Shown here one piece after another: positions 1 through 64,000 of a stretch of 64,000 nucleotides of DNA (position 1 is the stretch's first letter; every line of letters begins with the position of its first letter). Source of the stretch: an uncultured Prochlorococcus sp. (GTDB taxonomy: Bacteria > Cyanobacteriota > Cyanobacteriia > PCC-6307 > Cyanobiaceae); assembly GCA_902525585.1 (NCBI GenBank), contig CABZHQ010000001.1:28976-92975 (forward strand). The letters run 5' to 3'. The translations under genes were made by a program, and so were the position numbers. The notes under the pieces are model-generated. The model did no database searches and was not told the DNA's origin. It worked only from the letters and a program-made list of their open reading frames with translations.

Positions 1-306
1 ATTGAGCTGGAGAAGGACATGCATAAAGTATTGCCTTCTCTGGACGTTACCTATATAAATGCAATTGCATGGGTGGGAGAAAATTATGAGGTTCATGGAA
101 GTGCATTTAAATTGCACAGTGAGTTGCCATTTAAAAAAGATTCCATAATATTGCATCCACTTGCTCGTGGCCCTGAATTGTCAACATCACTTGATCAGAC
201 CTCAAAAAATTGGTATTTTGCTCAGTCAAGAGGAGCAGTATTTGTAAGAATGGCATTACTTACCTGTCTGATGGATAGAACAACAAGAGTAATGGATGTC
301 ATTTAA
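1..306 (+). CDS. pyrB: Aspartate carbamoyltransferase (ATCase-like), C-terminal part, truncated by window start
   Basis: Frame open from base 1; HPLARGPELSTSLDQTSKNWYFAQSRGAVFVRMALL matches the ATCase C-terminal motif (HPLPR..E...D....YF.Q...G..VRMALL). Confidence 0.75.
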   Translation: MELEKDMHKVLPSLDVTYINAIAWVGENYEVHGSAFKLHSELPFKKDSIILHPLARGPELSTSLDQTSKNWYFAQSRGAVFVRMALLTCLMDRTTRVMDVI

Positions 307-310
307 ATAG

Positions 311-2323
311 ATGTGTGGAATAGGGGGGGTTTTTAATAAATCAAAAGATAAATCTGTTGTACCTCAGATTCTTGTAAATATGGCTGCTATTCAAAGCCAT
401 CGTGGACCGGACGGTTTCGGATATAAATTATCAGATGATGCTTCTGTAGGGTTTTGTCATGCAAGACTATCAATAATAGATTTGAATGAAAATCGAGCTA
501 GACAACCTTTTATTGGAGGTGCTGAAAATAATATTTTGATGGCACATAACGGTGAATTTTATGACTTTCAAAGAATCAGGGCTGATCTTGTTGCTCAGGG
601 CGTAAGCTTTTCTTCAAAAAGTGATTCGGAAATATTGCTTAGACTTTATGAGAAATATGGCATTGATGAGTCATTATCTTATCTGAGAGGAGAATTTGCC
701 TTTTCGTTGTTTGATGCAGATCAGGATTGTCTTTATCTCGTAAGAGATCGATTTGGGATTAAACCTCAATACTGGATTGAGACCGATGATTCCTTAATAT
801 TTGGCTCTGAATTAAAAGTACTATTTGCCCATCCATCAGTTGAAAGGAAATTTACGGGAGAAGGATTGGTTCATCAACTGATGCAGGTTATGGTCCCTGG
901 CTCTACGGCATTTGCAGGTGTTAAACAAGTTAAGCCTGGATATATTCTTAAGGTCAAAAGATTAAATAATAAATTTCAGATAACAGAGGAAAAGTTCTGG
1001 GATATAAATTTCCCAAAGAAAAACGCTTATCAAAGAGAAAAAAGTGAAGAATATTTTATTGAAAATATTAGAAAAGAATTGTTGAGAGCTGTAGAATTAA
1101 GAATGGTCGCTGATGTTCCTGTCGGCTGTTATTTATCCGGTGGAATTGATAGTTGCTCAATTTTAGGATTGGCTTCTGCCATAAGTCAAAAATCAGTAAA
1201 GGCATTCACGATTGGTTTCAGTGATGAAAGATATGATGAAACTTCAATAGCAAAAGAGATGGCTGTCGCCACAAATGCAGATCATGAGATTTTAAAAATA
1301 AATGGGGATGATCTTTATGGGAATTTTGAAAAGGTTCTATGGTTTACTGAAAGATCTATTTATAACACCCTTGCAATTGCCAAATACCTTATGAGCAAAA
1401 GAGTGAATGAGCTTGATTATAAGGTCGTTATGACAGGAGAGGGTTCAGATGAATTGTTTGGTGGCTATCCCGCTTTTAGAAAAGATATGTATACCTATGG
1501 GGTAGGGATTTCTAATGCAGATTCTGAGAATCTTAAAGAAAATCTAGAAAATTCAAATGATATTTTCAAGGGTGCGATGCTAGCTAATGAAGAGATAAGT
1601 AATCAATCTTTCAAGGAATTCTTAGGATTTACGCCGAGTTGCCTTCAACCTTGGCTTGCATGTGAAACTTATGCAAAAAGTCTAGTCTCAAGTAAATATA
1701 AAGAGTTAACGGAAAATTATGATCCTGGAGCAGCAATTTTTGGAGAACTTGATCTTGAACAGTTAGAAGATAGATACGCAATTGATCAGGCTCAGTACGT
1801 TTGGATGAAGACTATGCTTGAGGGCCAAATTCTCACATGGGGAGGAGATAGAGTGGATATGTCAAATTCAATGGAGGCAAGACCTGCATTTTTAGATCAT
1901 TACCTAGCTGAAGCTGCTGTTGCTGTTCCCCCTGAATTAAGGATTAAAGACAATGTCGAGAAGTATGTTTTAAGAGAAGCCATGTCAGGATTGCTGCCTG
2001 AATCATTATATAAACGTGAAAAATTTCCTTTTATGGCTCCCCCTTCCCATGCAGATAAAGATAATTTAAGTTCTATGCAGGAAATTGTGGATGAGTTTTT
2101 AAGTCCTGAGAGGATAAGAGAATTTGGAATCTTGGATGAAACAGAAGTAAATAATTTGCTGAATAAATTTTTTAGTTCAGAGCTTGATGCCTCAGAAAAA
2201 GTACAATTGGATGCAATAATCAATCATCTTTTAAGCGTTCAGATCTTATATAAGATTTTTATAATTGAAGATATCCCAGATAAGGCTCAAAAGTTGGCTG
2301 ATAATTTGGGTTGGAAAGTTTGA
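311..2323 (+). CDS. asnB: Asparagine synthetase (glutamine-hydrolysing) family
   Basis: N-terminal MCGIGG Ntn glutaminase; SGGIDS PP-loop; full length. Confidence 0.9.
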   Translation: MCGIGGVFNKSKDKSVVPQILVNMAAIQSHRGPDGFGYKLSDDASVGFCHARLSIIDLNENRARQPFIGGAENNILMAHNGEFYDFQRIRADLVAQGVSFSSKSDSEILLRLYEKYGIDESLSYLRGEFAFSLFDADQDCLYLVRDRFGIKPQYWIETDDSLIFGSELKVLFAHPSVERKFTGEGLVHQLMQVMVPGSTAFAGVKQVKPGYILKVKRLNNKFQITEEKFWDINFPKKNAYQREKSEEYFIENIRKELLRAVELRMVADVPVGCYLSGGIDSCSILGLASAISQKSVKAFTIGFSDERYDETSIAKEMAVATNADHEILKINGDDLYGNFEKVLWFTERSIYNTLAIAKYLMSKRVNELDYKVVMTGEGSDELFGGYPAFRKDMYTYGVGISNADSENLKENLENSNDIFKGAMLANEEISNQSFKEFLGFTPSCLQPWLACETYAKSLVSSKYKELTENYDPGAAIFGELDLEQLEDRYAIDQAQYVWMKTMLEGQILTWGGDRVDMSNSMEARPAFLDHYLAEAAVAVPPELRIKDNVEKYVLREAMSGLLPESLYKREKFPFMAPPSHADKDNLSSMQEIVDEFLSPERIREFGILDETEVNNLLNKFFSSELDASEKVQLDAIINHLLSVQILYKIFIIEDIPDKAQKLADNLGWKV

Positions 2324-2416
2324 ATTCGTTCTTAAATTAATTTCTGAAAAGGTGTAAACCAATACAGGTTTTATTTAGAAAATAAGCGACCTTAATTAGG
2401 CTTAAGTAATAGACGT

Positions 2417-3694
2417 ATGAGCTATAGCACTGGGTTAAACATCCTAGAGCCACAGGTAATAAATAGGGAAAGAATCCAAGAATTAATAAATTCTTTTTCT
2501 TCAATCGGAGCTTCTGAGAATGGCTCTGTTACAAGAAGAGGTTTTTCAGATGAAGATATATATGCAAGAAATTTTTTTATGAAAACCCTTAAAGACTTAG
2601 GTTTAAAAATAAGAATAGATACTGCAGGAAATATTATTGCAAGATTAGATGGTCATGATAATAGTTTACCTCCAATTGTTACTGGATCTCATCTCGACAC
2701 TGTTCCAAAGGGAGGTAAGTACGACGGAACTTTAGGAGTAATTGCAGGAATTGAAATCGCTTTTTTCCTTCAGGAAAATGACATTAAATTAAATAGACCA
2801 TTTGAAATAATTGTTTTTGCTGATGAAGAATCGACAATGATTGGTTGTAAAGGCTTTACAGGTAATTTATCCGTAAACGAAGAAGATTTTATTACCAGTA
2901 ATTCTTGTTCAATAATTGATAATCTTTCTAGGATTGGTGGAAATTGGCTTGAGATTAAAAGTGCGACAAGAAGTAAAAAAGATATATTCGCTTTTCTTGA
3001 ATTACATGTTGAACAGGGAAAGGTTTTAGAAGATGGTGGTTTGGATATCGGAATTGTTAATGGAATAGTAGGTCAAAAAAGAATAACGGTTAAGGTTATA
3101 GGCCAGGCAAATCATGCAGGAACTACACCGATGTCAAATAGAAATGACGCACTTTTGGCCGCCTCTAAAATTATTGTTGGCATTGAACAGATTGCTAAAA
3201 CTACTTCTGAAAGTTCAGTCGCAACAGTTGGCAAATTGAAATTACATCCAAATACGGCAAATGTTATTCCAGGAGAGGCAGTATTCACTATAGATATGAG
3301 AGATTTGGATGAAGATGTAATTGGGAAAATGAGTTTAAGAATTGAGAATCTATGCTCAGAAATTCAAGAAGTTACTGGATGCGTAGTACAGATAGAACCT
3401 CAATTTGAAGTGATTCCCACTAAGTCATGCCCTAAATTAGTGAGATCTTCATTTCATCAATCTGAAAAGTTGGGATTTAAAACCGGAATCTTACCAAGCA
3501 AAGCGAGTCACGACTCACAAGAAATAGGTAGGATTTGTCCTATGGTTATGATCTTTGTCCCAAGTAGGAATGGTCTGAGTCATTCCTATAAGGAATATAC
3601 TTCTCTTGATCAATGCGCTAATGGTATTGAGGTTTTATTGAATACAATATTTTCCATTGATAAGAATTTTTTAGACAAGCCTCTAATAATATAA
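2417..3694 (+). CDS. M20 family Zn hydrolase (N-carbamoyl-amino-acid hydrolase / allantoate amidohydrolase type)
   Basis: GSHLDTVPKGGKYDGTLGV, ADEES, ELHVEQGKVLE, NHAGTTPM motifs. Confidence 0.85.
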   Translation: MSYSTGLNILEPQVINRERIQELINSFSSIGASENGSVTRRGFSDEDIYARNFFMKTLKDLGLKIRIDTAGNIIARLDGHDNSLPPIVTGSHLDTVPKGGKYDGTLGVIAGIEIAFFLQENDIKLNRPFEIIVFADEESTMIGCKGFTGNLSVNEEDFITSNSCSIIDNLSRIGGNWLEIKSATRSKKDIFAFLELHVEQGKVLEDGGLDIGIVNGIVGQKRITVKVIGQANHAGTTPMSNRNDALLAASKIIVGIEQIAKTTSESSVATVGKLKLHPNTANVIPGEAVFTIDMRDLDEDVIGKMSLRIENLCSEIQEVTGCVVQIEPQFEVIPTKSCPKLVRSSFHQSEKLGFKTGILPSKASHDSQEIGRICPMVMIFVPSRNGLSHSYKEYTSLDQCANGIEVLLNTIFSIDKNFLDKPLII

Positions 3695-4381
3695 ATGACA
3701 TTTTCAATTATTGGTTTTGATCCTTTAAAAAATAGATTTGGTGTTGCAGTTTCTTCTTGTCATATAGCTGTTGGCTCAACAGTTTCATTTGTTAGATCAC
3801 AGGTTGGTGCTGTTGCAACTCAGGGACAAACTAATCCTTATTTAGGATTAAGAAGTCTTGAATTACTCCAATCCTGCTCTGATTCAAAAATTGTTTTGGA
3901 AGATTTAATTAAAGAAGATTTTGGCAGGGGAAAAAGACAGGTTCACTTAATTGATAAGTATGGGATAAGCGCATGCTGGACAGGTCAAGAATGTTTTCAG
4001 ACAAGCGGACATATAAGTGGAGAAAACTTTTCTGTAGCTGGCAATTTTCTAGAGAATATTGAAGTTCTTGAGGTGATGGCTGATGTTTTTAAACAAAGTG
4101 ATCCAAATATCAAATTAGGGAAAAGACTACTTGATGCTCTTAATGCAGGAGAAAATATAGGTGGAGATAGACGAAGCCCCCGTTCAACCTCAAGCGCCTT
4201 AAAGGTAAGCGGAGAACTAGGCTTTCCCCTTTTAGACCTTAGAGTTGATTATCATGATTCTTCTGTAGATGAACTAATTAGAATTTATAGACATAGTCAA
4301 AGTGAATGGGCTCAGGAATGGAGAGATTCAATGAATGACTTGCCTGAAATGAATATGAAACGAGAATTTAGAGTGGCATAA
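3695..4381 (+). CDS. DUF1028 family Ntn-hydrolase-like protein
   Basis: MTFSIIGFDPLKNRFGVAVSSCHIAVGS and GENIGGDRRSPRSTSSALKV; starts 1 nt after the upstream stop. Confidence 0.75.
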   Translation: MTFSIIGFDPLKNRFGVAVSSCHIAVGSTVSFVRSQVGAVATQGQTNPYLGLRSLELLQSCSDSKIVLEDLIKEDFGRGKRQVHLIDKYGISACWTGQECFQTSGHISGENFSVAGNFLENIEVLEVMADVFKQSDPNIKLGKRLLDALNAGENIGGDRRSPRSTSSALKVSGELGFPLLDLRVDYHDSSVDELIRIYRHSQSEWAQEWRDSMNDLPEMNMKREFRVA

Positions 4382-4467
4382 AGTTTAAAGATAAAAGACT
4401 TTGCTTGTAATTTCAGCATCCAATAGTCGTAAGAAATCGTTAGTTAGGTGACTTTTAATATTCACTT

Positions 4468-5697
4468 TTATCCAATACTTACGTATTTTTTCCCTTTTTT
4501 AATTTCTTGCTCAACAAAAAGTCTGGCCCAATTGTCTACTTCAAGAATATCCTCCAATTCGGGACTCAAATTCAAATTCTCCATATGTGATTCACAAGCT
4601 TTACTTATAAATGTTGGAATTTCTTGAAAAGAAATTTTTTCTTTGAGGAATTGTTCAACAGCCATTTCATTAGCAGCATTTAAGACTGCAGGCATAGTCC
4701 CAGAAGATTTCCCTGCAGCATAGGCAAGTCCCATGCATGGATATTTAAACTCGTCTGGTTCTTTAAAAGTTAATTTTCCAATTTCACTTAGGTTTAATCT
4801 TTTCCAATTTGTTTTAAATCTTTCAGGCCAACTCATCGCATATAAAATGGGTAGTTTCATATCTGGCCAACCTAATTGAGCTAATACTGAAGAATCTTCC
4901 ATCTCAATCATTGAATGAATAATACTTTGAGGGTGGATAACTATTTCGATATTTTCGTAAGAGGTCCCAAATAAATAATGAGCTTCTATAACTTCTAATC
5001 CTTTATTCATAAGAGTTGCGGAATCTACAGTTATTTTTTTTCCCATATCCCAATTAGGATGTGAAGTCGCATCTTCCACTGTGACATGCTTTAAATCCTC
5101 AACGGCCCAATCTCTGAAAGCACCACCAGAAGCTGTTAAATGTATGGCTTTTAAACCCTTAGGCATCTCTCCTGTTGAAAAATCTGCATTTTTATAATTA
5201 GGTAATCCTTGTAAACATTGAAAGATAGCAGAGTGTTCTGAATCAGCAGGTAAAAGCCTACTATTATTTTTCTTTAATGCAGGAATAACAATTGGTCCTG
5301 CCGCAATTAAAGTTTCTTTGTTAGCGAGTGCAATATTTTTCCCCGCATTAATCGCTGACATTGTTGGAATTAAGCCTGCACAGCCTACTATCCCTGTTAC
5401 AACAGTATCTGCCTTATCCCATGCTGAAACTGCGTTAATCCCCTGCTTTCCACCTAAAACCAAGGGAGCATCATCCAAATCTAAGTTATTAATATTATCT
5501 TTTAAATCTTTTATAAGACTCTCATCCTCAATTGCAACTACCTCTGGTTTATGTGTTTTAACTTGTTCAGTTAATAAATTAATATTTCTTCCTGCAGAAA
5601 GAGCTACGGCTTTAAACTTATCAGGCTGCTCACTAGCTATTTCGAGAGTTTGAGTCCCAATTGAACCAGTAGAACCAAGCACAGTAATGTATTTCAA
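4468..5697 (-). CDS. dxr: 1-deoxy-D-xylulose 5-phosphate reductoisomerase
   Basis: [67 protein letters not shown]. Confidence 0.97.
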
Positions 5698-5779
5698 TTT
5701 TCTCTGATATTTCTAATATCTTCCCATTTAAAGGTGTATTTAAAAAACAAAAATTTCAAATTGGTTTTTTTCTTAAAAT

Positions 5780-7249
5780 TTAGATCCTTATCCATGTAGT
5801 TATTTCCTTTGATTGATCAATAACTTCAATACCTTTTTCGTTTAACAAATTCCTTATTTCATCGGCCTTCGTATAATCCTTTTCCTTTTTTGCTTTCAAT
5901 CTTTCATTAATGAGCGTTGATATTTCTTCTTCTGTTATTTTACTTTCTTTTACTAAAACCTCTTTTTTAAGACCCAGTACCTCAGTCAACTTTTCAAGAG
6001 TTTTAAAATTCTCAAGTAGAAAGAATTTTTCATTTAGGTTTATTTTAAAACCTTCGACCCTTTGAAATTGGTTTAAAAAGTTTTTTAATGGTTTTGCTAA
6101 ATCGTAAATAATTGCAATAGCGCCTGCTGTATTAAGGTCATTTCCAAGAGCCTCAGAAAATTTAAGCTTTTTTTGAGATAATTCAAAGCTTATTTTCTCT
6201 TTATATTTTTCTTCGATATATTCATTTTTATCAATAGATCTAAAAGTACCTTTTGTAAGATCCATAAAAGAAAGGGCTACATTAATGTTTTTCCAAGCTT
6301 CTGAAGCACTCCTTAAAGCTTCTTCAGTAAAATCAAGTGGTTTTCTATAATTCACAGTCATAACAAAATATCTCAAAGTCATAGGGCTTATACCTGAATT
6401 AATTAGCTCTCTGATAGTTTTAAAATTTTTCAGGGATTTACTCATCTTTTGTCCATTTACATTGACCATCCCATTGTGTAACCAATAGTTCGCTAGCTTT
6501 TTGCCATTGGCTGCTTCTGATTGGGCAATTTCATTCTCATGATGTGGAAAAATCAAATCAGAACCACCTAAATGGATATCAATAGTATCTCCTAATTCAT
6601 CTTTTACCATCGCCGAACATTCAATATGCCATCCTGGCCTACCTTTCCCCCATGGCGAATCAAAAAATGGCTCATCATCTTTGGCTTTTTTCCATAGTGC
6701 AAAATCTTGCGGATTAAGTTTTTTACTATTTTCATCATTAGCCATTCTTCCTTGCTGATTGATATTTTGTTCTTGTATATTTTGATTACTTAGCTTTCCA
6801 TAATTTTTATTTTTAAAAACAGAATAATAAACATCTCCATCCCTAGAGTATGCGTAACCTTTGTCCTCAAGGATTGTTATAAAGGAGCAGATATTGCAAA
6901 TATGATTCGTTGCTCTTGGCATACTATCCGGACGCATTATTCCTAAAGAATCCATATCTTTATGAAATTCAATAATATTTTTTTCAGATACTTCCTTCAT
7001 TGAACTGCTTTCTTCTTTAGCTCTTTTTAAGATCTTGTCATCAATATCTGTAAAATTTTGAACATACTTCACTTTGAAATCATTGTAAATTAAAAATCTT
7101 CTCAATACATCCCAAGCTATATAACTTCTGGCATGACCAAGATGACATAAATCATAAACAGTTACTCCACAACAATAAATTTTTACTACATCATCAATAG
7201 GCTTAAAAACCTCAACTTTTTTGCTTAAAGTATTAAAAAGTTTGATCAT
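5780..7249 (-). CDS. cysS: Cysteinyl-tRNA synthetase
   Basis: CGVTVYDLCHLGHARSYIAWD, GWHIECSAM, HHENEIAQSEA, KMSKSLKNF. Confidence 0.97.
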   Translation of the reverse strand: MIKLFNTLSKKVEVFKPIDDVVKIYCCGVTVYDLCHLGHARSYIAWDVLRRFLIYNDFKVKYVQNFTDIDDKILKRAKEESSSMKEVSEKNIIEFHKDMDSLGIMRPDSMPRATNHICNICSFITILEDKGYAYSRDGDVYYSVFKNKNYGKLSNQNIQEQNINQQGRMANDENSKKLNPQDFALWKKAKDDEPFFDSPWGKGRPGWHIECSAMVKDELGDTIDIHLGGSDLIFPHHENEIAQSEAANGKKLANYWLHNGMVNVNGQKMSKSLKNFKTIRELINSGISPMTLRYFVMTVNYRKPLDFTEEALRSASEAWKNINVALSFMDLTKGTFRSIDKNEYIEEKYKEKISFELSQKKLKFSEALGNDLNTAGAIAIIYDLAKPLKNFLNQFQRVEGFKINLNEKFFLLENFKTLEKLTEVLGLKKEVLVKESKITEEEISTLINERLKAKKEKDYTKADEIRNLLNEKGIEVIDQSKEITTWIRI

Positions 7250-7273
7250 TTTAAATTAAGTATTTCATAAGGT

Positions 7274-10204
7274 TTATTTTGTCTCCATCCAATTGTCTCC
7301 AATACCAATATCAACTAAAAGAGGCACATTTAATTTTACACAATCTTCCATAGTCTTCTTTACTAATTTCGTCGTAATTTCCAAAGAATCTGGTTCAACT
7401 TCAAACAATAATTCATCATGTACTTGCAAAAGCATTTTTGCGGGAATATTCATTTCTATGAATTTCTTATTAAGTTTAACCATCGCAATTTTAATAATGT
7501 CTGCACTTGAACCCTGAATTGGTGCATTGGCTGCGGCTCTTAATGCCTGCGCTTCCATGCCAGCCCTTCTTGCAGATTGCAGGTCAATTTCGTAAGGATC
7601 TTTCCCAATTAATCTTCCAAGTCCATTTTTATCAAACTTAAATTCTCTTTTTCGACCAAAAATTGTTTTAACATAACCTTTTGATAAGGCTAGCCTTTCT
7701 TGGAGTTCAAGAAATTTGAAAATTTTTGAATATCTTTCTTTGTATTTTATTAGGAATTCTTTTGCCTCTTGAGTACTTACTCCTGTTGAACGAGCAAACT
7801 TTTTTATACCCATACCATAGATAACTCCGAAATTTATTGTTTTCCCAACTCTCCTTTCTTCGGATGATATTTCTTCTTTCTCGAAAATTAATCTTGCAGT
7901 CAAAGAATGAATGTCATCATTTTTATGAAACGCATTAATTAGTATTTCTTCATCCGCTAAGTGAGCAAGTATTCTTAATTCGATCTGAGAATAATCAGCG
8001 GATAAAAGTTTCCAATTTTTTTCAGGCAAGAATGCTTTTCTGATTCTCCTACTAAATTCAGTCCTAACCGGGATATTTTGAAGATTAGGATTGCTACTAC
8101 TTAGTCTCCCAGTCGCTGTAGCAGCTTGATTAAAGTTTGTATGAACTCTTCCTGTCTTTTTGTTAATAAGATTTGGAAGAGCATCAATATAGGTGCTAAG
8201 TAATTTGCTGAGAGTTCTATGTTTTATTAAATGTTGGATTATTTCATGCTCGTCGACTAATCTCTCAAGAACTACTGCATCTGTACTCCATCCTGTTTTT
8301 GTTTTGCGTGATTTCTTTTTATCCAAATTTAATTTTTCAAACAAGATCTCACCGAGTTGTTTTGGTGAAGATAGATTAAAATTTTCTTTTGCTAGTTCAT
8401 AAACTTTACTTTCAATATCTTCTAAGGTACTTTTTAGTTCTTTTGAGAGTTTATCTAAATAAGGGATATCGATGGTTATTCCATTCATTTCCATTTGAGA
8501 CAATACCGGCTCTAAAGGCAGCTCAATTTCTTCGAACAATTTGATTAATTCATCTTTTTCCTTTGAAAATCTTTCTTTAAAAATTTTGACAATCTTAAAA
8601 GTTAGAAATACATCATAACCGCAGTAAATACTTGCTTCATTAATATCAACAAATGAAAAGTCTTTATTTTTCCCTACTGTTTCTTTAAATGAAGGGGGCT
8701 TAAATCCAAATAATCTAAAACTAATTTCACTTAACCCATGCTTCTCCTGGTTATTAAGGAGGTAGTCTGCTATCAAGGTGTCAAAGGTTACGCCTTTAAG
8801 ATCAAGTCCATGATTAAAAAATATTTGCCTGTCAAATTTAGAATTTTGGAGTACTTTTTCTTTTTTCGGATCTTCTATCCAAGTTCTTAGTTTTGAGAAA
8901 ACATCTTCAATTGATAATTGACTGGGGGGCTCTTTTTTTGTTTGATGACCAAGAGGTATATAAAATAAATCATCATTTTCTTCTCCAAGACATAACCCTA
9001 TCCCAACAAGTTCCGCATCGATTGGATTTAAACTATTGGTCTCTGTATCTAAAGAAACTATCTCATTGGTCTTGTCTAATCTTTGAATTAATTCATCAAG
9101 TGATTCGAAATCATTTAAAATATTTACCTTAATTTTAGGGATTTTATTTTCACTATTTTCTAATTCATTTTTACTGGAGACTTTTGGTGGATTCCCCTCC
9201 TCTTTAGCTACATTATTTTTGTCAAAACCACCTTTGCTGAAAGTTGAATTGAAAATATCAATTTGTCTAAGTAGTGTTGATAATTCAAGTTTTTGCAGTG
9301 ACGCTGAAAGTAGTTCTTGATTTATATTTTTCAATTCATAATCGTTACTTAAAATTAAAGGCACCTCAGTATTTATTTTTGCTAAATCTCTAGAAAGAAA
9401 AGCATTATGTTTATCGTTTCTGAGCTTTTCTATAACTGAACCTTTGATGAATCCTTTATATTTTTTATCATTGTTCTGCTGAATCTTGTCCAAAGCCTGA
9501 TAAATCCCATCAAGAGTGTCGTTCTCCTTTAGTAGATTAATTGCAGTTTTTGGACCTACGCCTTTAATACCAGGAATATTATCAGAACTATCACCAGTTA
9601 GGGCTTTAAGATCAACTACTCTTTCTGGTGCAACACCTAATTTTTCTTTTACTCCATTTTCATTCATAAAAGTTGGATTACCACTTTTCGCATATGGACC
9701 ACCACCCATATAGAGTACATAAATATCTTTTTGATCATCTACTAATTGAAATAAGTCCCTATCCCCAGAAAGAATATTCACGCACCATCCTTTAGAAGAA
9801 GCATCATTTGCAATTGTGCCTAGGAGATCATCTGCTTCATAACCGGGAGATTTAAATATTGGTAAATTAAGGCTTTCTTCTAAAATGATTTCTAGTTGTT
9901 CAATATCCTGAAAAAAAACATCTGGAGCTACATCTCTATTGGCCTTATAATTTGGATCTAATTCATGTCTGAAAGTTGGTTTTTCGGTGTCAAATGTAAT
10001 ACAAACACCCTCAGGACTAATATTTTTGCAATTATCCAGAAGACTTTTTAGAAATCCATAAGTCACACTTGTTGGGAATCCTTCTTTAGTTGTTAAACCT
10101 CCATCAATCCCTTTGCTAAATGCATAAAAGCTTCTAAAAGCAAGTGAATGACCATCGACTAAAAGTAAAATTGGTTTTTTAGAGTTTTCAGATTTTAAAC
10201 TCAT
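7274..10204 (-). CDS. polA: DNA polymerase I
   Basis: 5' nuclease domain, 3'-5' exo-like domain, family A motifs DYSQIELRILAH and QVHDELLFEV. Confidence 0.97.
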   Translation of the reverse strand: MSLKSENSKKPILLLVDGHSLAFRSFYAFSKGIDGGLTTKEGFPTSVTYGFLKSLLDNCKNISPEGVCITFDTEKPTFRHELDPNYKANRDVAPDVFFQDIEQLEIILEESLNLPIFKSPGYEADDLLGTIANDASSKGWCVNILSGDRDLFQLVDDQKDIYVLYMGGGPYAKSGNPTFMNENGVKEKLGVAPERVVDLKALTGDSSDNIPGIKGVGPKTAINLLKENDTLDGIYQALDKIQQNNDKKYKGFIKGSVIEKLRNDKHNAFLSRDLAKINTEVPLILSNDYELKNINQELLSASLQKLELSTLLRQIDIFNSTFSKGGFDKNNVAKEEGNPPKVSSKNELENSENKIPKIKVNILNDFESLDELIQRLDKTNEIVSLDTETNSLNPIDAELVGIGLCLGEENDDLFYIPLGHQTKKEPPSQLSIEDVFSKLRTWIEDPKKEKVLQNSKFDRQIFFNHGLDLKGVTFDTLIADYLLNNQEKHGLSEISFRLFGFKPPSFKETVGKNKDFSFVDINEASIYCGYDVFLTFKIVKIFKERFSKEKDELIKLFEEIELPLEPVLSQMEMNGITIDIPYLDKLSKELKSTLEDIESKVYELAKENFNLSSPKQLGEILFEKLNLDKKKSRKTKTGWSTDAVVLERLVDEHEIIQHLIKHRTLSKLLSTYIDALPNLINKKTGRVHTNFNQAATATGRLSSSNPNLQNIPVRTEFSRRIRKAFLPEKNWKLLSADYSQIELRILAHLADEEILINAFHKNDDIHSLTARLIFEKEEISSEERRVGKTINFGVIYGMGIKKFARSTGVSTQEAKEFLIKYKERYSKIFKFLELQERLALSKGYVKTIFGRKREFKFDKNGLGRLIGKDPYEIDLQSARRAGMEAQALRAAANAPIQGSSADIIKIAMVKLNKKFIEMNIPAKMLLQVHDELLFEVEPDSLEITTKLVKKTMEDCVKLNVPLLVDIGIGDNWMETK

Positions 10205-11337
10205 TTTCTCTTCTTAGCCCATGGTGGAATATCAATAAAGATTTGCTCTCCAGGTTCTAATCCATCAATTACTGAAGTTTTATTTCCACTACTAATACCA
10301 ATTTCGATTTTTTCAAATTTGGGAGAATTGTTTTTATCAACTTTTAAAATTCCTTTTTCACCTTTTTCTGTGACAATAGAAACTGTGGGAACTAGGATTT
10401 TTTCTTCATTACCTTCGACTCTAAATTCAAGATCTGCAGTCATTCCAATTTTGATTTCTTCAGAAATATCTTTAAAATTTAAAGTTACTTCGAATGAGGT
10501 TACATTATTATCTTTTACAGCTCTTGTGGCTATTTTTTTAACTATGGCACTATATTTTTTTGAGGGATAAGCCTCAATTCTTACTGAGGCTTCTTGACCT
10601 ATTTTTATTCTGCCAATGTCACTCTCGGGAACTTTGGCAACAATTTCTAGACCCTCTGATAATTCAAAAATGAAGTTTTTAGTTTTAGGGTCTGAACTTA
10701 AGTTTGTACTTGGTGTGACATAAGATCCTATCTCTGCATATTTTGCAGTTATCTTTCCTCCATAAGGAGCTTTAATTAGATAGAAACTTTTTTCAGCTTT
10801 TGCATCATTAAGTTTGGAGCTACTAATGTTGTAGTTATTTTTATAACTTTCATAATCTTCTTTACTCACCGCACCTTCTTGATATAAAAATTCCCTTCTT
10901 AAAAATTCAGATTTTTGTTTTTCTACATTTAATTTAAGTTCTTCAATTTTATATATAAAATCTTCATCATCGAGAGAAGCTAAAACCTGATCTTTTTTTA
11001 CAATATCGCCCTCATCTACTTTGATTTCTTTAATTACTCCTTGCTTTCGAGGCCCAATATTGCTTGTCCTTATTGCTTTTACTTCACCACTTGTATTAAT
11101 TGAATCTGAGAGGATTCCTTTTTCAACTTGAACTACAAAATCAGAAATGTCTTTTGATTTATTTTTCTTGAAGGAATTGGTTATGAAAACGAAAAATATA
11201 GTTAAAGAAAGTAATATAATTCCACTTCTTAGATTTATATTTTTTTTTATTAAATCAAGCATTTCTTTTGAAAAAAGTAATTGAGAATATTTGGGAACTA
11301 AATAAATAATCAAGTCGATTATAATTAACTTATCCAA
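10201..11337 (-). CDS. HlyD/MacA-like membrane fusion protein (the true start may be an internal Met)
   Basis: Single TM, coiled-coil, VDEGDIVKKDQVLASLDDEDF lipoyl-like motif, beta-barrel domains; 4-bp overlap with polA. Confidence 0.8.
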   Translation of the reverse strand: MDKLIIIDLIIYLVPKYSQLLFSKEMLDLIKKNINLRSGIILLSLTIFFVFITNSFKKNKSKDISDFVVQVEKGILSDSINTSGEVKAIRTSNIGPRKQGVIKEIKVDEGDIVKKDQVLASLDDEDFIYKIEELKLNVEKQKSEFLRREFLYQEGAVSKEDYESYKNNYNISSSKLNDAKAEKSFYLIKAPYGGKITAKYAEIGSYVTPSTNLSSDPKTKNFIFELSEGLEIVAKVPESDIGRIKIGQEASVRIEAYPSKKYSAIVKKIATRAVKDNNVTSFEVTLNFKDISEEIKIGMTADLEFRVEGNEEKILVPTVSIVTEKGEKGILKVDKNNSPKFEKIEIGISSGNKTSVIDGLEPGEQIFIDIPPWAKKRK

Positions 11338-11405
11338 GATTGGTTAAGTAAATACTATATTACTAGAAGATGTTTTCTGAATAATTTTTCCATAAATTTT
11401 TTCAA

Positions 11406-12497
11406 ATGTTAAAAGCCGGTATTATTGGATTACCAAATGTTGGGAAATCAACTTTATTTAATGCACTTGTAGAAAATGCTAAAGCTCAAGCGGCTAATTT
11501 TCCCTTTTGTACTATAGAACCTAATAAAGGTATAGTTTCAGTCCCAGATCAAAGGTTACAAGAGTTAGGTGATTTAAGTTCTAGCCAAAATATTATCCCA
11601 ACAAAAATTGAATTTGTAGATATCGCAGGACTAGTAAAAGGAGCCAGTAAAGGTGAGGGTTTGGGAAATAAATTTTTATCAAATATTAGGGAGGTTGATG
11701 CAATAGTTCATGTTGTGAGGTGCTTTGAAGATAGTGATGTAATTCATGTTTCAGGTAAGGTAGATCCTTTGGATGACATTGAGATTATTAATCTGGAATT
11801 GAATTTAGCTGATTTATCCCAACTCCAAAAAAGAAGAGAAAGAATTAAAAAACAGGTTAGAACTAGTAAAGAGGCAGCAAAAGAAGATAATTTACTAGAA
11901 AAGATTGAAGAAGAGCTACAAAAAGGATTTTCAGTTAGATCAATATCTTTGAGTGAAGAAGAAAATTTAATAATTAAGCAACTAGGCTTTCTTACTGCTA
12001 AACCAATTATTTACGCAACAAATTTGAATGAAAATGATTTAGCTGAAGGGAATGATTTCTCTTCAAAAGTTCAGAGTTTTGCAAGCAATGAAAATACAGA
12101 ATGTATAAAAATATCAGCGCAAGTCGAATCTGAATTAATAGAGTTAGAACCAGAAGATAAAAAAGACTACCTTATTGGTTTAGGAGTAGAAGAAGGGGGA
12201 TTAAGTTCTTTAATTAGATCAACATATAAATTATTGGGATTAAAAACTTATTTCACCACCGGAGAAAAGGAGACAAAAGCATGGACCATAAAAGATGGGA
12301 TGACTGCGCCACAGGCAGCAGGAGTAATTCATACTGATTTTGAAAAAGGATTCATAAGAGCTCAGACTATTTCGTTTCAAAACTTAATTGATTCAGGTTC
12401 AATTGCCAATGCAAAAACTAAAGGTCTTTTAAGAAGTGAAGGGAAGGAATATATTGTTAACGAAGGTGATGTAATGGAGTTCTTATTTAATGTTTAG
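11406..12497 (+). CDS. ychF: Redox-regulated ATPase YchF/Obg-like
   Basis: MLKAGIIGLPNVGKSTLFNAL, TIEPNKGIVSVPD, C-terminal TGS-like domain. Confidence 0.97.
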   Translation: MLKAGIIGLPNVGKSTLFNALVENAKAQAANFPFCTIEPNKGIVSVPDQRLQELGDLSSSQNIIPTKIEFVDIAGLVKGASKGEGLGNKFLSNIREVDAIVHVVRCFEDSDVIHVSGKVDPLDDIEIINLELNLADLSQLQKRRERIKKQVRTSKEAAKEDNLLEKIEEELQKGFSVRSISLSEEENLIIKQLGFLTAKPIIYATNLNENDLAEGNDFSSKVQSFASNENTECIKISAQVESELIELEPEDKKDYLIGLGVEEGGLSSLIRSTYKLLGLKTYFTTGEKETKAWTIKDGMTAPQAAGVIHTDFEKGFIRAQTISFQNLIDSGSIANAKTKGLLRSEGKEYIVNEGDVMEFLFNV

Positions 12498-12505
12498 TAA
12501 ATCTC

Positions 12506-12664
12506 TTAAGGCTTACTATTTTGCTTTTTGAATTTAAATTCAAAAAATGAAATTAACAAAATTAAGATACATCCTAAGCAACTTCCTATTAACCCAAAAA
12601 CAATGGTTGTAAAGCCATCATCGTAGCCATATTGTAATTGTGGCAAGTGAGGGGGTATTGGCAT
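12506..12664 (-). CDS. Small single-TM protein (52 aa), not in the ORF track
   Basis: MPIPPHLPQLQYGYDDGFTTIVFGLIGSCLGCILILLISFFEFKFKKQNSKP; start overlaps the upstream stop (TAATG). Confidence 0.6.
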   Translation of the reverse strand: MPIPPHLPQLQYGYDDGFTTIVFGLIGSCLGCILILLISFFEFKFKKQNSKP

Positions 12665-12825
12665 TATTTTTCAACAGAATTTTCAATATCTTCCAGTAAA
12701 TGTTTAGTTGATCTACTAAAACCATTTGTTTTTAAATAGTTTTGAGCCTCTCTAAATTTTTCAGCTACTCTTTTTGCGTAAGGAGTATTCATGGAATTTT
12801 GAGTCATCTTGAAAGTGCGACTCAT
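12664..12825 (-). CDS. Small hypothetical protein (53 aa), not in the ORF track
   Basis: MSRTFKMTQNSMNTPYAKRVAEKFREAQNYLKTNGFSRSTKHLLEDIENSVEK; overlaps the next ORF by one base. Confidence 0.55.
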   Translation of the reverse strand: MSRTFKMTQNSMNTPYAKRVAEKFREAQNYLKTNGFSRSTKHLLEDIENSVEK

Positions 12826-12969
12826 TTTATAATCTGATTTAGGTAAACCCTTGATAAGTATTCAAAAATACAAGAATATAAAAATAGGATTTTTTACTTA
12901 CTAAGAAATTTATTGTAAAAAGTTCTTGATTCTCCAAAATAAAGTTTTTCAAATTAGAAAAATTGACTA

Positions 12970-13253
12970 TGACATATATATTATTAATTCTTTTTTTTGT
13001 ACTTATATTATTAATATTTTTTTATTCAAAACGAAATAGAGGGTTAGTCCAAAAAACAACAATTAGTCCAACTTATGTTCCTTTCTTAAAAGAACAAAAA
13101 TTTAATCCTGACATAAGTACTGATAATTGGGATTTACACAAACTTAGATTAGATAAATTTAAAAGATCACAATATAAGGGATTAACTTTCTTCGTAAGTT
13201 CAGAAAATAAAATTTACTATCTTTCGGAAGAAGGGGATAAGGTTTATTGCTAA
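12970..13253 (+). CDS. Small membrane-anchored hypothetical protein (exact start uncertain)
   Basis: N-terminal TM followed by a polar domain. Confidence 0.5.
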
Positions 13254-13306
13254 CAGGTGAAATTAATTTTATAAATAAGAAAAGCCGATAGAAAATAATA
13301 ATATAA

Positions 13307-13558
13307 ATGAAGTATTTATTTTTATTATCAGAAAAGTTTTATAGGTTTATCAAATGGGAGTGGAATACTTTAAAAAATCTAAGAAGAACAAAAAGAAAGA
13401 ATTTTTTTTTAAGAGGATCATTTGCGTTATTTAGTTTATTCTCTATTCTTTTTTTAATATTTTCTCCTCCTATCGCTTTTGGATTGTTATTTGGAGAGGG
13501 ATTGAAATTTAGTACTTTTTTTATTTGGATATGGATTTTAAATTTAAAGTTTTTTTGA
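13307..13558 (+). CDS. Small membrane hypothetical protein
   Basis: ORF track; hydrophobic C-terminal half. Confidence 0.4.
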   Translation: MKYLFLLSEKFYRFIKWEWNTLKNLRRTKRKNFFLRGSFALFSLFSILFLIFSPPIAFGLLFGEGLKFSTFFIWIWILNLKFF

Positions 13559-13616
13559 AAATGTATGATTAATTTCTCGAGATTATTTAAAATTAGGAAT
13601 ATAAAAAATTTACATT

Positions 13617-13832
13617 ATGCCAAAAATATTCAAACAAAATAAGTTCGCTTTGTTGGGAGCAAATATATTAATAATTTTGCTCTGGGTAACTATATCTTCT
13701 TTTTTGCTAAATTTTTTTCAAAGTGAAAATGCACCATTTTATATTTATAAAATATCTTTTTTAATCAGATTTCTTCCTCCTATCTGGGTTACATGGTTCC
13801 TATGGATAAAAAGAGGTGGTTTAAAAAGATAA
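13617..13832 (+). CDS. Small two-TM hypothetical protein
   Basis: ORF track; two hydrophobic segments. Confidence 0.4.
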   Translation: MPKIFKQNKFALLGANILIILLWVTISSFLLNFFQSENAPFYIYKISFLIRFLPPIWVTWFLWIKRGGLKR

Positions 13833-13859
13833 ATAAAAAAAAGTATTTTTGCGTATTTA

Positions 13860-13966
13860 CTATAAAAATAAATCAGTTAAAATCTGAAGGCTTACTTGAA
13901 ATTTTCATGTGAGAATTAGGTAATTGAGAGATTGTTTTTAGCTAAGAAACAATCTCTTTTTTTTAT
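13860..13966 (+). ncRNA. Candidate intergenic sRNA ending in a Rho-independent terminator
   Basis: Non-coding segment ending in AGAGATTGTTT-ttagctaag-AAACAATCTCT followed by a T-run. Confidence 0.45.
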
Positions 13967-14215
13967 TTTTTCTCAAAAAAAAAGTGCCTGTCAGTATCCC
14001 TATGACAAACACTCATGACGATCAATTTTTAAAATTAAACAGGTAATCTATTATCAATTTCCACCAGTCCAGAATCCATAAGACGACCAATTTTAATAAC
14101 TAGAGCCATATCTAGCCTTGAAAATTCAGACTGATGGTTAGTTATCCAATCAAGTTCTGAAAGAGTTATAACTCCCAAAGTATTTACTTTAAGATAAAGT
14201 AGGCCTATATTCATT

Positions 14216-14344
14216 TTAAAAGATTCCTGGGATTATCCAGCCGAATAAGCCATAATTTACAACTAATGCAAATAAGCCCATCATTGCCATTCTTCCATTA
14301 GTTCTCTCAGCATTTTGCCAATAAGTTGGTTTTGAATTTTCCAT
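14216..14344 (-). CDS. hli: High-light-inducible protein (HLIP), 42 aa
   Basis: MENSKPTYWQNAERTNGRMAMMGLFALVVNYGLFGWIIPGIF; ExxNGRxAMxG Chl-binding motif; not in the ORF track. Confidence 0.85.
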   Translation of the reverse strand: MENSKPTYWQNAERTNGRMAMMGLFALVVNYGLFGWIIPGIF

Positions 14345-14379
14345 TTTTTTATAGTTGAAGGTTTACTAAATAGTAATTT

Positions 14380-14640
14380 TTAAACGAAACCAGGAATTAT
14401 TTGACCTGTTGTTAGATATGCTCCGACAGCAGCAATTAATCCAAGCATTGCGAATCTGCCGTTAAGAGTTTCAGCAACAACTTTTTCTTTTTCGATTGTT
14501 TTGACTTTTGTGTTTGTGTTTTTCATTTGTTTAGAAGATGAATAGTTTAAATTTTCGTTTTGAAATTGCTTTGTTAAATAAGCAACGAGGATGGCTGTAA
14601 TGAATATAATTACGGCTAAAAAACCTGAAAGTGGACTCAT
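14380..14640 (-). CDS. hli: HLIP with an extra N-terminal TM (start MSPLSGF, not the ORF-track start)
   Basis: EKVVAETLNGRFAMLGLIAAVGAYLTTGQIIPGFV; ATG overlaps the stop of the upstream hli. Confidence 0.9.
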   Translation of the reverse strand: MSPLSGFLAVIIFITAILVAYLTKQFQNENLNYSSSKQMKNTNTKVKTIEKEKVVAETLNGRFAMLGLIAAVGAYLTTGQIIPGFV

Positions 14641-14846
14641 TAAAAAATGCCAGGAATAATTTGTCCAGTTGAAACGTATGCTCCAACTAATGCAACAAGG
14701 CCAATCATTGCCCAACGACCATTAACTTTTTCTGCGTTTTGTGGGTAGCTGTCGTATGAAACAGACTCATCTATGTAAGGACGTGTTTCAGTAGGAAACA
14801 TATTCTGTCTGCCGCCTGATTCAGTAGTAACGTTTGAATTCGCCAT
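14640..14846 (-). CDS. hli: High-light-inducible protein
   Basis: NAEKVNGRWAMIGLVALVGAYVSTGQIIPGIF. Confidence 0.9.
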   Translation of the reverse strand: MANSNVTTESGGRQNMFPTETRPYIDESVSYDSYPQNAEKVNGRWAMIGLVALVGAYVSTGQIIPGIF

Positions 14847-15150
14847 TGAAGTTGTGTAATTGTTAATTAATGTAACACTACTATTAACAAATGTAAAGTA
14901 TTAAGCTGATATTAAGTTATTTTTAAGATAATTACTACATAAATGTTACATATACGTAACATATATTTTTAAATAAATTTTTTTTAGGCTTTTTACGCTT
15001 TACAGATTGGTTCGCAAACTATTAAGAGTTAAATGAGATTTTTAAGTATTTATTTTTAAATCTTTAAAAAGATATCAGTTTGGTAGAAAAAACTACATCA
15101 TTCTAAAATTTGAATAATTAGTTTTTAGATATAATCTATTTCACTTTATT

Positions 15151-15279
15151 ATGGAATTCGCAAAAAAAATCATGACCGAAAAAGCTGAAAAGCTTAATGG
15201 TAAAGCAGCAATGCTTGGAATGTTTGCTCTTGTGGGAGCTTATTATTTTACTGGTCAAATTCTTCCAGGAATTTTCTAA
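15151..15279 (+). CDS. hli: High-light-inducible protein, 42 aa
   Basis: MEFAKKIMTEKAEKLNGKAAMLGMFALVGAYYFTGQILPGIF; the ORF track shows only another frame here. Confidence 0.85.
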   Translation: MEFAKKIMTEKAEKLNGKAAMLGMFALVGAYYFTGQILPGIF

Positions 15280-15304
15280 GAAAAATCCTTTTAAAATTTT
15301 TTTC

Positions 15305-15327
15305 AGGGCTTTATCAAGCCCTTTTTT
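15305..15327 (+). terminator. Rho-independent terminator of hli
   Basis: AGGGCTTtatcAAGCCCTTTTTT. Confidence 0.8.
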
Positions 15328-15353
15328 CCTGGATGATTGTACTATATCGCTTT

Positions 15354-16091
15354 TTAATTATCTAATAATTCAAATAACTTACTTATTAGAAACTTTCTTT
15401 TAAAAAAAGTTTTATCAATGTATTTTTTATTCTCTTCTTTTAAAATTTCCTGACCATTTGAGCCCAACCCTTTAAGGACAAATTCTTTATCTTCTTTAAT
15501 CCACTTATTTATCATTACCCCCGTCGTCTCTATGTGGAATTGCAATCCGTAAGCAAAATTACCAATCCTAAAAAACTGTTCCTTACAACGTTCACTACTA
15601 GCAATGAGTACTGCTTTATTAGGTAATAAAATCCTATCTCCATGCCAATGCAGGACATGAAAAGGCTCTTCAAACAGTGTTTTGAAGTCTTTATTCGATT
15701 TGTCTATATAAATTTGAGACCATCCAATTTCTGGTAATGCTCTTGGAGGTGATCCATATTTAAGAATTTCTACATCTCCTCCCGCAGCATTCGCAAGCAA
15801 CTGAGCACCTAAGCAAACACCGATTATAGGTCTCTCATTTTCTAATTCTTTTTTTATAAAATCTCTTTCTAACTTAAGCCATGGATAGCTGTCTCTTCCA
15901 ATATCTTTAACTCCCATTGGTCCACCCATAATTAAAATTAAGTCGCCTTTTTTGGTTTTAGGCAGATCATTTTTATTATCTAAACGAATAATTTCTATTT
16001 TTAAATCTCTTTCTTTAGCAAATTGTTCAAAAAGACCAGGCCCCTCTATTGCTAAATGCTGCAAAACTAATAGGCGTCTTATTGTCTTCAT
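15354..16091 (-). CDS. Class I glutamine amidotransferase domain protein (GMP-synthase-like)
   Basis: ILIMGGPMGV, GVCLGAQLLANAAGG, YGLQFHIE. Confidence 0.85.
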   Translation of the reverse strand: MKTIRRLLVLQHLAIEGPGLFEQFAKERDLKIEIIRLDNKNDLPKTKKGDLILIMGGPMGVKDIGRDSYPWLKLERDFIKKELENERPIIGVCLGAQLLANAAGGDVEILKYGSPPRALPEIGWSQIYIDKSNKDFKTLFEEPFHVLHWHGDRILLPNKAVLIASSERCKEQFFRIGNFAYGLQFHIETTGVMINKWIKEDKEFVLKGLGSNGQEILKEENKKYIDKTFFKRKFLISKLFELLDN

Positions 16092-16384
16092 TCGCTTTCC
16101 ATTATTTCAGCTGATTCAGAACAGACATTAACGCTAAACCACTTCATTGCCGACCAAGTATCTTCTTGGTATGTACCTGCAGCAATACTTACAAAACAAT
16201 CATTTTCATACCAACTTCGATAACTAGGAGTTACTCCCGTTCCTTTTAATCTATTTTCTAAGCCTTTTCCATATTTTTTAATAACAAGATTCATAGCTTC
16301 ATTCTCAATTTCTCTTTGCTTTTCATCAGCAAAACTTCCTAGTGGAATAATAAAAAGAATTGATCCAAAAAGTAAACTTATCAT
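16088..16384 (-). CDS. Secreted hypothetical protein
   Basis: Signal peptide-like N-terminus; 4-bp overlap with the GATase gene. Confidence 0.5.
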   Translation of the reverse strand: MISLLFGSILFIIPLGSFADEKQREIENEAMNLVIKKYGKGLENRLKGTGVTPSYRSWYENDCFVSIAAGTYQEDTWSAMKWFSVNVCSESAEIMESE

Positions 16385-16506
16385 TTAGTCTTTTTCTTTG
16401 TATGTAGCTAATTTTATCTTGATTATTTATTTTTAACACCGAATTCTATATTTTAGAAAACTCTTAAGCTCATAAAAACATAAAAGCTTTTTCTCATCAG
16501 GATCCC

Positions 16507-16776
16507 TTATCCGTAATTGTGAGATACTTCTGTCCACCCTTTTTGGTGAAGTTCGTGCCACTTTTCCCAGGCTGAATCTATGTTGTGTTTTTCAGAGGAT
16601 TTGTACCCTCCTGGTTCTCCAAGGTGATTTGTGTAGAAAAGATGCGTATGAATTTTTAAATTAGGTTTAGGAGAATTTTTGCATTCTTCGAAAAAGATCA
16701 TCCTGCTGCCTTCGGGATTTAGTAGGCATCCGTTTGGCATGCTAGTGCTACAACCAAATGAATAATTAGACTTCAT
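16507..16776 (-). CDS. Conserved hypothetical protein
   Basis: ORF track; non-biased composition. Confidence 0.5.
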   Translation of the reverse strand: MKSNYSFGCSTSMPNGCLLNPEGSRMIFFEECKNSPKPNLKIHTHLFYTNHLGEPGGYKSSEKHNIDSAWEKWHELHQKGWTEVSHNYG

Positions 16777-16883
16777 GCTTTCGCCTTAAAAGGTTATTTG
16801 AATATTAATACATTTGTACTATAAGTTATATTCTTTTCGTTTCGCTGTCAATCCTTTTAGGGTAATGTACTTATTTACTAATA

Positions 16884-17108
16884 ATGATTTTACCTTTTAA
16901 TAAAAAAGATAAATTAGTTGAGCTTATGAATTATAGGGAAGATTTAGAAATCAAACTACAAAAAGTAACACTTGCGATACAGGAGGTTTTAGAGGACGTC
17001 TATAAAACTGAACAGGAGAAGCAAAAAATTATTGGCAAACTGATTGACTTTAAAGAGGCAATAATATCAAAAGGAGTTGAACTTAATATTGAATTAGAAG
17101 CAGCCTAG
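16884..17108 (+). CDS. Small coiled-coil hypothetical protein
   Basis: ORF track. Confidence 0.45.
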   Translation: MILPFNKKDKLVELMNYREDLEIKLQKVTLAIQEVLEDVYKTEQEKQKIIGKLIDFKEAIISKGVELNIELEAA

Positions 17109-17181
17109 AAATATTGTAAATCTCATGAATATTTAATAGCTTTTAGAATATTGGTATTTAAAGAGTAGGTTAATTTATCAA

Positions 17182-17343
17182 ATGCAGCCTGGAACTTTTG
17201 AATTATTGATTCTAGTATTTATCTTTTTGGGTCTTCAAGCCTGGTGGATTATCCCAATAGTTATTAAAAATAATAAATTAAATAATAAAGGTAAGGATTT
17301 AAGAGAGGAAATTAAGCTATTAGAAAAGTTATATAAAAAATAA
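17182..17343 (+). CDS. Small single-TM protein, 53 aa, not in the ORF track
   Basis: MQPGTFELLILVFIFLGLQAWWIIPIVIKNNKLNNKGKDLREEIKLLEKLYKK. Confidence 0.45.
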   Translation: MQPGTFELLILVFIFLGLQAWWIIPIVIKNNKLNNKGKDLREEIKLLEKLYKK

Positions 17344-17377
17344 ATAAGTTTTTATTTTTGCAAACTACTTATTATTA

Positions 17378-17818
17378 GTGAAACTCAAATATCTAATGAA
17401 ATTAAAAATATTTATTCCATTTTGCTTCCTTTTTATTGGGACTTTAGCTTTACCATACCCATCTCTTGCTGAGGAAAAAATTGAAGTTATACCTCTTATT
17501 CAAAGTTCAAAAGGACTTAGTGGTAAAAATTTTAATTATCTCGAGGGGAAGCCTGAATTAAGACTCCTAAAAGTAAAAATTCCAGTTGGCTTGAAAACTC
17601 AAATTCATACTCATCCTTCCCCAATGTTGATTCATGTCACTAGAGGAAGATTAAAGCATGTGAGGGGTAAAGAAATTAATTTCTTTAAAGCTGGTGATGC
17701 ATTTATAGAGAGTAACAATGGGAGCGCCCACTATGTGAAAAATGTTGGGAAGAAGCCGGCCATACTTCATGTGGGTGTTGTATCAGTAGTTGGAATGCCT
17801 ACGGCCATAAATAAATAA
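17378..17818 (+). CDS. Secreted cupin-domain protein
   Basis: Signal peptide; QIHTHPSPMLIHVTRGRLKHV and GDAFIESNNGSAHYVKNVG. Confidence 0.75.
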   Translation: MKLKYLMKLKIFIPFCFLFIGTLALPYPSLAEEKIEVIPLIQSSKGLSGKNFNYLEGKPELRLLKVKIPVGLKTQIHTHPSPMLIHVTRGRLKHVRGKEINFFKAGDAFIESNNGSAHYVKNVGKKPAILHVGVVSVVGMPTAINK

Positions 17819-17860
17819 TATTTTTCTGTAATTTGTTCAATCTGCAAGAGTATTGAACTT

Positions 17861-19567
17861 TTATGAAGAACAGCTGTAGTAAGATATTCCTCCATAGTTA
17901 AAATACTGGCTTGGCTTTAGTCGATTATATTTTTGATCTATTTCTGAGGGTTGTTCTATATATGGGTTACTGAAAACATTCTGTAACTCTTTTATTTTTT
18001 TGTAATTTCCTTTTTCAGCTTCTTCATATGCAGGGACGACCATCCATTCGCGCCATGTATAGACTGGATTAAGAGATTTCATCGAGGCCGATTTTGCTTT
18101 GATATATCCCTCTTTCTTCAAGACTGATTGCCAGTTTTCAAGCCATACTCCCCACCTATTATTAAGCTCATCATTAATTGGTAAATAAAAACTGTCTTTT
18201 AAAGAATCTAAGTTATCAGGTATTTCAGAGAGTTTACGGAACAAAATTGTATAGTCTGCTTTTGAAATGACCATGAGATTAAAAAAATCATTTATTAGAG
18301 TTTCGTTGTAATGTTCTAAACCAAGCTTGTTTGCCCACATTTTCATCAATTCCTTATTCATTAATTTGGAAAAGTCCTTTTCGATTTGATCTAACTTTTC
18401 TTGAGCTTGTTTGCTTTCTGAAAGTAACGGACTAAGAGAGGAACAGAATGTTTTAAAGTTAATTGCCGCAGCAGAAGGTTGGTTAAAAAATGAGAAATGT
18501 TCACCTCCACCTGTCCATGGTTGAAATCTTGGATCAAATAATTCACAGAATCCAAAGGGGCCATAATCCAAGGTATAACCTCCAGCAGCACAATTATCAC
18601 TATTGAAGTTACCTTGGCAATAACCAACTCGCATCCAGTTGGCTATTAGTGATATCAATCTAGATCTATATAAACAAGCTAGTTGTGTTACCTTACTTTC
18701 AAGTGAAATTTCATTTTCGATTTCTTCTTTATAGTTTCTATCAATAAGATGTTGAACTATCATCTCTAGTTCACTAAGAGCTTCATCATAAGCATTATTG
18801 CGAACTCGTCTTGCAAAAAGTTCAAGCTGTCCTACACGTAAAAAAGACGGAGCGACTCTTGTAGTAATTGCCGCTTGATTGTCAATCATGATGTCAGGTT
18901 CAAAATACCTGGACCCTTTGGAATACCATGGCCTCCTAACTTTTTCTGATTGTGAGACAAAAAGTGTTAAAGACCTTGAGGTAGGAATTCCCAAGGAATC
19001 CATTAATTCCTGTGCAAGAAATTCTCTAACGCTAGATCTTAAGACAGCCCTACCATCTGCTCCTCGACAGTAGGGAGTTGGACCTCCTCCTTTAAGTTGC
19101 ATCTCCATTCTTTTCCCATTGAATATACCTTCAAAAACAGAAATTGCTCTGCCATCACCATAACCATTGCCAGTACCAAAGGGACATTGTTGAGTATATT
19201 CAGTTCCATAAATTGATAATGCATAACCTGTTGCCCAACCAACAGGACTCATTGGATAATTAGCAACAGAAATATCACCTGAGAAAAAACGACAAAATTT
19301 CTTGTCTTTAGTAAGATCTGAGCTTAGCTTTAGTTCTTTAAAAAGTTTCTTGCTATGGGAAATATATTCTGGTTCTGGAATAGCAGTTGGAACAACTGGT
19401 ACGAAATGACCTGAATATACTGATCGCGGCTTATGATCATTTCCATCTTTTGTTGATTGAGGATCTGCTTTAAGAGAATTCATAAAAGAATAGTCAGATA
19501 GTTGAGAAAATTCAGAAAAATTTTCTGTAAGCTTTCCTTTTAGTGAATCAGATTTGGTTGACATCAA
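17861..19567 (-). CDS. selO: SelO/YdiU family (protein adenylyltransferase)
   Basis: MQLKGGGPTPYCRGADGRAVLRSSVREFLAQE, YCQGNFNSDNCAAGGYTLDYGPFGF. Confidence 0.9.
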   Translation of the reverse strand: MMSTKSDSLKGKLTENFSEFSQLSDYSFMNSLKADPQSTKDGNDHKPRSVYSGHFVPVVPTAIPEPEYISHSKKLFKELKLSSDLTKDKKFCRFFSGDISVANYPMSPVGWATGYALSIYGTEYTQQCPFGTGNGYGDGRAISVFEGIFNGKRMEMQLKGGGPTPYCRGADGRAVLRSSVREFLAQELMDSLGIPTSRSLTLFVSQSEKVRRPWYSKGSRYFEPDIMIDNQAAITTRVAPSFLRVGQLELFARRVRNNAYDEALSELEMIVQHLIDRNYKEEIENEISLESKVTQLACLYRSRLISLIANWMRVGYCQGNFNSDNCAAGGYTLDYGPFGFCELFDPRFQPWTGGGEHFSFFNQPSAAAINFKTFCSSLSPLLSESKQAQEKLDQIEKDFSKLMNKELMKMWANKLGLEHYNETLINDFFNLMVISKADYTILFRKLSEIPDNLDSLKDSFYLPINDELNNRWGVWLENWQSVLKKEGYIKAKSASMKSLNPVYTWREWMVVPAYEEAEKGNYKKIKELQNVFSNPYIEQPSEIDQKYNRLKPSQYFNYGGISYYSCSS

Positions 19568-19836
19568 ATTTGTTATCTATTCTTTTAGGCTCTCTAATTT
19601 CTTTAAATTAAACACCTAAATGTATTTTATATAGATTCTATTAGGGATGGTTTTTGCAGATACGTTTGAGATTTAATATAAGTTAAAAATTTAATACTTA
19701 ATTAAAAACAGGGTCCGCAGTAAGACATTTTTTTTAAGTTTGCTTTAAAGTAACCTGAAAAAGTTTATCAATTTAATTTGTTGGTCGACTTATACCACCC
19801 CCCTTATTTCCGCACTATATTACTTGTGAAAATTTT

Positions 19837-21180
19837 CTAACTTACCCAGCCTTGGAGCAAATCAAACACACTAATAAATAGTCCAAAACCAATAATTGGG
19901 GGCGCAACCCATCTTGTCATGAATTTCAAATAACGTGTCGTTTTGATTCCTACTTTTGAATCACTAAGTTCTTCATTAAACTTTCTAGGTACTACCCATC
20001 CCATAAAGAAAGTAACCAAGAATCCACCAAAGATAAGTAATACGCCTCCAAAAATCGAATCAATAGTTCCAAGAATGTTTAAGTTCAATGCAGAAGGAAT
20101 GCCTGCTAAGAATAGGAAAAGAGTTATCAGCCAAACAGATTTTTCTCTTTTAAAACCAAATTTATCCATTAAAGAGGAAACTGGAACTTCCAATAATGAA
20201 ACAGAGGAAGTTATTGCTGCAATATAAGCTAGTGCAAAAAATGCAACAGCTACAACTCTTCCAACCGCTCCATATGAACCAAGGCCCGTAGGAATTGATA
20301 TAAATAAGGCACCAACTGTTGATTCAGAAATAGCATCACTTAAACCAAATGTTAAAACAATAGGAAAGGTAATAAGTCCTGCCATAAGACCCACCAAAGT
20401 ATCCAAAGAAGCGACTCCAACACTTAGTTTTGGAAGATTACTCTTTTTATTTAAATAGGAAGCATAAGTCACCATAACTCCAATTCCTAAACTTAAAGAA
20501 AAGAAAGCTTGTGTAAAAGCATTTCTTATTGTTTGAGGATTCCTTAATTCATCAAAGTCAAACTTAAACAAAAATGTCTTGTATCCTTCCCATGCGTCTG
20601 AAAGTGAAGTGGCCCATATTGCTAACGATATAAGAATTATAAAAAGTATAGGCATAAAGAATCGCGTCACCTTTTCGATTCCTTTTTTTATCCCTGATGA
20701 AACTATTATGGCTGTGAGAACAAGACTTAATAGGTGCCCCAATAAAACACTGCTACCACCACTAATTGAGCCAAAGAAAGCTTCTGCTTCACTTAAATTT
20801 TTTGGTAATCCAAAAAATAATGAATGGAACAAGGTATCTGCGGTCCACCCCATAATGACTGAATAATATGATGCTATTCCCAAGGGAGCTATAAAGAAAA
20901 GAATTCCTAATGGATACCAATTTTTTCCAGCTAACTTTACTGGTGCTAGCAATGTGCTGGCAGTAGCGTTTCTTCCTAAAGCCATTTCAGCAACAAATAC
21001 TGGAAGGCATACAATTAAAACTATGAGTATGTATAAAAGTACAAAAGCAGCACCTCCTCCTTGAGAGGCTCTGTAGGCGAAACCCCAAAGGTTACCGAGA
21101 CCTACTGCGCTACCAGCAGCAGCAAGAATGAATCCCAACTTACTAGTCCATTGTTCTCTTGGAGAAATTTTTGAGTCCAA
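19837..21180 (-). CDS. Neurotransmitter:sodium symporter (NSS) family transporter
   Basis: REQWTSKLGFILAAAGSAVGLGNLWGFAYRA. Confidence 0.92.
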   Translation of the reverse strand: MDSKISPREQWTSKLGFILAAAGSAVGLGNLWGFAYRASQGGGAAFVLLYILIVLIVCLPVFVAEMALGRNATASTLLAPVKLAGKNWYPLGILFFIAPLGIASYYSVIMGWTADTLFHSLFFGLPKNLSEAEAFFGSISGGSSVLLGHLLSLVLTAIIVSSGIKKGIEKVTRFFMPILFIILISLAIWATSLSDAWEGYKTFLFKFDFDELRNPQTIRNAFTQAFFSLSLGIGVMVTYASYLNKKSNLPKLSVGVASLDTLVGLMAGLITFPIVLTFGLSDAISESTVGALFISIPTGLGSYGAVGRVVAVAFFALAYIAAITSSVSLLEVPVSSLMDKFGFKREKSVWLITLFLFLAGIPSALNLNILGTIDSIFGGVLLIFGGFLVTFFMGWVVPRKFNEELSDSKVGIKTTRYLKFMTRWVAPPIIGFGLFISVFDLLQGWVS

Positions 21181-21325
21181 AATTAAAATCTGTTTTTTAT
21201 AGTTGATTTATGACCCATAAATAAAAATTAGTTAATACATTGCTTAATAAAAACTAATCTTTATTCAATTATTTTTTTCGCAAAAAGATTTAAAATCTAA
21301 AAAACATCTTATTATTGCTATGTAT

Positions 21326-21583
21326 ATGGAAAAGACTATTCTAGATTTTCAACTAAGTAATAAGTTTGAACAATATGAATCTCATATGATTGCTGAGGAA
21401 CAGCAGTCGATGTTTAACGAAATGGGAGTTAAAACATTTTATATTGGTAAATCATTAGATGATCTTCAAAGGGCAACTGTAATTTTTCAAGGACCAGAAA
21501 ATGTTCTATACGATATTTTTATGAATCCTGAAACAAAATCTATTGTTGAAGCTTCAGGGCTTATTTATGCGGGGCCAAAATAA
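21326..21583 (+). CDS. DUF3764-like small protein
   Basis: MEKTILDFQLSNKFEQYESHMIAEEQQSMFNEMGVKTFYIGKS; family assigned from memory. Confidence 0.5.
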   Translation: MEKTILDFQLSNKFEQYESHMIAEEQQSMFNEMGVKTFYIGKSLDDLQRATVIFQGPENVLYDIFMNPETKSIVEASGLIYAGPK

Positions 21584-21615
21584 TTCGATGGATTTCTTGA
21601 AAAAATAAATCTTTT

Positions 21616-21915
21616 ATGAATTATCAACTTTTAATTGAATCATACTCTTTTGGGACATCCCTTTCTGAGCAAGAAATAGAACTTTTAAGTATGGAACTTG
21701 AAACTCAAATTATGAACATTAATATATCAACAGAATTTGGCTGTTTTAAATCTGCCCCCACCCATATTTGCGAAGGTCTAAATTTAAAAAAAGATACATA
21801 TTGGATTATGTGCCTTGCTGAAATATTAGATTTACATAAGCCCCCTAAATTTGGGAAAACGAAAAGTGTGGAGGTTTTCGATTTACTTCTTGAAAAAGGA
21901 CTTGTTATTGGTTAA
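21616..21915 (+). CDS. Conserved hypothetical small protein
   Basis: ORF track. Confidence 0.45.
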   Translation: MNYQLLIESYSFGTSLSEQEIELLSMELETQIMNINISTEFGCFKSAPTHICEGLNLKKDTYWIMCLAEILDLHKPPKFGKTKSVEVFDLLLEKGLVIG

Positions 21916-21995
21916 TTATTTTATAATTTGAGTATTAAAAAAATAAGTTGTTTTTTATTTATTCTGATATTATTAACCTAGGGCAAGATTAATAA

Positions 21996-22280
21996 ATGAA
22001 AGATTCTAATAAATTGATATTGGGAAATATTATTAAGCTAACTAGATCAAGTGAAAAGAAATTTAAACTAGGAAATTTTAAAGGGGCAATAGATGACAAA
22101 ATGAAGGCTAATGCAATATTGAAATCCAAATCTTCTGATGAAAAAATTATTGAAAAATATAGAGAAGAATTATCAAGATTGTATTCCTCAAAATTTGATC
22201 TTATATTCGATCATAAGCTGAAAATTGATGAAATAAAGAAAAATGAAATAGTAAAAATGCTGAAACAAAAAAGTAAGTAA
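21996..22280 (+). CDS. Small basic hypothetical protein
   Basis: ORF track. Confidence 0.4.
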   Translation: MKDSNKLILGNIIKLTRSSEKKFKLGNFKGAIDDKMKANAILKSKSSDEKIIEKYREELSRLYSSKFDLIFDHKLKIDEIKKNEIVKMLKQKSK

Positions 22281-22620
22281 AAATTAAAAAGTCTTGATTA
22301 TAAAGGAGCAATAAAAGCCTTTAGGAGGGCAGAAAAATATTTTTCAAATTAAAATCACTTTAAATCTCAGAGTTTTTATAAGACTATTAAATTTATTATT
22401 ATGAGAAAAAAATAATGAAAGGGTTGATTTTTTTTCAGAATTCGTTTCTTTAAAGATATATCATTTTTGGTACTACTCATGGTTATGCCCCAATCTACCT
22501 TGGAAAGCTTATTATTTTTTTTGATACTTTCCCTTTTTGCAACTTACATTGTTAATTTAAAGTATTCCTCAAAATTAAAAATACAGAAGTAGTTTTTATT
22601 TATCTTTTTCTTAATTAGAT

Positions 22621-22818
22621 TTATTTTCTGGGATCACTCCAAGACTCTTTGTATAACCAGCTCAAAAAAGTAAGAGTAAGTATATTCCCAAATGCATAAG
22701 TTATTCCTAATAATGGGTCATAAATATTGGCAATAATTGTCGACATTATTAAGATTATTAACCCTGATACAACCAAATCCTGGATAGGCAAATGGTTAAA
22801 ATTCACCGAATTTATCAT
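22621..22818 (-). CDS. Small membrane protein
   Basis: ORF track; TM segments. Confidence 0.4.
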   Translation of the reverse strand: MINSVNFNHLPIQDLVVSGLIILIMSTIIANIYDPLLGITYAFGNILTLTFLSWLYKESWSDPRK

Positions 22819-22900
22819 TTGATAATTGTTTTTAATAGATTAAATTAATTATAAAACCAACAAGTACCTTATTTATTTATAAGGCAATATCATCTAAGAT

Positions 22901-23131
22901 ATGAATAATTTTATGATTGCTAAAATAATTGTAGTTTTTTCATCATTAACATATTTGAGTGTTTCATTTTTAAGAAATTATAATTCTCCAGAAAATATAG
23001 AAAAAAGATGTATTCTTAAATTTGAAAAGGATTTTAAAAATAATTTGGAAACATCTCATGAAGAATGGAATCAAATTTTAGATTTAGCTGATAACAACTA
23101 TTTAAAATGTATGGGAATATCTCAGTATTAA
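22901..23131 (+). CDS. Small hypothetical protein with N-terminal signal/TM
   Basis: ORF track. Confidence 0.4.
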   Translation: MNNFMIAKIIVVFSSLTYLSVSFLRNYNSPENIEKRCILKFEKDFKNNLETSHEEWNQILDLADNNYLKCMGISQY

Positions 23132-23133
23132 TT

Positions 23134-23349
23134 ATGGGAGAGGCAAAGAGAAGAAAAAATTTAGGTATTCCGCCTAGAGAAGAAACTGAAGACATAAAGT
23201 TGCCTCAACTTGATAAAAAAGCCATACAACAAAAAGTAAGGACTACCTTGTATAAATATCCAATTATTCCTTTTCTTTTTTATGGAGCTGCAATATTGAT
23301 ACTAATCGGAGGTTTATTTTATGTTTTCAAATCCTTCAACATAGCTTAA
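23134..23349 (+). CDS. DUF2839-like (MGEAKRR) small membrane protein
   Basis: MGEAKRRKNLGIPPRE start plus C-terminal TM; paralog at 25549. Confidence 0.6.
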   Translation: MGEAKRRKNLGIPPREETEDIKLPQLDKKAIQQKVRTTLYKYPIIPFLFYGAAILILIGGLFYVFKSFNIA

Positions 23350-24030
23350 TTAAAAGGATTATTAATTTTGATATTTATGAATTTTGGCATCCTCAATTAA
23401 CAATAATTGAAGGATAATAAATGAGCAATTTTTATTGTGCAAAAATAATCAAAGAAATAATATATGAGAATTATTTACAATTGACACCATCATATGATGT
23501 TGTAATTTTGGATTAAATTAAAAATATTTATGAAAAAAATAAATAAAAAATATGATGAAATAATGCGTCAAGCTGATAATGCAGTTGGAAGAAAAGAAGT
23601 AGTTAGTTTATTAAAAAAAGCTGCAATAATTATGTCTAAAACTGAGGAAAACTTAGCTGCTTAAATTAAAAAAACTATTTTATTAGGATAAATAAAACAC
23701 CATAAAGAATGATTGATGAGGATGCAGCCATAATGATAAATGGTAGGATCATGCCTGAGTTTAACCATCTTAAAAGTCTAATTTTTTTGTTAATTACTCT
23801 TGGCATCTTTTCTGAATCCCTTGACTGCAACCTAACAAGTAAATAAATGGTGTAAATGATTAATTAATCTTTTTAAATATCATTCTTTAGCTATTTTGGA
23901 AATAAATTTTCTAAAAAAAATTATTTTAATTGCATCCGGATTTTTTATCTTAAGAGAAATTTTAGGTAATTAATACCTTGTATTCTTAAAATTTCTCAAG
24001 CAAAATTTAGAAACATTAGATTTCTAAATA

Positions 24031-24306
24031 ATGATTGAAAATTTTAAAGAGATTCCGGAAGAATTTAAAGATTATGATTCAGATCTGTTACTTAAGATTC
24101 TAAATAAGACATTGCTCGAGAATAAAAAAGTTGATGATAAAGAACTATTTGTAGATGAAAATTGGAAAATTAATTCAAAAAATACGAGTAATATAATACC
24201 CTCAGATAATTCAAATTTGAAAAGAATATTATCAGATATTTTCCCAAATAAAAAAATAGTGATTGAAGATAATAATGATGGGTCGCAAACAATTTTTTTA
24301 TTCTAA
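24031..24306 (+). CDS. Small acidic hypothetical protein
   Basis: ORF track. Confidence 0.35.
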   Translation: MIENFKEIPEEFKDYDSDLLLKILNKTLLENKKVDDKELFVDENWKINSKNTSNIIPSDNSNLKRILSDIFPNKKIVIEDNNDGSQTIFLF

Positions 24307-24399
24307 TTTATGTAGTATGAAATGCTTATTTATCCTTTTTATTCAATATTTAATTTTTTGAGAAAAATTAGTAGAAATTTCTCTCGCGGAATTTTTTTG

Positions 24400-24495
24400 T
24401 AGATGTTATCGTTCATTAACGTTCATCCAAGTTTATATATCTGGACGCATGACATGGGAGTAGGGAACGGGATTCTCATTAACTGCAAAAGACCA
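24400..24495 (+). promoter_or_regulatory. Candidate glutamine riboswitch (glnA / downstream-peptide type RNA)
   Basis: ATCGTTCATTAACGTTCATCC...CTGGACG...GGGAGTAGGGAACG; CGTTC can pair with GAACG, and CGTTCATCC plus GG(A/G)AGTAGG resemble the glnA-RNA core; followed at once by a short basic ORF. Confidence 0.5.
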
Positions 24496-24666
24496 TGAAT
24501 AACCTCTTACAAATAAGAGAAAAAATCAAAAAAGCCAATAGGCTTTATAAAGCTCAACTATTGGCAACAAAAAATGGAGAAATTACTCCATATAGAAGAT
24601 CCGTCTTTGAAGAAAGAATCAGGAAAACACAAAATGAAATGAAATTGAAAGACTCAAAAAATTAAA
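24496..24666 (+). CDS. Short basic peptide (~56 codons), candidate riboswitch-controlled downstream peptide
   Basis: MNNLLQIREKIKKANRLYKAQLLATKNGEITPYRRSVFEERIRKTQNEMKLKDSKN, followed by a terminator; not in the ORF track. Confidence 0.6.
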
Positions 24667-24687
24667 TTCTTTTGTAACTGATCAAAA

Positions 24688-24712
24688 AGAGAGGGTTTAA
24701 TCCCTCTTTTTC
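24688..24712 (+). terminator. Rho-independent terminator
   Basis: AGAGGGtttaatCCCTCTTTTTC. Confidence 0.7.
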
Positions 24713-24854
24713 TTTATTTTTATAAAAACAAAGTAATTCTAAATTTATTTTTCCGATTATAAATTATTAAAAATGACAAAATTTTGATGTTTTTACTATT
24801 GCATTAAATTATATAAATGGCAAATTTAATTCAATAATTAAGATGTAAATAGAG

Positions 24855-25145
24855 ATGTTTAAAAAGAAATATAAACAATTAAATAACTCATCAAATAAAT
24901 CAAGATTAGATCAAGTCTTATGGTTTATAGAAAATTATTTACCACAGAAGAAAGATAGAGGTCTTCAAAAAAATTTGTATATGGATAATCTAGAAGCAGA
25001 GACTATTAAGAAATTTTCTCAATTAGCCTCTATACGTTCTAAAAAATTATTCTCAACTACAAAAAATGCGACAATCTCTTTTACCATTGGTAATTGGGCC
25101 TTGCCCTACCTTAAATTGCTAAAGAAAATAGGAATAGCTAAGTAA
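24855..25145 (+). CDS. Hypothetical protein
   Basis: ORF track. Confidence 0.4.
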   Translation: MFKKKYKQLNNSSNKSRLDQVLWFIENYLPQKKDRGLQKNLYMDNLEAETIKKFSQLASIRSKKLFSTTKNATISFTIGNWALPYLKLLKKIGIAK

Positions 25146-25548
25146 GAAAATGTAAAGGACAAGAAGAAGATTTATCCTAAAAATAAAATTAAATAAAGAT
25201 TATAAAGTCTCACAAAGTTCTTAATTAATTACAAGGAGAGATACTTACTTTACATAAAAAATACAATTGCTAAGTTTAAAATAATAGATCTATTAATTAT
25301 GTTTCTAAATTATCTGCCTAATGAGATGGTTGAAGTTGTAGGTTTAACTATGATTTTTTCATTCCTAGTTGGAACTATATTAATTTTGTTATTTACATCA
25401 GATCAAGCAAATACAAAGAATTTATATTTAAAGAAGGTCAAATAAATTTTAAATAATTTATTCCTTTAAAAAAGTTATTTTTAAATAAAATTAACTCGCA
25501 GGTGCAGAGCATAATTTTTAATATTGAGACATAAATAAATTTTAGATT

Positions 25549-25749
25549 ATGGGCGAAGCTAAAAGAAGAGAGGAATTAGGATTGCCACCTAGACAAAAAA
25601 AAGTTGAATTAAATAAATCTGATAGATACATTTCATGGCTTCCTATTACCAAATCAAGGATTAAGAAATATCCTTATATGGGTGTGGCAACAATGGCACT
25701 AGGAGCGATAATTTTCTTAGTCAGTGGTGGAGCAAATAGTATTAATTAA
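25549..25749 (+). CDS. DUF2839-like (MGEAKRR) small membrane protein
   Basis: MGEAKRREELGLPPRQ; paralog of 23134-23349. Confidence 0.6.
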   Translation: MGEAKRREELGLPPRQKKVELNKSDRYISWLPITKSRIKKYPYMGVATMALGAIIFLVSGGANSIN

Positions 25750-25778
25750 TTAGATTTTTGGACCTACTTAAAATTTAT

Positions 25779-26039
25779 CTAAGTTCTTTTTTGTAATAGT
25801 CTTAGGCCAGAAATTACAGATATAACTGATGCTATACCAAGAAATATTGAGTAAAAAGGTTGCAAATTAATAATCCCAAAATTACCTGTATGCCATTTGA
25901 TTAACCAAAAAAAATCTACACCTAATGGCTGGAGAATACTATAAATAGTCCCAGATAAAATAGTAATTAATAAAGGGATTGCTGAAAGTGCGGTTATTTT
26001 TCTGTGAATTTTTCTTTTATCGGTTTTTAATTTCCCCAT
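25779..26039 (-). CDS. Small PepSY-type membrane protein (tentative)
   Basis: RKIHRKITALSAIPLLITILSGTIYSI, typical of PepSY-TM N-termini. Confidence 0.5.
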   Translation of the reverse strand: MGKLKTDKRKIHRKITALSAIPLLITILSGTIYSILQPLGVDFFWLIKWHTGNFGIINLQPFYSIFLGIASVISVISGLRLLQKRT

Positions 26040-26261
26040 TTATTTCCTCAAATAAATATGTAATTCTTTTTCATTTTTGCATGGCATCCATTTATCTTGG
26101 TTCTTATGTATTCCTTCGCAACCAAGTTCTAAAGATCTATTTTCGGCGTCCTCTTCAGAAAGAAATGTACCCCTCATATGTGCATACGAATAACCATTGA
26201 AATTTAGAGATAAGGAAAACAAAAAAATAAAAAATTTAAAATTTCTAAGAAAAATATGCAT
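26040..26261 (-). CDS. Secreted small hypothetical protein
   Basis: Signal peptide; MRGTFLSEEDAENRSLELGCEGIHKNQDKWMPC. Confidence 0.5.
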   Translation of the reverse strand: MHIFLRNFKFFIFLFSLSLNFNGYSYAHMRGTFLSEEDAENRSLELGCEGIHKNQDKWMPCKNEKELHIYLRK

Positions 26262-26283
26262 TATTTCAAATTAAGTATTTTTA

Positions 26284-26811
26284 TTAAGGAGAGATTTTAT
26301 CAAATATTTTTGTTTTGCCAGTTTTACTAAATGAAACTACTTTGTATTTCTCATAATTATGAGAGTGCGAGTCTTGAGAATGCATTTCCATCCCTGGAGA
26401 GCCAAGTGGCATTCCTGGAACTGCTATCCCATTGATTTTTGGTTTTTCTCTAAAAAGTTTGTTGATTGATTCAATCGGGACATGTCCTTCAATCGTATAG
26501 TTAGCTATTTGAGCAGAGTGACATGATCTCAGATTATTGGGAATTTGATATTTGTTTTTAATTACTGAAACATCCTCAACTATATTATCAACAACTTCTA
26601 ATCCATTATCTCTTAAATGATTGATCCATTTTTTGCAACAACTACATGATGCTGATCTGTAAGAAACAACTTTTGGGATATCAATATTTTCTTGAGTTAA
26701 AGCAATACTCTTATTTGGATTAATTATATTTGTAAAAAGAATTCCAGAAAAAATTAGATAATTTAAAAATTCTCTTTTCAAAAATATTTTATTAAGTACC
26801 ATACTAATCAC
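26284..26811 (-). CDS. DUF411 family (putative metal-binding) protein
   Basis: SYRSASCSCCKKWINHLRDNGLEVV ... GHVPIESINKLFREKPKINGIAVPGMPLGSPGME. Confidence 0.85.
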   Translation of the reverse strand: MISMVLNKIFLKREFLNYLIFSGILFTNIINPNKSIALTQENIDIPKVVSYRSASCSCCKKWINHLRDNGLEVVDNIVEDVSVIKNKYQIPNNLRSCHSAQIANYTIEGHVPIESINKLFREKPKINGIAVPGMPLGSPGMEMHSQDSHSHNYEKYKVVSFSKTGKTKIFDKISP

Positions 26812-26863
26812 GAAGATTAAATTTAATATTTGAATTAACCATAAATGAAAATTTATTAAATCG

Positions 26864-27316
26864 CTATTTAATCAAAATTAAGATGCTCATAATTGCCATT
26901 AAAAGATTTTCAATAATACTAATAATTCCCAAAGGAGTTTTTGCATATCCACCAATACATGCACAATTTAATTTTAATTTATCCAAATAAACAGCCTTAA
27001 ATACTGAAATCATTCCAGAAATTCCTAAAATTAGGGCAATAAAAATAATTAAAGAGGGTGGAGAAGAATTAAGAAAACTTATTCCAATTAATAATTCACA
27101 AAAAGGATAAATATATATCCAGCTATCAAATTGAGAAGAAATTAAATCATACTTCTTATAACTTTTTCCAAAAGCTTCAATATCCATAAACTTGAGCATC
27201 GCTAAAAGACAAATTGATATTCCCATAAAAATTTGGAAACTTTTAAGCAATGAAATAGTTATTAGAAATGAAGTACCAAATACTACAATTAAGGGGCCAA
27301 ATGACTTAATCTTCAC
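26864..27316 (-). CDS. MauE/DoxX-like membrane protein
   Basis: Four TMs; LNCACIGGYAKTPLG motif. Confidence 0.65.
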   Translation of the reverse strand: MKIKSFGPLIVVFGTSFLITISLLKSFQIFMGISICLLAMLKFMDIEAFGKSYKKYDLISSQFDSWIYIYPFCELLIGISFLNSSPPSLIIFIALILGISGMISVFKAVYLDKLKLNCACIGGYAKTPLGIISIIENLLMAIMSILILIK

Positions 27317-27318
27317 TT

Positions 27319-27549
27319 TTAACTTTTAAGGATAGAGTCACAAATACTAGATGGATTTGCTTGTTTAACTATTTTTAGTCTTTTGATAAGTTTGTCTCGA
27401 TCTATTTGATGTTTTAAATATTTAATACATAAATTTTTTTCCTGATATACCAGTGCTATTGGAGCAATCTTTAAAGCAATAGCAAAAGTACCAATAACTA
27501 AAAGAATGTTTGTAGCTAGTCGAATATTTGGTCGAAAATTTGATCTCAT
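27319..27549 (-). CDS. Small hypothetical protein with TM
   Basis: ORF track. Confidence 0.4.
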   Translation of the reverse strand: MRSNFRPNIRLATNILLVIGTFAIALKIAPIALVYQEKNLCIKYLKHQIDRDKLIKRLKIVKQANPSSICDSILKS

Positions 27550-27950
27550 TCGTATTCTTTATTACTGTCAATAATTTCCCTTAAATATATATCTTTTAGC
27601 TCGTCATTGTAACCATTTTCTTTTGCAAATTTCTCCAATTCCTTAAACTCTTTTTCTGTCATTAAGCAGATTTGGATATATTGTTTTTCATATCTTCAAT
27701 TTGGTTGATTAATTTATCTAACCATTCTGTATTATTTTCGGATCTTTTCTGGAAATATGTAATTTTAGGTTGATTGATTTCTAGTGTCTCATAATCTCCA
27801 CTCATGACTTACCCATAAATTTGCACTCTGCATAATTTATCTAGAGAAATTATGCCCATCAATAGGCTCTAATACTTATTTGACTTTTACCATGGGTATC
27901 AAGTCACTTTTCTAATAGTATAAATATCAAGGAATTTATCTCCCAAAAAT

Positions 27951-28055
27951 ATGGCAACTAATGAAGAACTAGAAAAAAGAATTGAGACTCTAGAAAAAGA
28001 AGTACAACATTTAAAAGCTGTCCTGCAATATCAAATGAGAAATAAGAAAAAGTGA
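27951..28055 (+). CDS. Tiny coiled-coil protein (34 aa)
   Basis: MATNEELEKRIETLEKEVQHLKAVLQYQMRNKKK. Confidence 0.4.
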   Translation: MATNEELEKRIETLEKEVQHLKAVLQYQMRNKKK

Positions 28056-28499
28056 TTCACACCGCATAGTAAATACTTTTGGTCAGATAACCATTATCTC
28101 TTGATTGTTTTAGGTAGCTAATAAAAAGCTTAATATTAAGAATTAGTCCATAATTAATCACTTTTTGAAAAAATAACTTTAGTCATTGATATTTTGAACA
28201 TATTTGTTTTTATATATATAAAACTGCCCGATATGATTAACTCAATAGCTATTACATTGTTATTATTTAGCTCTTTAGTCGCTTACAAAAGACTAAAAAG
28301 AAAAAAACGGCAATTTCACGCACCACCTACAAATCAGCTTCCTAGTTGAAGATTAAATTCCGTCTTCGTCTTCTCCAAAAGGATTGTACCTAATATCCCA
28401 GATGAGAACTACTGCTATAGATAAAAGCAATAGACCAAAAATAACTTGAGGAGGTGGGAATAACATTAATGAAATATAACAATTATAAATAAGCTTTGC

Positions 28500-28700
28500 T
28501 TATGAAAATTTTAAAGGGTAATCAATATTGTTTGGTTCTAGATATTTTAAATAACATGCTGTTGTGCAATCTACTCCCTTACTATTGATGCTACAAGAAG
28601 TTATACATTCAAAAAAACTTTCCAAAGCATCTGAATCTTTAATATTTGAATAAATTTCATTTTTCATTTTTAATCTTCCATTCTGAAGCTTATCTAGCAA
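28500..28700 (-). CDS. Small Cys-containing hypothetical protein
   Basis: ORF track; CITSCSINSKGVDCTTAC. Confidence 0.4.
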   Translation of the reverse strand: MLDKLQNGRLKMKNEIYSNIKDSDALESFFECITSCSINSKGVDCTTACYLKYLEPNNIDYPLKFS

Positions 28701-28769
28701 TTAATTTTTAATAATGTCAAATTTTAGGTAAAGTACCTATCCACCATTTTTTTTAAAACTATTGAATCT

Positions 28770-28996
28770 ATAAGTTTTTCCCCACCCTTCCTCTAAAAGG
28801 TTTTATATTCGTTTCTCGCTTCTTCGATAGATTCAACCCTAGAGCCTTTAATAACTGGCTTACTTGATCTCTTTAAAAAGGAAACTATAAGAGATTAAAA
28901 TTGTATTAATCATAAAAGAGTTCTTAGAACCATCTTCAAAAGGTTCAAATACTTTAATCCTCGATCTGGTTTTATTGATTAAAGTAAATTTTTACA
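28770..28996 (-). pseudogene. Degenerate copy of the MEKFTLINK (DUF1651-like) family
   Basis: Reverse strand reads (M*)KFTLINKTRSRIKVFEPFEDGSK...KRSSKPVIKGSRVESIEEARNEYK with stops/frameshifts; intact paralogs at 48188 and 62270. Confidence 0.75.
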
Positions 28997-28997
28997 T

Positions 28998-29189
28998 AAA
29001 AAAAGGGCGTTAGCTTCGCCCCAATCAAAAAGCGTGATAATCCCCATCACCCAGCCTTTTTAAAATCCTAGCACTACATATGGTGTTTGTAAGTATTTAA
29101 AATTACCTATTGATGGGGTTGTTTGTTTCTGTTTAATTTGTCATTATAGGAGTCCCCATCACCTAGACTCGTAAGAGTCTTTTTTTTTG
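28998..29189. ncRNA. RNA locus copy A: conserved ~190-bp unit with outward-facing terminators at both ends
   Basis: Left end GGGCGttagcttCGCCC (terminator on -), right end AGACTCgtaaGAGTCT-T8 (terminator on +); nearly identical, inverted copy at 51590-51780. Confidence 0.7.
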
Positions 29190-29286
29190 TTTGCCTTTTA
29201 TGCTTATGAGTTTTTAATTAGTGTTTAAAGACTTTGAGTTTAATTTTTTAATTCGATAATTAATAATTAAAAAAATAATTTTATTC

Positions 29287-29598
29287 ATGCAAACTTACAT
29301 CGTACACTGGCAATTTCCAGATCAAGAAAGTCATATGCAAGGGGCCGAAGCTTTTGCGGGTTTTGTTGAAGGAGGATGCGAAGGTGATCAATTTGATGGG
29401 TTTAAAGTTCTTAATCGAGTAGTAAATCCTGAGGGAGCTAATGGTTGGGCAATAGTTGAATCTTCAAACCATCAGAACATCTGGAAATGGAGTAGTATCT
29501 GGGTCGATAATTTTGGGGTAGAGATTGAAGTTACACCAGTTCTAACGGATAAAGAATTTCTCTCCGTCCATAAAGAAATTTCAGCAGCCTCAAACTAA
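29287..29598 (+). CDS. DUF3303-like small protein
   Basis: MQTYIVHWQFPDQESHMQGAEAFAGFVEGG; family assigned from memory. Confidence 0.55.
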   Translation: MQTYIVHWQFPDQESHMQGAEAFAGFVEGGCEGDQFDGFKVLNRVVNPEGANGWAIVESSNHQNIWKWSSIWVDNFGVEIEVTPVLTDKEFLSVHKEISAASN

Positions 29599-29659
29599 TA
29601 GTCAATCTTTTGTATGTTTGAATGTTGGTTTAAGATAAAAGGGTAATAAATATTTTTTT

Positions 29660-29827
29660 ATGGGAAAATTTTCTTCTGAAGAAATTGAAAGTCAATACAA
29701 TCTAATAAAGATGCTTTTAGCTGAACCCGAAAAGTATAGAGATGCCATTGATGCAATAAAAAAAGATATTGCATATATGCCTATAGAACTTAAAAAAAAA
29801 CTTGAGGAAGAAAATATTATCTTATGA
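29660..29827 (+). CDS. Small hypothetical protein (55 aa)
   Basis: MGKFSSEEIESQYNLIKMLLAEPEKYRDAIDAIKKDIAYMPIELKKKLEEENIIL. Confidence 0.4.
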   Translation: MGKFSSEEIESQYNLIKMLLAEPEKYRDAIDAIKKDIAYMPIELKKKLEEENIIL

Positions 29828-30071
29828 ATGAATCGCAAATCGCATTAATCATAATCGTTAATTTTTAAAAATTAGTAGATAGCAATTCTCGTAAACTAAC
29901 CGAGAGAGTCTAAATCTCTTCGATGGTGAACTGTATTTTCGTAATCTTGTGGAACTTTCTGTTCTCTTATTAAATCTGCAATTGTTGGATAATCTTTTGC
30001 ATTATCAAGATCTCTTGCATTTTTATCTTGAATTGCGAATGGTGATCTTTTTAAATTCATAATTAATTTCC

Positions 30072-30257
30072 TCAAAATTTTTGTTGGATTCTGATTACAG
30101 ATCCTGGATTGTCTTGTACGTAAGTGTTGAATTCTCTCGCAAGCATTAGGCAATCGTATGCATCGCGAGCATAGAAGCCAACTTCATGTGTTTTATTTGT
30201 TGAATCTTTGTAACTCAATACATATTTATTACAAGATTTTAATGGTGTTGAAGGCAT
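30072..30257 (-). CDS. Small hypothetical protein
   Basis: ORF track; MPSTPLKSCNKYVLSYKDSTNKTHEVGFYARDAYDCLMLAREFNTYV. Confidence 0.45.
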   Translation of the reverse strand: MPSTPLKSCNKYVLSYKDSTNKTHEVGFYARDAYDCLMLAREFNTYVQDNPGSVIRIQQKF

Positions 30258-30826
30258 TTAATTTATTTCAGTTACCACTAAGTTCTAACTAGGCATGCTT
30301 ATCAATCGACTAATATAAATGTACGGTTTAAGGCACAAACATATACGGAAAGAGGACCAACAACTTAATTTAAAAATAAATATAATAATCAAGTTGATTT
30401 CGCAAAGAAAGACAATATTTTCGTTACTCCTATATAACTATTTTCAGTGGTGGCCTTTTTTTGCAAGAATCCTATGTAGATGATGTGTTTTTATAGACGA
30501 ATCATCTGTATTGCTAAATAAGTTTGTTTGAAATTATAAATAAATTTTTATCCATCATCATCATGGAAGGTAGAGATTAATAACTGAACTCCTACAAGTC
30601 TAAATTTCATAGATAAATATAAAATAGGAATTGGCTTAACCTAACATTGAAACATTTAAATTAAATTTGAGGAATCTTTTCAATATCTATATTTTCTTTT
30701 AATTATTTAGAAAAAAACTTTCTAAGATCAAAATAGTTTTTTTATTTGAGAAAACTGAAAGTAGATCTAAAATGAGGTAAATTTGCTGTTTTTATTTAGT
30801 GAGTTTTAAAAATATTTTAAAAATCA

Positions 30827-31465
30827 ATGTGCGGAAGATTTGAGCTAAAAACTAAATTTGAGAATTTGCCAAAGGTTTTGAAACAAGACTATCCAAATGG
30901 ACTTGATTCTAAATATGAGACTCAAAATCTAATAAGACCTAATGATCCTGTTCTTGTAATTAAAAACGAAGGAAGAATTAAAACTACTTTTATGACATGG
31001 GGTTTTATTTCTCCTTGGGCGAGAGACCCATTTGATAAAGAGAGACCAAGACCATTTAATGCAAGATCAGAAACAGTAGAAGAAAAAAAATTATTTAGTG
31101 GAAGTTGGAAACATAAAAGGTGCCTAATACCTGCAAGCGGTTTTTTTGAAAAAAAATATCGTGTTCGAAAAGTGAATTATGAGACTTTTTGGTTGGGAGG
31201 AATTTGGAGTAAGTGGACCTCACCAGAAGGCGCAGAACTTGAGAGTTGCTGTGTTTTAACTACTGATCCAAATGATTTGATTAAACCTTTACATTACCGA
31301 ATGCCTGTGATCGTTCCTAATGGATATGAGGAACAATGGACAGAGCAAATTAAAGATGCAGATGAATTAAAAGGATTATTTGCAATCATGATGAGTTGGT
31401 CCCCTGATGGTTGGTTAGTAGAGGATTTAAAGAAAAAAGAAACTGATCAAATGAGTTTGTTTTAA
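30827..31465 (+). CDS. SOS response-associated peptidase / abasic-site processing protein (YedK/HMCES family)
   Basis: MCGRFELKT..., RPFNARSETVEEK, RCLIPASGFFEKK, LHYRMPVIV. Confidence 0.92.
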   Translation: MCGRFELKTKFENLPKVLKQDYPNGLDSKYETQNLIRPNDPVLVIKNEGRIKTTFMTWGFISPWARDPFDKERPRPFNARSETVEEKKLFSGSWKHKRCLIPASGFFEKKYRVRKVNYETFWLGGIWSKWTSPEGAELESCCVLTTDPNDLIKPLHYRMPVIVPNGYEEQWTEQIKDADELKGLFAIMMSWSPDGWLVEDLKKKETDQMSLF

Positions 31466-31497
31466 ATGGAACGCTTACTAATTCCAAGACTAGATTA

Positions 31498-31755
31498 ATG
31501 GCTAATTCTTATTGGTTGATTAATTCAAATAGGTCAGAAGTTAAAAGATTTGTGAAAAACGATAAGAGTATCGATGGAGTTTTTGAGTATATGTTTATAG
31601 ATACTGGAAAAATAGTGGGGGAATTAGGAAACGAACCACCCGTAATTACAAATACAGTTTCTGTTGAAATAGATTTAGCTAGAGAAATTTATGAAAGATT
31701 ACTTTCTAAGGGATGGAGAAAAATTGAAAAAGTTCGAACTAAGAAATATATTTAG
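31498..31755 (+). CDS. DUF1651-like small protein
   Basis: C-terminal AREIYERLLSKGWRKIEK resembles the DUF1651 pattern. Confidence 0.5.
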   Translation: MANSYWLINSNRSEVKRFVKNDKSIDGVFEYMFIDTGKIVGELGNEPPVITNTVSVEIDLAREIYERLLSKGWRKIEKVRTKKYI

Positions 31756-31889
31756 ATCTGTGTGAAAGAACTTATTGATAAAAATAATTTGAAGTCTAGT
31801 AACTATAATTTTAACTAAAATTGACAGCTGGTTTAAAATAAGGGGCAATTAGTTAATTATTTAGTGCAGATAAAATAGAAACATTCAAA

Positions 31890-32612
31890 ATGGCTACCAG
31901 AATAAATAAATATTTAAGCGAAATCGGTTATTGTTCCAGAAGAGAAGCTGATAAATTAATTTTGGAAGGGAAGATAACCATTAATGGCAAAATTTCAGCA
32001 ATTGGTGCCAAAGTAGAAGAAAGTGATCAAGTAGAAGTTAAAGGTCAAAGGATATATAAACCAACGAATCAAAAAAATACATACTTAGCCTTTAATAAAC
32101 CTGTAGGAATTGTTTGCACAACAGATAGAAATGTAGAACCCAATAATGTCATAGATTTCATTAAATATCCTAAAAGAATTTTCCCTATCGGAAGATTAGA
32201 TAAGCTCAGTGAGGGATTGATTTTTTTAACAAATGATGGGGATATCGTAAATAAAATACTCAGAGCAAGAAATAATCATGAAAAGGAATACATTGTAAAA
32301 GTTAATCGTCAAATTAATAGTAATTTTATAAAAAGTATGAGTAATGGAGTTGAAATATTAGGTACAAAGACTAAGAATTGTTTCGTAAAACAATTAGGTC
32401 CAAAAAAATTTAAAATTATCCTCACTCAGGGACTTAACCGTCAAATTAGAAGAATGTGTGAGACCCTAGGTTACAGAGTACAGTCATTAAAGCGAGTAAG
32501 AATTATGAATATAAAGTTAGACGTCCCAACAGGAGAATACAGAGAATTTAGTAAAGAAGAACTCCTGGAATTAAATATTTTAATCGAAAAATCTTCGAAG
32601 ACATATGACTAA
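31890..32612 (+). CDS. Pseudouridine synthase (RluB/RluE/RluF family) with S4 domain
   Basis: RINKYLSEIGYCSRREADKLI; FPIGRLDKLSEGLIFLTNDGD; GLNRQIRRMCETLGY. Confidence 0.93.
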   Translation: MATRINKYLSEIGYCSRREADKLILEGKITINGKISAIGAKVEESDQVEVKGQRIYKPTNQKNTYLAFNKPVGIVCTTDRNVEPNNVIDFIKYPKRIFPIGRLDKLSEGLIFLTNDGDIVNKILRARNNHEKEYIVKVNRQINSNFIKSMSNGVEILGTKTKNCFVKQLGPKKFKIILTQGLNRQIRRMCETLGYRVQSLKRVRIMNIKLDVPTGEYREFSKEELLELNILIEKSSKTYD

Positions 32613-32732
32613 ACAAACGATAACCTTGAACTTATTGATTGAATGATACGCTTATAACCTTTATCTAGAAGAAACTTTTAACCCTATTTTGTTTTTTTAC
32701 TTTTAAAATATATAAAATTTAACTAAAAAAAA

Positions 32733-33008
32733 ATGATTAAAAAAGAAGACAATATCCGAAGCGAAAGCTTTTATCCAGATTCTAGTTTCTACATTGATAA
32801 TAAAGAAAATAATTTTTCTGATAAGGTCAATTCTCCTGAAGATATTACACTTACAAAAAATCAAATATCCAATACTTCTAAATTTGAATGGCCAAATAGT
32901 TATTGGTTTATTGCGGAAAGAACAAATGGAAGACTTGCAATGATAGGCTTTATGGCTGTCATTATTAACTACACTTTATTTGGATGGATAGCATATCCAA
33001 TCCTTTAA
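32733..33008 (+). CDS. hli: HLIP-domain protein with a long N-terminal extension
   Basis: SYWFIAERTNGRLAMIGFMAVIINYTLFGWI. Confidence 0.8.
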   Translation: MIKKEDNIRSESFYPDSSFYIDNKENNFSDKVNSPEDITLTKNQISNTSKFEWPNSYWFIAERTNGRLAMIGFMAVIINYTLFGWIAYPIL

Positions 33009-33651
33009 ATGATGAATTCTAATTTTGGTGTAAAAATATTTAAATTTTGGAATTGCAATGGATATAACTCTTTCAGATATTGCGTAATGCGTTGGGAAGT
33101 AGACTTTTATCCCTAAAAATAACTTCTACATTTAACAACTTCAATTGCTTTAATATCTTAGTCCACCAAAAATAAATGAGATTTATGCTCTTCAACTTGT
33201 ATGAACTCATATAATGAAACTATAAATTGACCCATTGCTGTTATAAATTCAAAACCTCAGTTTTAAATTCTTCAAATCTACAGCTCAAAGTTAAAATGAT
33301 GAGTGTATCCAGAAAAAGGAATGTATTGAAGCTTATTTAGATCGACTGTTAATAGGAATAAACTTTGACACTCTGCTAGATCTCTTCATAGTTCTATTAA
33401 ATTTTTTGCATTGGAGACATAACCATTTCAAACCCTTTAACAATATGTCCTATTGATATTGATACATATATTAGCTGATATAAAATATTACTAACCAATG
33501 GTAGTAATTTTTTCAATTTTCTAAATATTTTAAATTTAATCGGTATTCACTTTTAAGATTTTTTAAACTAAATTTATTACTTTTTCTAATAGATGTTTTT
33601 TCAAAATCCTTTACTGCATAGAATTCTCAAAAGAAATCCTGCTAAATTAAA

Positions 33652-34716
33652 TTATTGTGTTGAAGATTTTAAGCTTGTTTTTCTGCTTTGGGTTCCGATA
33701 GCAACTAATGGAATCCAGCTTACTAGAAACCACCATCCGAATCGGCCTTCATAAATACTCCATGTAAATCCTATCACAATTAAAGAGGTGACAGTAATAA
33801 AAGTAATTGCTATTAGAAGCTTACTTTCTTTGATAAACCAAGCGCCACGAATTGATAAAATATAAAAAGAACTCATAAAAATAGTAATAAAAAAATTATT
33901 TTTCAATGAATACCAAGGTCTCACTTGTATTAATTCCCAACCTATTCTTCTTAAAAACAAATCAATATAATAAAGGGGTGATGATGAAAAATCAATGAAC
34001 GTTTCAGGCATATTCCAAATAACTTGTCCATTTGAGAAAGATTCAATTAAATAAGTTTTTGCATCATCATTTGAAGCGAAAACGTAATAAATTAAGATTA
34101 AAAAAACTAATATTGATAATGATATTAATATTATGATTTGCCTAAAGTTAAGTTTTTGTTTCACTACATAAGAACAAATAACTGCAGCGCCAAAAAGGGT
34201 GAAAGCATTAGGTCTTAGAGTTGTTGTTAGAGCAGAAAATAAAAGAAGTAAAAATGAACTTTGGAATATAAATATCCATAGCCATATAATCACAGCAGAG
34301 AAATAAAGTGTTTCTGACATTAACCACCTAGTCCATTGAGCTGTGAGCGGATTTAATAGCCACACATAAACTGCTATCCAAGCGCAAAAGTTAGATGAAT
34401 ATTTTTTTGTGATCTGCCAAAGTAAATCCCCGGAAACTATTACAAAAATTGAGTTTAATATTACAAAAACCCACTTGGTTGGCCCTATTAAACTAGCAAA
34501 TTTAACAATAATCGCCATCCCTGAATAAAGCCTTTGCTGTGGAAGAAGATCAGGAAATCTTTCCGCAGAGTTAATATAAAAATTTGAATCAAAACTTACT
34601 ATAGGAGTAATATCAAAGCCCCTCAAACTGAAGAGATATAGTGTCGCAATTATTTGTCCCACAAAAAAGATAAATATTATTTTTTGATATCTTTTAAGTA
34701 TTCCTGTTTGATGCAT
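33652..34716 (-). CDS. Polytopic membrane protein, glycosyltransferase-39-like
   Basis: Many TMs; SFDSNFYINSAERFPDLLPQQRLYSG; layout of PMT/GT39-type proteins. Confidence 0.5.
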   Translation of the reverse strand: MHQTGILKRYQKIIFIFFVGQIIATLYLFSLRGFDITPIVSFDSNFYINSAERFPDLLPQQRLYSGMAIIVKFASLIGPTKWVFVILNSIFVIVSGDLLWQITKKYSSNFCAWIAVYVWLLNPLTAQWTRWLMSETLYFSAVIIWLWIFIFQSSFLLLLFSALTTTLRPNAFTLFGAAVICSYVVKQKLNFRQIIILISLSILVFLILIYYVFASNDDAKTYLIESFSNGQVIWNMPETFIDFSSSPLYYIDLFLRRIGWELIQVRPWYSLKNNFFITIFMSSFYILSIRGAWFIKESKLLIAITFITVTSLIVIGFTWSIYEGRFGWWFLVSWIPLVAIGTQSRKTSLKSSTQ

Positions 34717-35004
34717 TTAATTCATTACAAATAAAAAAAAATTGGTTTTTAATAACCTCTTCTGTTTGAAAAAAATCTTTGAGTATTAACTTTATTTTTA
34801 TTATAAGTAATTGCAAATTAAGTAAACTTATATTTAAATATCAAAATCAGGAAATAACAAAAAACTTTAGTAGGATTAATTTAAATTTTAATTAAAAAAT
34901 TTTTTATATTCAATTTTTACAAAAATCTTTTTTAAAAATTTATTGAAATAAATAATTTTCATAAGATTAAAATTTTTCTTTATTAAAAATAATAAAATGT
35001 AAAT

Positions 35005-35937
35005 ATGAATAAATCTGAGTTTCAATATCTAAATAAAAAAGTAATAAATGCTGAATTTAAAACAGAACCATACAAGCATATTTATATTGAAAATTTTTTA
35101 TCTGAAAAACATTTTGAAGAATTAATTTCTGATCCACAAGTTGCAATTAGCGGCAAAAGTGATGAAGAACTTCTAGAAAACCTTAAAAAAGCAGGGTGGG
35201 TTGCTCGACCTTTTGGGGGTTCTACAATCAATGAAAAAGCTTACTTGAATTGGCATAAAAATAAAAAAAATGGGTTTAGGAATCAAACGACTTGTAGTGG
35301 TTTTGGTATGACTTACAAATTATGTTCACCATCAAAGAATAAAATCACAAATGAACTTATGAAATTTTTCTCTAAAGGTTCTTTTTATGAAACTTTGAGA
35401 AAAAAATTTAAAATAAAAAAGCAAGAATTTCGGATTGATGCTGGATTTCAAAAATATCTTGATGGGTATGAATTAAGTCCTCATCCAGATGTAAGAGCTA
35501 AAGCTATTACATTTATGCTTAGTACTCACCCTTCTGCAGACGCTATAAATAACAGTCATCACACCAGCTACCTCAAACTTAAACCTGAATATGAATTCAT
35601 AAGTACTTTCTGGAAGAATAACAAAAAGCTCGATAGATCTTGGTTACCTTGGCATTGGTTTAAAGAAGAATTTTTACAAACGGAAAACAATTCAATAGTT
35701 ATATTTAGTCCTAATGATTATTCATTTCATGGAATTAAGGCAAATTATAATCATCTGAATTATCAAAGATCTAATTTTTATGGCAACCTCTGGTTTGAAG
35801 ATGAAACTAAACTTCCCATGCCTCAATGGGAAGATTTCGAAAAACTACTTAAAGTTGATTTAAAAAATAAACCAAGTGAAACTGCAACGTTTTTCTGGAA
35901 GCTTAAATATAAATTAAGTTCCCTTGCAAAAAAATAG
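35005..35937 (+). CDS. 2OG-Fe(II) oxygenase-like protein
   Basis: HPDVRAKAITFMLS (HxD) with distal FHGIKA. Confidence 0.6.
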   Translation: MNKSEFQYLNKKVINAEFKTEPYKHIYIENFLSEKHFEELISDPQVAISGKSDEELLENLKKAGWVARPFGGSTINEKAYLNWHKNKKNGFRNQTTCSGFGMTYKLCSPSKNKITNELMKFFSKGSFYETLRKKFKIKKQEFRIDAGFQKYLDGYELSPHPDVRAKAITFMLSTHPSADAINNSHHTSYLKLKPEYEFISTFWKNNKKLDRSWLPWHWFKEEFLQTENNSIVIFSPNDYSFHGIKANYNHLNYQRSNFYGNLWFEDETKLPMPQWEDFEKLLKVDLKNKPSETATFFWKLKYKLSSLAKK

Positions 35938-35944
35938 CTTTCTT

Positions 35945-36003
35945 AAGCACTTAACAACCCTTTTTGGAGCACACTATTTCTAGAAGCCATAACTAAATAG
36001 TTG
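35945..36003 (-). repeat. Oldest recognisable cassette-end relic: homologous to the flank right of the 54909 tRNA-Pro remnant
   Basis: AAGCACTTAACAACCCTTTTTGGAGCACACTATTTCTAGAAGCCATAACTAAATAGTTG vs AAGCACTTAACAACCCTAGTTGGGCACTATGTCTACAGACCATGACTAAATAGTTG at 54949. Confidence 0.75.
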
Positions 36004-36080
36004 ATATTGATCCTTATTTTGATCATAAAAAGTATATTTAGCACTTGTTTTTTTATCTTTTAGGAATCGATTTTTAGATT

Positions 36081-36533
36081 TTAGTAATTTTTATATGATT
36101 TTTCTTCAACTAGCTCTGAATTGTACTTCTCATTTATTTCTTTTTTGATAGACGCCCTCTTATCATTTTCTATGTAAACCGATCTTGCGAGTTTTATAAA
36201 CTCTTCATCAAATTCTTGGTTGCTCTCTTTAATTCTGATGTTATCTTCAATTTCCCAAAGGTTTTCGTTTATTTTTTTTAGATTTTTAATCAAATCGATA
36301 TTAATTTCTAGGTTTTTATCTTGAAGTATATTTTTAAGTAGTTTAACCTCTTTATTGATATTTTTTAGCTTAATACCAGTCATATATATTTGTTTAATTT
36401 CCAGAATTGTGATTTTATCTATAAGTTCCCCAATAGAGATAGGGGCAAGGATGGTAGAAAAATATTTAATTTTTGAACTCATAATTTTCATCCATTTCTT
36501 TTTTAATTGTGCTGGATACTGTCTCAATAACAT
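36081..36533 (-). CDS. DUF6165-like hypothetical protein (start probably ~36482)
   Basis: PISIGELIDKITILEIKQIYM...EKYNSELVEEKSY; overlaps the upstream gene. Confidence 0.5.
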   Translation of the reverse strand: MLLRQYPAQLKKKWMKIMSSKIKYFSTILAPISIGELIDKITILEIKQIYMTGIKLKNINKEVKLLKNILQDKNLEINIDLIKNLKKINENLWEIEDNIRIKESNQEFDEEFIKLARSVYIENDKRASIKKEINEKYNSELVEEKSYKNY

Positions 36534-38424
36534 TTTTCCAGTTATTTCGTTTCTTTTGTCGAAATAATCTCATTGAAGGATACCAAAATGTGGTTTCTCC
36601 TTCCAGTCCCCAAGTCCAATAGGGTACATCTTTTAGTAATAACCAAACTTTTTTACCCATACCTCCTGCCAAATGCGCGATTGAAGTATCAGAAGTAATA
36701 ATTAAATTACAGTTTTCTATGATGGCAGCATTTTCAAGGAAATCCCAAGTGGAATCAATTTGGTCTTGGCAACTAACAAATTGATCTTTAAAAGAGCAAT
36801 AATCTAGTTGTTCTGAACCGAATCCTTTTTGTAATGATAAAAATTTTAAATTATTATTTCTAGCTAGAGTTGAGAAAATTTCTAATGGTAATGAGCGACC
36901 TTTGAGGAAATTTATCTCTGTCTCCTTATTCCCTTGCCAATTAATTCCAATGATTGGTCTTCTCTCTTTAGAGAGAATATTTTTCCATTTTTTATTTAAT
37001 TTATCCGTTGAATTTATATAAGGTTTTGAAATAATTGGATTATCAGGTCTTACTCGTAAATATCGCGGTAAAGATAAGAGTGGAATCCATTGACCATCTA
37101 AAACTGAAGATGTTTGTTCAGGGGTTAAGGGATTTTGGTCGATCCCTGATGATTTTATTAAAGAATGCAGTTTTTCTTGAGCAGCAAATATTACATCATG
37201 CCCTTGCTGTTTCAGATATTTTACATAACGCATATATTGAAGAGTATCGCCCAAGCCTTGTTCGCTTATCACTAAAAGCTTTTCTCCTGATTTTAATTTC
37301 TTATGGTCTATTCTTTCGAGATTTGTTTGACCATGAGGCATTGTCGGTTTATTGGTTTTAAATCTATATTCATAATTTTCTAAACCATTTTGATAGTTTC
37401 CTTCAGCAAGTTCTATTAGTGAAAGGTTGAAATAAGCATCTGCAAAATCAGGGTTAAGTGCGATTGCTTTTCTTTGTGAGATTTCTGCTTCTTTTAATTT
37501 TCCAAGGTCACTTAATATGTTTCCGAGATTATAATGAGCAATTGCATAATCAGGGTTAAGTGCGATTGCCTTACGTGTAGAAACTTCAGCATCTTTTAAA
37601 TTTCCATAATCTCTTAAGAAACTTCCTAGATTAGAGTGAGCAATTGCATAATTAGGATTAAGTTGGATTGCTTTTCTATAAGACAATTCAGCATCTTTTA
37701 ATTTGCCAAGATCACGGAGTAGATCTCCAAGGTTAGAGTGAGCAATTGCATAATTAGGATTAAGTTGGATTGCTTTTCTATAAGACAATTCAGCATCTTT
37801 TAATTTGCCTAGATCACGGAGTAGATCTCCAAGGTTAGAGTGAGCATTTGCATAATTAGGATTAAGTTGGATTGCTTTTCTATAAGACAATTCAGCATCT
37901 TTTAATTTGTTAAGATCGAAAAATAGGTTCCCAAGATTGTAATAAGCATCAGTAAAGCTAGGATTTAGCTGAATTGCTTTTCCATAAGACAATTCAGCAT
38001 CTTTTAGTTTACCAAGACTATATAAAATTCTCCCTAAACTAGAATATGCATTGGCATAATTAGGATTAATTTCAATTGCTTTGCGAGTGTAAAATTCAGC
38101 ATCTTTTAATTTGCCAAGATCGCATAATAAGTTCCCAAGATTGTAATGAGCATTGGCATAATTGGGATTAATTTTAATTGCCTTTCTATAGAGCAATTCA
38201 GCATCTTTTAATTTACCAAGATTGTTTAATATGATTCCATAATTAGAAAAAACTCTGCAATCTTTAAATCCTTGTTCTATGCAATTTTTATAATATTTTG
38301 TTGCTTCAGGTATATTCCCTTTTATATGTAATTGAATTGCTTGATTAACAATTCGTTCTTGAGAATTTAACTTATTTTTTTTACTTTTCAAATTAGATAC
38401 ATGATCCTCACCAAAACCTTTCAT
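36466..38424 (-). CDS. TPR-repeat protein with C-terminal GT9-like glycosyltransferase domain
   Basis: About ten 34-aa TPRs (KLKDAELSYRKAIQLNPNYA), then GEKLLVISEQGLGDTLQYMRYV ... ITSDTSIAHLAGGMGKKVW. Confidence 0.85.
   Translation of the reverse strand: MKGFGEDHVSNLKSKKNKLNSQERIVNQAIQLHIKGNIPEATKYYKNCIEQGFKDCRVFSNYGIILNNLGKLKDAELLYRKAIKINPNYANAHYNLGNLLCDLGKLKDAEFYTRKAIEINPNYANAYSSLGRILYSLGKLKDAELSYGKAIQLNPSFTDAYYNLGNLFFDLNKLKDAELSYRKAIQLNPNYANAHSNLGDLLRDLGKLKDAELSYRKAIQLNPNYAIAHSNLGDLLRDLGKLKDAELSYRKAIQLNPNYAIAHSNLGSFLRDYGNLKDAEVSTRKAIALNPDYAIAHYNLGNILSDLGKLKEAEISQRKAIALNPDFADAYFNLSLIELAEGNYQNGLENYEYRFKTNKPTMPHGQTNLERIDHKKLKSGEKLLVISEQGLGDTLQYMRYVKYLKQQGHDVIFAAQEKLHSLIKSSGIDQNPLTPEQTSSVLDGQWIPLLSLPRYLRVRPDNPIISKPYINSTDKLNKKWKNILSKERRPIIGINWQGNKETEINFLKGRSLPLEIFSTLARNNNLKFLSLQKGFGSEQLDYCSFKDQFVSCQDQIDSTWDFLENAAIIENCNLIITSDTSIAHLAGGMGKKVWLLLKDVPYWTWGLEGETTFWYPSMRLFRQKKRNNWKNVIETVSSTIKKEMDENYEFKN
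37430..38300 (-). repeat. Tandem ~102-bp TPR-coding repeats; three adjacent units nearly identical
   Basis: TAGGATTAAGTTGGATTGCTTTTCTATAAGACAATTCAGCATCTTTTAATTTG recurs at ~102-bp spacing (37650-37910). Confidence 0.85.
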
Positions 38425-38836
38425 TTTTGAGAAATTTTAATTCATCTAGTATAGATTTTAGGGGTGGTTAGACAAAATGAAATTTTTTATATTAATAGAC
38501 ACAAACCTTTTTTTATTGTAGCTTTTTAAAGGTTTTTTTTAATATATAGCTCCATAAACAATTGATCTATTAAATGAGATTTATCAATATTATCTATTAC
38601 AAATGTTAGTGGAACTAGTTTGAGTCAAATATTGTATAAACATTTAATCTCTTAAAAAAATCAATATTAAATATCACCATTCTTAAATGGAAGTTGTGAT
38701 TAATTTAAATGATTTTGATAATGTACAGTTCAAATATTTATTTTTAGATTTTTTTTCTTCATATACATTTTTTAATGATCTTGTACATAATAAAGTAAAA
38801 ATTTATATAAGCTTTTTATTTTAAGAAATTATAAAA

Positions 38837-39643
38837 ATGGTTAATTTTAAAATTAATGGAACAAGCTTTGAACTATCTAGCTCAGAGAAGGTTAATTTAC
38901 CTCTAATGGTTTGTTCTCATGAAAGGAGTGGGACACATTTCGTCATGAATTCAATATCTAAATGTACAGAATACACCGCAAATCCATTCTTGAATTTTGA
39001 TTATTCGCCTTTAGGTTCTTTGATTAATTTTTTTTCAGAGGAAAGTGTAAGAATTTTTCTAAATTCTTTAAAAAATATAAAATACAATAATTCAATAAAT
39101 TACTGTACTAACAGTATTATTAAATCTCATTTTCCCTTGACACTTTTGGGACATGATGCGAAAAAACTTTGTAAGGTAATTTATATTTATAGAAATCCAG
39201 AAGAAGTTTTTATTTCTTATTGGAAGTTTTTGCATAGATGGGACTGGTTTGAAGGTCCTAAGTTAAATTCACCACTTGAACTTATGAAGATCAACCCAAA
39301 GGGTCAATCACAACGATATCAAATTGAAAATTACAAAAATTATTTTGTAAGATGGGCTTCACATATATTAATTGCAAAAAAAGAACAAAAAAAATCTAAA
39401 AATATCGTAATGGTTAATTATTCTGACCTAGAGAATGATTTTAAAAAAACAATTAAAAACATATGTAATAAATTAGAAATAAATATTATTTGTCCTCCAT
39501 CAAAACCTAATAAAGAAGAATACGTCCATGGTAAAGATTTGAAATTAAGTTATAAAGAAAAGCAACTTATGAAAAGTTTTATTAGGGAAGAGATTCAAAA
39601 TTTTCCTGATTTACCAAATGATCTTAAAGCTTTGTTTGATTAA
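38837..39643 (+). CDS. Sulfotransferase family protein
   Basis: VCSHERSGTHFVMNSI (5' PAPS-binding-like), YIYRNPEEVFISYWKF. Confidence 0.8.
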   Translation: MVNFKINGTSFELSSSEKVNLPLMVCSHERSGTHFVMNSISKCTEYTANPFLNFDYSPLGSLINFFSEESVRIFLNSLKNIKYNNSINYCTNSIIKSHFPLTLLGHDAKKLCKVIYIYRNPEEVFISYWKFLHRWDWFEGPKLNSPLELMKINPKGQSQRYQIENYKNYFVRWASHILIAKKEQKKSKNIVMVNYSDLENDFKKTIKNICNKLEINIICPPSKPNKEEYVHGKDLKLSYKEKQLMKSFIREEIQNFPDLPNDLKALFD

Positions 39644-39819
39644 TTACTAAAAGAGGAAGATATGGAAGAAAAAAATGATAAGAATTTTGCTTAAAGCTAT
39701 AACTAGTAACAAAATAAATAAAGAATATTCATCTAATTCTCTTTTAGCAATATGAGAAAGGAGTTTAAAAAAAAAGAGTCAGTTATCTTTCTATAAATTG
39801 ATTCTTAAGATTAGGCCAA

Positions 39820-39864
39820 AGGATTGGAAACTGCATCCTAGTTCGCCCAAAGTATTTGACAGCC
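39820..39864 (-). repeat. Degenerate tRNA-Pro(TGG) 3'-half remnant (c0)
   Basis: AGGATTGGAAACTGCATCCTAGTTCGCCCAAAGTAT aligns to AGGATTCGAACCTGCGACCTAGTGCTCCCAAAGCAC (28/36), and the similarity continues 3'. Confidence 0.7.
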
Positions 39865-40291
39865 ATATAGCAGAACTAGTGTTTCATGCCATATCAAATT
39901 TTTTAATTAGTTCTTCGAGGGTTGTCATGACAAATAAATTAATATTTCTATCCAATATGTACATAAAATATTAGTTAAGAAAAATTTAACTAGCATTTTA
40001 TACAAGATATTGATCTATTTAAATCTATAAAAATTTGAAATTTGGAATATAGTTTAGGAAATTACGTACAAAAAATATGGAATCATTTGATTACTTCGAA
40101 TATCTAAATTCAATATCTTTTCATCCGCCTGTAATGATAATAACTACATTAGTGTTCTTTTATATAAGAAGAAAATTTTTATTAGCTGGTAAAAAACATT
40201 AGCAATTTGTTTAATATTTTATATTTTTGAATGAGTCAAAAATTAAATAAACAAAGCAAGTAATAAAAACAATTACATATATAGATTCCAT

Positions 40292-40660
40292 TTAACTTGC
40301 CGTTGTTATTGAACTGCTTAGTCCATAAGTAAGAAAAATAAAGCTTGCAAAAGTAACTCCAATCATTACTGTTGTGTAAAGTTTATTTAGTTTGAAATTA
40401 TTACTTGCAGGTGAAAAGTCAGCTATAACTAAATTTTTCATTGAATATTTATCTCTATTTTTGAAATTATTACAGTTAACCAAACTGCCTAAAATTGGAT
40501 CTGTTGAAACTTTTATTTCTTGATTGATAACAGAATTTAAACCTTTATCTTCATTGAAGAATCTTGGAAACATGTATGCATGCCATAAAGCTATTATTGC
40601 CACCCAAAAAACTACACTAACTCCTGCAAAACCAAAAAGTAAGAATCTAAAGGTTTCCAT
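40292..40660 (-). CDS. Two-TM hypothetical protein
   Basis: ORF track. Confidence 0.5.
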   Translation of the reverse strand: METFRFLLFGFAGVSVVFWVAIIALWHAYMFPRFFNEDKGLNSVINQEIKVSTDPILGSLVNCNNFKNRDKYSMKNLVIADFSPASNNFKLNKLYTTVMIGVTFASFIFLTYGLSSSITTAS

Positions 40661-40878
40661 ATTTGTTATTTAATTAACTAAAATCTACATCAAAAAAAAT
40701 ATCTTAATATCCCAATCCAAAAAAATATACTTTAAATAAACCAATTAATCATTTCATTATGTTACTAATGATTAGAGACAATGTTATTAGGAGTTTTTCT
40801 TTAAATATAAGTTAATGATCAAATCATTTATTTAATTAAAAAAGACAAAATAATAATCACATTTATTATTTTTTAGAA

Positions 40879-41175
40879 ATGGATTTCAGGATTTTACTTG
40901 TTATTACGCCAATAGTATTCTCATGGATATTTACAGTTTTTTGGTTAGGTAGGTGGGATGTATTTAGATTAACACCACTAGGATTACCAAAGAAGGGAGT
41001 AGCTCCTTTTAAAAATTATCAAGTATGGGAAGATTCAGCATTAATTCCTGATACTGGTAGACCAGCAGAAGGTTATCCAGTATTTACTGTAAGAACCGCA
41101 GCAGTAAATGCCTTAGGGATTCCAACCGTTTTCTTCCTTGGAGCAATATTGGCAATGCAGTTTAAAACTTATTAA
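40879..41175 (+). CDS. PsbY-like N-terminus fused to a cytochrome b559 beta (PsbF)-like C-terminus lacking the heme His
   Basis: C-terminus [30 protein letters not shown] vs PsbF consensus [33 protein letters not shown]; N-terminus [16 protein letters not shown]. Confidence 0.7.
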
Positions 41176-41187
41176 TAGGAAATTTTT

Positions 41188-41373
41188 ATGGACATTAGAT
41201 TTTTAATTGTTGGAGCACCATTTTTAATAGCATTTTTTTATACCTTATTTTGGTTAAAAAAATGGGGTGCTTTTAATTTTACGAAAAACAATTTGCCAAA
41301 AAATATTTCTCTTAAAAATGAATCAATAGAACAAAGTTATATTTTAGAAGATATCTTTTTAACAAAAAATTAA
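41188..41373 (+). CDS. Paralog of the PsbY-like N-terminal part only
   Basis: MDIRFLIVGAPFLIAFFYTLFWLKKWGAF parallels [29 protein letters not shown]. Confidence 0.55.
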   Translation: MDIRFLIVGAPFLIAFFYTLFWLKKWGAFNFTKNNLPKNISLKNESIEQSYILEDIFLTKN

Positions 41374-41594
41374 TCAAATTTTCTCACCCTTAAATTAATA
41401 CCTTGTAATGATTCCTATAGAACAGTATTTGTTTTTTGCAGTTTCTCTTTATGCATTTTTTTATCTTTCAATAACTATAGTAAGTAAATTAATTAGCCTT
41501 TCCTAAGCAATAATTACATAAAATATTAAACACTTATTTGTATAAAATTGATCTTCCTGTATTTTAAAACTCATTATATAAATATATAAGTAGA

Positions 41595-41707
41595 TATTAG
41601 GGCAATCTACTAACCGCTAGCTTTGATAAAGCGGTTCGTAATGAGAACCTCCCTTTGACCTCATTTTCTTTTTCGCAATCTTAGAAAATGAGGTTTAAAT
41701 ATTTTTA
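41595..41707 (+). ncRNA. Candidate sRNA 1 of a tandem pair
   Basis: AGATATTAGGGCAATCTACTAACCGCTagctttgataAAGCGGTT...; terminator CCTCATTTTCT/AGAAAATGAGG-TTT; upstream AT-rich -10-like element. Confidence 0.6.
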
Positions 41708-41825
41708 AATAGCTATGAATATTAAACTAATTCTTAATTAAAACTTTAAATTATTAAATATTATTCCTTCCCATGTATATTATTTACTTTTTAAAAAAGA
41801 GTTTTTTCTTTATAAAGAATATGTA

Positions 41826-41932
41826 GATATTTGGCGAATCTGCAACGGTATAGATTCCGTCTTTATGAACCTAGCCAACGAAAATATTCCTAACTACGTT
41901 TTAGTTATTTTAGTAGTTAGGAATATTTTTAT
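41826..41932 (+). ncRNA. Candidate sRNA 2 of a tandem pair
   Basis: AGATATTTGGCGAATCTGCAACGGtatagattCCGT...; terminator ATATTCCTAACTAC/GTAGTTAGGAATATTTTT. Confidence 0.65.
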
Positions 41933-41970
41933 TTATTACACCTTTTAAAGTAAATTTTTCTGAAAATCAA

Positions 41971-42384
41971 ATGATCAATAAATCAAGAAATGAATTTATA
42001 TTAGAAAAAATTTATAAGAATTTGGAATCTGGAATGCCAGAGAATAAATCTATCAAAGAGTATGCTCTACCTAATGCAAGGCAGTGGCTTTGTGGAAGAT
42101 TCGTTGCTATATGGGTTTTACCTATTTATTTTTTAAGGAAAATTGCAAAGTTTTCTGCTTCTTCCGCCTTTGTTAAGCCATATTCTCCTTCTAAAAATGG
42201 GCCATCTTACAAGCAACCAGAAACTCTATTTACCTCTTTACGAAGTGTTTTCAGGGGCGAAGATCATTTAAGATTTTTTGACCATAGATTTATTGGTATT
42301 TGGGTTTTACCAATTGCCTTGACTGGGATAGTTTTTGAAATCCTACTAATAGCTCCTAGTAATAACACTTCACCATTCAATTAA
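41971..42384 (+). CDS. Hypothetical membrane protein
   Basis: ORF track; RQWLCGRFVAIWVLPIYF / DHRFIGIWVLPIAL internal duplication. Confidence 0.5.
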   Translation: MINKSRNEFILEKIYKNLESGMPENKSIKEYALPNARQWLCGRFVAIWVLPIYFLRKIAKFSASSAFVKPYSPSKNGPSYKQPETLFTSLRSVFRGEDHLRFFDHRFIGIWVLPIALTGIVFEILLIAPSNNTSPFN

Positions 42385-42639
42385 AAATCTTTTGTCCATT
42401 TTTTTTATGGACAGACTTAACCCAATACCTTCTAGAGCCTTTTGGATGATTTAGGAAATCAGTCCCATAACAACTTGAAACAATTATTGAGGGTCTTGGA
42501 TAAGAACCAATACTCCTCCATAGGGTCTTCTAAATGTATCAATTGGTCTTGATAAAAGAACTTTAATGAGTTTACTTTTTCTTAATTTGGTGAGATCCTA
42601 TTGAGTTCTCCAATTTCAAAAATCCAACATCTTTGAAGC

Positions 42640-42845
42640 ATCATTGCCCAATCTTGATCTAATTTCTCCTTTAATCCATCATGGCTGTTGATGCCTGGTA
42701 GCTATTTTTTGGTGTATCTACTGTCTTTTTCTTTAATTTCGAGATCATTTTGATTTATAAACGTTTCAATAGTTTGGCTGAGTTTCATTGCTCCATATCC
42801 ATTGAGATTGTGGAGATCTTTGTACATCAAATCATTTTTGTCAGT
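42640..42845 (-). pseudogene. Relic of the 3' end and downstream flank of an AT3-SGNH acyltransferase (paralog of 45237-47114)
   Basis: KNDLMYKDLHNLNGYGAMKLSQTIETFI vs KNELMYKDSHHLNGYGAMKLSQTIEGFI; homology continues past the stop. Confidence 0.8.
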
Positions 42846-42848
42846 TGG

Positions 42849-43574
42849 CTAATCTGTAAGAAAAAACTTTTCTTTGAAATTTGTAAAAATTGAGTCGCAA
42901 ACTTCATTGCCAATAAGTTTCATTATTTTTTTTGAATTTAAATTAGCGCCTGTCAATCTTCTGAAGATTTGATCACAAGTATCAGGATCTACTCCTTGTG
43001 AACTGAGTTTATTAACTGTATCTAAATAAGAAAATAACAATCTATTTACTATCAGTCCATCAATAACTGGACATTCATACATTTCGTATCCAATAACATT
43101 AATGAAACTTTCTATTGTTTGCTTTTTTGTTGAAAATTCTTGAAAAGACGAAAATTCCACAAATTTGAATGAATTAACTGGATTAATAAAATGAAGAGCA
43201 CACATATTCCGTGGATTAATTAATAATTTCTTTAGGTCTAATGAAGATGTATTAGTACAAATAATTTTTTCTTCCAAATTAGCCAAATGTTGTATAACTT
43301 CTAACTTTATTTCAAGATTTTCTGGCAAAGTTTCAATAATGATTGATGTTTTTTTAAGAGAGTTTATATCGTTTGAAAAATTAATTTTAAGTTTATCTTC
43401 TTCAATACCTATAATCCTTTGAGTTTTTTTGGATAGTTTATCCTTTTTAATTCCTCTACCTATTAAATTAACATTTATGCCTTTAGATGCTGCAAGCAAT
43501 GCTATTTGCCAACCCATCAAACCGTCACCAACTATTCCTAGTGTTAAGTCGTAAGATTCAAAATTCTGACCCAA
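42849..43574 (-). CDS. 3-hydroxyacyl-CoA dehydrogenase-type NAD-binding protein
   Basis: LGIVGDGLMGWQIALLAASKGINVNLIGR; CTNTSSLDL; CALHFINPV. Confidence 0.8.
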   Translation of the reverse strand: MGQNFESYDLTLGIVGDGLMGWQIALLAASKGINVNLIGRGIKKDKLSKKTQRIIGIEEDKLKINFSNDINSLKKTSIIIETLPENLEIKLEVIQHLANLEEKIICTNTSSLDLKKLLINPRNMCALHFINPVNSFKFVEFSSFQEFSTKKQTIESFINVIGYEMYECPVIDGLIVNRLLFSYLDTVNKLSSQGVDPDTCDQIFRRLTGANLNSKKIMKLIGNEVCDSIFTNFKEKFFLTD

Positions 43575-43712
43575 TTTACCACAAAGCTTATGTTTTTAAA
43601 ATCATAATATAGTTATATTTTTTTGAGAAATATATTTATAATTAATAACTTACTTAGTAATATTTATATTTAAATGAATAATAATTAATTAACTATAATA
43701 AATTAAAAATAA

Positions 43713-44597
43713 ATGGATTTAAATATAAAAAATATTAAAACTACTGAATTGAGCTCTAATGATTTAGAGGAGATATCTAAAATTTTTAAATCATCATTTC
43801 AAATAAGTGTTAAACCTAGCTCTTTATATAAAAAATATGTTAGCAATTTTTTTGGATTTTCTTTTCATTCTATTGTAAGAAATTCTAAAGATGAATTAAT
43901 TGGGATTTATACTTTTTCTCCAAAAATTTTTTCTATTAATAATAAGAAAATAAAAGCACTACAATCTTTAGATACATGTTTTCCTCAAAAAGGTTTAGTA
44001 AACCCTTTTTTACTAAAAAAAGTTGTTAATGATTTGGTTAATTACGCAAAAAATAATATTAGTGATTTGAGCTTTATTTATGGTTTCCCAAATTCGAAAT
44101 ACGAGAAATTATCTAAATATTTTTTAAACTGGAAATATGTCTTAACTCTTTATTCTTATTTAGAAATTTTTCCTTTAATAAGATTATTGTATTTCTCATT
44201 TTTTAGAAATAATAAATACAATAATATTTTAAAAATAATTCCAAATTATGATGAAGTAAAAACTAGAGTTAAATCCGATTTACATTGTAATTTAAATATT
44301 TTTAAAATAAACCTATTGACAATATGGATTACAAAAAATCCTTTTTACTTGCAAATCTTTAATATAAGTTTTTACACAAAAGATTATTATCCTAATAAAA
44401 AAATAGATATTTTTAATAAATTATATTTAATATCTAGATTGTTTATACCCTCAGTTTCATCAACCACTAATAAACCTTGTTGGTTGATAAGTAAATTTTT
44501 GCCAAAATTTAATTTATATGCCATCTCACTAAATGATGATTTAGATTTTAAAAAATTATATTTAGATGTAAATTTTTTGTGGAATGATGTACCTTAA
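43713..44597 (+). CDS. GNAT-like acyltransferase domain protein
   Basis: N-terminal GNAT-like fold pattern, IYTFSPKIFSINNKKIKALQSLDTCFPQKGLV. Confidence 0.5.
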   Translation: MDLNIKNIKTTELSSNDLEEISKIFKSSFQISVKPSSLYKKYVSNFFGFSFHSIVRNSKDELIGIYTFSPKIFSINNKKIKALQSLDTCFPQKGLVNPFLLKKVVNDLVNYAKNNISDLSFIYGFPNSKYEKLSKYFLNWKYVLTLYSYLEIFPLIRLLYFSFFRNNKYNNILKIIPNYDEVKTRVKSDLHCNLNIFKINLLTIWITKNPFYLQIFNISFYTKDYYPNKKIDIFNKLYLISRLFIPSVSSTTNKPCWLISKFLPKFNLYAISLNDDLDFKKLYLDVNFLWNDVP

Positions 44598-45057
44598 AAG
44601 AAATCTAAATTGCTTTTTTCTTACATTTAAATACATTTCCTAGATGATATTCGAATGCTTTGATATGTATGAATTTATCACAAAAAAAAGGTATAAACCG
44701 ATAAAATAATTTTTTATTTCTTGGAAAATATTGAAAGTTAGAAAACCCCTCTGTTTTTTAATTATTATTTTTGTAAATTAACTTTTTAAAAAAATTGGAC
44801 AGAATATTGGTAATTTTTAGAAATTTAGTCTCAAAGTAATAACTGAAAACCCCAGTAAATAGGTAGGTCAGTCTCATAATTTAGAAGGTGTACTGTTTGA
44901 CACACAATTCTTCTTTTGTGGCGGTGTGGCTGTGGCAATAGCTAATTTCTATATTCTTAATGGCTTTATTTATCTAAATATATATATAGATATTTTTTTT
45001 TAATTTTATATGCCACATAGGGGCAGAACCCGCTAAAGGTAGATGGGTATTTGGATT

Positions 45058-45198
45058 TAGTCTGGGGCAGTATTTGTGGCAGTCTGTGGCTGTCTTGTAT
45101 AAATAGACGTTTTCTCAGTTTTACTTCCATCAGGCATAGTAAATCTTGATCTGGTCTCTCCTTTAATCCATCCTTTCTGTTGCAGCCTGGTAGCTATT
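45058..45198 (-). pseudogene. C-terminal relic of a primase/replication-type protein (tentative)
   Basis: FQKIATRLQQKGWIKGETRSRFTMPDGSKTEKTSIYTRQPQTATNTAPD*; pattern typical of phage/plasmid primase C-termini; partial second copy near 42640-42690. Confidence 0.4.
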
Positions 45199-45236
45199 TT
45201 TTGGAATGTCTACTGTCTTTTTCTTTAATTTCGAGA

Positions 45237-47114
45237 TCATTTTGATTTTATAAAACCTTCAATAGTTTGGCTGAGTTTCATGGCTCCATATCCATTGAGA
45301 TGGTGGCTATCTTTGTACATTAACTCATTTTTGTCATGATTTTTACAGTCTTGATCTGGACATAGTATTGAAAACGCATCAATATAGGCAACTTGTGGGT
45401 TTGCTAATAGAAACTTTTTAATCCTAGTAATTGCTAAATTTTTTGATGAAAGCCATTCGTTCTTGTTTACTTCCGAAATACAAAGTGGAGATATCACCCA
45501 CGACGGACGATACCATTCTTCTTGGCAAGTGTATCCTACTTTTACTTCTGAAAAAGTTGGGGTTGGTGAAATTAGAATGAATTTCATGCCAATATTTTGG
45601 GTTTGTTTAATGAAAGTTGAATATACCTTTGTCCAGTCTTGACCATCTTTGTAGTACTTACTGTAATGGGCCGCAAAAATAATAACGTCTCCTTTTTTGA
45701 ATTTGTTTTTATATTCTCGAAGAGGGGCATGGATATACTCATTAACACCATTTTTCATATCTTTTTTTAAAAGTTTTAGTCCACTACCTTGAGGATGAAA
45801 TATCCAATTAAATTCTTTTTTGTCAGATAATTGAGCCATTACTGGACCATAGTGACCAATGTGACTGTCCCCTAAAAGATAAATTGTTGGAAGGGTTTTG
45901 TTATGGATAATTTTAGTACCAAAGTGAAATTTCATGTTCCATTTATTATATTGATCTCCAATAAATAATTTTCCTTTCAATGGTTTACCAAGTACAACAA
46001 AATTAATTGAAAGAGTAATCAAAACTCCTATGCCAACTGTCATTGTTTTCCACCTTTTACTAAACCAATTATTCTTACGAAGTGGCGTTTCTATGTATCT
46101 ATATGAAGCGATCGCAAGACCAAATATCAGAGCAACCTGGATAGGCGCGGACCACCAATGAATACCAATAGTCCAACGACTAACTGAAAGAACACCCCAG
46201 TGCCATAGGTAAAGAGAATAAGAAATGAGACCTATATAAACAATTTTTGAATTGGAAAAAAATGTGTACGCTGCAGTTCCTTTTTTCAAAGAAGCAAGGA
46301 GTATTGCAGATAGAGAAACTATTGCAACAGTCGATGCTGTTGCCCAAGAATTCTGTAAATACATTATTCCAACCATTATTGCCAGTACAATCAATGGTGG
46401 AAATTTCATAAGAAACTTTTCAATAGATTTTTTTTTCTGAAATCCAATGAAGAGCAAACAACCTGATGCCATTTCCCAAAATCTTGTGGGCATAAGGAAA
46501 TATGCTGCCGGTTGGTTGATTGGATAGAGATATATAAATCCAATTAAAGATATAATTGCTAGTACTCCTACTATCAGAAATAAATTTCGAATTCCATTCT
46601 TAGTCTGGCGGCCAAAACCAGAAAACCAAATTAAAAAAGGAAACAAAATATAGAACTGTTCTTCAACACCAAGAGACCAAGTATGTGTGAACACATTGAA
46701 TTCCGTTCCCTGACCAAAGTAATTTGTTGAATCTATGAATAAATAAATATTGGATAGTCCAAACAAAGACGCGAGACCAGTTTTAAGCGTTGCTTCTGTT
46801 TGTGGGTCGAATAAACAGATTACGATACTTGTTATTAGAACAAAAACTGATAAAGCTGGAACTAATCGCTTGATTCTTCTTTCATAAAAACCACTTATGA
46901 AATCTTTGAAATTTTTACTTGGTCTTTCATAAAGAGATGATGTGATAACAAATCCTGAGATTACAAAAAATATATCAACCCCAAGGTATCCATTCGGTAA
47001 TATTTCTTTGTTGAAGTGATTTATAATCACTGTTAATACTGCAAATGCTCGCAAACCATCTATTTCTGGTCGATAGCGATTTTTTTTAGCTGAATTATTT
47101 ATATTGCTTAACAT
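45237..47114 (-). CDS. Acyltransferase 3 family with C-terminal SGNH hydrolase domain (OafA-like)
   Basis: YRPEIDGLRAFAVLTVIINHF; VDIFFVISGFVIT; LLGDSHIGHYGP; DSHHLNGYGA. Confidence 0.93.
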   Translation of the reverse strand: MLSNINNSAKKNRYRPEIDGLRAFAVLTVIINHFNKEILPNGYLGVDIFFVISGFVITSSLYERPSKNFKDFISGFYERRIKRLVPALSVFVLITSIVICLFDPQTEATLKTGLASLFGLSNIYLFIDSTNYFGQGTEFNVFTHTWSLGVEEQFYILFPFLIWFSGFGRQTKNGIRNLFLIVGVLAIISLIGFIYLYPINQPAAYFLMPTRFWEMASGCLLFIGFQKKKSIEKFLMKFPPLIVLAIMVGIMYLQNSWATASTVAIVSLSAILLASLKKGTAAYTFFSNSKIVYIGLISYSLYLWHWGVLSVSRWTIGIHWWSAPIQVALIFGLAIASYRYIETPLRKNNWFSKRWKTMTVGIGVLITLSINFVVLGKPLKGKLFIGDQYNKWNMKFHFGTKIIHNKTLPTIYLLGDSHIGHYGPVMAQLSDKKEFNWIFHPQGSGLKLLKKDMKNGVNEYIHAPLREYKNKFKKGDVIIFAAHYSKYYKDGQDWTKVYSTFIKQTQNIGMKFILISPTPTFSEVKVGYTCQEEWYRPSWVISPLCISEVNKNEWLSSKNLAITRIKKFLLANPQVAYIDAFSILCPDQDCKNHDKNELMYKDSHHLNGYGAMKLSQTIEGFIKSK

Positions 47115-47612
47115 GAAATCTTAAGAACTAATAGTTATAATTTAATGCATTTTTCTAAAGATTTTCAATTTTATTAAACTTCACTTTTTTAGAGTTTTAT
47201 AAAAAAATATTTTACTTTTTCGCATAGACAAGCTTTTTGTAAAATGATTTATTACATGTTATGTATTAAAATCTTATGTTTTTTTGAGTACTTATATTTT
47301 TGGCTGTGTTTGGATATGGTATACAATTTAGACGATTTTTTTTATTAAATTAATTTTCAGAAGATACTAGTTGCATGAGAAAACCACTTAAAAGGAATTT
47401 TGAATACTCGAATGATAAAGAATTTTGAATAAATTCAGACCCACCTAAACTTGTAGGTTATTGGGTACGTTATTACAAGATGATGTGTATTGATTAAATG
47501 TAATGCTTATTTTTGCACTGTTTTTTTATTAGGAAAATGATGGAGTCGGAATAAAGATAAATAGCAGAAAATTACAATTAATTAGAGAATAATCTTATAG
47601 GTGTTATCCTCA

Positions 47613-47756
47613 TTGGGCAATAGCTATAAAGAATTGAAGGAATTTTTACAGGAGATTTGGCAGAATCATCATGACCCAACCCATGCAACTTATGGAATAG
47701 TTGTAGTACTAGTATTATTGGCAATTTATAATCGCTTACTCAATAAATATCAGTAA
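47613..47756 (+). CDS. Small single-TM protein (TTG start?), paralog of 52199-52312
   Basis: FLQEIWQNHHDPTHATYGIVVVLVLLAIYNRLLNKYQ. Confidence 0.5.
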   Translation: MGNSYKELKEFLQEIWQNHHDPTHATYGIVVVLVLLAIYNRLLNKYQ

Positions 47757-47894
47757 CAAGAAACCCCTCCAGAAATTCAAACTACTGAAAGGGTTATTAA
47801 ATCGACTTGCAACTATATTGAATCAATCTATGTCTTGCAGCAAACTTAGAGTGTGCTGATGAGGTTTGGCCTCAATTAGTAATAGCAAAAATTT

Positions 47895-48110
47895 TTAAAC
47901 TCCCGCTACTTTTCGTTCCGCATGACGTTTTTTTAGAATTGAATAAGCTTGTGAAGCCCATTTTCGAGAAATATCAAATTCCGCATCTAACTTCTCTCTA
48001 AGTAATTTGCCAATTTTAAATACTTCTAAGAAGCCTAGATAAATTATTACCAGTACCTTAGTTATGTTTACTGCAACAGCTGCTATCTTTTCAATTCTTT
48101 GATCTTGCAT
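47895..48110 (-). CDS. Small hypothetical protein
   Basis: ORF track. Confidence 0.4.
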   Translation of the reverse strand: MQDQRIEKIAAVAVNITKVLVIIYLGFLEVFKIGKLLREKLDAEFDISRKWASQAYSILKKRHAERKVAGV

Positions 48111-48187
48111 TTAAACTTATCCAAGTCCACTAAAATTACCAGTTGTAAGAAATTATGCAAATGTTTTTTCAAACGTTTGAAATTAGA

Positions 48188-48436
48188 TTAAAAATAACTT
48201 CTAAAAATAATGGATTTCTTCCAACCTTTTTTCAATAATTCTGCATATTCTTTTCTTGCAGCTTCAATTGTTTCTACCCTGCTACCTTTCATAACTGGTT
48301 TACTACTTCTTTTATAAACGCAACCATAACTAATCATCATTGCATCAATCCTTTGCGATGGCTTGGAAACATCTTCAAATGGTTCAAAGACTTTAATTCT
48401 TGATCTTTCCTTATTTATAAGAGTAAATTTCTCCAT
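48188..48436 (-). CDS. MEKFTLINK (DUF1651-like) family small protein
   Basis: Strong paralog of 62270-62518; pseudogene copies at 28770 and 52315. Confidence 0.65.
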   Translation of the reverse strand: MEKFTLINKERSRIKVFEPFEDVSKPSQRIDAMMISYGCVYKRSSKPVMKGSRVETIEAARKEYAELLKKGWKKSIIFRSYF

Positions 48437-48630
48437 AAATTAATAATATACAAAAAAGAGGCGACAGAAAACCTTTTGAAAGTTACGCCATAAGTCGGGC
48501 AGAACTAGAACCCTGACTATCTTCTAAAGTTATGCCAGTTATTTTGGAGGAAATTATTTTTGCGTGAATTTTGCGTGAGGCAATTATTTGCGTGAATTAG
48601 TTATTAGCTGAGACTTACTGCTATAACTGA

Positions 48631-48676
48631 TCGGGGCAACAGGATTCGCACCTGAGACCTAGTGCTCCCAAAGCAC
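48631..48676 (-). repeat. tRNA-Pro(TGG) 3'-half remnant c1 (3 mismatches)
   Basis: TCGGGGCAACAGGATTCGCACCTGAGACCTAGTGCTCCCAAAGCAC. Confidence 0.9.
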
Positions 48677-48804
48677 CCGAACAAACAAGGCTATAACTGA
48701 GACTTAATGCTATAGAAGAACTTTTAGAGAAATAAGTATGGACTCATTGGGACTAATATTTTGTATTTTGGACACTTTGTGGGCACATATTCTATTTAGT
48801 TTTT

Positions 48805-48838
48805 AATTGACAGTCGATATAAAATAATGGGCAATTAG
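48805..48838 (+). promoter_or_regulatory. Recurrent promoter module
   Basis: AATTGACAGTCGATATAAAATAATGGGCAATTAG; near-identical at 58247 and 31819. Confidence 0.6.
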
Positions 48839-48848
48839 CTCCTTTCTT

Positions 48849-49232
48849 ATGTCAAGTACTCAAGCCATAGAAAATTTAATTAATGGTTATGCAATAAGTG
48901 AAGATTCTTCTTTTCTAATACCGAATGCAACCGAAGATTTTTTGGCTGTAAGGCCAAGTGGAAATCCAATCTCTGCACAGGGATTAGTGGGAATGTTTGA
49001 TAGTAAAGACTTAGTTGCAGAATCCTCAGAACTAATCAAAACCCACAAAATTGAAATTTACGATGAGATAGCATACGCGGTTTTCACTTTGAATGAAATC
49101 TTTAGTTATAAAGGAAATCAAAATAAAGATCTTTCAACTTACACTTGCATTTTTAAAAATGAAAACGGGACATGGAAATATGCCTGGATGCAAAGATCAC
49201 AAGGAACTACTGATTTGAAAACTTGGGAATAA
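48849..49232 (+). CDS. SnoaL/NTF2-like (DUF3804-like) protein
   Basis: MSSTQAIENLINGYAISEDSSFLIPNATEDFLAVRPSGNPIS...TCIFKNENGTWKYAWMQRSQG. Confidence 0.65.
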   Translation: MSSTQAIENLINGYAISEDSSFLIPNATEDFLAVRPSGNPISAQGLVGMFDSKDLVAESSELIKTHKIEIYDEIAYAVFTLNEIFSYKGNQNKDLSTYTCIFKNENGTWKYAWMQRSQGTTDLKTWE

Positions 49233-49318
49233 ATAAAAAGCTTACTACTTGCATCACAGGATAATTAAGGCTTGGTTATCCTGAATCAATAACACCTTAA
49301 GAAATACCTTTTTGATGA

Positions 49319-49645
49319 ATGTTGAGACTTCTTCCGTTACCGATTTTTATTTGCATTTATCTATTCTCTTGGTGGAGATGTAAAAAAAATATTATCGCTA
49401 GTGATAATCAACTGAAACCTTGCATTGATTGGGCATATATAAAAAATTTACCTCTCCCACCAAAACCTTCATTTGTCGAGTTTTATATTGTTTTTGTCTC
49501 TTCTTTTTTTAAATTTCCCTTTGGGATAATTATTCAAAAACTACCGTTTGGAAAGAAAGTAAGATACTACGAAAGAGAAATGAAATTAATTTTTGATAAA
49601 TGGAATCTAGAAAAAATTAAAAAAAATAATAAACTAATAAACTAA
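49319..49645 (+). CDS. Membrane-associated hypothetical protein
   Basis: ORF track. Confidence 0.4.
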   Translation: MLRLLPLPIFICIYLFSWWRCKKNIIASDNQLKPCIDWAYIKNLPLPPKPSFVEFYIVFVSSFFKFPFGIIIQKLPFGKKVRYYEREMKLIFDKWNLEKIKKNNKLIN

Positions 49646-50015
49646 TAAACTAATTTATTAATATGTTTGGAGTAAAGATATATTAATTTCTAATCATACA
49701 AATATTATTACACCTATTCCCATAACTGTAGTGGGTTGATTGATTATTCCAAAAATTAATTAAAAACCCCATTGATTGGGAAGTTTAAATTTTTTTAGCT
49801 CTATTAGCTCTATTCATTACTTTTCTCAAAATATTATTTTTAATTGATAAATCAGAAATACAATAAAGAGTTAAAAACAAAACTAATTTTGCAAAAAATG
49901 AGATTTGCATAATGAAAATAACCTTACACTAATAAAAGCAAATTTCATTAAAAATGCCAATTTTTTTGAAGACCTTACAATAAGAGGTATTTTAATAATT
50001 GACAGACGATCTAAC

Positions 50016-50040
50016 ATAGAGGGATTAAACCCTCTTTCTT
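50016..50040 (+). terminator. Terminator-like hairpin just before the 50042 ORF
   Basis: AGAGGGattaaACCCTCTTTCTTT; same stem family as 24688. Confidence 0.5.
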
Positions 50041-50041
50041 T

Positions 50042-50302
50042 ATGAATACTTTAATAGTTTCTACTTTTGATTGTTCTTTTGAAGATTTCAATAAATTTGT
50101 AGCAGGTTTCCATGAAAAGGAGGGACATAAATATGTCGAAGAATATGAACTAATCAAGGTAAATGAGCATAAAAGTCACTTAATACTTAAAGTTAGAGAT
50201 TTAGAGGGATTTGCATCTGCTACAAGTACTCCAGAGATGAAAGAGTGGGATAAAGAAAATGGTTATAAAGACATTTGTTATTCTCTCATTCCGGTTGAAT
50301 AA
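50042..50302 (+). CDS. Small hypothetical protein
   Basis: ORF track; follows a TTGACAGACGAT module. Confidence 0.5.
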   Translation: MNTLIVSTFDCSFEDFNKFVAGFHEKEGHKYVEEYELIKVNEHKSHLILKVRDLEGFASATSTPEMKEWDKENGYKDICYSLIPVE

Positions 50303-50394
50303 TATGAAACTCTCAATACTTGCACCGCCAATAGTTAATAATTGACAGCCAACTTAGAGAGAATCGTATAGCATTTATGAAAATAAAATTTTAA

Positions 50395-50760
50395 GTGAAA
50401 AGAAGTTTTTTAATTGGATTGATTGCGGGCATTGCTGGTCTTGCGATTGGTTATAAAGTGCCAAAAGACAAAAATGTTGGTTATGTAATGATTTCTGGCA
50501 GGATTACAAATCCAGAACAAGCAGGTAAATACTTTGAAGCAGTTAATGATGTTGTTGTTAAAGGTTGCGGAGCTAAGACATTATCAGTTGATTTTGAGAC
50601 TGATGTTAGAGAGGGATATGATGGCCCTTTTTCTGTTCTTTCAAAATTTCCAAGTAAACAAGCAGTAATTGATTGTTATGAAGGACCATATCAAAAATTA
50701 ATTCCTTTAAGAGAAGGAGCTATAGAGATGAATTTTAGGATAGTTGAGAGAAATAGATAA
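50395..50760 (+). CDS. DUF1330-like protein with N-terminal TM
   Basis: KNVGYVMISGRITNPEQAGKYFEAV...SKFPSKQAVIDCYEGPYQKLIPLRE; start may be GTG. Confidence 0.65.
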   Translation: MKRSFLIGLIAGIAGLAIGYKVPKDKNVGYVMISGRITNPEQAGKYFEAVNDVVVKGCGAKTLSVDFETDVREGYDGPFSVLSKFPSKQAVIDCYEGPYQKLIPLREGAIEMNFRIVERNR

Positions 50761-50880
50761 GTTTTCCTACTCGTTATATACCTAATAAAGAGTTAGAGTA
50801 GGAACAATGGAAGCATTTGATTGGAGATAACTTCACTAGTTCAAAGCAACTATTTATACCTTCAAAAAAAATTAAAGAAA

Positions 50881-51167
50881 TGACTATTTTTATTGGAAAT
50901 TTATCTTGGGAAACTGAGGTCGAAGATCTTGAACAACTTTTTAGTAATTATGGAGTAGTTAAAAAATGTTATTTACCTCTTGATAGAGAAACAGGAAGAA
51001 AAAGAGGGTTCGCTTTCGTGGATTTAAATGATCATAATTCCGAAAAAAAAGCTATTGATGATCTTCAAGATGTTGAATGGATGGGAAGAGAGATAAGGGT
51101 CAACGAAGCTGAGAAAAGAGACAGACCCAACAATAAAAAATACAATAAATTTAATAGAAATAGTTAG
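50881..51167 (+). CDS. RNA-binding protein, single RRM domain (cyanobacterial Rbp type)
   Basis: MTIFIGNLSWETEVEDLEQLFSNYG (RNP2) and KRGFAFVDL (RNP1). Confidence 0.93.
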
Positions 51168-51589
51168 TTATTATTACTTCGCGATTCTGAAGATTATTAC
51201 TATAAATCAAAAGAAAATTAGAGATTGCTTATTCGTAACTTATAACCATAATTCATCAATTGATTATAAGTTGATTTTATTTGTAAAGAGTTAAGAGAAA
51301 GACGTTACTCCTTATTCTTTTGTAAATAAAAAAACCTTTGTTATCTATATTTTTCTCAATAGACACAAATTCTTTCCCTTTCTCTAGAATTCAAGGTTCT
51401 AATTGGAAATTATCATCTCCTATTTGATAATCTCTTGGATAAATAGGATAAATATCATTAGTTTGATTCTCTAGAGACATATTGAATACCTTACCTTTAC
51501 TAAAAGTACCCTAATACTTTGTGATGGATTTTTTGTGTATCTAGAGAGATTGTTATATGTATATGTTGCACTTGAATGGTTTTAAAGGC

Positions 51590-51780
51590 AAAAAAAAGAC
51601 CCTTGCGAGCCTGGATGATGGGGATTTCTATCATGACAAATTAAAAAGGAACAAACAACCCCATCGATAGGTGATTCTTAATACTTACAAACACCATATA
51701 TAGTGCTAGGATTTTTAAAGAGCTGGGTGATGGGGATTATCAAGCTTTTTTATTTAGGGCGAATCTGTCGCCCTTTTTTT
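51590..51780. ncRNA. RNA locus copy B, inverted relative to copy A (28998-29189)
   Basis: Reverse complement matches copy A over the full length; terminators at both ends (GGGCGaatctgtCGCCC-T7 on +; AGGCTCgcaaGGGTCT-T on -). Confidence 0.7.
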
Positions 51781-52028
51781 GTTTATGAAATTTACTTCTA
51801 AAACCTTAAGTTTGATACTTAATTTGGCTTTTTGTATTTTGGTATTCGTTATTTAGTTACTGCTGTTGTTGGTGCTCTCGACGTTTCATGATTTTGTATT
51901 CTTCATGCAGAGAACCTAAGTGCCAAGCCTCTCTGAATCCTTTTGCACCTTGCATTAGAAGTCTTATATCTGAGGTTGAATGTGACTTCATCTCCAAGAA
52001 CTCTTTCTGCCAAGAAGTTTTATCCAAT

Positions 52029-52157
52029 TTAGTAATCAAATTTTTTCCATTCTTTTTTTCTATCATCCCAGAACTCACCTTGTTTGTCCACATAAGAGAA
52101 AGTTAAATCTTTTACTATCTTTCCAATTTCTTCGTAAAACTTTTCTATTCTTTCCAT
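52029..52157 (-). CDS. Small hypothetical protein (42 aa)
   Basis: MERIEKFYEEIGKIVKDLTFSYVDKQGEFWDDRKKEWKKFDY. Confidence 0.4.
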   Translation of the reverse strand: MERIEKFYEEIGKIVKDLTFSYVDKQGEFWDDRKKEWKKFDY

Positions 52158-52198
52158 AATTATTTTCTTTAGTATTCTTAACTAGAGAGTGTTTTTTT

Positions 52199-52312
52199 AT
52201 GGGATATTTTCACGAGCTTTGGAATAATCAACCAAATGAACTTATCGGTGTAGGCATGTCAATATTCATTTTGTTGGGAATTTACATAGCATTACTCAAT
52301 ACATATAAGTAG
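52199..52312 (+). CDS. Small single-TM protein, 37 aa
   Basis: MGYFHELWNNQPNELIGVGMSIFILLGIYIALLNTYK; paralog of 47613-47756. Confidence 0.55.
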   Translation: MGYFHELWNNQPNELIGVGMSIFILLGIYIALLNTYK

Positions 52313-52314
52313 TA

Positions 52315-52564
52315 ATGGAAAAATTTACTCTTACTAAATAAGGATAGATCGAGGATAAAAGTATTTGAACCATTTGAAGATGTATCGAAGCCTAGTCCTA
52401 GTATTGATGCAATGATGATTTCCTATGGTTGTGTTTATAAGAGAAGTAGTAAACCAGTTATGAAAGGAAACAGAGTTGAAACTATCGAAGCAGCTCGGAA
52501 GGAATACAAACAACTACTGGACGAGGGGTGGAAGAAAACAAGTATCTTCAGGAGCCATTTGTAG
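52315..52564 (+). pseudogene. MEKFTL (DUF1651-like) copy with early frameshift
   Basis: MEKFTLTK* then NKDRSRIKVFEPFEDVSKPSPSIDAMMISYGCVYKRSSKPVMKGNRVETIEAARKEYKQLLDEGWKKTSIFRSHL in a shifted frame. Confidence 0.8.
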
Positions 52565-52592
52565 GCACTAAATACATCAAAGCACATCCTAT

Positions 52593-52613
52593 GAGCTCCC
52601 CCTACAGCTCCCC
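52593..52613. repeat. Arm-type repeat pair, AGCTCCCC class, left of c2
   Basis: AGCTCCCCCTACAGCTCCCC (12-bp period). Confidence 0.65.
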
Positions 52614-52686
52614 ATTCTCAATTTGAGACAGTAAACAATAAAAAAGCGAGTTGGGAGACTCGATATTATGACTTGGTTTTTAAGAG

Positions 52687-52732
52687 TCGGGATGACAGGA
52701 TTCGAACCTGCGACCTATTGCTCCCAAAGCAC
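52687..52732 (-). repeat. tRNA-Pro(TGG) 3'-half remnant c2 (3 mismatches)
   Basis: TCGGGATGACAGGATTCGAACCTGCGACCTATTGCTCCCAAAGCAC. Confidence 0.93.
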
Positions 52733-52841
52733 CCGCCCTCCAATTTGAGACACTTACCTAAATAAACAAGTGGTGCAATGGCAAGATAAATGGGATATCA
52801 GAGGATTGGTGAGTCTCAAAAACAGGTCAAAGGTATACGAA

Positions 52842-52882
52842 ATATCCATAAATATACAAATCCTCGCCCGTTTGTCGCCCGC
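52842..52882. repeat. Arm-type repeat pair, TCGCCCG/CCTCGC class, right of c2
   Basis: ATCCATAAATATACAAATCCTCGCCCGTTTGTCGCCCGC; matches the left-of-c3 sequence. Confidence 0.75.
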
Positions 52883-53269
52883 TTACTACCTAGTACTTTA
52901 TGAACCAATTTTTTATTAAATAATGCAATAAGGATTACTGAAGGATTTACTACAAAATAATCTATTGCGATTAAATTTTTTTACTGATTTTGAATAGATA
53001 TTAGCTGTAAGGATCGCTCCAAAATTTACTAAAACTACAATCAAGAGAAGTAACTCCATAACGAGGTTGGTCATAAGATTTACCTCCTTAAACTTATATG
53101 GAAACTCTATAACGACTTTGTAAGTATTGAATAGAGTTTAAATTCTTATTTTTGGGAGTCTAAATCTTTCTTAGTTAGTTGTTTTTTTTCCCTTAGCGAT
53201 CATTACTACTGGTACTAAGAGATAAGTAAAGAAAGAGATTAAGAAAATGTCTATGTTCATGGCTTTTTA

Positions 53270-53497
53270 CTATAAATTTTTTAAATCTTGTTCTATTTTT
53301 TCAAGTTTTTTGTATAGTTCTGTTTTCTCCTTCAATAGAGCTTTTTTCTTTAACTGAAGTTCTTTGTTAAATGGAGAATTGAAGTACTTTTTGTAAGCTA
53401 GAAAAAATACAGCTAGTGCTACAACAATCCCGATCGCGCCAATTATGAGTATGGGCGAAGATGGAAAATCGTAGAATGGTATAGAGAGTAAAAGCAT
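53270..53497 (-). CDS. Small TM plus coiled-coil protein
   Basis: One TM then KKKALLKEKTELYKKLEKIEQDLKNL; abuts hli. Confidence 0.5.
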   Translation of the reverse strand: MLLLSIPFYDFPSSPILIIGAIGIVVALAVFFLAYKKYFNSPFNKELQLKKKALLKEKTELYKKLEKIEQDLKNL

Positions 53498-53758
53498 TTA
53501 AACGAAACCAGGAATTATTTGGCCTGTTGTTAAGTAAGCTCCAATAGCAGCAATTAATCCAAGCATTGCGAATCTGCCATTAAGCGTTTCTGCTACAACC
53601 TTTTCTTTTTCGATTGTTTTTACTTTAGGGTTTGAATTTGTCATTGGATTTGAAGTTAGATAGTTTAAATTTTCGTCTTGAAATTGCTTTGTTAAATAAG
53701 CAACGAGGATAGCTGTTAAGGATACGATTACAGCTAAAAAGCCTGAAAGAGAAGACAT
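53498..53758 (-). CDS. hli: HLIP with extra N-terminal TM (start MSSLSGF)
   Basis: Near-identical in layout and length to 14380-14640. Confidence 0.9.
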   Translation of the reverse strand: MSSLSGFLAVIVSLTAILVAYLTKQFQDENLNYLTSNPMTNSNPKVKTIEKEKVVAETLNGRFAMLGLIAAIGAYLTTGQIIPGFV

Positions 53759-53967
53759 TAAAAAATACCTGGAATTATCTGACCTGTAGTTACATAAGCT
53801 CCCAAAAGTGCAACTAAACCAATCATTGCCCAACGTCCATTAACTTTTTCTGCGTTTTGAGGATATCCATCATAAGAAACAGATTGATCAACATAAGGAC
53901 GAGGCTCAGTTGGAAAAATATTTTGCCTTCCGCCTGATTCCGTAGTTATGTATGAAGAATTAGTCAT
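53758..53967 (-). CDS. hli: High-light-inducible protein
   Basis: NAEKVNGRWAMIGLVALLGAYVTTGQIIPGIF; paralog of 14640-14846. Confidence 0.9.
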   Translation of the reverse strand: MTNSSYITTESGGRQNIFPTEPRPYVDQSVSYDGYPQNAEKVNGRWAMIGLVALLGAYVTTGQIIPGIF

Positions 53968-54185
53968 TAGTTTAAGAATTTAATTTGTTAACAAACGTAA
54001 CATTCTTATTAACTAATGTAAAGAAAAAGGTTAAAAATATGTGTAATTCGGTACTTTTAAAGCAACATTGATACAGATCCGTAACAGTTATTAATTTATT
54101 TTTAAAGTTAAAGCTAATAATTAAAAGATCATGGAGATATGAAAAAACTTCCCCGGATTTGTTTTTGATTGATCAAAATTAAATA

Positions 54186-54335
54186 ATGACTGATCCTATT
54201 CTCTACTTATCGATGATCCTTGGGTTGGGAGGCGTTTATGTCTTGATTGCCTCTTTCAATGATGACGATGATGACAGCAATGATGATGGAGAAAAATATT
54301 TTTTTAATCTCGAGTATGCAGAGGCGGGAAAATAG
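54186..54335 (+). CDS. Small TM protein with acidic DDDDDSNDD stretch, 49 aa
   Basis: MTDPILYLSMILGLGGVYVLIASFNDDDDDSNDDGEKYFFNLEYAEAGK; not in the ORF track. Confidence 0.5.
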   Translation: MTDPILYLSMILGLGGVYVLIASFNDDDDDSNDDGEKYFFNLEYAEAGK

Positions 54336-54461
54336 TTTAATAAGTCCAGCTTATAGTGGGTATGAGAGTAAGTAATTATACTCACACTTGCAATTTTCAA
54401 TTATTAGATTTGTTTAAAGATTGCATTAAGAAGCGTCTTAGCTAAACAACCAACCAAACAA

Positions 54462-54596
54462 ATGAACGAAACAAAAACAGTTGAGAAGGAAAAAATCGTA
54501 GCTGAGAAGCTTAACGGTAGGTTTGCAATGATCGGCTTTATTGCCCTTATTGGTGCATATCTAACAACAGGACAAATTATTCCAGGGTTTGTATAA
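54462..54596 (+). CDS. hli: High-light-inducible protein, 44 aa
   Basis: MNETKTVEKEKIVAEKLNGRFAMIGFIALIGAYLTTGQIIPGFV; the ORF track shows only a spurious antisense ORF. Confidence 0.9.
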   Translation: MNETKTVEKEKIVAEKLNGRFAMIGFIALIGAYLTTGQIIPGFV

Positions 54597-54704
54597 ATGG
54601 ATTTTATATTTAAAAGACAAGGATATGTACCAATCAAGGTGGTTCCTTATATATTCTTTGTTGCAGTTGTTTTAAGCATCGCAACAACAACTACATTCGT
54701 ATAG
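54597..54704 (+). CDS. 35-aa single-TM protein directly adjoining hli
   Basis: MDFIFKRQGYVPIKVVPYIFFVAVVLSIATTTTFV; starts at the base after the hli stop. Confidence 0.55.
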   Translation: MDFIFKRQGYVPIKVVPYIFFVAVVLSIATTTTFV

Positions 54705-54728
54705 TTTTTAAAACTTGCATTGTCATGA

Positions 54729-54764
54729 AAGTCAGCTGGTAGGGAATACGAGCTGACTTTTTTA
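54729..54764 (+). terminator. Rho-independent terminator of the hli operon
   Basis: AAGTCAGCTggtagggaatacgAGCTGACTTTTTT. Confidence 0.85.
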
Positions 54765-54796
54765 ATTGGTATTGCCGGCGACACACCCTCCAAAGT

Positions 54797-54835
54797 TATC
54801 CAAAGATATACAAATCCTCGCACATTCCTCGCCTG
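54797..54835. repeat. Arm-type repeat pair, CCTCGC class, left of c3
   Basis: ATCCAAAGATATACAAATCCTCGCACATTCCTCGCCTGC. Confidence 0.75.
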
Positions 54836-54908
54836 CAGAGATTTTAAGATAAACGAGAAATAAATAAGCGAATGGGGGACTCGCTATTATGAATTGGTTT
54901 TTAAATTG

Positions 54909-54954
54909 TCGGGGCGACAGGATTCGAACCTGCGACCTAGTGCTCCCAAAGCAC
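54909..54954 (-). repeat. tRNA-Pro(TGG) 3'-half remnant c3 (perfect)
   Basis: TCGGGGCGACAGGATTCGAACCTGCGACCTAGTGCTCCCAAAGCAC. Confidence 0.95.
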
Positions 54955-55042
54955 TTAACAACCCTAGTTGGGCACTATGTCTACAGACCATGACTAAATA
55001 GTTGCAGGTTTTTACAGGATTTGACATCACAAACTAGGGTAT

Positions 55043-55064
55043 ATTTGTTGGCGATTTGTTGGCG
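55043..55064. repeat. Arm-type repeat pair, ATTTGTTGGCN class, right of c3
   Basis: ATTTGTTGGCG ATTTGTTGGCG (11-bp period). Confidence 0.8.
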
Positions 55065-55077
55065 ATAAATATTACTT

Positions 55078-56418
55078 CTAGGAAGTAAAAAATAAAATAA
55101 AAGGTGAAACAATAGCGAAAAATATAAAACTAAAACGATAAAATTTGTCAAAAGATAGTCCGAAATATTTCTTTGAAAACCTTTCTATCCTATTTCTAGA
55201 ATCAACTATTATGAGGGCATTTGCTAATTGAAGGATAGCTAGCAAGTAACTTAAGAAATAAAGTTTATCCATATAGGTGATATAGGATAATTGAGGAATT
55301 TCACTTTGATAGCCATTTTGCATAAAGATGAAAGTAAGCAAAACTGTTGGGGGAGTAGCAACTTTAATATCTTTGAATTTATTAGATAAATTTTCGGTAA
55401 GGATCAGGACTGATACTCCTGCGATTAAAGGCAATATATATCTGAAAAAACTTGATGAGCCTGACCTTACAAAATAAGATTCTAAAACTGCAACAGGATA
55501 GTAATCTATTTTTTTAGTTGCTTCAAAAAATTCTTTCGAAATAATATTATTATCTACATCCTGATCTTGCACATTATATCCAGGCTTCAATTCATTGTAT
55601 ATGCATCCATATTCTTTATAAACTTGATCTTTTTCGTAAAAATCATCTATATAACACTGTTTATCTTGATGAATAAAAGCTTCAAATCTAAATCTATCTT
55701 CCAAAACATTTCCTGAAGCATCAAGAAAAAAATGTATTTTAGTGGCCGGTAAAAGACTTGTTAGCTCAATCCTTAATTTTGAATTGTCAAATGGAAATCT
55801 TCTCAAATCTCTATCCAATCTAAATCTTCCAGAGAATTTGTACAAAGATGTTTTTGCATCAGATGAATTATCTAAAGTAACTTTCTCATATATTTGATCT
55901 TCCGAATCATAAAAATTTAAATATAAGGAAGAAAGTACATCTTTCTTAGATTTATCTAGCAACTCTTGATCAGGCATATGCTCATCAAGAGGAACAACCC
56001 CTTCATCAGTCCATGATGCTCTTATAAATCCACTTGCATAAATACTTGAAGTTTTTTCATCAAAGTCAAATAGATTGTTAATCTTTATAGTTATGTATGT
56101 ATCATCTGGGATTTGATATTCTGAAAAATTTTCCTCTCCCTTTTCAAATTGATCTTTAAATTCATTAAAGAATTTATTTCTATAGTTACTGACTTTTTGT
56201 TTTAGTAGCCCATCTTCATAAAAGTTTAGAGTTTCTATAGATCTGGAATATTCACTCTGGGTTATAGGTATTGTTGATTGTTGAACATATTCGTTAATAC
56301 TAAAAAAAGTGGTTAAACCAAAAATAAAAAATATAAATAGAGTTAGAGTAAGAGAAATACCAAAAATCTTTTTTTGTTGATTTAACTTTTTAAAAATATT
56401 CTTTTTAACTTTTTTCAT
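55078..56418 (-). CDS. Pentameric ligand-gated ion channel (Cys-loop receptor)-like protein with an extra N-terminal TM
   Basis: ASGFIRASWTDEGV, RRFPFDNSKLRIELTS, FRYILPLIAGVSVLI, PTVLLTFIFMQNGYQSEIPQLSYITYMDKLYFLSYLL, 4 C-terminal TMs. Confidence 0.65.
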   Translation of the reverse strand: MKKVKKNIFKKLNQQKKIFGISLTLTLFIFFIFGLTTFFSINEYVQQSTIPITQSEYSRSIETLNFYEDGLLKQKVSNYRNKFFNEFKDQFEKGEENFSEYQIPDDTYITIKINNLFDFDEKTSSIYASGFIRASWTDEGVVPLDEHMPDQELLDKSKKDVLSSLYLNFYDSEDQIYEKVTLDNSSDAKTSLYKFSGRFRLDRDLRRFPFDNSKLRIELTSLLPATKIHFFLDASGNVLEDRFRFEAFIHQDKQCYIDDFYEKDQVYKEYGCIYNELKPGYNVQDQDVDNNIISKEFFEATKKIDYYPVAVLESYFVRSGSSSFFRYILPLIAGVSVLILTENLSNKFKDIKVATPPTVLLTFIFMQNGYQSEIPQLSYITYMDKLYFLSYLLAILQLANALIIVDSRNRIERFSKKYFGLSFDKFYRFSFIFFAIVSPFILFFTS

Positions 56419-56424
56419 ATATGT

Positions 56425-57459
56425 TTATGTAGAGACATTAGATATCAAATTAATTGCATTAGATAGGATAATCTTTCTCTCTTTTTTTTCGTAGTTGATA
56501 TATTCATCTGAATAGGACAAAGCGTATTTTGAAAAAGAATTAAATATATCTCTGCTAACTGGAGAGGTTTTATGAAGCTTAAAAAGTCTCCAACTCCATT
56601 TATATCTTGCTAGGAGGTGATAAATAGGATTAGATAGTACCTTCAAAGTTTGTAATTGAGGTTTTTCTAACAAATTTTGATCATGAATTTCAAATATAAA
56701 AAAATTTAAATAATTTATATCTCTTATGACTGAGAAACCAATTAAAGTTATAAATAGAGCAATGGATAAAGCTCTAGTTATTGCATATGAAATATTTCCT
56801 AAATAATTAATAGCTGCAATACTATTTGAAGATTCGAAGGAAGAGAATACACTTGAAAGATTGTTGAAAAAATGTAATCCAATAGCGATTAAAACAAAAA
56901 AGAGAAAATTAAGTTTGATTTTGGTTGACTTTTTGTAGAACCATAATCCAACGCCAGACCAAGCAGTGAAAAGTGCATGCATATAACCACTTTCAATAAC
57001 TCTTCCAGTTAGCTGCATGTTCCAATAATAAGTAATGTCATTCTCATAGCCTAATGTTCCCCATAAATAAATAATATTTTCAATAAATTGAAAACCTGCT
57101 GCAACTAAACAGCTATAAACAACGAAATCTGTTAATGAATGAAATTCTTTCTTGAAAGTTTTAAAAACAAAAAACAATCCTATAAATTTATAAATTTCTT
57201 CTTTTATTGGAGCGTCAATAATTGTCCCAAAAACTTCATTTAAATTCGGGTCGAGATCTAAAGTATTAATAATATAGTTCCCTATCGAAAAAGGAAAAAT
57301 TAATATTGCTATGGCTGAAGCAATTCCCCAAGCAAATGCTGCGATAATTGGTTTTAGTGGCTCCCTTTCAATTGCATCAAGAAAACGTATGGAGTAAATA
57401 ATTGAAAGACTGCTTAAAGTTGCAAATATTGGACTTGCTAAAAATATAAATAATTCCAT
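56425..57459 (-). CDS. PrsW-like intramembrane metalloprotease
   Basis: APIKEEIYKF (EExxK), AGFQFIENIIYLWG, GYMHALFTAWSGVGLW (HxxxT), polytopic. Confidence 0.8.
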   Translation of the reverse strand: MELFIFLASPIFATLSSLSIIYSIRFLDAIEREPLKPIIAAFAWGIASAIAILIFPFSIGNYIINTLDLDPNLNEVFGTIIDAPIKEEIYKFIGLFFVFKTFKKEFHSLTDFVVYSCLVAAGFQFIENIIYLWGTLGYENDITYYWNMQLTGRVIESGYMHALFTAWSGVGLWFYKKSTKIKLNFLFFVLIAIGLHFFNNLSSVFSSFESSNSIAAINYLGNISYAITRALSIALFITLIGFSVIRDINYLNFFIFEIHDQNLLEKPQLQTLKVLSNPIYHLLARYKWSWRLFKLHKTSPVSRDIFNSFSKYALSYSDEYINYEKKERKIILSNAINLISNVST

Positions 57460-57557
57460 TAATTCAAAATATTTTCTAAATTAATAAACCTAAATATGGG
57501 TTTCTGCAATTGTTTGTTTGCTGGCCAATATTTATTTAAGGATTATTTTTAATGCTT

Positions 57558-57872
57558 CTACTCTGATACTTCTATTTTGAGTGCTTTGATTTTTAAATCT
57601 CCATAATTTTTTGCTTTAACAATTCCGGCTTTTGCCAAAAAAGGAGTTGCAATGAAGGCAAAAGGAGTAGCCTTTTCCTCAGGAGTAAACAAGCCAATTA
57701 TAAAAGCTCCGAAAAATACAAATAAAGCAGGAGTAATTGTTCTTCTTGAGGCAGCATAGTAAATCCATACAAAAGGGATAATATGAGCTACTGCATAACC
57801 CCAGCCTTTATCTTTTTGTCTGACTTCCCATGATTCCTCTTTACTTATTAAATTTGGTTTAGGAATTACCAT
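57558..57872 (-). CDS. Small two-TM hypothetical protein
   Basis: ORF track; cargo of the same cassette. Confidence 0.5.
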   Translation of the reverse strand: MVIPKPNLISKEESWEVRQKDKGWGYAVAHIIPFVWIYYAASRRTITPALFVFFGAFIIGLFTPEEKATPFAFIATPFLAKAGIVKAKNYGDLKIKALKIEVSE

Positions 57873-57914
57873 ACTAAAATTGAATAAATTTTTTGTAAGT
57901 TTAACTTAAACATA

Positions 57915-57952
57915 ATTTGTTGGCTATTTGTTGGCTGCTATGAGCCAACAAG
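57915..57952. repeat. Arm-type repeats, ATTTGTTGGCT class, left of c4 (two direct plus one inverted)
   Basis: ATTTGTTGGCT ATTTGTTGGCT gctatg AGCCAACA. Confidence 0.8.
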
Positions 57953-58011
57953 TAAAAGCAATAAAAAAGCGAGTCTGGGTAACTCGCTAGTATGACTTGG
58001 TTTTTAAATGG

Positions 58012-58057
58012 TCGGGGCGACAGGATTCGAACCTGCGACCTAGTGCTCCCAAAGCAC
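58012..58057 (-). repeat. tRNA-Pro(TGG) 3'-half remnant c4 (perfect)
   Basis: Identical to c3/c5 over 46 bp. Confidence 0.95.
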
Positions 58058-58183
58058 TTGTATGTAACTTTGAGAAAAATATAAGAATGTAGATTGTAAC
58101 TATACTTTTCTTTGTTGTTGGAACGTATTTGAGTCTCAAAATTATGCGTTGCGATCGCAAAAAATAGCATACGATTGTCGCCT

Positions 58184-58207
58184 AGCTCCCCCTTTAGCTC
58201 CCCCCTT
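58184..58207. repeat. Arm-type repeat pair, AGCTCCCCC class, right of c4
   Basis: AGCTCCCCCTTT AGCTCCCCCC. Confidence 0.75.
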
Positions 58208-58246
58208 TACAACCTAGTGCCTTCTTGTAGTTATCAAACTGAAAAT

Positions 58247-58280
58247 AATTGACAGTCGATATAAAATAAGGGGCAATTAG
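58247..58280 (+). promoter_or_regulatory. Recurrent promoter module
   Basis: AATTGACAGTCGATATAAAATAAGGGGCAATTAG. Confidence 0.6.
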
Positions 58281-58290
58281 CCTTTTTTTT

Positions 58291-58860
58291 ATGACTAAAA
58301 AGTGGAAACAATCTGAATTAAATAGAATCTACAGAGATAATCCAGAATTAAAGAAAGCCCCCTTAGTGGGTGTAGATGTAATAGTTGTTGAATTTTTAAA
58401 ATTACATGATGTAGAAGCAAGACCACCTAAAAATACAAGCAAGAGAGATGGAGCTATTGCTGGAGCTATTACTGGTGCATTTGGTGCTGATGTAGGAGGA
58501 GATGCTTTTTTAATACAAGGACAAAAAACACAAACCCAACAGCAAGAATGGACATCATGGAAACAATGGGCTTTAAGTCATAAAGATTTCCCAGAATATA
58601 AAGCCAAGTTTAATGGTGAAGCAGAAGCAAAAAATAAGGAAATTGATAAGACATTGGCTGACCCTGCTTTTATAGAAAAATGGGAGGCTTATTTTAAAGA
58701 AGCTCGTGATAAAGAATTTGTGAAAAAACAAAAAGCTATGAAAGGAAGAGCCTATGCGTTGATAGCATTATTCGTAATTATTGGAACGTTGATTGGTATT
58801 GGAAACTCACCAGAAGCCCAAAAGTTTTTAAATATCGAAGGTAGTGAATATAAAAAATAA
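58291..58860 (+). CDS. Hypothetical protein with Gly/Ala-rich hydrophobic segment and C-terminal TM
   Basis: GAIAGAITGAFGADVGGDAF; YALIALFVIIGTLIGIG near the C-terminus. Confidence 0.6.
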   Translation: MTKKWKQSELNRIYRDNPELKKAPLVGVDVIVVEFLKLHDVEARPPKNTSKRDGAIAGAITGAFGADVGGDAFLIQGQKTQTQQQEWTSWKQWALSHKDFPEYKAKFNGEAEAKNKEIDKTLADPAFIEKWEAYFKEARDKEFVKKQKAMKGRAYALIALFVIIGTLIGIGNSPEAQKFLNIEGSEYKK

Positions 58861-58866
58861 TAATTA

Positions 58867-59649
58867 ATGAAACGCTTACTACTCCCACTACTAGCTGCTC
58901 TTGCTTTACCTACTGCTGTTAATGCAAATATAGATCCTAAAGTTGCTGAAATATGCATGAAGGCTGTTGACTTTCAAGGTTGCGTAAAAGCAATGGGAGG
59001 TGAATCAAGTGAACCAGTTAGAACGACAGTTGTCTCTGACAAACAAAATGATCTGCTTTTAGAAATAAAAAAGCTACCTTCAAGAATACAAAATACTTCA
59101 CTTAAAGATTACTCATCAAGAACATTATCTTTTACAGATGCTTTAGCAGTGAGTACTCCTGAAGAGGTTGGAGAAACTCTTTATTCAAATGCAAAAAAGA
59201 TTTCATTAGCTTTAGACGTCTTATATGAAACTTGGAATAGAAATAATGATGTTGTCGTTTACAACGGTTATTGGCTACCAGAGAAAAATTTAAAAGCAAA
59301 AAATAATTTAGATAGAATATTCGGAGGGAATACAATAGAAATTAAATGTACAAAAAGATTCTTTGGCTTGTTAGGGGGTGGCAATAGAAGAATCGGAGAA
59401 AATATCTTAAACCCAGTAGCTAGGGTTGTTGCAAATGCAGCTAATCAGGTTAAAACAGCTAATGATCAGATCATTTTCCCCTCACAACAGGAACCCTCTT
59501 TTGTAACAAGTTCAGCTCCTTTCTTTTGTCCTGGCGATCCAAATGCACCAGTTGAAGAAAAAAAACCAAAAGAAGATGATAAACCAAGACAACCAGTAAA
59601 AATTAATTGTGATTCTCCTGTTTGGAAAAAGAAGCCTATCTGTAATTAA
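58867..59649 (+). CDS. Secreted hypothetical protein
   Basis: MKRLLLPLLAALALPTAVNA signal peptide; 6 bp after the previous gene. Confidence 0.6.
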   Translation: MKRLLLPLLAALALPTAVNANIDPKVAEICMKAVDFQGCVKAMGGESSEPVRTTVVSDKQNDLLLEIKKLPSRIQNTSLKDYSSRTLSFTDALAVSTPEEVGETLYSNAKKISLALDVLYETWNRNNDVVVYNGYWLPEKNLKAKNNLDRIFGGNTIEIKCTKRFFGLLGGGNRRIGENILNPVARVVANAANQVKTANDQIIFPSQQEPSFVTSSAPFFCPGDPNAPVEEKKPKEDDKPRQPVKINCDSPVWKKKPICN

Positions 59650-59670
59650 TGAAATGCTTACTACTTGCAC

Positions 59671-59763
59671 ATGAATAGATTAATAAAAGTAGCTATTGAA
59701 TTTCAAGAAGAAAGAATTAATGCTTTGGAAGGTAGAAGGATTATTGATGTAGAAGCTAATTAA
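59671..59763 (+). CDS. Tiny ORF (30 aa)
   Basis: MNRLIKVAIEFQEERINALEGRRIIDVEAN. Confidence 0.3.
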   Translation: MNRLIKVAIEFQEERINALEGRRIIDVEAN

Positions 59764-59795
59764 AACTACTCTATATATAAGGTATTAATCTTGAT

Positions 59796-60284
59796 ATGGG
59801 ATTACTTTCAAGAATTTTTGGTAAAGGCAAAGAAGATAAACAAGAACCACCAAAACAAACTTATCAACAATGGGAAAGGGAAAAGGTAGAAGAATATCAC
59901 GAGAATAATAAAACTTGGGGTGAGACTTGGAAGGAGATTGCTAGTAATGAGTTAAATGGAATGACATTAGTAAATGGAAAGAACACACATGAAGTATTAG
60001 ATGACCCTGCTGCTAAGAATGATTTATCAACAATGCTTGCTTGTTGTAGGGCAGAACTAGAAAGGGCAGATATAGGAGAAGCTCCCCCTGCTCCTTACTA
60101 TTTCAAAAGGGCTGCAATATTATTTGGGAAACAAAAAGAGTACGATAACGAAATTAAAATCTGTGAATTGTATTGTGATGCTTCAAAAAAATTTGGTGGA
60201 AATGGCAGAACTGATATACAGGAAAGAATACAGAAAGCATTATTAAAAAAAGATAGGGCAGCTAAGAAGGCACTAGAAAAGTAA
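59796..60284 (+). CDS. Hypothetical protein
   Basis: MGLLSRIFGKGKEDKQEPPKQTYQQWEREK...KEYDNEIKICELYCDASKKFG. Confidence 0.6.
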   Translation: MGLLSRIFGKGKEDKQEPPKQTYQQWEREKVEEYHENNKTWGETWKEIASNELNGMTLVNGKNTHEVLDDPAAKNDLSTMLACCRAELERADIGEAPPAPYYFKRAAILFGKQKEYDNEIKICELYCDASKKFGGNGRTDIQERIQKALLKKDRAAKKALEK

Positions 60285-60309
60285 TCCACGACCGCAACAA
60301 CTGTTTCCT

Positions 60310-60330
60310 AGCTCCCCCTCTAGCTCCCCT
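60310..60330. repeat. Arm-type repeat pair, AGCTCCCCC class, left of c5
   Basis: AGCTCCCCCTCT AGCTCCCC. Confidence 0.75.
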
Positions 60331-60380
60331 TTCGCAAAATGAGACAAGCTATATTATTTATAATCCGTTGGTATGACTGA

Positions 60381-60426
60381 TCGGGGCGACAGGATTCGAA
60401 CCTGCGACCTAGTGCTCCCAAAGCAC
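60381..60426 (-). repeat. tRNA-Pro(TGG) 3'-half remnant c5 (perfect), integrase-proximal att core
   Basis: TCGGGGCGACAGGATTCGAACCTGCGACCTAGTGCTCCCAAAGCAC. Confidence 0.95.
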
Positions 60427-60498
60427 TTCCCACCCCATTGCAAGCACTAGTGTTTTGAGCTATATCTGGATTCTTGCGTGATGTTGCGTATTTTGTCA

Positions 60499-60536
60499 GG
60501 ACAAACTATACTGAATTTGTCCACTATTTGTCCACT
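60499..60536. repeat. Arm-type repeats, ATTTGTCCACT class, right of c5 (one inverted plus two direct)
   Basis: GGACAAA ... ATTTGTCCACT ATTTGTCCACT, ending just before the integrase ATG. Confidence 0.8.
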
Positions 60537-60541
60537 TTTTA

Positions 60542-61804
60542 ATGATTGCTAGAGACAGGCAAAAAGTTTTTCAAGTTCAGGTTAAAGACTTAATGATGGG
60601 TCTTACAGCTAACGAAAGAAGGGGAAAAGTACAACTTAAATTAAGAAGAACAGGGGAGAAACAACAATCAGTAATGCTTCCATTTGATTGGTCTCCTAAA
60701 TTTTTTGATGATGCTTATACAAGAATTAGGAATATTTATACTTTTATTGTTGAAGGACATAGCTTAAAAGCTGCTGCTGAATTAGCTCAAGGTAAAGCAC
60801 CAAAGAAGGGTCAGGATTGGAGCGATATGTTAACTAAATTTGAAAATTATAAAAAAACTTTTGGAAGAACAGTAAACGATCTTACTTGGACTAAAGACTT
60901 TAAAGCCTGCTACATGGCTGTTGATGTAATGGCTGCAAAGAACCCACCAAGCGACCCAATAACATTAATGGAAATGTGTTTGAAGGATTGGAAACCCGCT
61001 TCAAGAACAAGAGAAAAGAGGGCTCAGGCTTTAAGTAGTTTCCTTACTTACTGTGTTGAAAGATGTAACCTTCCAGAAACTTGGACTCCACCCGCAAAGT
61101 TAAAAACATTAATTGGAGAAATTAAGAAAGGGGAAGAACCTAATAAGATCGCAGGCGACCCATTCGATAATGACCAACAAATATTAGACCTATTGGCATC
61201 ATTACCAACTGATGACCAAGACAAGAAGGTTAGTAAAGCTGCTGCTCAATGGTTCAATGCTCTTTGCTTAATGGCTGAACTAGGTTTACGACCTATTGAA
61301 GTTGGGAAAATGATTATTAAATATGACCCAGTAATGAAAAAAGATCGTTGGTTTTGTACCCATGAAAAGAAGGGTGGTAATGGTAGAACTGACCCAAGAT
61401 TTGTAAAACCATTTCCCCTAATTGATTTAGATGGAAACTTAGTAAATTGGAATTTATTTGATAGGTTCAAAGCGGGTTTATTACCTTTGCCAGAAAATAT
61501 AAGTGGAGAGTCTTTTGGAAAGTATTTAATCAGAAGAAAGCACTATGTAGAGCTAAAAGCTGCCATGAAAAAAGAAGGCAAAAATTTAGTTAATTATAGT
61601 TTTAGACATTATTATTCTTTGCGTTCACACCAAGCAAATATCCCAGTTGGAGAAGTTTGTTTAAGTATGGGGCATAGTTATGAGAGTCACGTTAGAGCTT
61701 ATCCATACGCAAAGGCTTCTAGTGTAGATTCCGCATTTGATGAGGGGATTGAAAGGTTACTTGCAAGAGTAAAAGCTAAAAAATTATTGGAGGAAAAAGA
61801 ATGA
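60542..61804 (+). CDS. int: Tyrosine recombinase / integrase
   Basis: ALCLMAELGLRPIEVGKM (first Arg box), NYSFRHYYSLRSHQANIPVGEVCLSMGHSYESHVRAYPYA (RHxxxS...H...Y). Confidence 0.88.
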   Translation: MIARDRQKVFQVQVKDLMMGLTANERRGKVQLKLRRTGEKQQSVMLPFDWSPKFFDDAYTRIRNIYTFIVEGHSLKAAAELAQGKAPKKGQDWSDMLTKFENYKKTFGRTVNDLTWTKDFKACYMAVDVMAAKNPPSDPITLMEMCLKDWKPASRTREKRAQALSSFLTYCVERCNLPETWTPPAKLKTLIGEIKKGEEPNKIAGDPFDNDQQILDLLASLPTDDQDKKVSKAAAQWFNALCLMAELGLRPIEVGKMIIKYDPVMKKDRWFCTHEKKGGNGRTDPRFVKPFPLIDLDGNLVNWNLFDRFKAGLLPLPENISGESFGKYLIRRKHYVELKAAMKKEGKNLVNYSFRHYYSLRSHQANIPVGEVCLSMGHSYESHVRAYPYAKASSVDSAFDEGIERLLARVKAKKLLEEKE

Positions 61805-61986
61805 GAAACTTATGGACTAAAAGAAACATTATGGACTATCTAAGCCACCCAGAAGAGAGCTTGGATAAAAACTACAACCCAACCCGCCAGAAGTATAGAA
61901 AGGCACTTCGAAAAATGGATATGGAAACCAAAGCTCAAGGCGGTGTAGTTGATTGGAACTATATCCTTAACGACTTTATGTGGTGA
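61801..61986 (+). CDS. Small hypothetical protein
   Basis: Overlaps int by 4 bp. Confidence 0.5.
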   Translation: MRNLWTKRNIMDYLSHPEESLDKNYNPTRQKYRKALRKMDMETKAQGGVVDWNYILNDFMW

Positions 61987-62273
61987 TTATGAATTGCAAT
62001 CCAATACCAGAAAGAGAAGATTGGTTCATTACTGATAGGAAACCAACTATTTGCCCCAGATGCGGTACTAAGGAAGTTAGAAAAGCTGTTCTTGGTTATC
62101 CAACCGAAGAAGATTTCCATAATGACAATATTTATTTAATTGGCTGTATTCCAGACTTTCCTATTGATAGGACTTGGGGCTGTAGGCAATGTGATGCGGG
62201 ATTCTGGAAAGATACTCCAAGAAATAAAGCTGCATTAGGTGGATTAGTTCCCCATCAATGGCCTAAAGATTAA
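61980..62273 (+). CDS. Zinc-ribbon-like small protein (start may be the Met at 61989)
   Basis: CPRCGTKEVRK...WGCRQCDAGFW. Confidence 0.6.
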   Translation: MVIMNCNPIPEREDWFITDRKPTICPRCGTKEVRKAVLGYPTEEDFHNDNIYLIGCIPDFPIDRTWGCRQCDAGFWKDTPRNKAALGGLVPHQWPKD

Positions 62274-62518
62274 AAATAACTTCTAAAAATACTGGTCTTT
62301 TTCCAACCTTCTTTCAATAGTTCTGCATATTCTTTTCTAGCTGCTTCAATAGTTTCTACTCTGCTACCTTTCATAACTGGTTTACTACTTCTCTTATAAA
62401 CACACCCATAGGAAATCATCATTGCGTCAATACTTGGGGAAGGCTTGGAAACATCTTCAAATGGTTCAAAGACTTTAATTCTTGACCTATCTTTATTTAT
62501 TAAAGTGAACTTCTCCAT
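62270..62518 (-). CDS. MEKFTLINK (DUF1651-like) family small protein (start MEKFT, shorter than the ORF track)
   Basis: Paralog of 48188-48436; convergent overlap with the zinc-ribbon ORF. Confidence 0.65.
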   Translation of the reverse strand: MEKFTLINKDRSRIKVFEPFEDVSKPSPSIDAMMISYGCVYKRSSKPVMKGSRVETIEAARKEYAELLKEGWKKTSIFRSYF

Positions 62519-62674
62519 AAAAAAATTATAGACAAAAAAAGAGGGGTAAAGCTGCACCAAAACCCCCTAAGTAAACACACCTTAAATTAATGGCAGACTA
62601 AGAAGTGACCACACTTTTATGATAGCTTAAATATTATTTTTGTAGTATAATTTCTAATAATTAAGTATTAATTA

Positions 62675-62806
62675 GTGGCTTATTTTAAACCAACTAAATA
62701 TAAACAATTTAACGAAGTTTATCAAGTCAAAGCCTGCAATAATGGGCAAACTTTTAATACCTTAACTAACCCACAAGCTAGAAGACTATTAAAGGAGGTT
62801 TCTTAA
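62675..62806 (+). CDS. Small protein (43 aa, GTG start)
   Basis: MAYFKPTKYKQFNEVYQVKACNNGQTFNTLTNPQARRLLKEVS; stop overlaps the next ATG. Confidence 0.5.
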   Translation: MAYFKPTKYKQFNEVYQVKACNNGQTFNTLTNPQARRLLKEVS

Positions 62807-63204
62807 TGTCTAATTTAGATGACTTAATTGATAAAACCCACTTCGATTATGAACAAAACGAGACAAAAGCCAAGCAATTAGAAGACCGAATTTTGAAAGT
62901 GCCTGGAATGTCAAAAGATTTTCTTCCTAAGAGGAAATATGGGCAACAATTCAAAGGAGACCAACTAGGGGTAACAGCCCAATCAATGATAGTTAGAGGG
63001 GACAAAGCACTAGCAGCCTTTTTGGGTCTGGACTTAAATTACTGGAAGGAAAAAGCTCGAATTGAAGAAGAGCGTGAAGCCTACTTATCCGCCTTCAAAG
63101 AAAAGACAGAAGCATTAAGACTAAAGAATGAAGAAAATAAATTAGCTAGAGAAAGAAGAATGATATGGAATCAAACTCATGGTGTAGATCAAAGGAGACT
63201 TTAA
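62806..63204 (+). CDS. Satellite-element hypothetical protein
   Basis: MSNLDDLIDKTHFDYEQNETKAK...; AGGAGG RBS. Confidence 0.6.
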   Translation: MSNLDDLIDKTHFDYEQNETKAKQLEDRILKVPGMSKDFLPKRKYGQQFKGDQLGVTAQSMIVRGDKALAAFLGLDLNYWKEKARIEEEREAYLSAFKEKTEALRLKNEENKLARERRMIWNQTHGVDQRRL

Positions 63205-63206
63205 TA

Positions 63207-63545
63207 ATGCGTTTTGCTCGTCAGCACCCTTTTTATGGTTGGCTATTTTTAGAGCCACAAGATTACAGGAGGATTTATAACCAACTTATCCAAATGAGAG
63301 ATGCAGACCTAAAGAAGGGGGACAACTCCTCAGGGTTTCCCTCTGGTTTTGCTCTTTGGTGTGAAGATGATTTAAAAGAACTAGCCAAGCAAGATAGATA
63401 TAAGAAAAGGATTGCAGAACATTTGGCTCAATTAAAAATATCTATTGAAGTTAGAGAACGAGAATTAGCCAATACCTACTTAGCTGAGGAACTCCAGAAG
63501 ATGAAAGATAAGCAAGAACTAATAGAAAGTTTTATTAGCACTTAA
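63207..63545 (+). CDS. Satellite-element hypothetical protein
   Basis: MRFARQHPFYGWLFLEPQDYRRIYNQLIQMRDADLKKGD. Confidence 0.55.
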   Translation: MRFARQHPFYGWLFLEPQDYRRIYNQLIQMRDADLKKGDNSSGFPSGFALWCEDDLKELAKQDRYKKRIAEHLAQLKISIEVRERELANTYLAEELQKMKDKQELIESFIST

Positions 63546-63742
63546 TGATTACAGCTAAACCAACTATTTCTAAGGAGGTTAACGCAATGGCAGAAGCTCT
63601 AAATACTATTGCCCAAAATGACTTTATTGATTCAGCTACTCCATTAACCATCTCACTCTTTGCAACTAGCTTGGTTTGGACTTATAGAGATATTTGGGTT
63701 AATTACCTTTGGGAAGCTGAAGACAAATTGGAGGTTAATTAA
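63545..63742 (+). CDS. Small hypothetical protein
   Basis: ORF track; ATG overlaps the previous stop. Confidence 0.45.
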   Translation: MITAKPTISKEVNAMAEALNTIAQNDFIDSATPLTISLFATSLVWTYRDIWVNYLWEAEDKLEVN

Positions 63743-64000
63743 TGGCTGTTGTTAGTAGAAATGAAAGGAAAAAGCGTAGATGTGATGCACTCGCAAGATT
63801 AACTTCTGGCATGGGGGTGTCCCAAGTAACTGAAAGCCTAGTCAGGGACTACAAAATTACTAGAAGAAGTGCAAATCTGGACATCAACTGGGCAAGTACT
63901 CAAATAGTAAAGAACCTCGAAAAGCATGAAAAAAGAGACTTATTGGCTTGGCTTCTGACCCAGAGTGAACGTACTTTTCAGAGAGCCTTTGAAGCGGGTC
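63742..64000 (+). CDS. HTH-like/terminase-small-subunit-like protein, truncated by window end
   Basis: MAVVSRNERKKRRCDALARLTSGMGVSQVTESLVRDYKITRRSANLDINWASTQIV... Confidence 0.45.
   Translation, partial: MAVVSRNERKKRRCDALARLTSGMGVSQVTESLVRDYKITRRSANLDINWASTQIVKNLEKHEKRDLLAWLLTQSERTFQRAFEAG

Follow-up and report, generated by a model that had tools for sequence, protein, structure and literature searches.

Paired 11-12 bp repeats in a tRNA-bounded cassette array of an uncultured Prochlorococcus are very probably the arm-type sites of lambda-like tyrosine integrases. The original prediction, made on the 64,000-nucleotide stretch of DNA analysed here (the window), was that arm specificity differs from element to element while the tRNA core is common to all. 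At the level of sequence, this is supported by the matching of cassette ends, by the form of attP and by covariation with the integrases. The repeats would act as recombinase address labels, so that a cassette lacking an integrase can often be matched to its probable mover.

Cores and arm repeats in the window

Five cores were located in the window by a Hamming scan that included degenerate cores; each is a minus-strand 40-mer corresponding to the 3' half of tRNA-Pro(TGG):

48637-48676, minus strand: core c1, decayed, differing from the 40-mer at 3 positions
52693-52732, minus strand: core c2, 2 mismatches to the 40-mer core
54915-54954, minus strand: core c3, exact 40-mer core
58018-58057, minus strand: core c4, exact 40-mer core
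60387-60426, minus strand: core c5, exact 40-mer core, where the newest element has its left boundary

In dozens of genomes, such cores are arrayed beside an intact tRNA-Pro, as the partial tRNA duplicates of a tycheposon-type, tRNA-bounded element. On the right, the newest element runs past the end of the contig (G000:C1), which stops where the window stops, and neither an intact tRNA-Pro nor a ATTTGTCCACT right end was found elsewhere in this genome. In an integrase-less cassette of the ATTTGTCCACT class (L142, oriented coordinates 18706-19713), the right-end pair directly adjoins an intact tRNA-Pro.

Paired 11-12 bp direct repeats had been proposed to adjoin the cores, and every sequence named was found where it had been placed. 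The arm repeats and inverted copies identified in the window, including some not named in the prediction, are:

48556-48596, plus strand: three copies of TTTTGCGTGA, the right-end arms of the element to the left of c1
48765-48786, plus strand: left-end arm repeats of c1-c2, ATTTTGGACAC TTTGTGGGCAC, +88 register; the right end differs
52594-52613, plus strand: right-end arm repeats left of c2 (c1-c2), AGCTCCCCCTAC AGCTCCCC
52861-52882, plus strand: left-end arm repeats of c2-c3, TCCTCGCCCG TTTGTCGCCCG
54815-54836, plus strand: right-end arm repeats of c2-c3, TCCTCGCACAT TCCTCGCCTG
55043-55064, plus strand: left-end arm repeats of c3-c4, ATTTGTTGGCG twice; the arms of integrases L184 and L185 agree at 19/19
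57915-57936, plus strand: right-end arm repeats of c3-c4, ATTTGTTGGCT twice
57943-57950, minus strand: core-proximal inverted copy at the right end of c3-c4, AGCCAACA
58184-58203, plus strand: left-end arm repeats of c4-c5, 12-bp AGCTCCCC class, +125 register
60310-60329, plus strand: right-end arm repeats of c4-c5, AGCTCCCC class
60499-60505, minus strand: core-proximal inverted copy beside c5, GGACAAA
60515-60536, plus strand: ATTTGTCCACT twice, the left-end arms of the newest element, +88 register, lying after a predicted -10 box and before the start codon of int

The two ends of a cassette had been expected to match, and they do so in c2-c3, c3-c4 and c4-c5 but not in c1-c2, which has TTTTGGACAC/TTTGTGGGCAC at the left and AGCTCCCC at the right; a scan of the c1-c2 interior for a degenerate core found none (score 12; shuffles up to 12). 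The best own-end 22-mer match was 20/22 for c3-c4 and 21/22 for c4-c5, against a background average of 14.8 for re-paired cassettes (sd of the mean 0.09), and the match in c2-c3 extends beyond the 11-bp unit to include the adjoining ATACAAAT. The TTTTGCGTGA triplicate left of c1 derives from an older element. Both core-proximal inverted copies named in the prediction are present; in the cassette survey, the tendency to carry one is real at right ends (40% vs 11% in shuffles) and weak at left ends (13% vs 7%). Class-independent repeat pairs also sit between core and arms, for example at 60474-60490.

Own-end matching in related genomes

Among 180 distinct cassettes, the two own ends agree at 17/20 or better in 66%, compared with 3.6% against the ends of other cassettes, and the own-end mean is 17.1/20 versus 14.0 (sd 0.086) after permutation. 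Where both ends have clear repeats (55 cassettes), the unit is identical in 49, random pairing giving 5.8. Reversed and reverse-complement controls were at background, and neighbours in the same array reached at least 19/22 in 0.65% of comparisons, versus 49% for own ends. The arm-to-core distances are fixed, at +88, +100 or +125 on the left and at -100, -79 or -56 on the right, and therefore fit protein sites rather than chance repeats. About a third of the cassettes have no own-end match; these mismatched cassettes are mostly core-decayed (3.7 vs 0.9 core mismatches, p = 2e-11), and only 3/39 bear clear repeats of two different classes.

Non-integrated sites on viral contigs

Six viral contigs, retrieved by searching with core DNA, carry a single core that has the same repeats on either side and an integrase adjacent to it. 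The repeat agrees at 17-20/20 across the one core in L214, L216, L217, L219, L220 and L221, and all 6/6 usable viral sites have repeated arm sites to the left and right of the core, as in lambda-type attP. This is the form predicted for a non-integrated attP. Their integrases show 45-51% identity to known members, and L214 additionally encodes terminase and tail genes. Searching viral contigs with the integrase protein gave no match, nor did tblastn against phages.

Repeat class and the integrase

The newest element has its own tyrosine recombinase, as expected of a tycheposon; most cassettes are without one.

60484-60512, plus strand: putative int promoter adjoining the arm repeats, recognised from consensus alone (TTGCGT and TATACT with a 17-bp spacer)
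60542-61804, plus strand: tyrosine recombinase, 420 aa, N-terminal beta-sheet/helix domain (residues 1-70) followed by core-binding and catalytic parts

Of its catalytic residues, R250, K276 and R355 are invariant and H378 and Y387 nearly invariant in 48 relatives, and the HxxR histidine position is Tyr352. In the AF2 model (pLDDT 92.6), the N domain is a helix, three strands and a helix (H2-15, E21-26, E29-34, E42-49, H52-70; pLDDT mostly >95), predicting a separate arm-binding domain with the three-stranded sheet plus helix of lambda-type integrases. A Foldseek search with the whole model matched Tn1549 Int and lambda Int on DNA; Pfam yielded no integrase match, and a PDB sequence search no match.

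Arm class was predicted to co-vary with the phylogeny of the adjacent integrase. This was borne out in related genomes, where repeat class and integrase clade were not uncorrelated. Integrase pairs at least 90% identical have at least 10/11 of the repeat in common in 93% of cases, a proportion that drops to 65%, 12%, 3% and 1% as the integrases diverge. For 59 non-redundant integrases, the Mantel r was 0.34 (largest permuted 0.23). The partial correlation was 0.35 for the N domain given the catalytic part (permuted maximum 0.13) and 0.09 for the catalytic part given the N domain. The association peaks at N-terminal residues 21-35 (partial 0.36 and 0.31), corresponding to beta-strands 1-2, is lower in the rest of the protein and disappears at residues 2-9, whose codons lie closest to the repeats. 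As judged from these comparisons of sequences, it is the integrase that the repeat class tracks, above all beta-strands 1-2 of the predicted lambda-like arm-binding domain, and the covariation suggests that the integrase binds the arm repeats.

Natural chimeras appear to agree with a reading of the arms by the N domain. The arms differ in the pair L048/L189 (catalytic part 98%, N domain 42%) and are identical in L045/L050 (N 83%, catalytic 54%) and L104/L108 (N 77%, catalytic 49%), and the swap L185/L188 altered the arm by one base only. This agreement is subject to linkage: since the int 5' end, the left arms and, in the circle, the right arms are linked, one exchange tract could move the N domain together with the arms without functional need.

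Integrase-less cassettes

An integrase is present in only 14/201 array cassettes; the remaining 187/201 have no integrase ORF. As in CIMEs, att sites are kept, matching ends (at least 16/20) being found in 113 of the 152 distinct integrase-less cassettes. The idea that such cassettes could be assigned to a cognate recombinase held, in that 45/102 match the repeats of a known integrase at 17/19 or better (null 0.3), and the c3-c4 arms in the window exactly match two integrases of the genus, L184 and L185. Copies of one 4.3-kb integrase-less cassette, 98% identical, sit at different places in the arrays and have unrelated neighbours on the left. For the classes TCCTCGCC, AATAATCGCT and AATCTCGCTC, a cognate integrase has not yet been found among related genomes.

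Alternative explanations

The repeats beside int might be operators only, through which a repressor or the integrase shuts the int promoter and which take no part in recombination. At the arm position, 78% of the left ends with an integrase do have a -10-like TA..WT, versus 38% of those without one, and KplE1 intS, whose promoter likewise overlaps att, is described in PMC2951348 as autorepressed through this overlap. However, the repeat recurs at the element's other end, kilobases from any int promoter, as well as at both ends of integrase-less cassettes and to either side of the core in attP. We rejected this highly unlikely reading on these grounds; an operator role is compatible with an arm role, and arms overlapping the int promoter may autorepress it.

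It is also unlikely, if slightly less so, that an accessory factor (a recombination directionality factor or a host bender) binds the repeats and that their class tracks the integrase by linkage alone. The int 5' end and the arms adjoin in the circle, and the class-independent pairs (such as TTGCGTG/TTGCGTA) would suit such a factor, but the peak of association at N-domain beta-strands 1-2 and its absence at residues 2-9 argue against it, as do the four separate sites that change together while the end scaffolds remain recognisable. That the matched ends have no function, being leftovers of shared ancestry or products of chance in AT-rich sequence, is exceedingly improbable. Some cassettes are old and a third lack a match; yet these are mostly the decayed ones, left and right ends have little in common beyond the repeat, and their registers differ. 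Chance and pure descent were rejected, since the permutation, reversed, reverse-complement and neighbour controls were all at background and the attP sites contradict both.

Proposed mechanism and relation to known systems

With the repeats as arm-type sites, all elements would use one core, the 3' half of tRNA-Pro(TGG), and the site in the circular form would run right arms, core, left arms, (int). This site would be split when the element inserts at the tRNA, so that the left arms come to lie beside the tRNA remnant and the right arms beside the regenerated tRNA, and every new insertion would displace older elements outward to give an array of remnants. The catalytic part of the integrase would handle the common core, and the N-terminal arm-binding domain would read the element's own repeat and thereby pick which element ends synapse. 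Cargo cassettes without an integrase, whether it was lost or never present, would retain both arm sets and, we infer, could be moved in trans by any integrase with a matching N-terminal domain.

This arrangement resembles lambda Int, Tn916/Tn1549 Int and KplE1 IntS in its core with separate arm-type repeats on both sides, and lambda-type integrases in the N-terminal beta-sheet domain and the fold match to lambda and Tn1549 Int. It differs from lambda-type sites in its many arm classes on a single core at one tRNA, its tandem 11-12 bp arm pairs at few fixed registers and its predominance of elements without an integrase. Tycheposons, reported by Hackl and colleagues in 2023, are said to be Prochlorococcus elements that carry cargo between tRNA boundaries, encode a tyrosine recombinase and keep partial copies of the tRNA. 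The elements here share these traits, whereas a code of arm repeats, the assignment of cassettes without an integrase and chimeras in the N domain were not found in the available sections of PMC10872708. Streptococcus ICE/IME tandems (PMC5704250) and Dehalococcoides ssrA islands (PMC3146451) are presented, in parts of these papers, as integrase-less islands stacked at one tRNA/tmRNA with att sites kept, and such CIMEs and accretion islands are thought to be mobilised with help from related or adjacent elements. The present cassettes are alike in all three structural traits, but the Dehalococcoides islands use a serine recombinase, and element-specific arm classes naming a cognate enzyme were not found in the same parts of either paper. 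Siphovirus P-SS2, in the accessible text of PMC2784084, is a cyanophage whose integrase adjoins a tRNA-derived attP and whose host, MIT9313, has repeated tRNA remnants; the tRNA is tRNA-Met there versus tRNA-Pro here, and that text was not found to describe arm repeats. The sites would be lambda-type arm sites on tycheposon/CIME-like elements.

We lean towards the broader view that one tRNA supports many orthogonal recombination channels set by the arm repeat rather than the core, in which N domains and end modules are exchanged, cargo can switch its cognate enzyme, and many integrase-less cassettes live off few integrases, including those of temperate cyanophages. For the movement of integrase-less islands in streamlined picocyanobacteria, a readable arm label would predict each cassette's partner. 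The natural chimeras between N and catalytic domains offer ready-made material on the encoding of arm specificity, and element boundaries and decay in tRNA arrays can be called precisely from matched arms.

Matching of cassette ends in the tRNA-Pro array

The window forms the right end of its contig (28976-92975 of 92975) in a 1.3-Mb genome that is 76% complete and that, judging from its genes and its relatives, probably belongs to a Prochlorococcus-type picocyanobacterium. It contains five 3'-half cores of tRNA-Pro(TGG) together with three copies of a small protein. In relatives, the intact tRNA-Pro(TGG) lies downstream of the integrase in unchanged orientation.

Cores and small-protein copies in the window
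48637, - strand, tRNA-Pro(TGG) 3' half (c1)
52693, - strand, tRNA-Pro(TGG) 3' half (c2)
54915, - strand, tRNA-Pro(TGG) 3' half (c3)
58018, - strand, tRNA-Pro(TGG) 3' half (c4)
60387, - strand, tRNA-Pro(TGG) 3' half (c5)
48188-48436, - strand, small protein (MEKFTLINKERSRIKVFEPFEDVSKPS...), near c1
about 52353-52564, + strand, small protein, near c2
62270-62560, - strand, small protein, inside the newest element

The small protein, whose first copy had no match in a Pfam search, is either recurrent cargo or an element gene. The c2-c3 cargo (52733-54914) contains small ORFs that resemble, by eye, high-light-inducible proteins, and the c3-c4 cargo (54955-58017) encodes a PrsW-family protease.

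All of the short repeats reported in the original prediction were present at their positions, and its claim that repeat (arm) class matches between the two ends of a cassette held for c2-c3, c3-c4 and c4-c5 but failed for c1-c2. Across 216 cassettes, the best own-end 22-mer averaged 17.9 matches versus 14.8 with the ends re-paired (2000 permutations, maximum 15.1), and neighbouring cassettes within one array showed only background end similarity. After similar cassettes were collapsed (n=180), 66% had an own-end match of at least 17/20, versus 3.6% for other pairs, with reversed and reverse-complement controls at background. The matching repeats occupied discrete distances from the core, +88, +100 and +125 at left ends and -100, -79 and -56 at right ends, the right-end positions being spaced by about two helical turns. 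Where clear tandem pairs were present at each end, 49 of 55 cassettes had a unit common to both (5.8 expected). Cores were more decayed in unmatched cassettes.

The integrase N-terminal domain tracks the repeats

A survey of 400 genomes in the family found relatives of the integrase at 60542 in 253, and we sampled 80 integrase neighbourhoods and 60 tRNA-Pro arrays from the genus. Nearly all of these integrases had a tRNA-Pro core ~110-260 bp upstream of the gene, with a tandem 11-bp pair in the intervening DNA; in the commonest class this pair begins 87-90 bp from the core. Arrays held up to about ten cassettes per 20 kb; only 14 of 201 cassettes carried an integrase-like ORF, and those lacking one had a median length of 1.9 kb. 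A different layout within this integrase family is found at L075, L096, L099, L105, L106 and L117, where the integrase adjoins the intact tRNA-Pro and the arm pair lies about 194 bp from the core. For distant relatives at L115, L118, L120 and L119, the adjacent tRNA gene is tRNA-Arg(TCT) or tRNA-Thr(CGT) rather than tRNA-Pro, and a tandem pair (TGCTCTCA) lies upstream as in the tRNA-Pro family.

As predicted, arm class co-varied with the integrase, repeat similarity dropping as integrases diverge. Among 85 integrases, it was explained by the N-terminal 60 residues once the catalytic domain was taken into account (partial correlation 0.35, against at most 0.13 in permutations), but the catalytic domain corrected for the N-terminus did not explain it (0.09, permuted maximum 0.16). 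In the +88 class (49 integrases), the association was strongest at residues 21-27 and 28-35 and nil at 2-9, and the rest of the protein retained some association of its own (0.21 given the N-terminus). In the AlphaFold model of the 60542 integrase (pLDDT 92.6), the peak residues fall within the first two strands of a three-stranded sheet that precedes a helix. This predicted layout resembles the arm-binding domains of lambda and Tn916, in which a three-stranded sheet, accompanied by a helix, contacts DNA, and the full model matches DNA-bound Tn1549 Int and lambda Int.

The integrases at L048 and L189 have catalytic parts 98% identical, N domains only 42% identical, and repeats TTTTGACGGAA and ATTTGTCCGCA, respectively. 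L188 combines the catalytic part of L185 (100%) with the N domain of L183 (85%) and the TCGGC repeat of L183. Conversely, L045/L050 and L104/L108 have N domain and repeat in common with catalytic parts only 54% and 49% identical. These natural chimeras agree with the proposal that the N domain reads the repeats. Linked exchange contributes to the association, because in the circle int begins next to the arms with its 5' end. Two observations argue against linkage as the whole cause: the signal is highest at the strands, and the two ends change in concert.

Assignment and probable mobility of integrase-less cassettes

The proposal that cassettes lacking an integrase can be assigned to one was supported: among 102 distinct cassettes that had matched ends but no integrase, 45 resembled some integrase's repeats at >=17/19, versus 0.3 in unit-scrambled controls. 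Integrases found later provided closer cognates for the ATTTGTCGGCA, ATTTGTCCGCA and TTTTGGGTGCG classes, which earlier had near matches only. The c3-c4 arms are identical to those of two loci (L184 and L185), the nearest integrase arms to c4-c5 are tentatively those of L134 (16-17/19), and c2-c3 had no cognate among the integrases compared. The class of the newest element also occurs in integrase-less cassettes at L127, L142, L144, L148, L151, L152 and L172; at L142 the right pair adjoins the intact tRNA-Pro.

One 4.3-kb integrase-less cassette recurs at about 98% identity in four arrays at varying positions, with no detectable similarity among the left neighbours compared. A 3.83-kb cargo, 95% identical between L161 (15532-19743) and L138 (3058-7433; oriented coordinates), is enclosed at the two loci by end modules that differ in arm class and register; therefore, both ends were replaced while the cargo was conserved. 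A cargo can thus change its arm class.

Proposed regulation of int and relation to known systems

In many integrases of the family, a -10-like box precedes the arm pair and the start of int follows it, and TA..WT at the left-end arm position occurred in 78% of integrase-bearing versus 38% of integrase-less cassettes (Fisher p = 0.0004). By analogy with KplE1, a precedent for autorepression (PMC2951348), int is likely autorepressed. A second repeat pair between core and arms (TTGCGTG/TTGCGTA, 60474-60490; CTGTC pairs in other relatives) recurs across arm classes in relatives and is possibly an accessory-factor site.

Arm sites, tRNA-bounded elements and integrase-less arrays are each known separately: lambda-type arm sites are established, and tycheposons are tRNA-bounded elements. 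Integrase-less CIMEs in accretion arrays are documented (PMC5704250, PMC3146451). In the literature searched, the central tycheposon paper aside, no description was found of an arm code that differs from element to element while the core is common to all.

The predicted unintegrated form on viral contigs

The exact tRNA-Pro core was present in nine IMG/VR contigs, three of which were set aside (L213 and L215 represent intact tRNA-Pro genes, and L218 is truncated within the core region). The remaining six (L214, L216, L217, L219, L220 and L221) have a single core flanked on either side by the same repeat, 17-20 of 20 identical and in the cassette registers, and an integrase relative just right of the core; in L214 the order is CTAGGATACAA x2, core, CTAGGATACAT x2. 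Under the model, such an arrangement is expected of the unintegrated form. Both L214 and L220 encode a minor tail protein, accompanied by a terminase large subunit in L214 and by a sigma factor in L220; therefore, some carriers resemble temperate phages with tails. The six contigs are apparently temperate phages of picocyanobacteria that use the same tRNA-Pro site as the cassettes.
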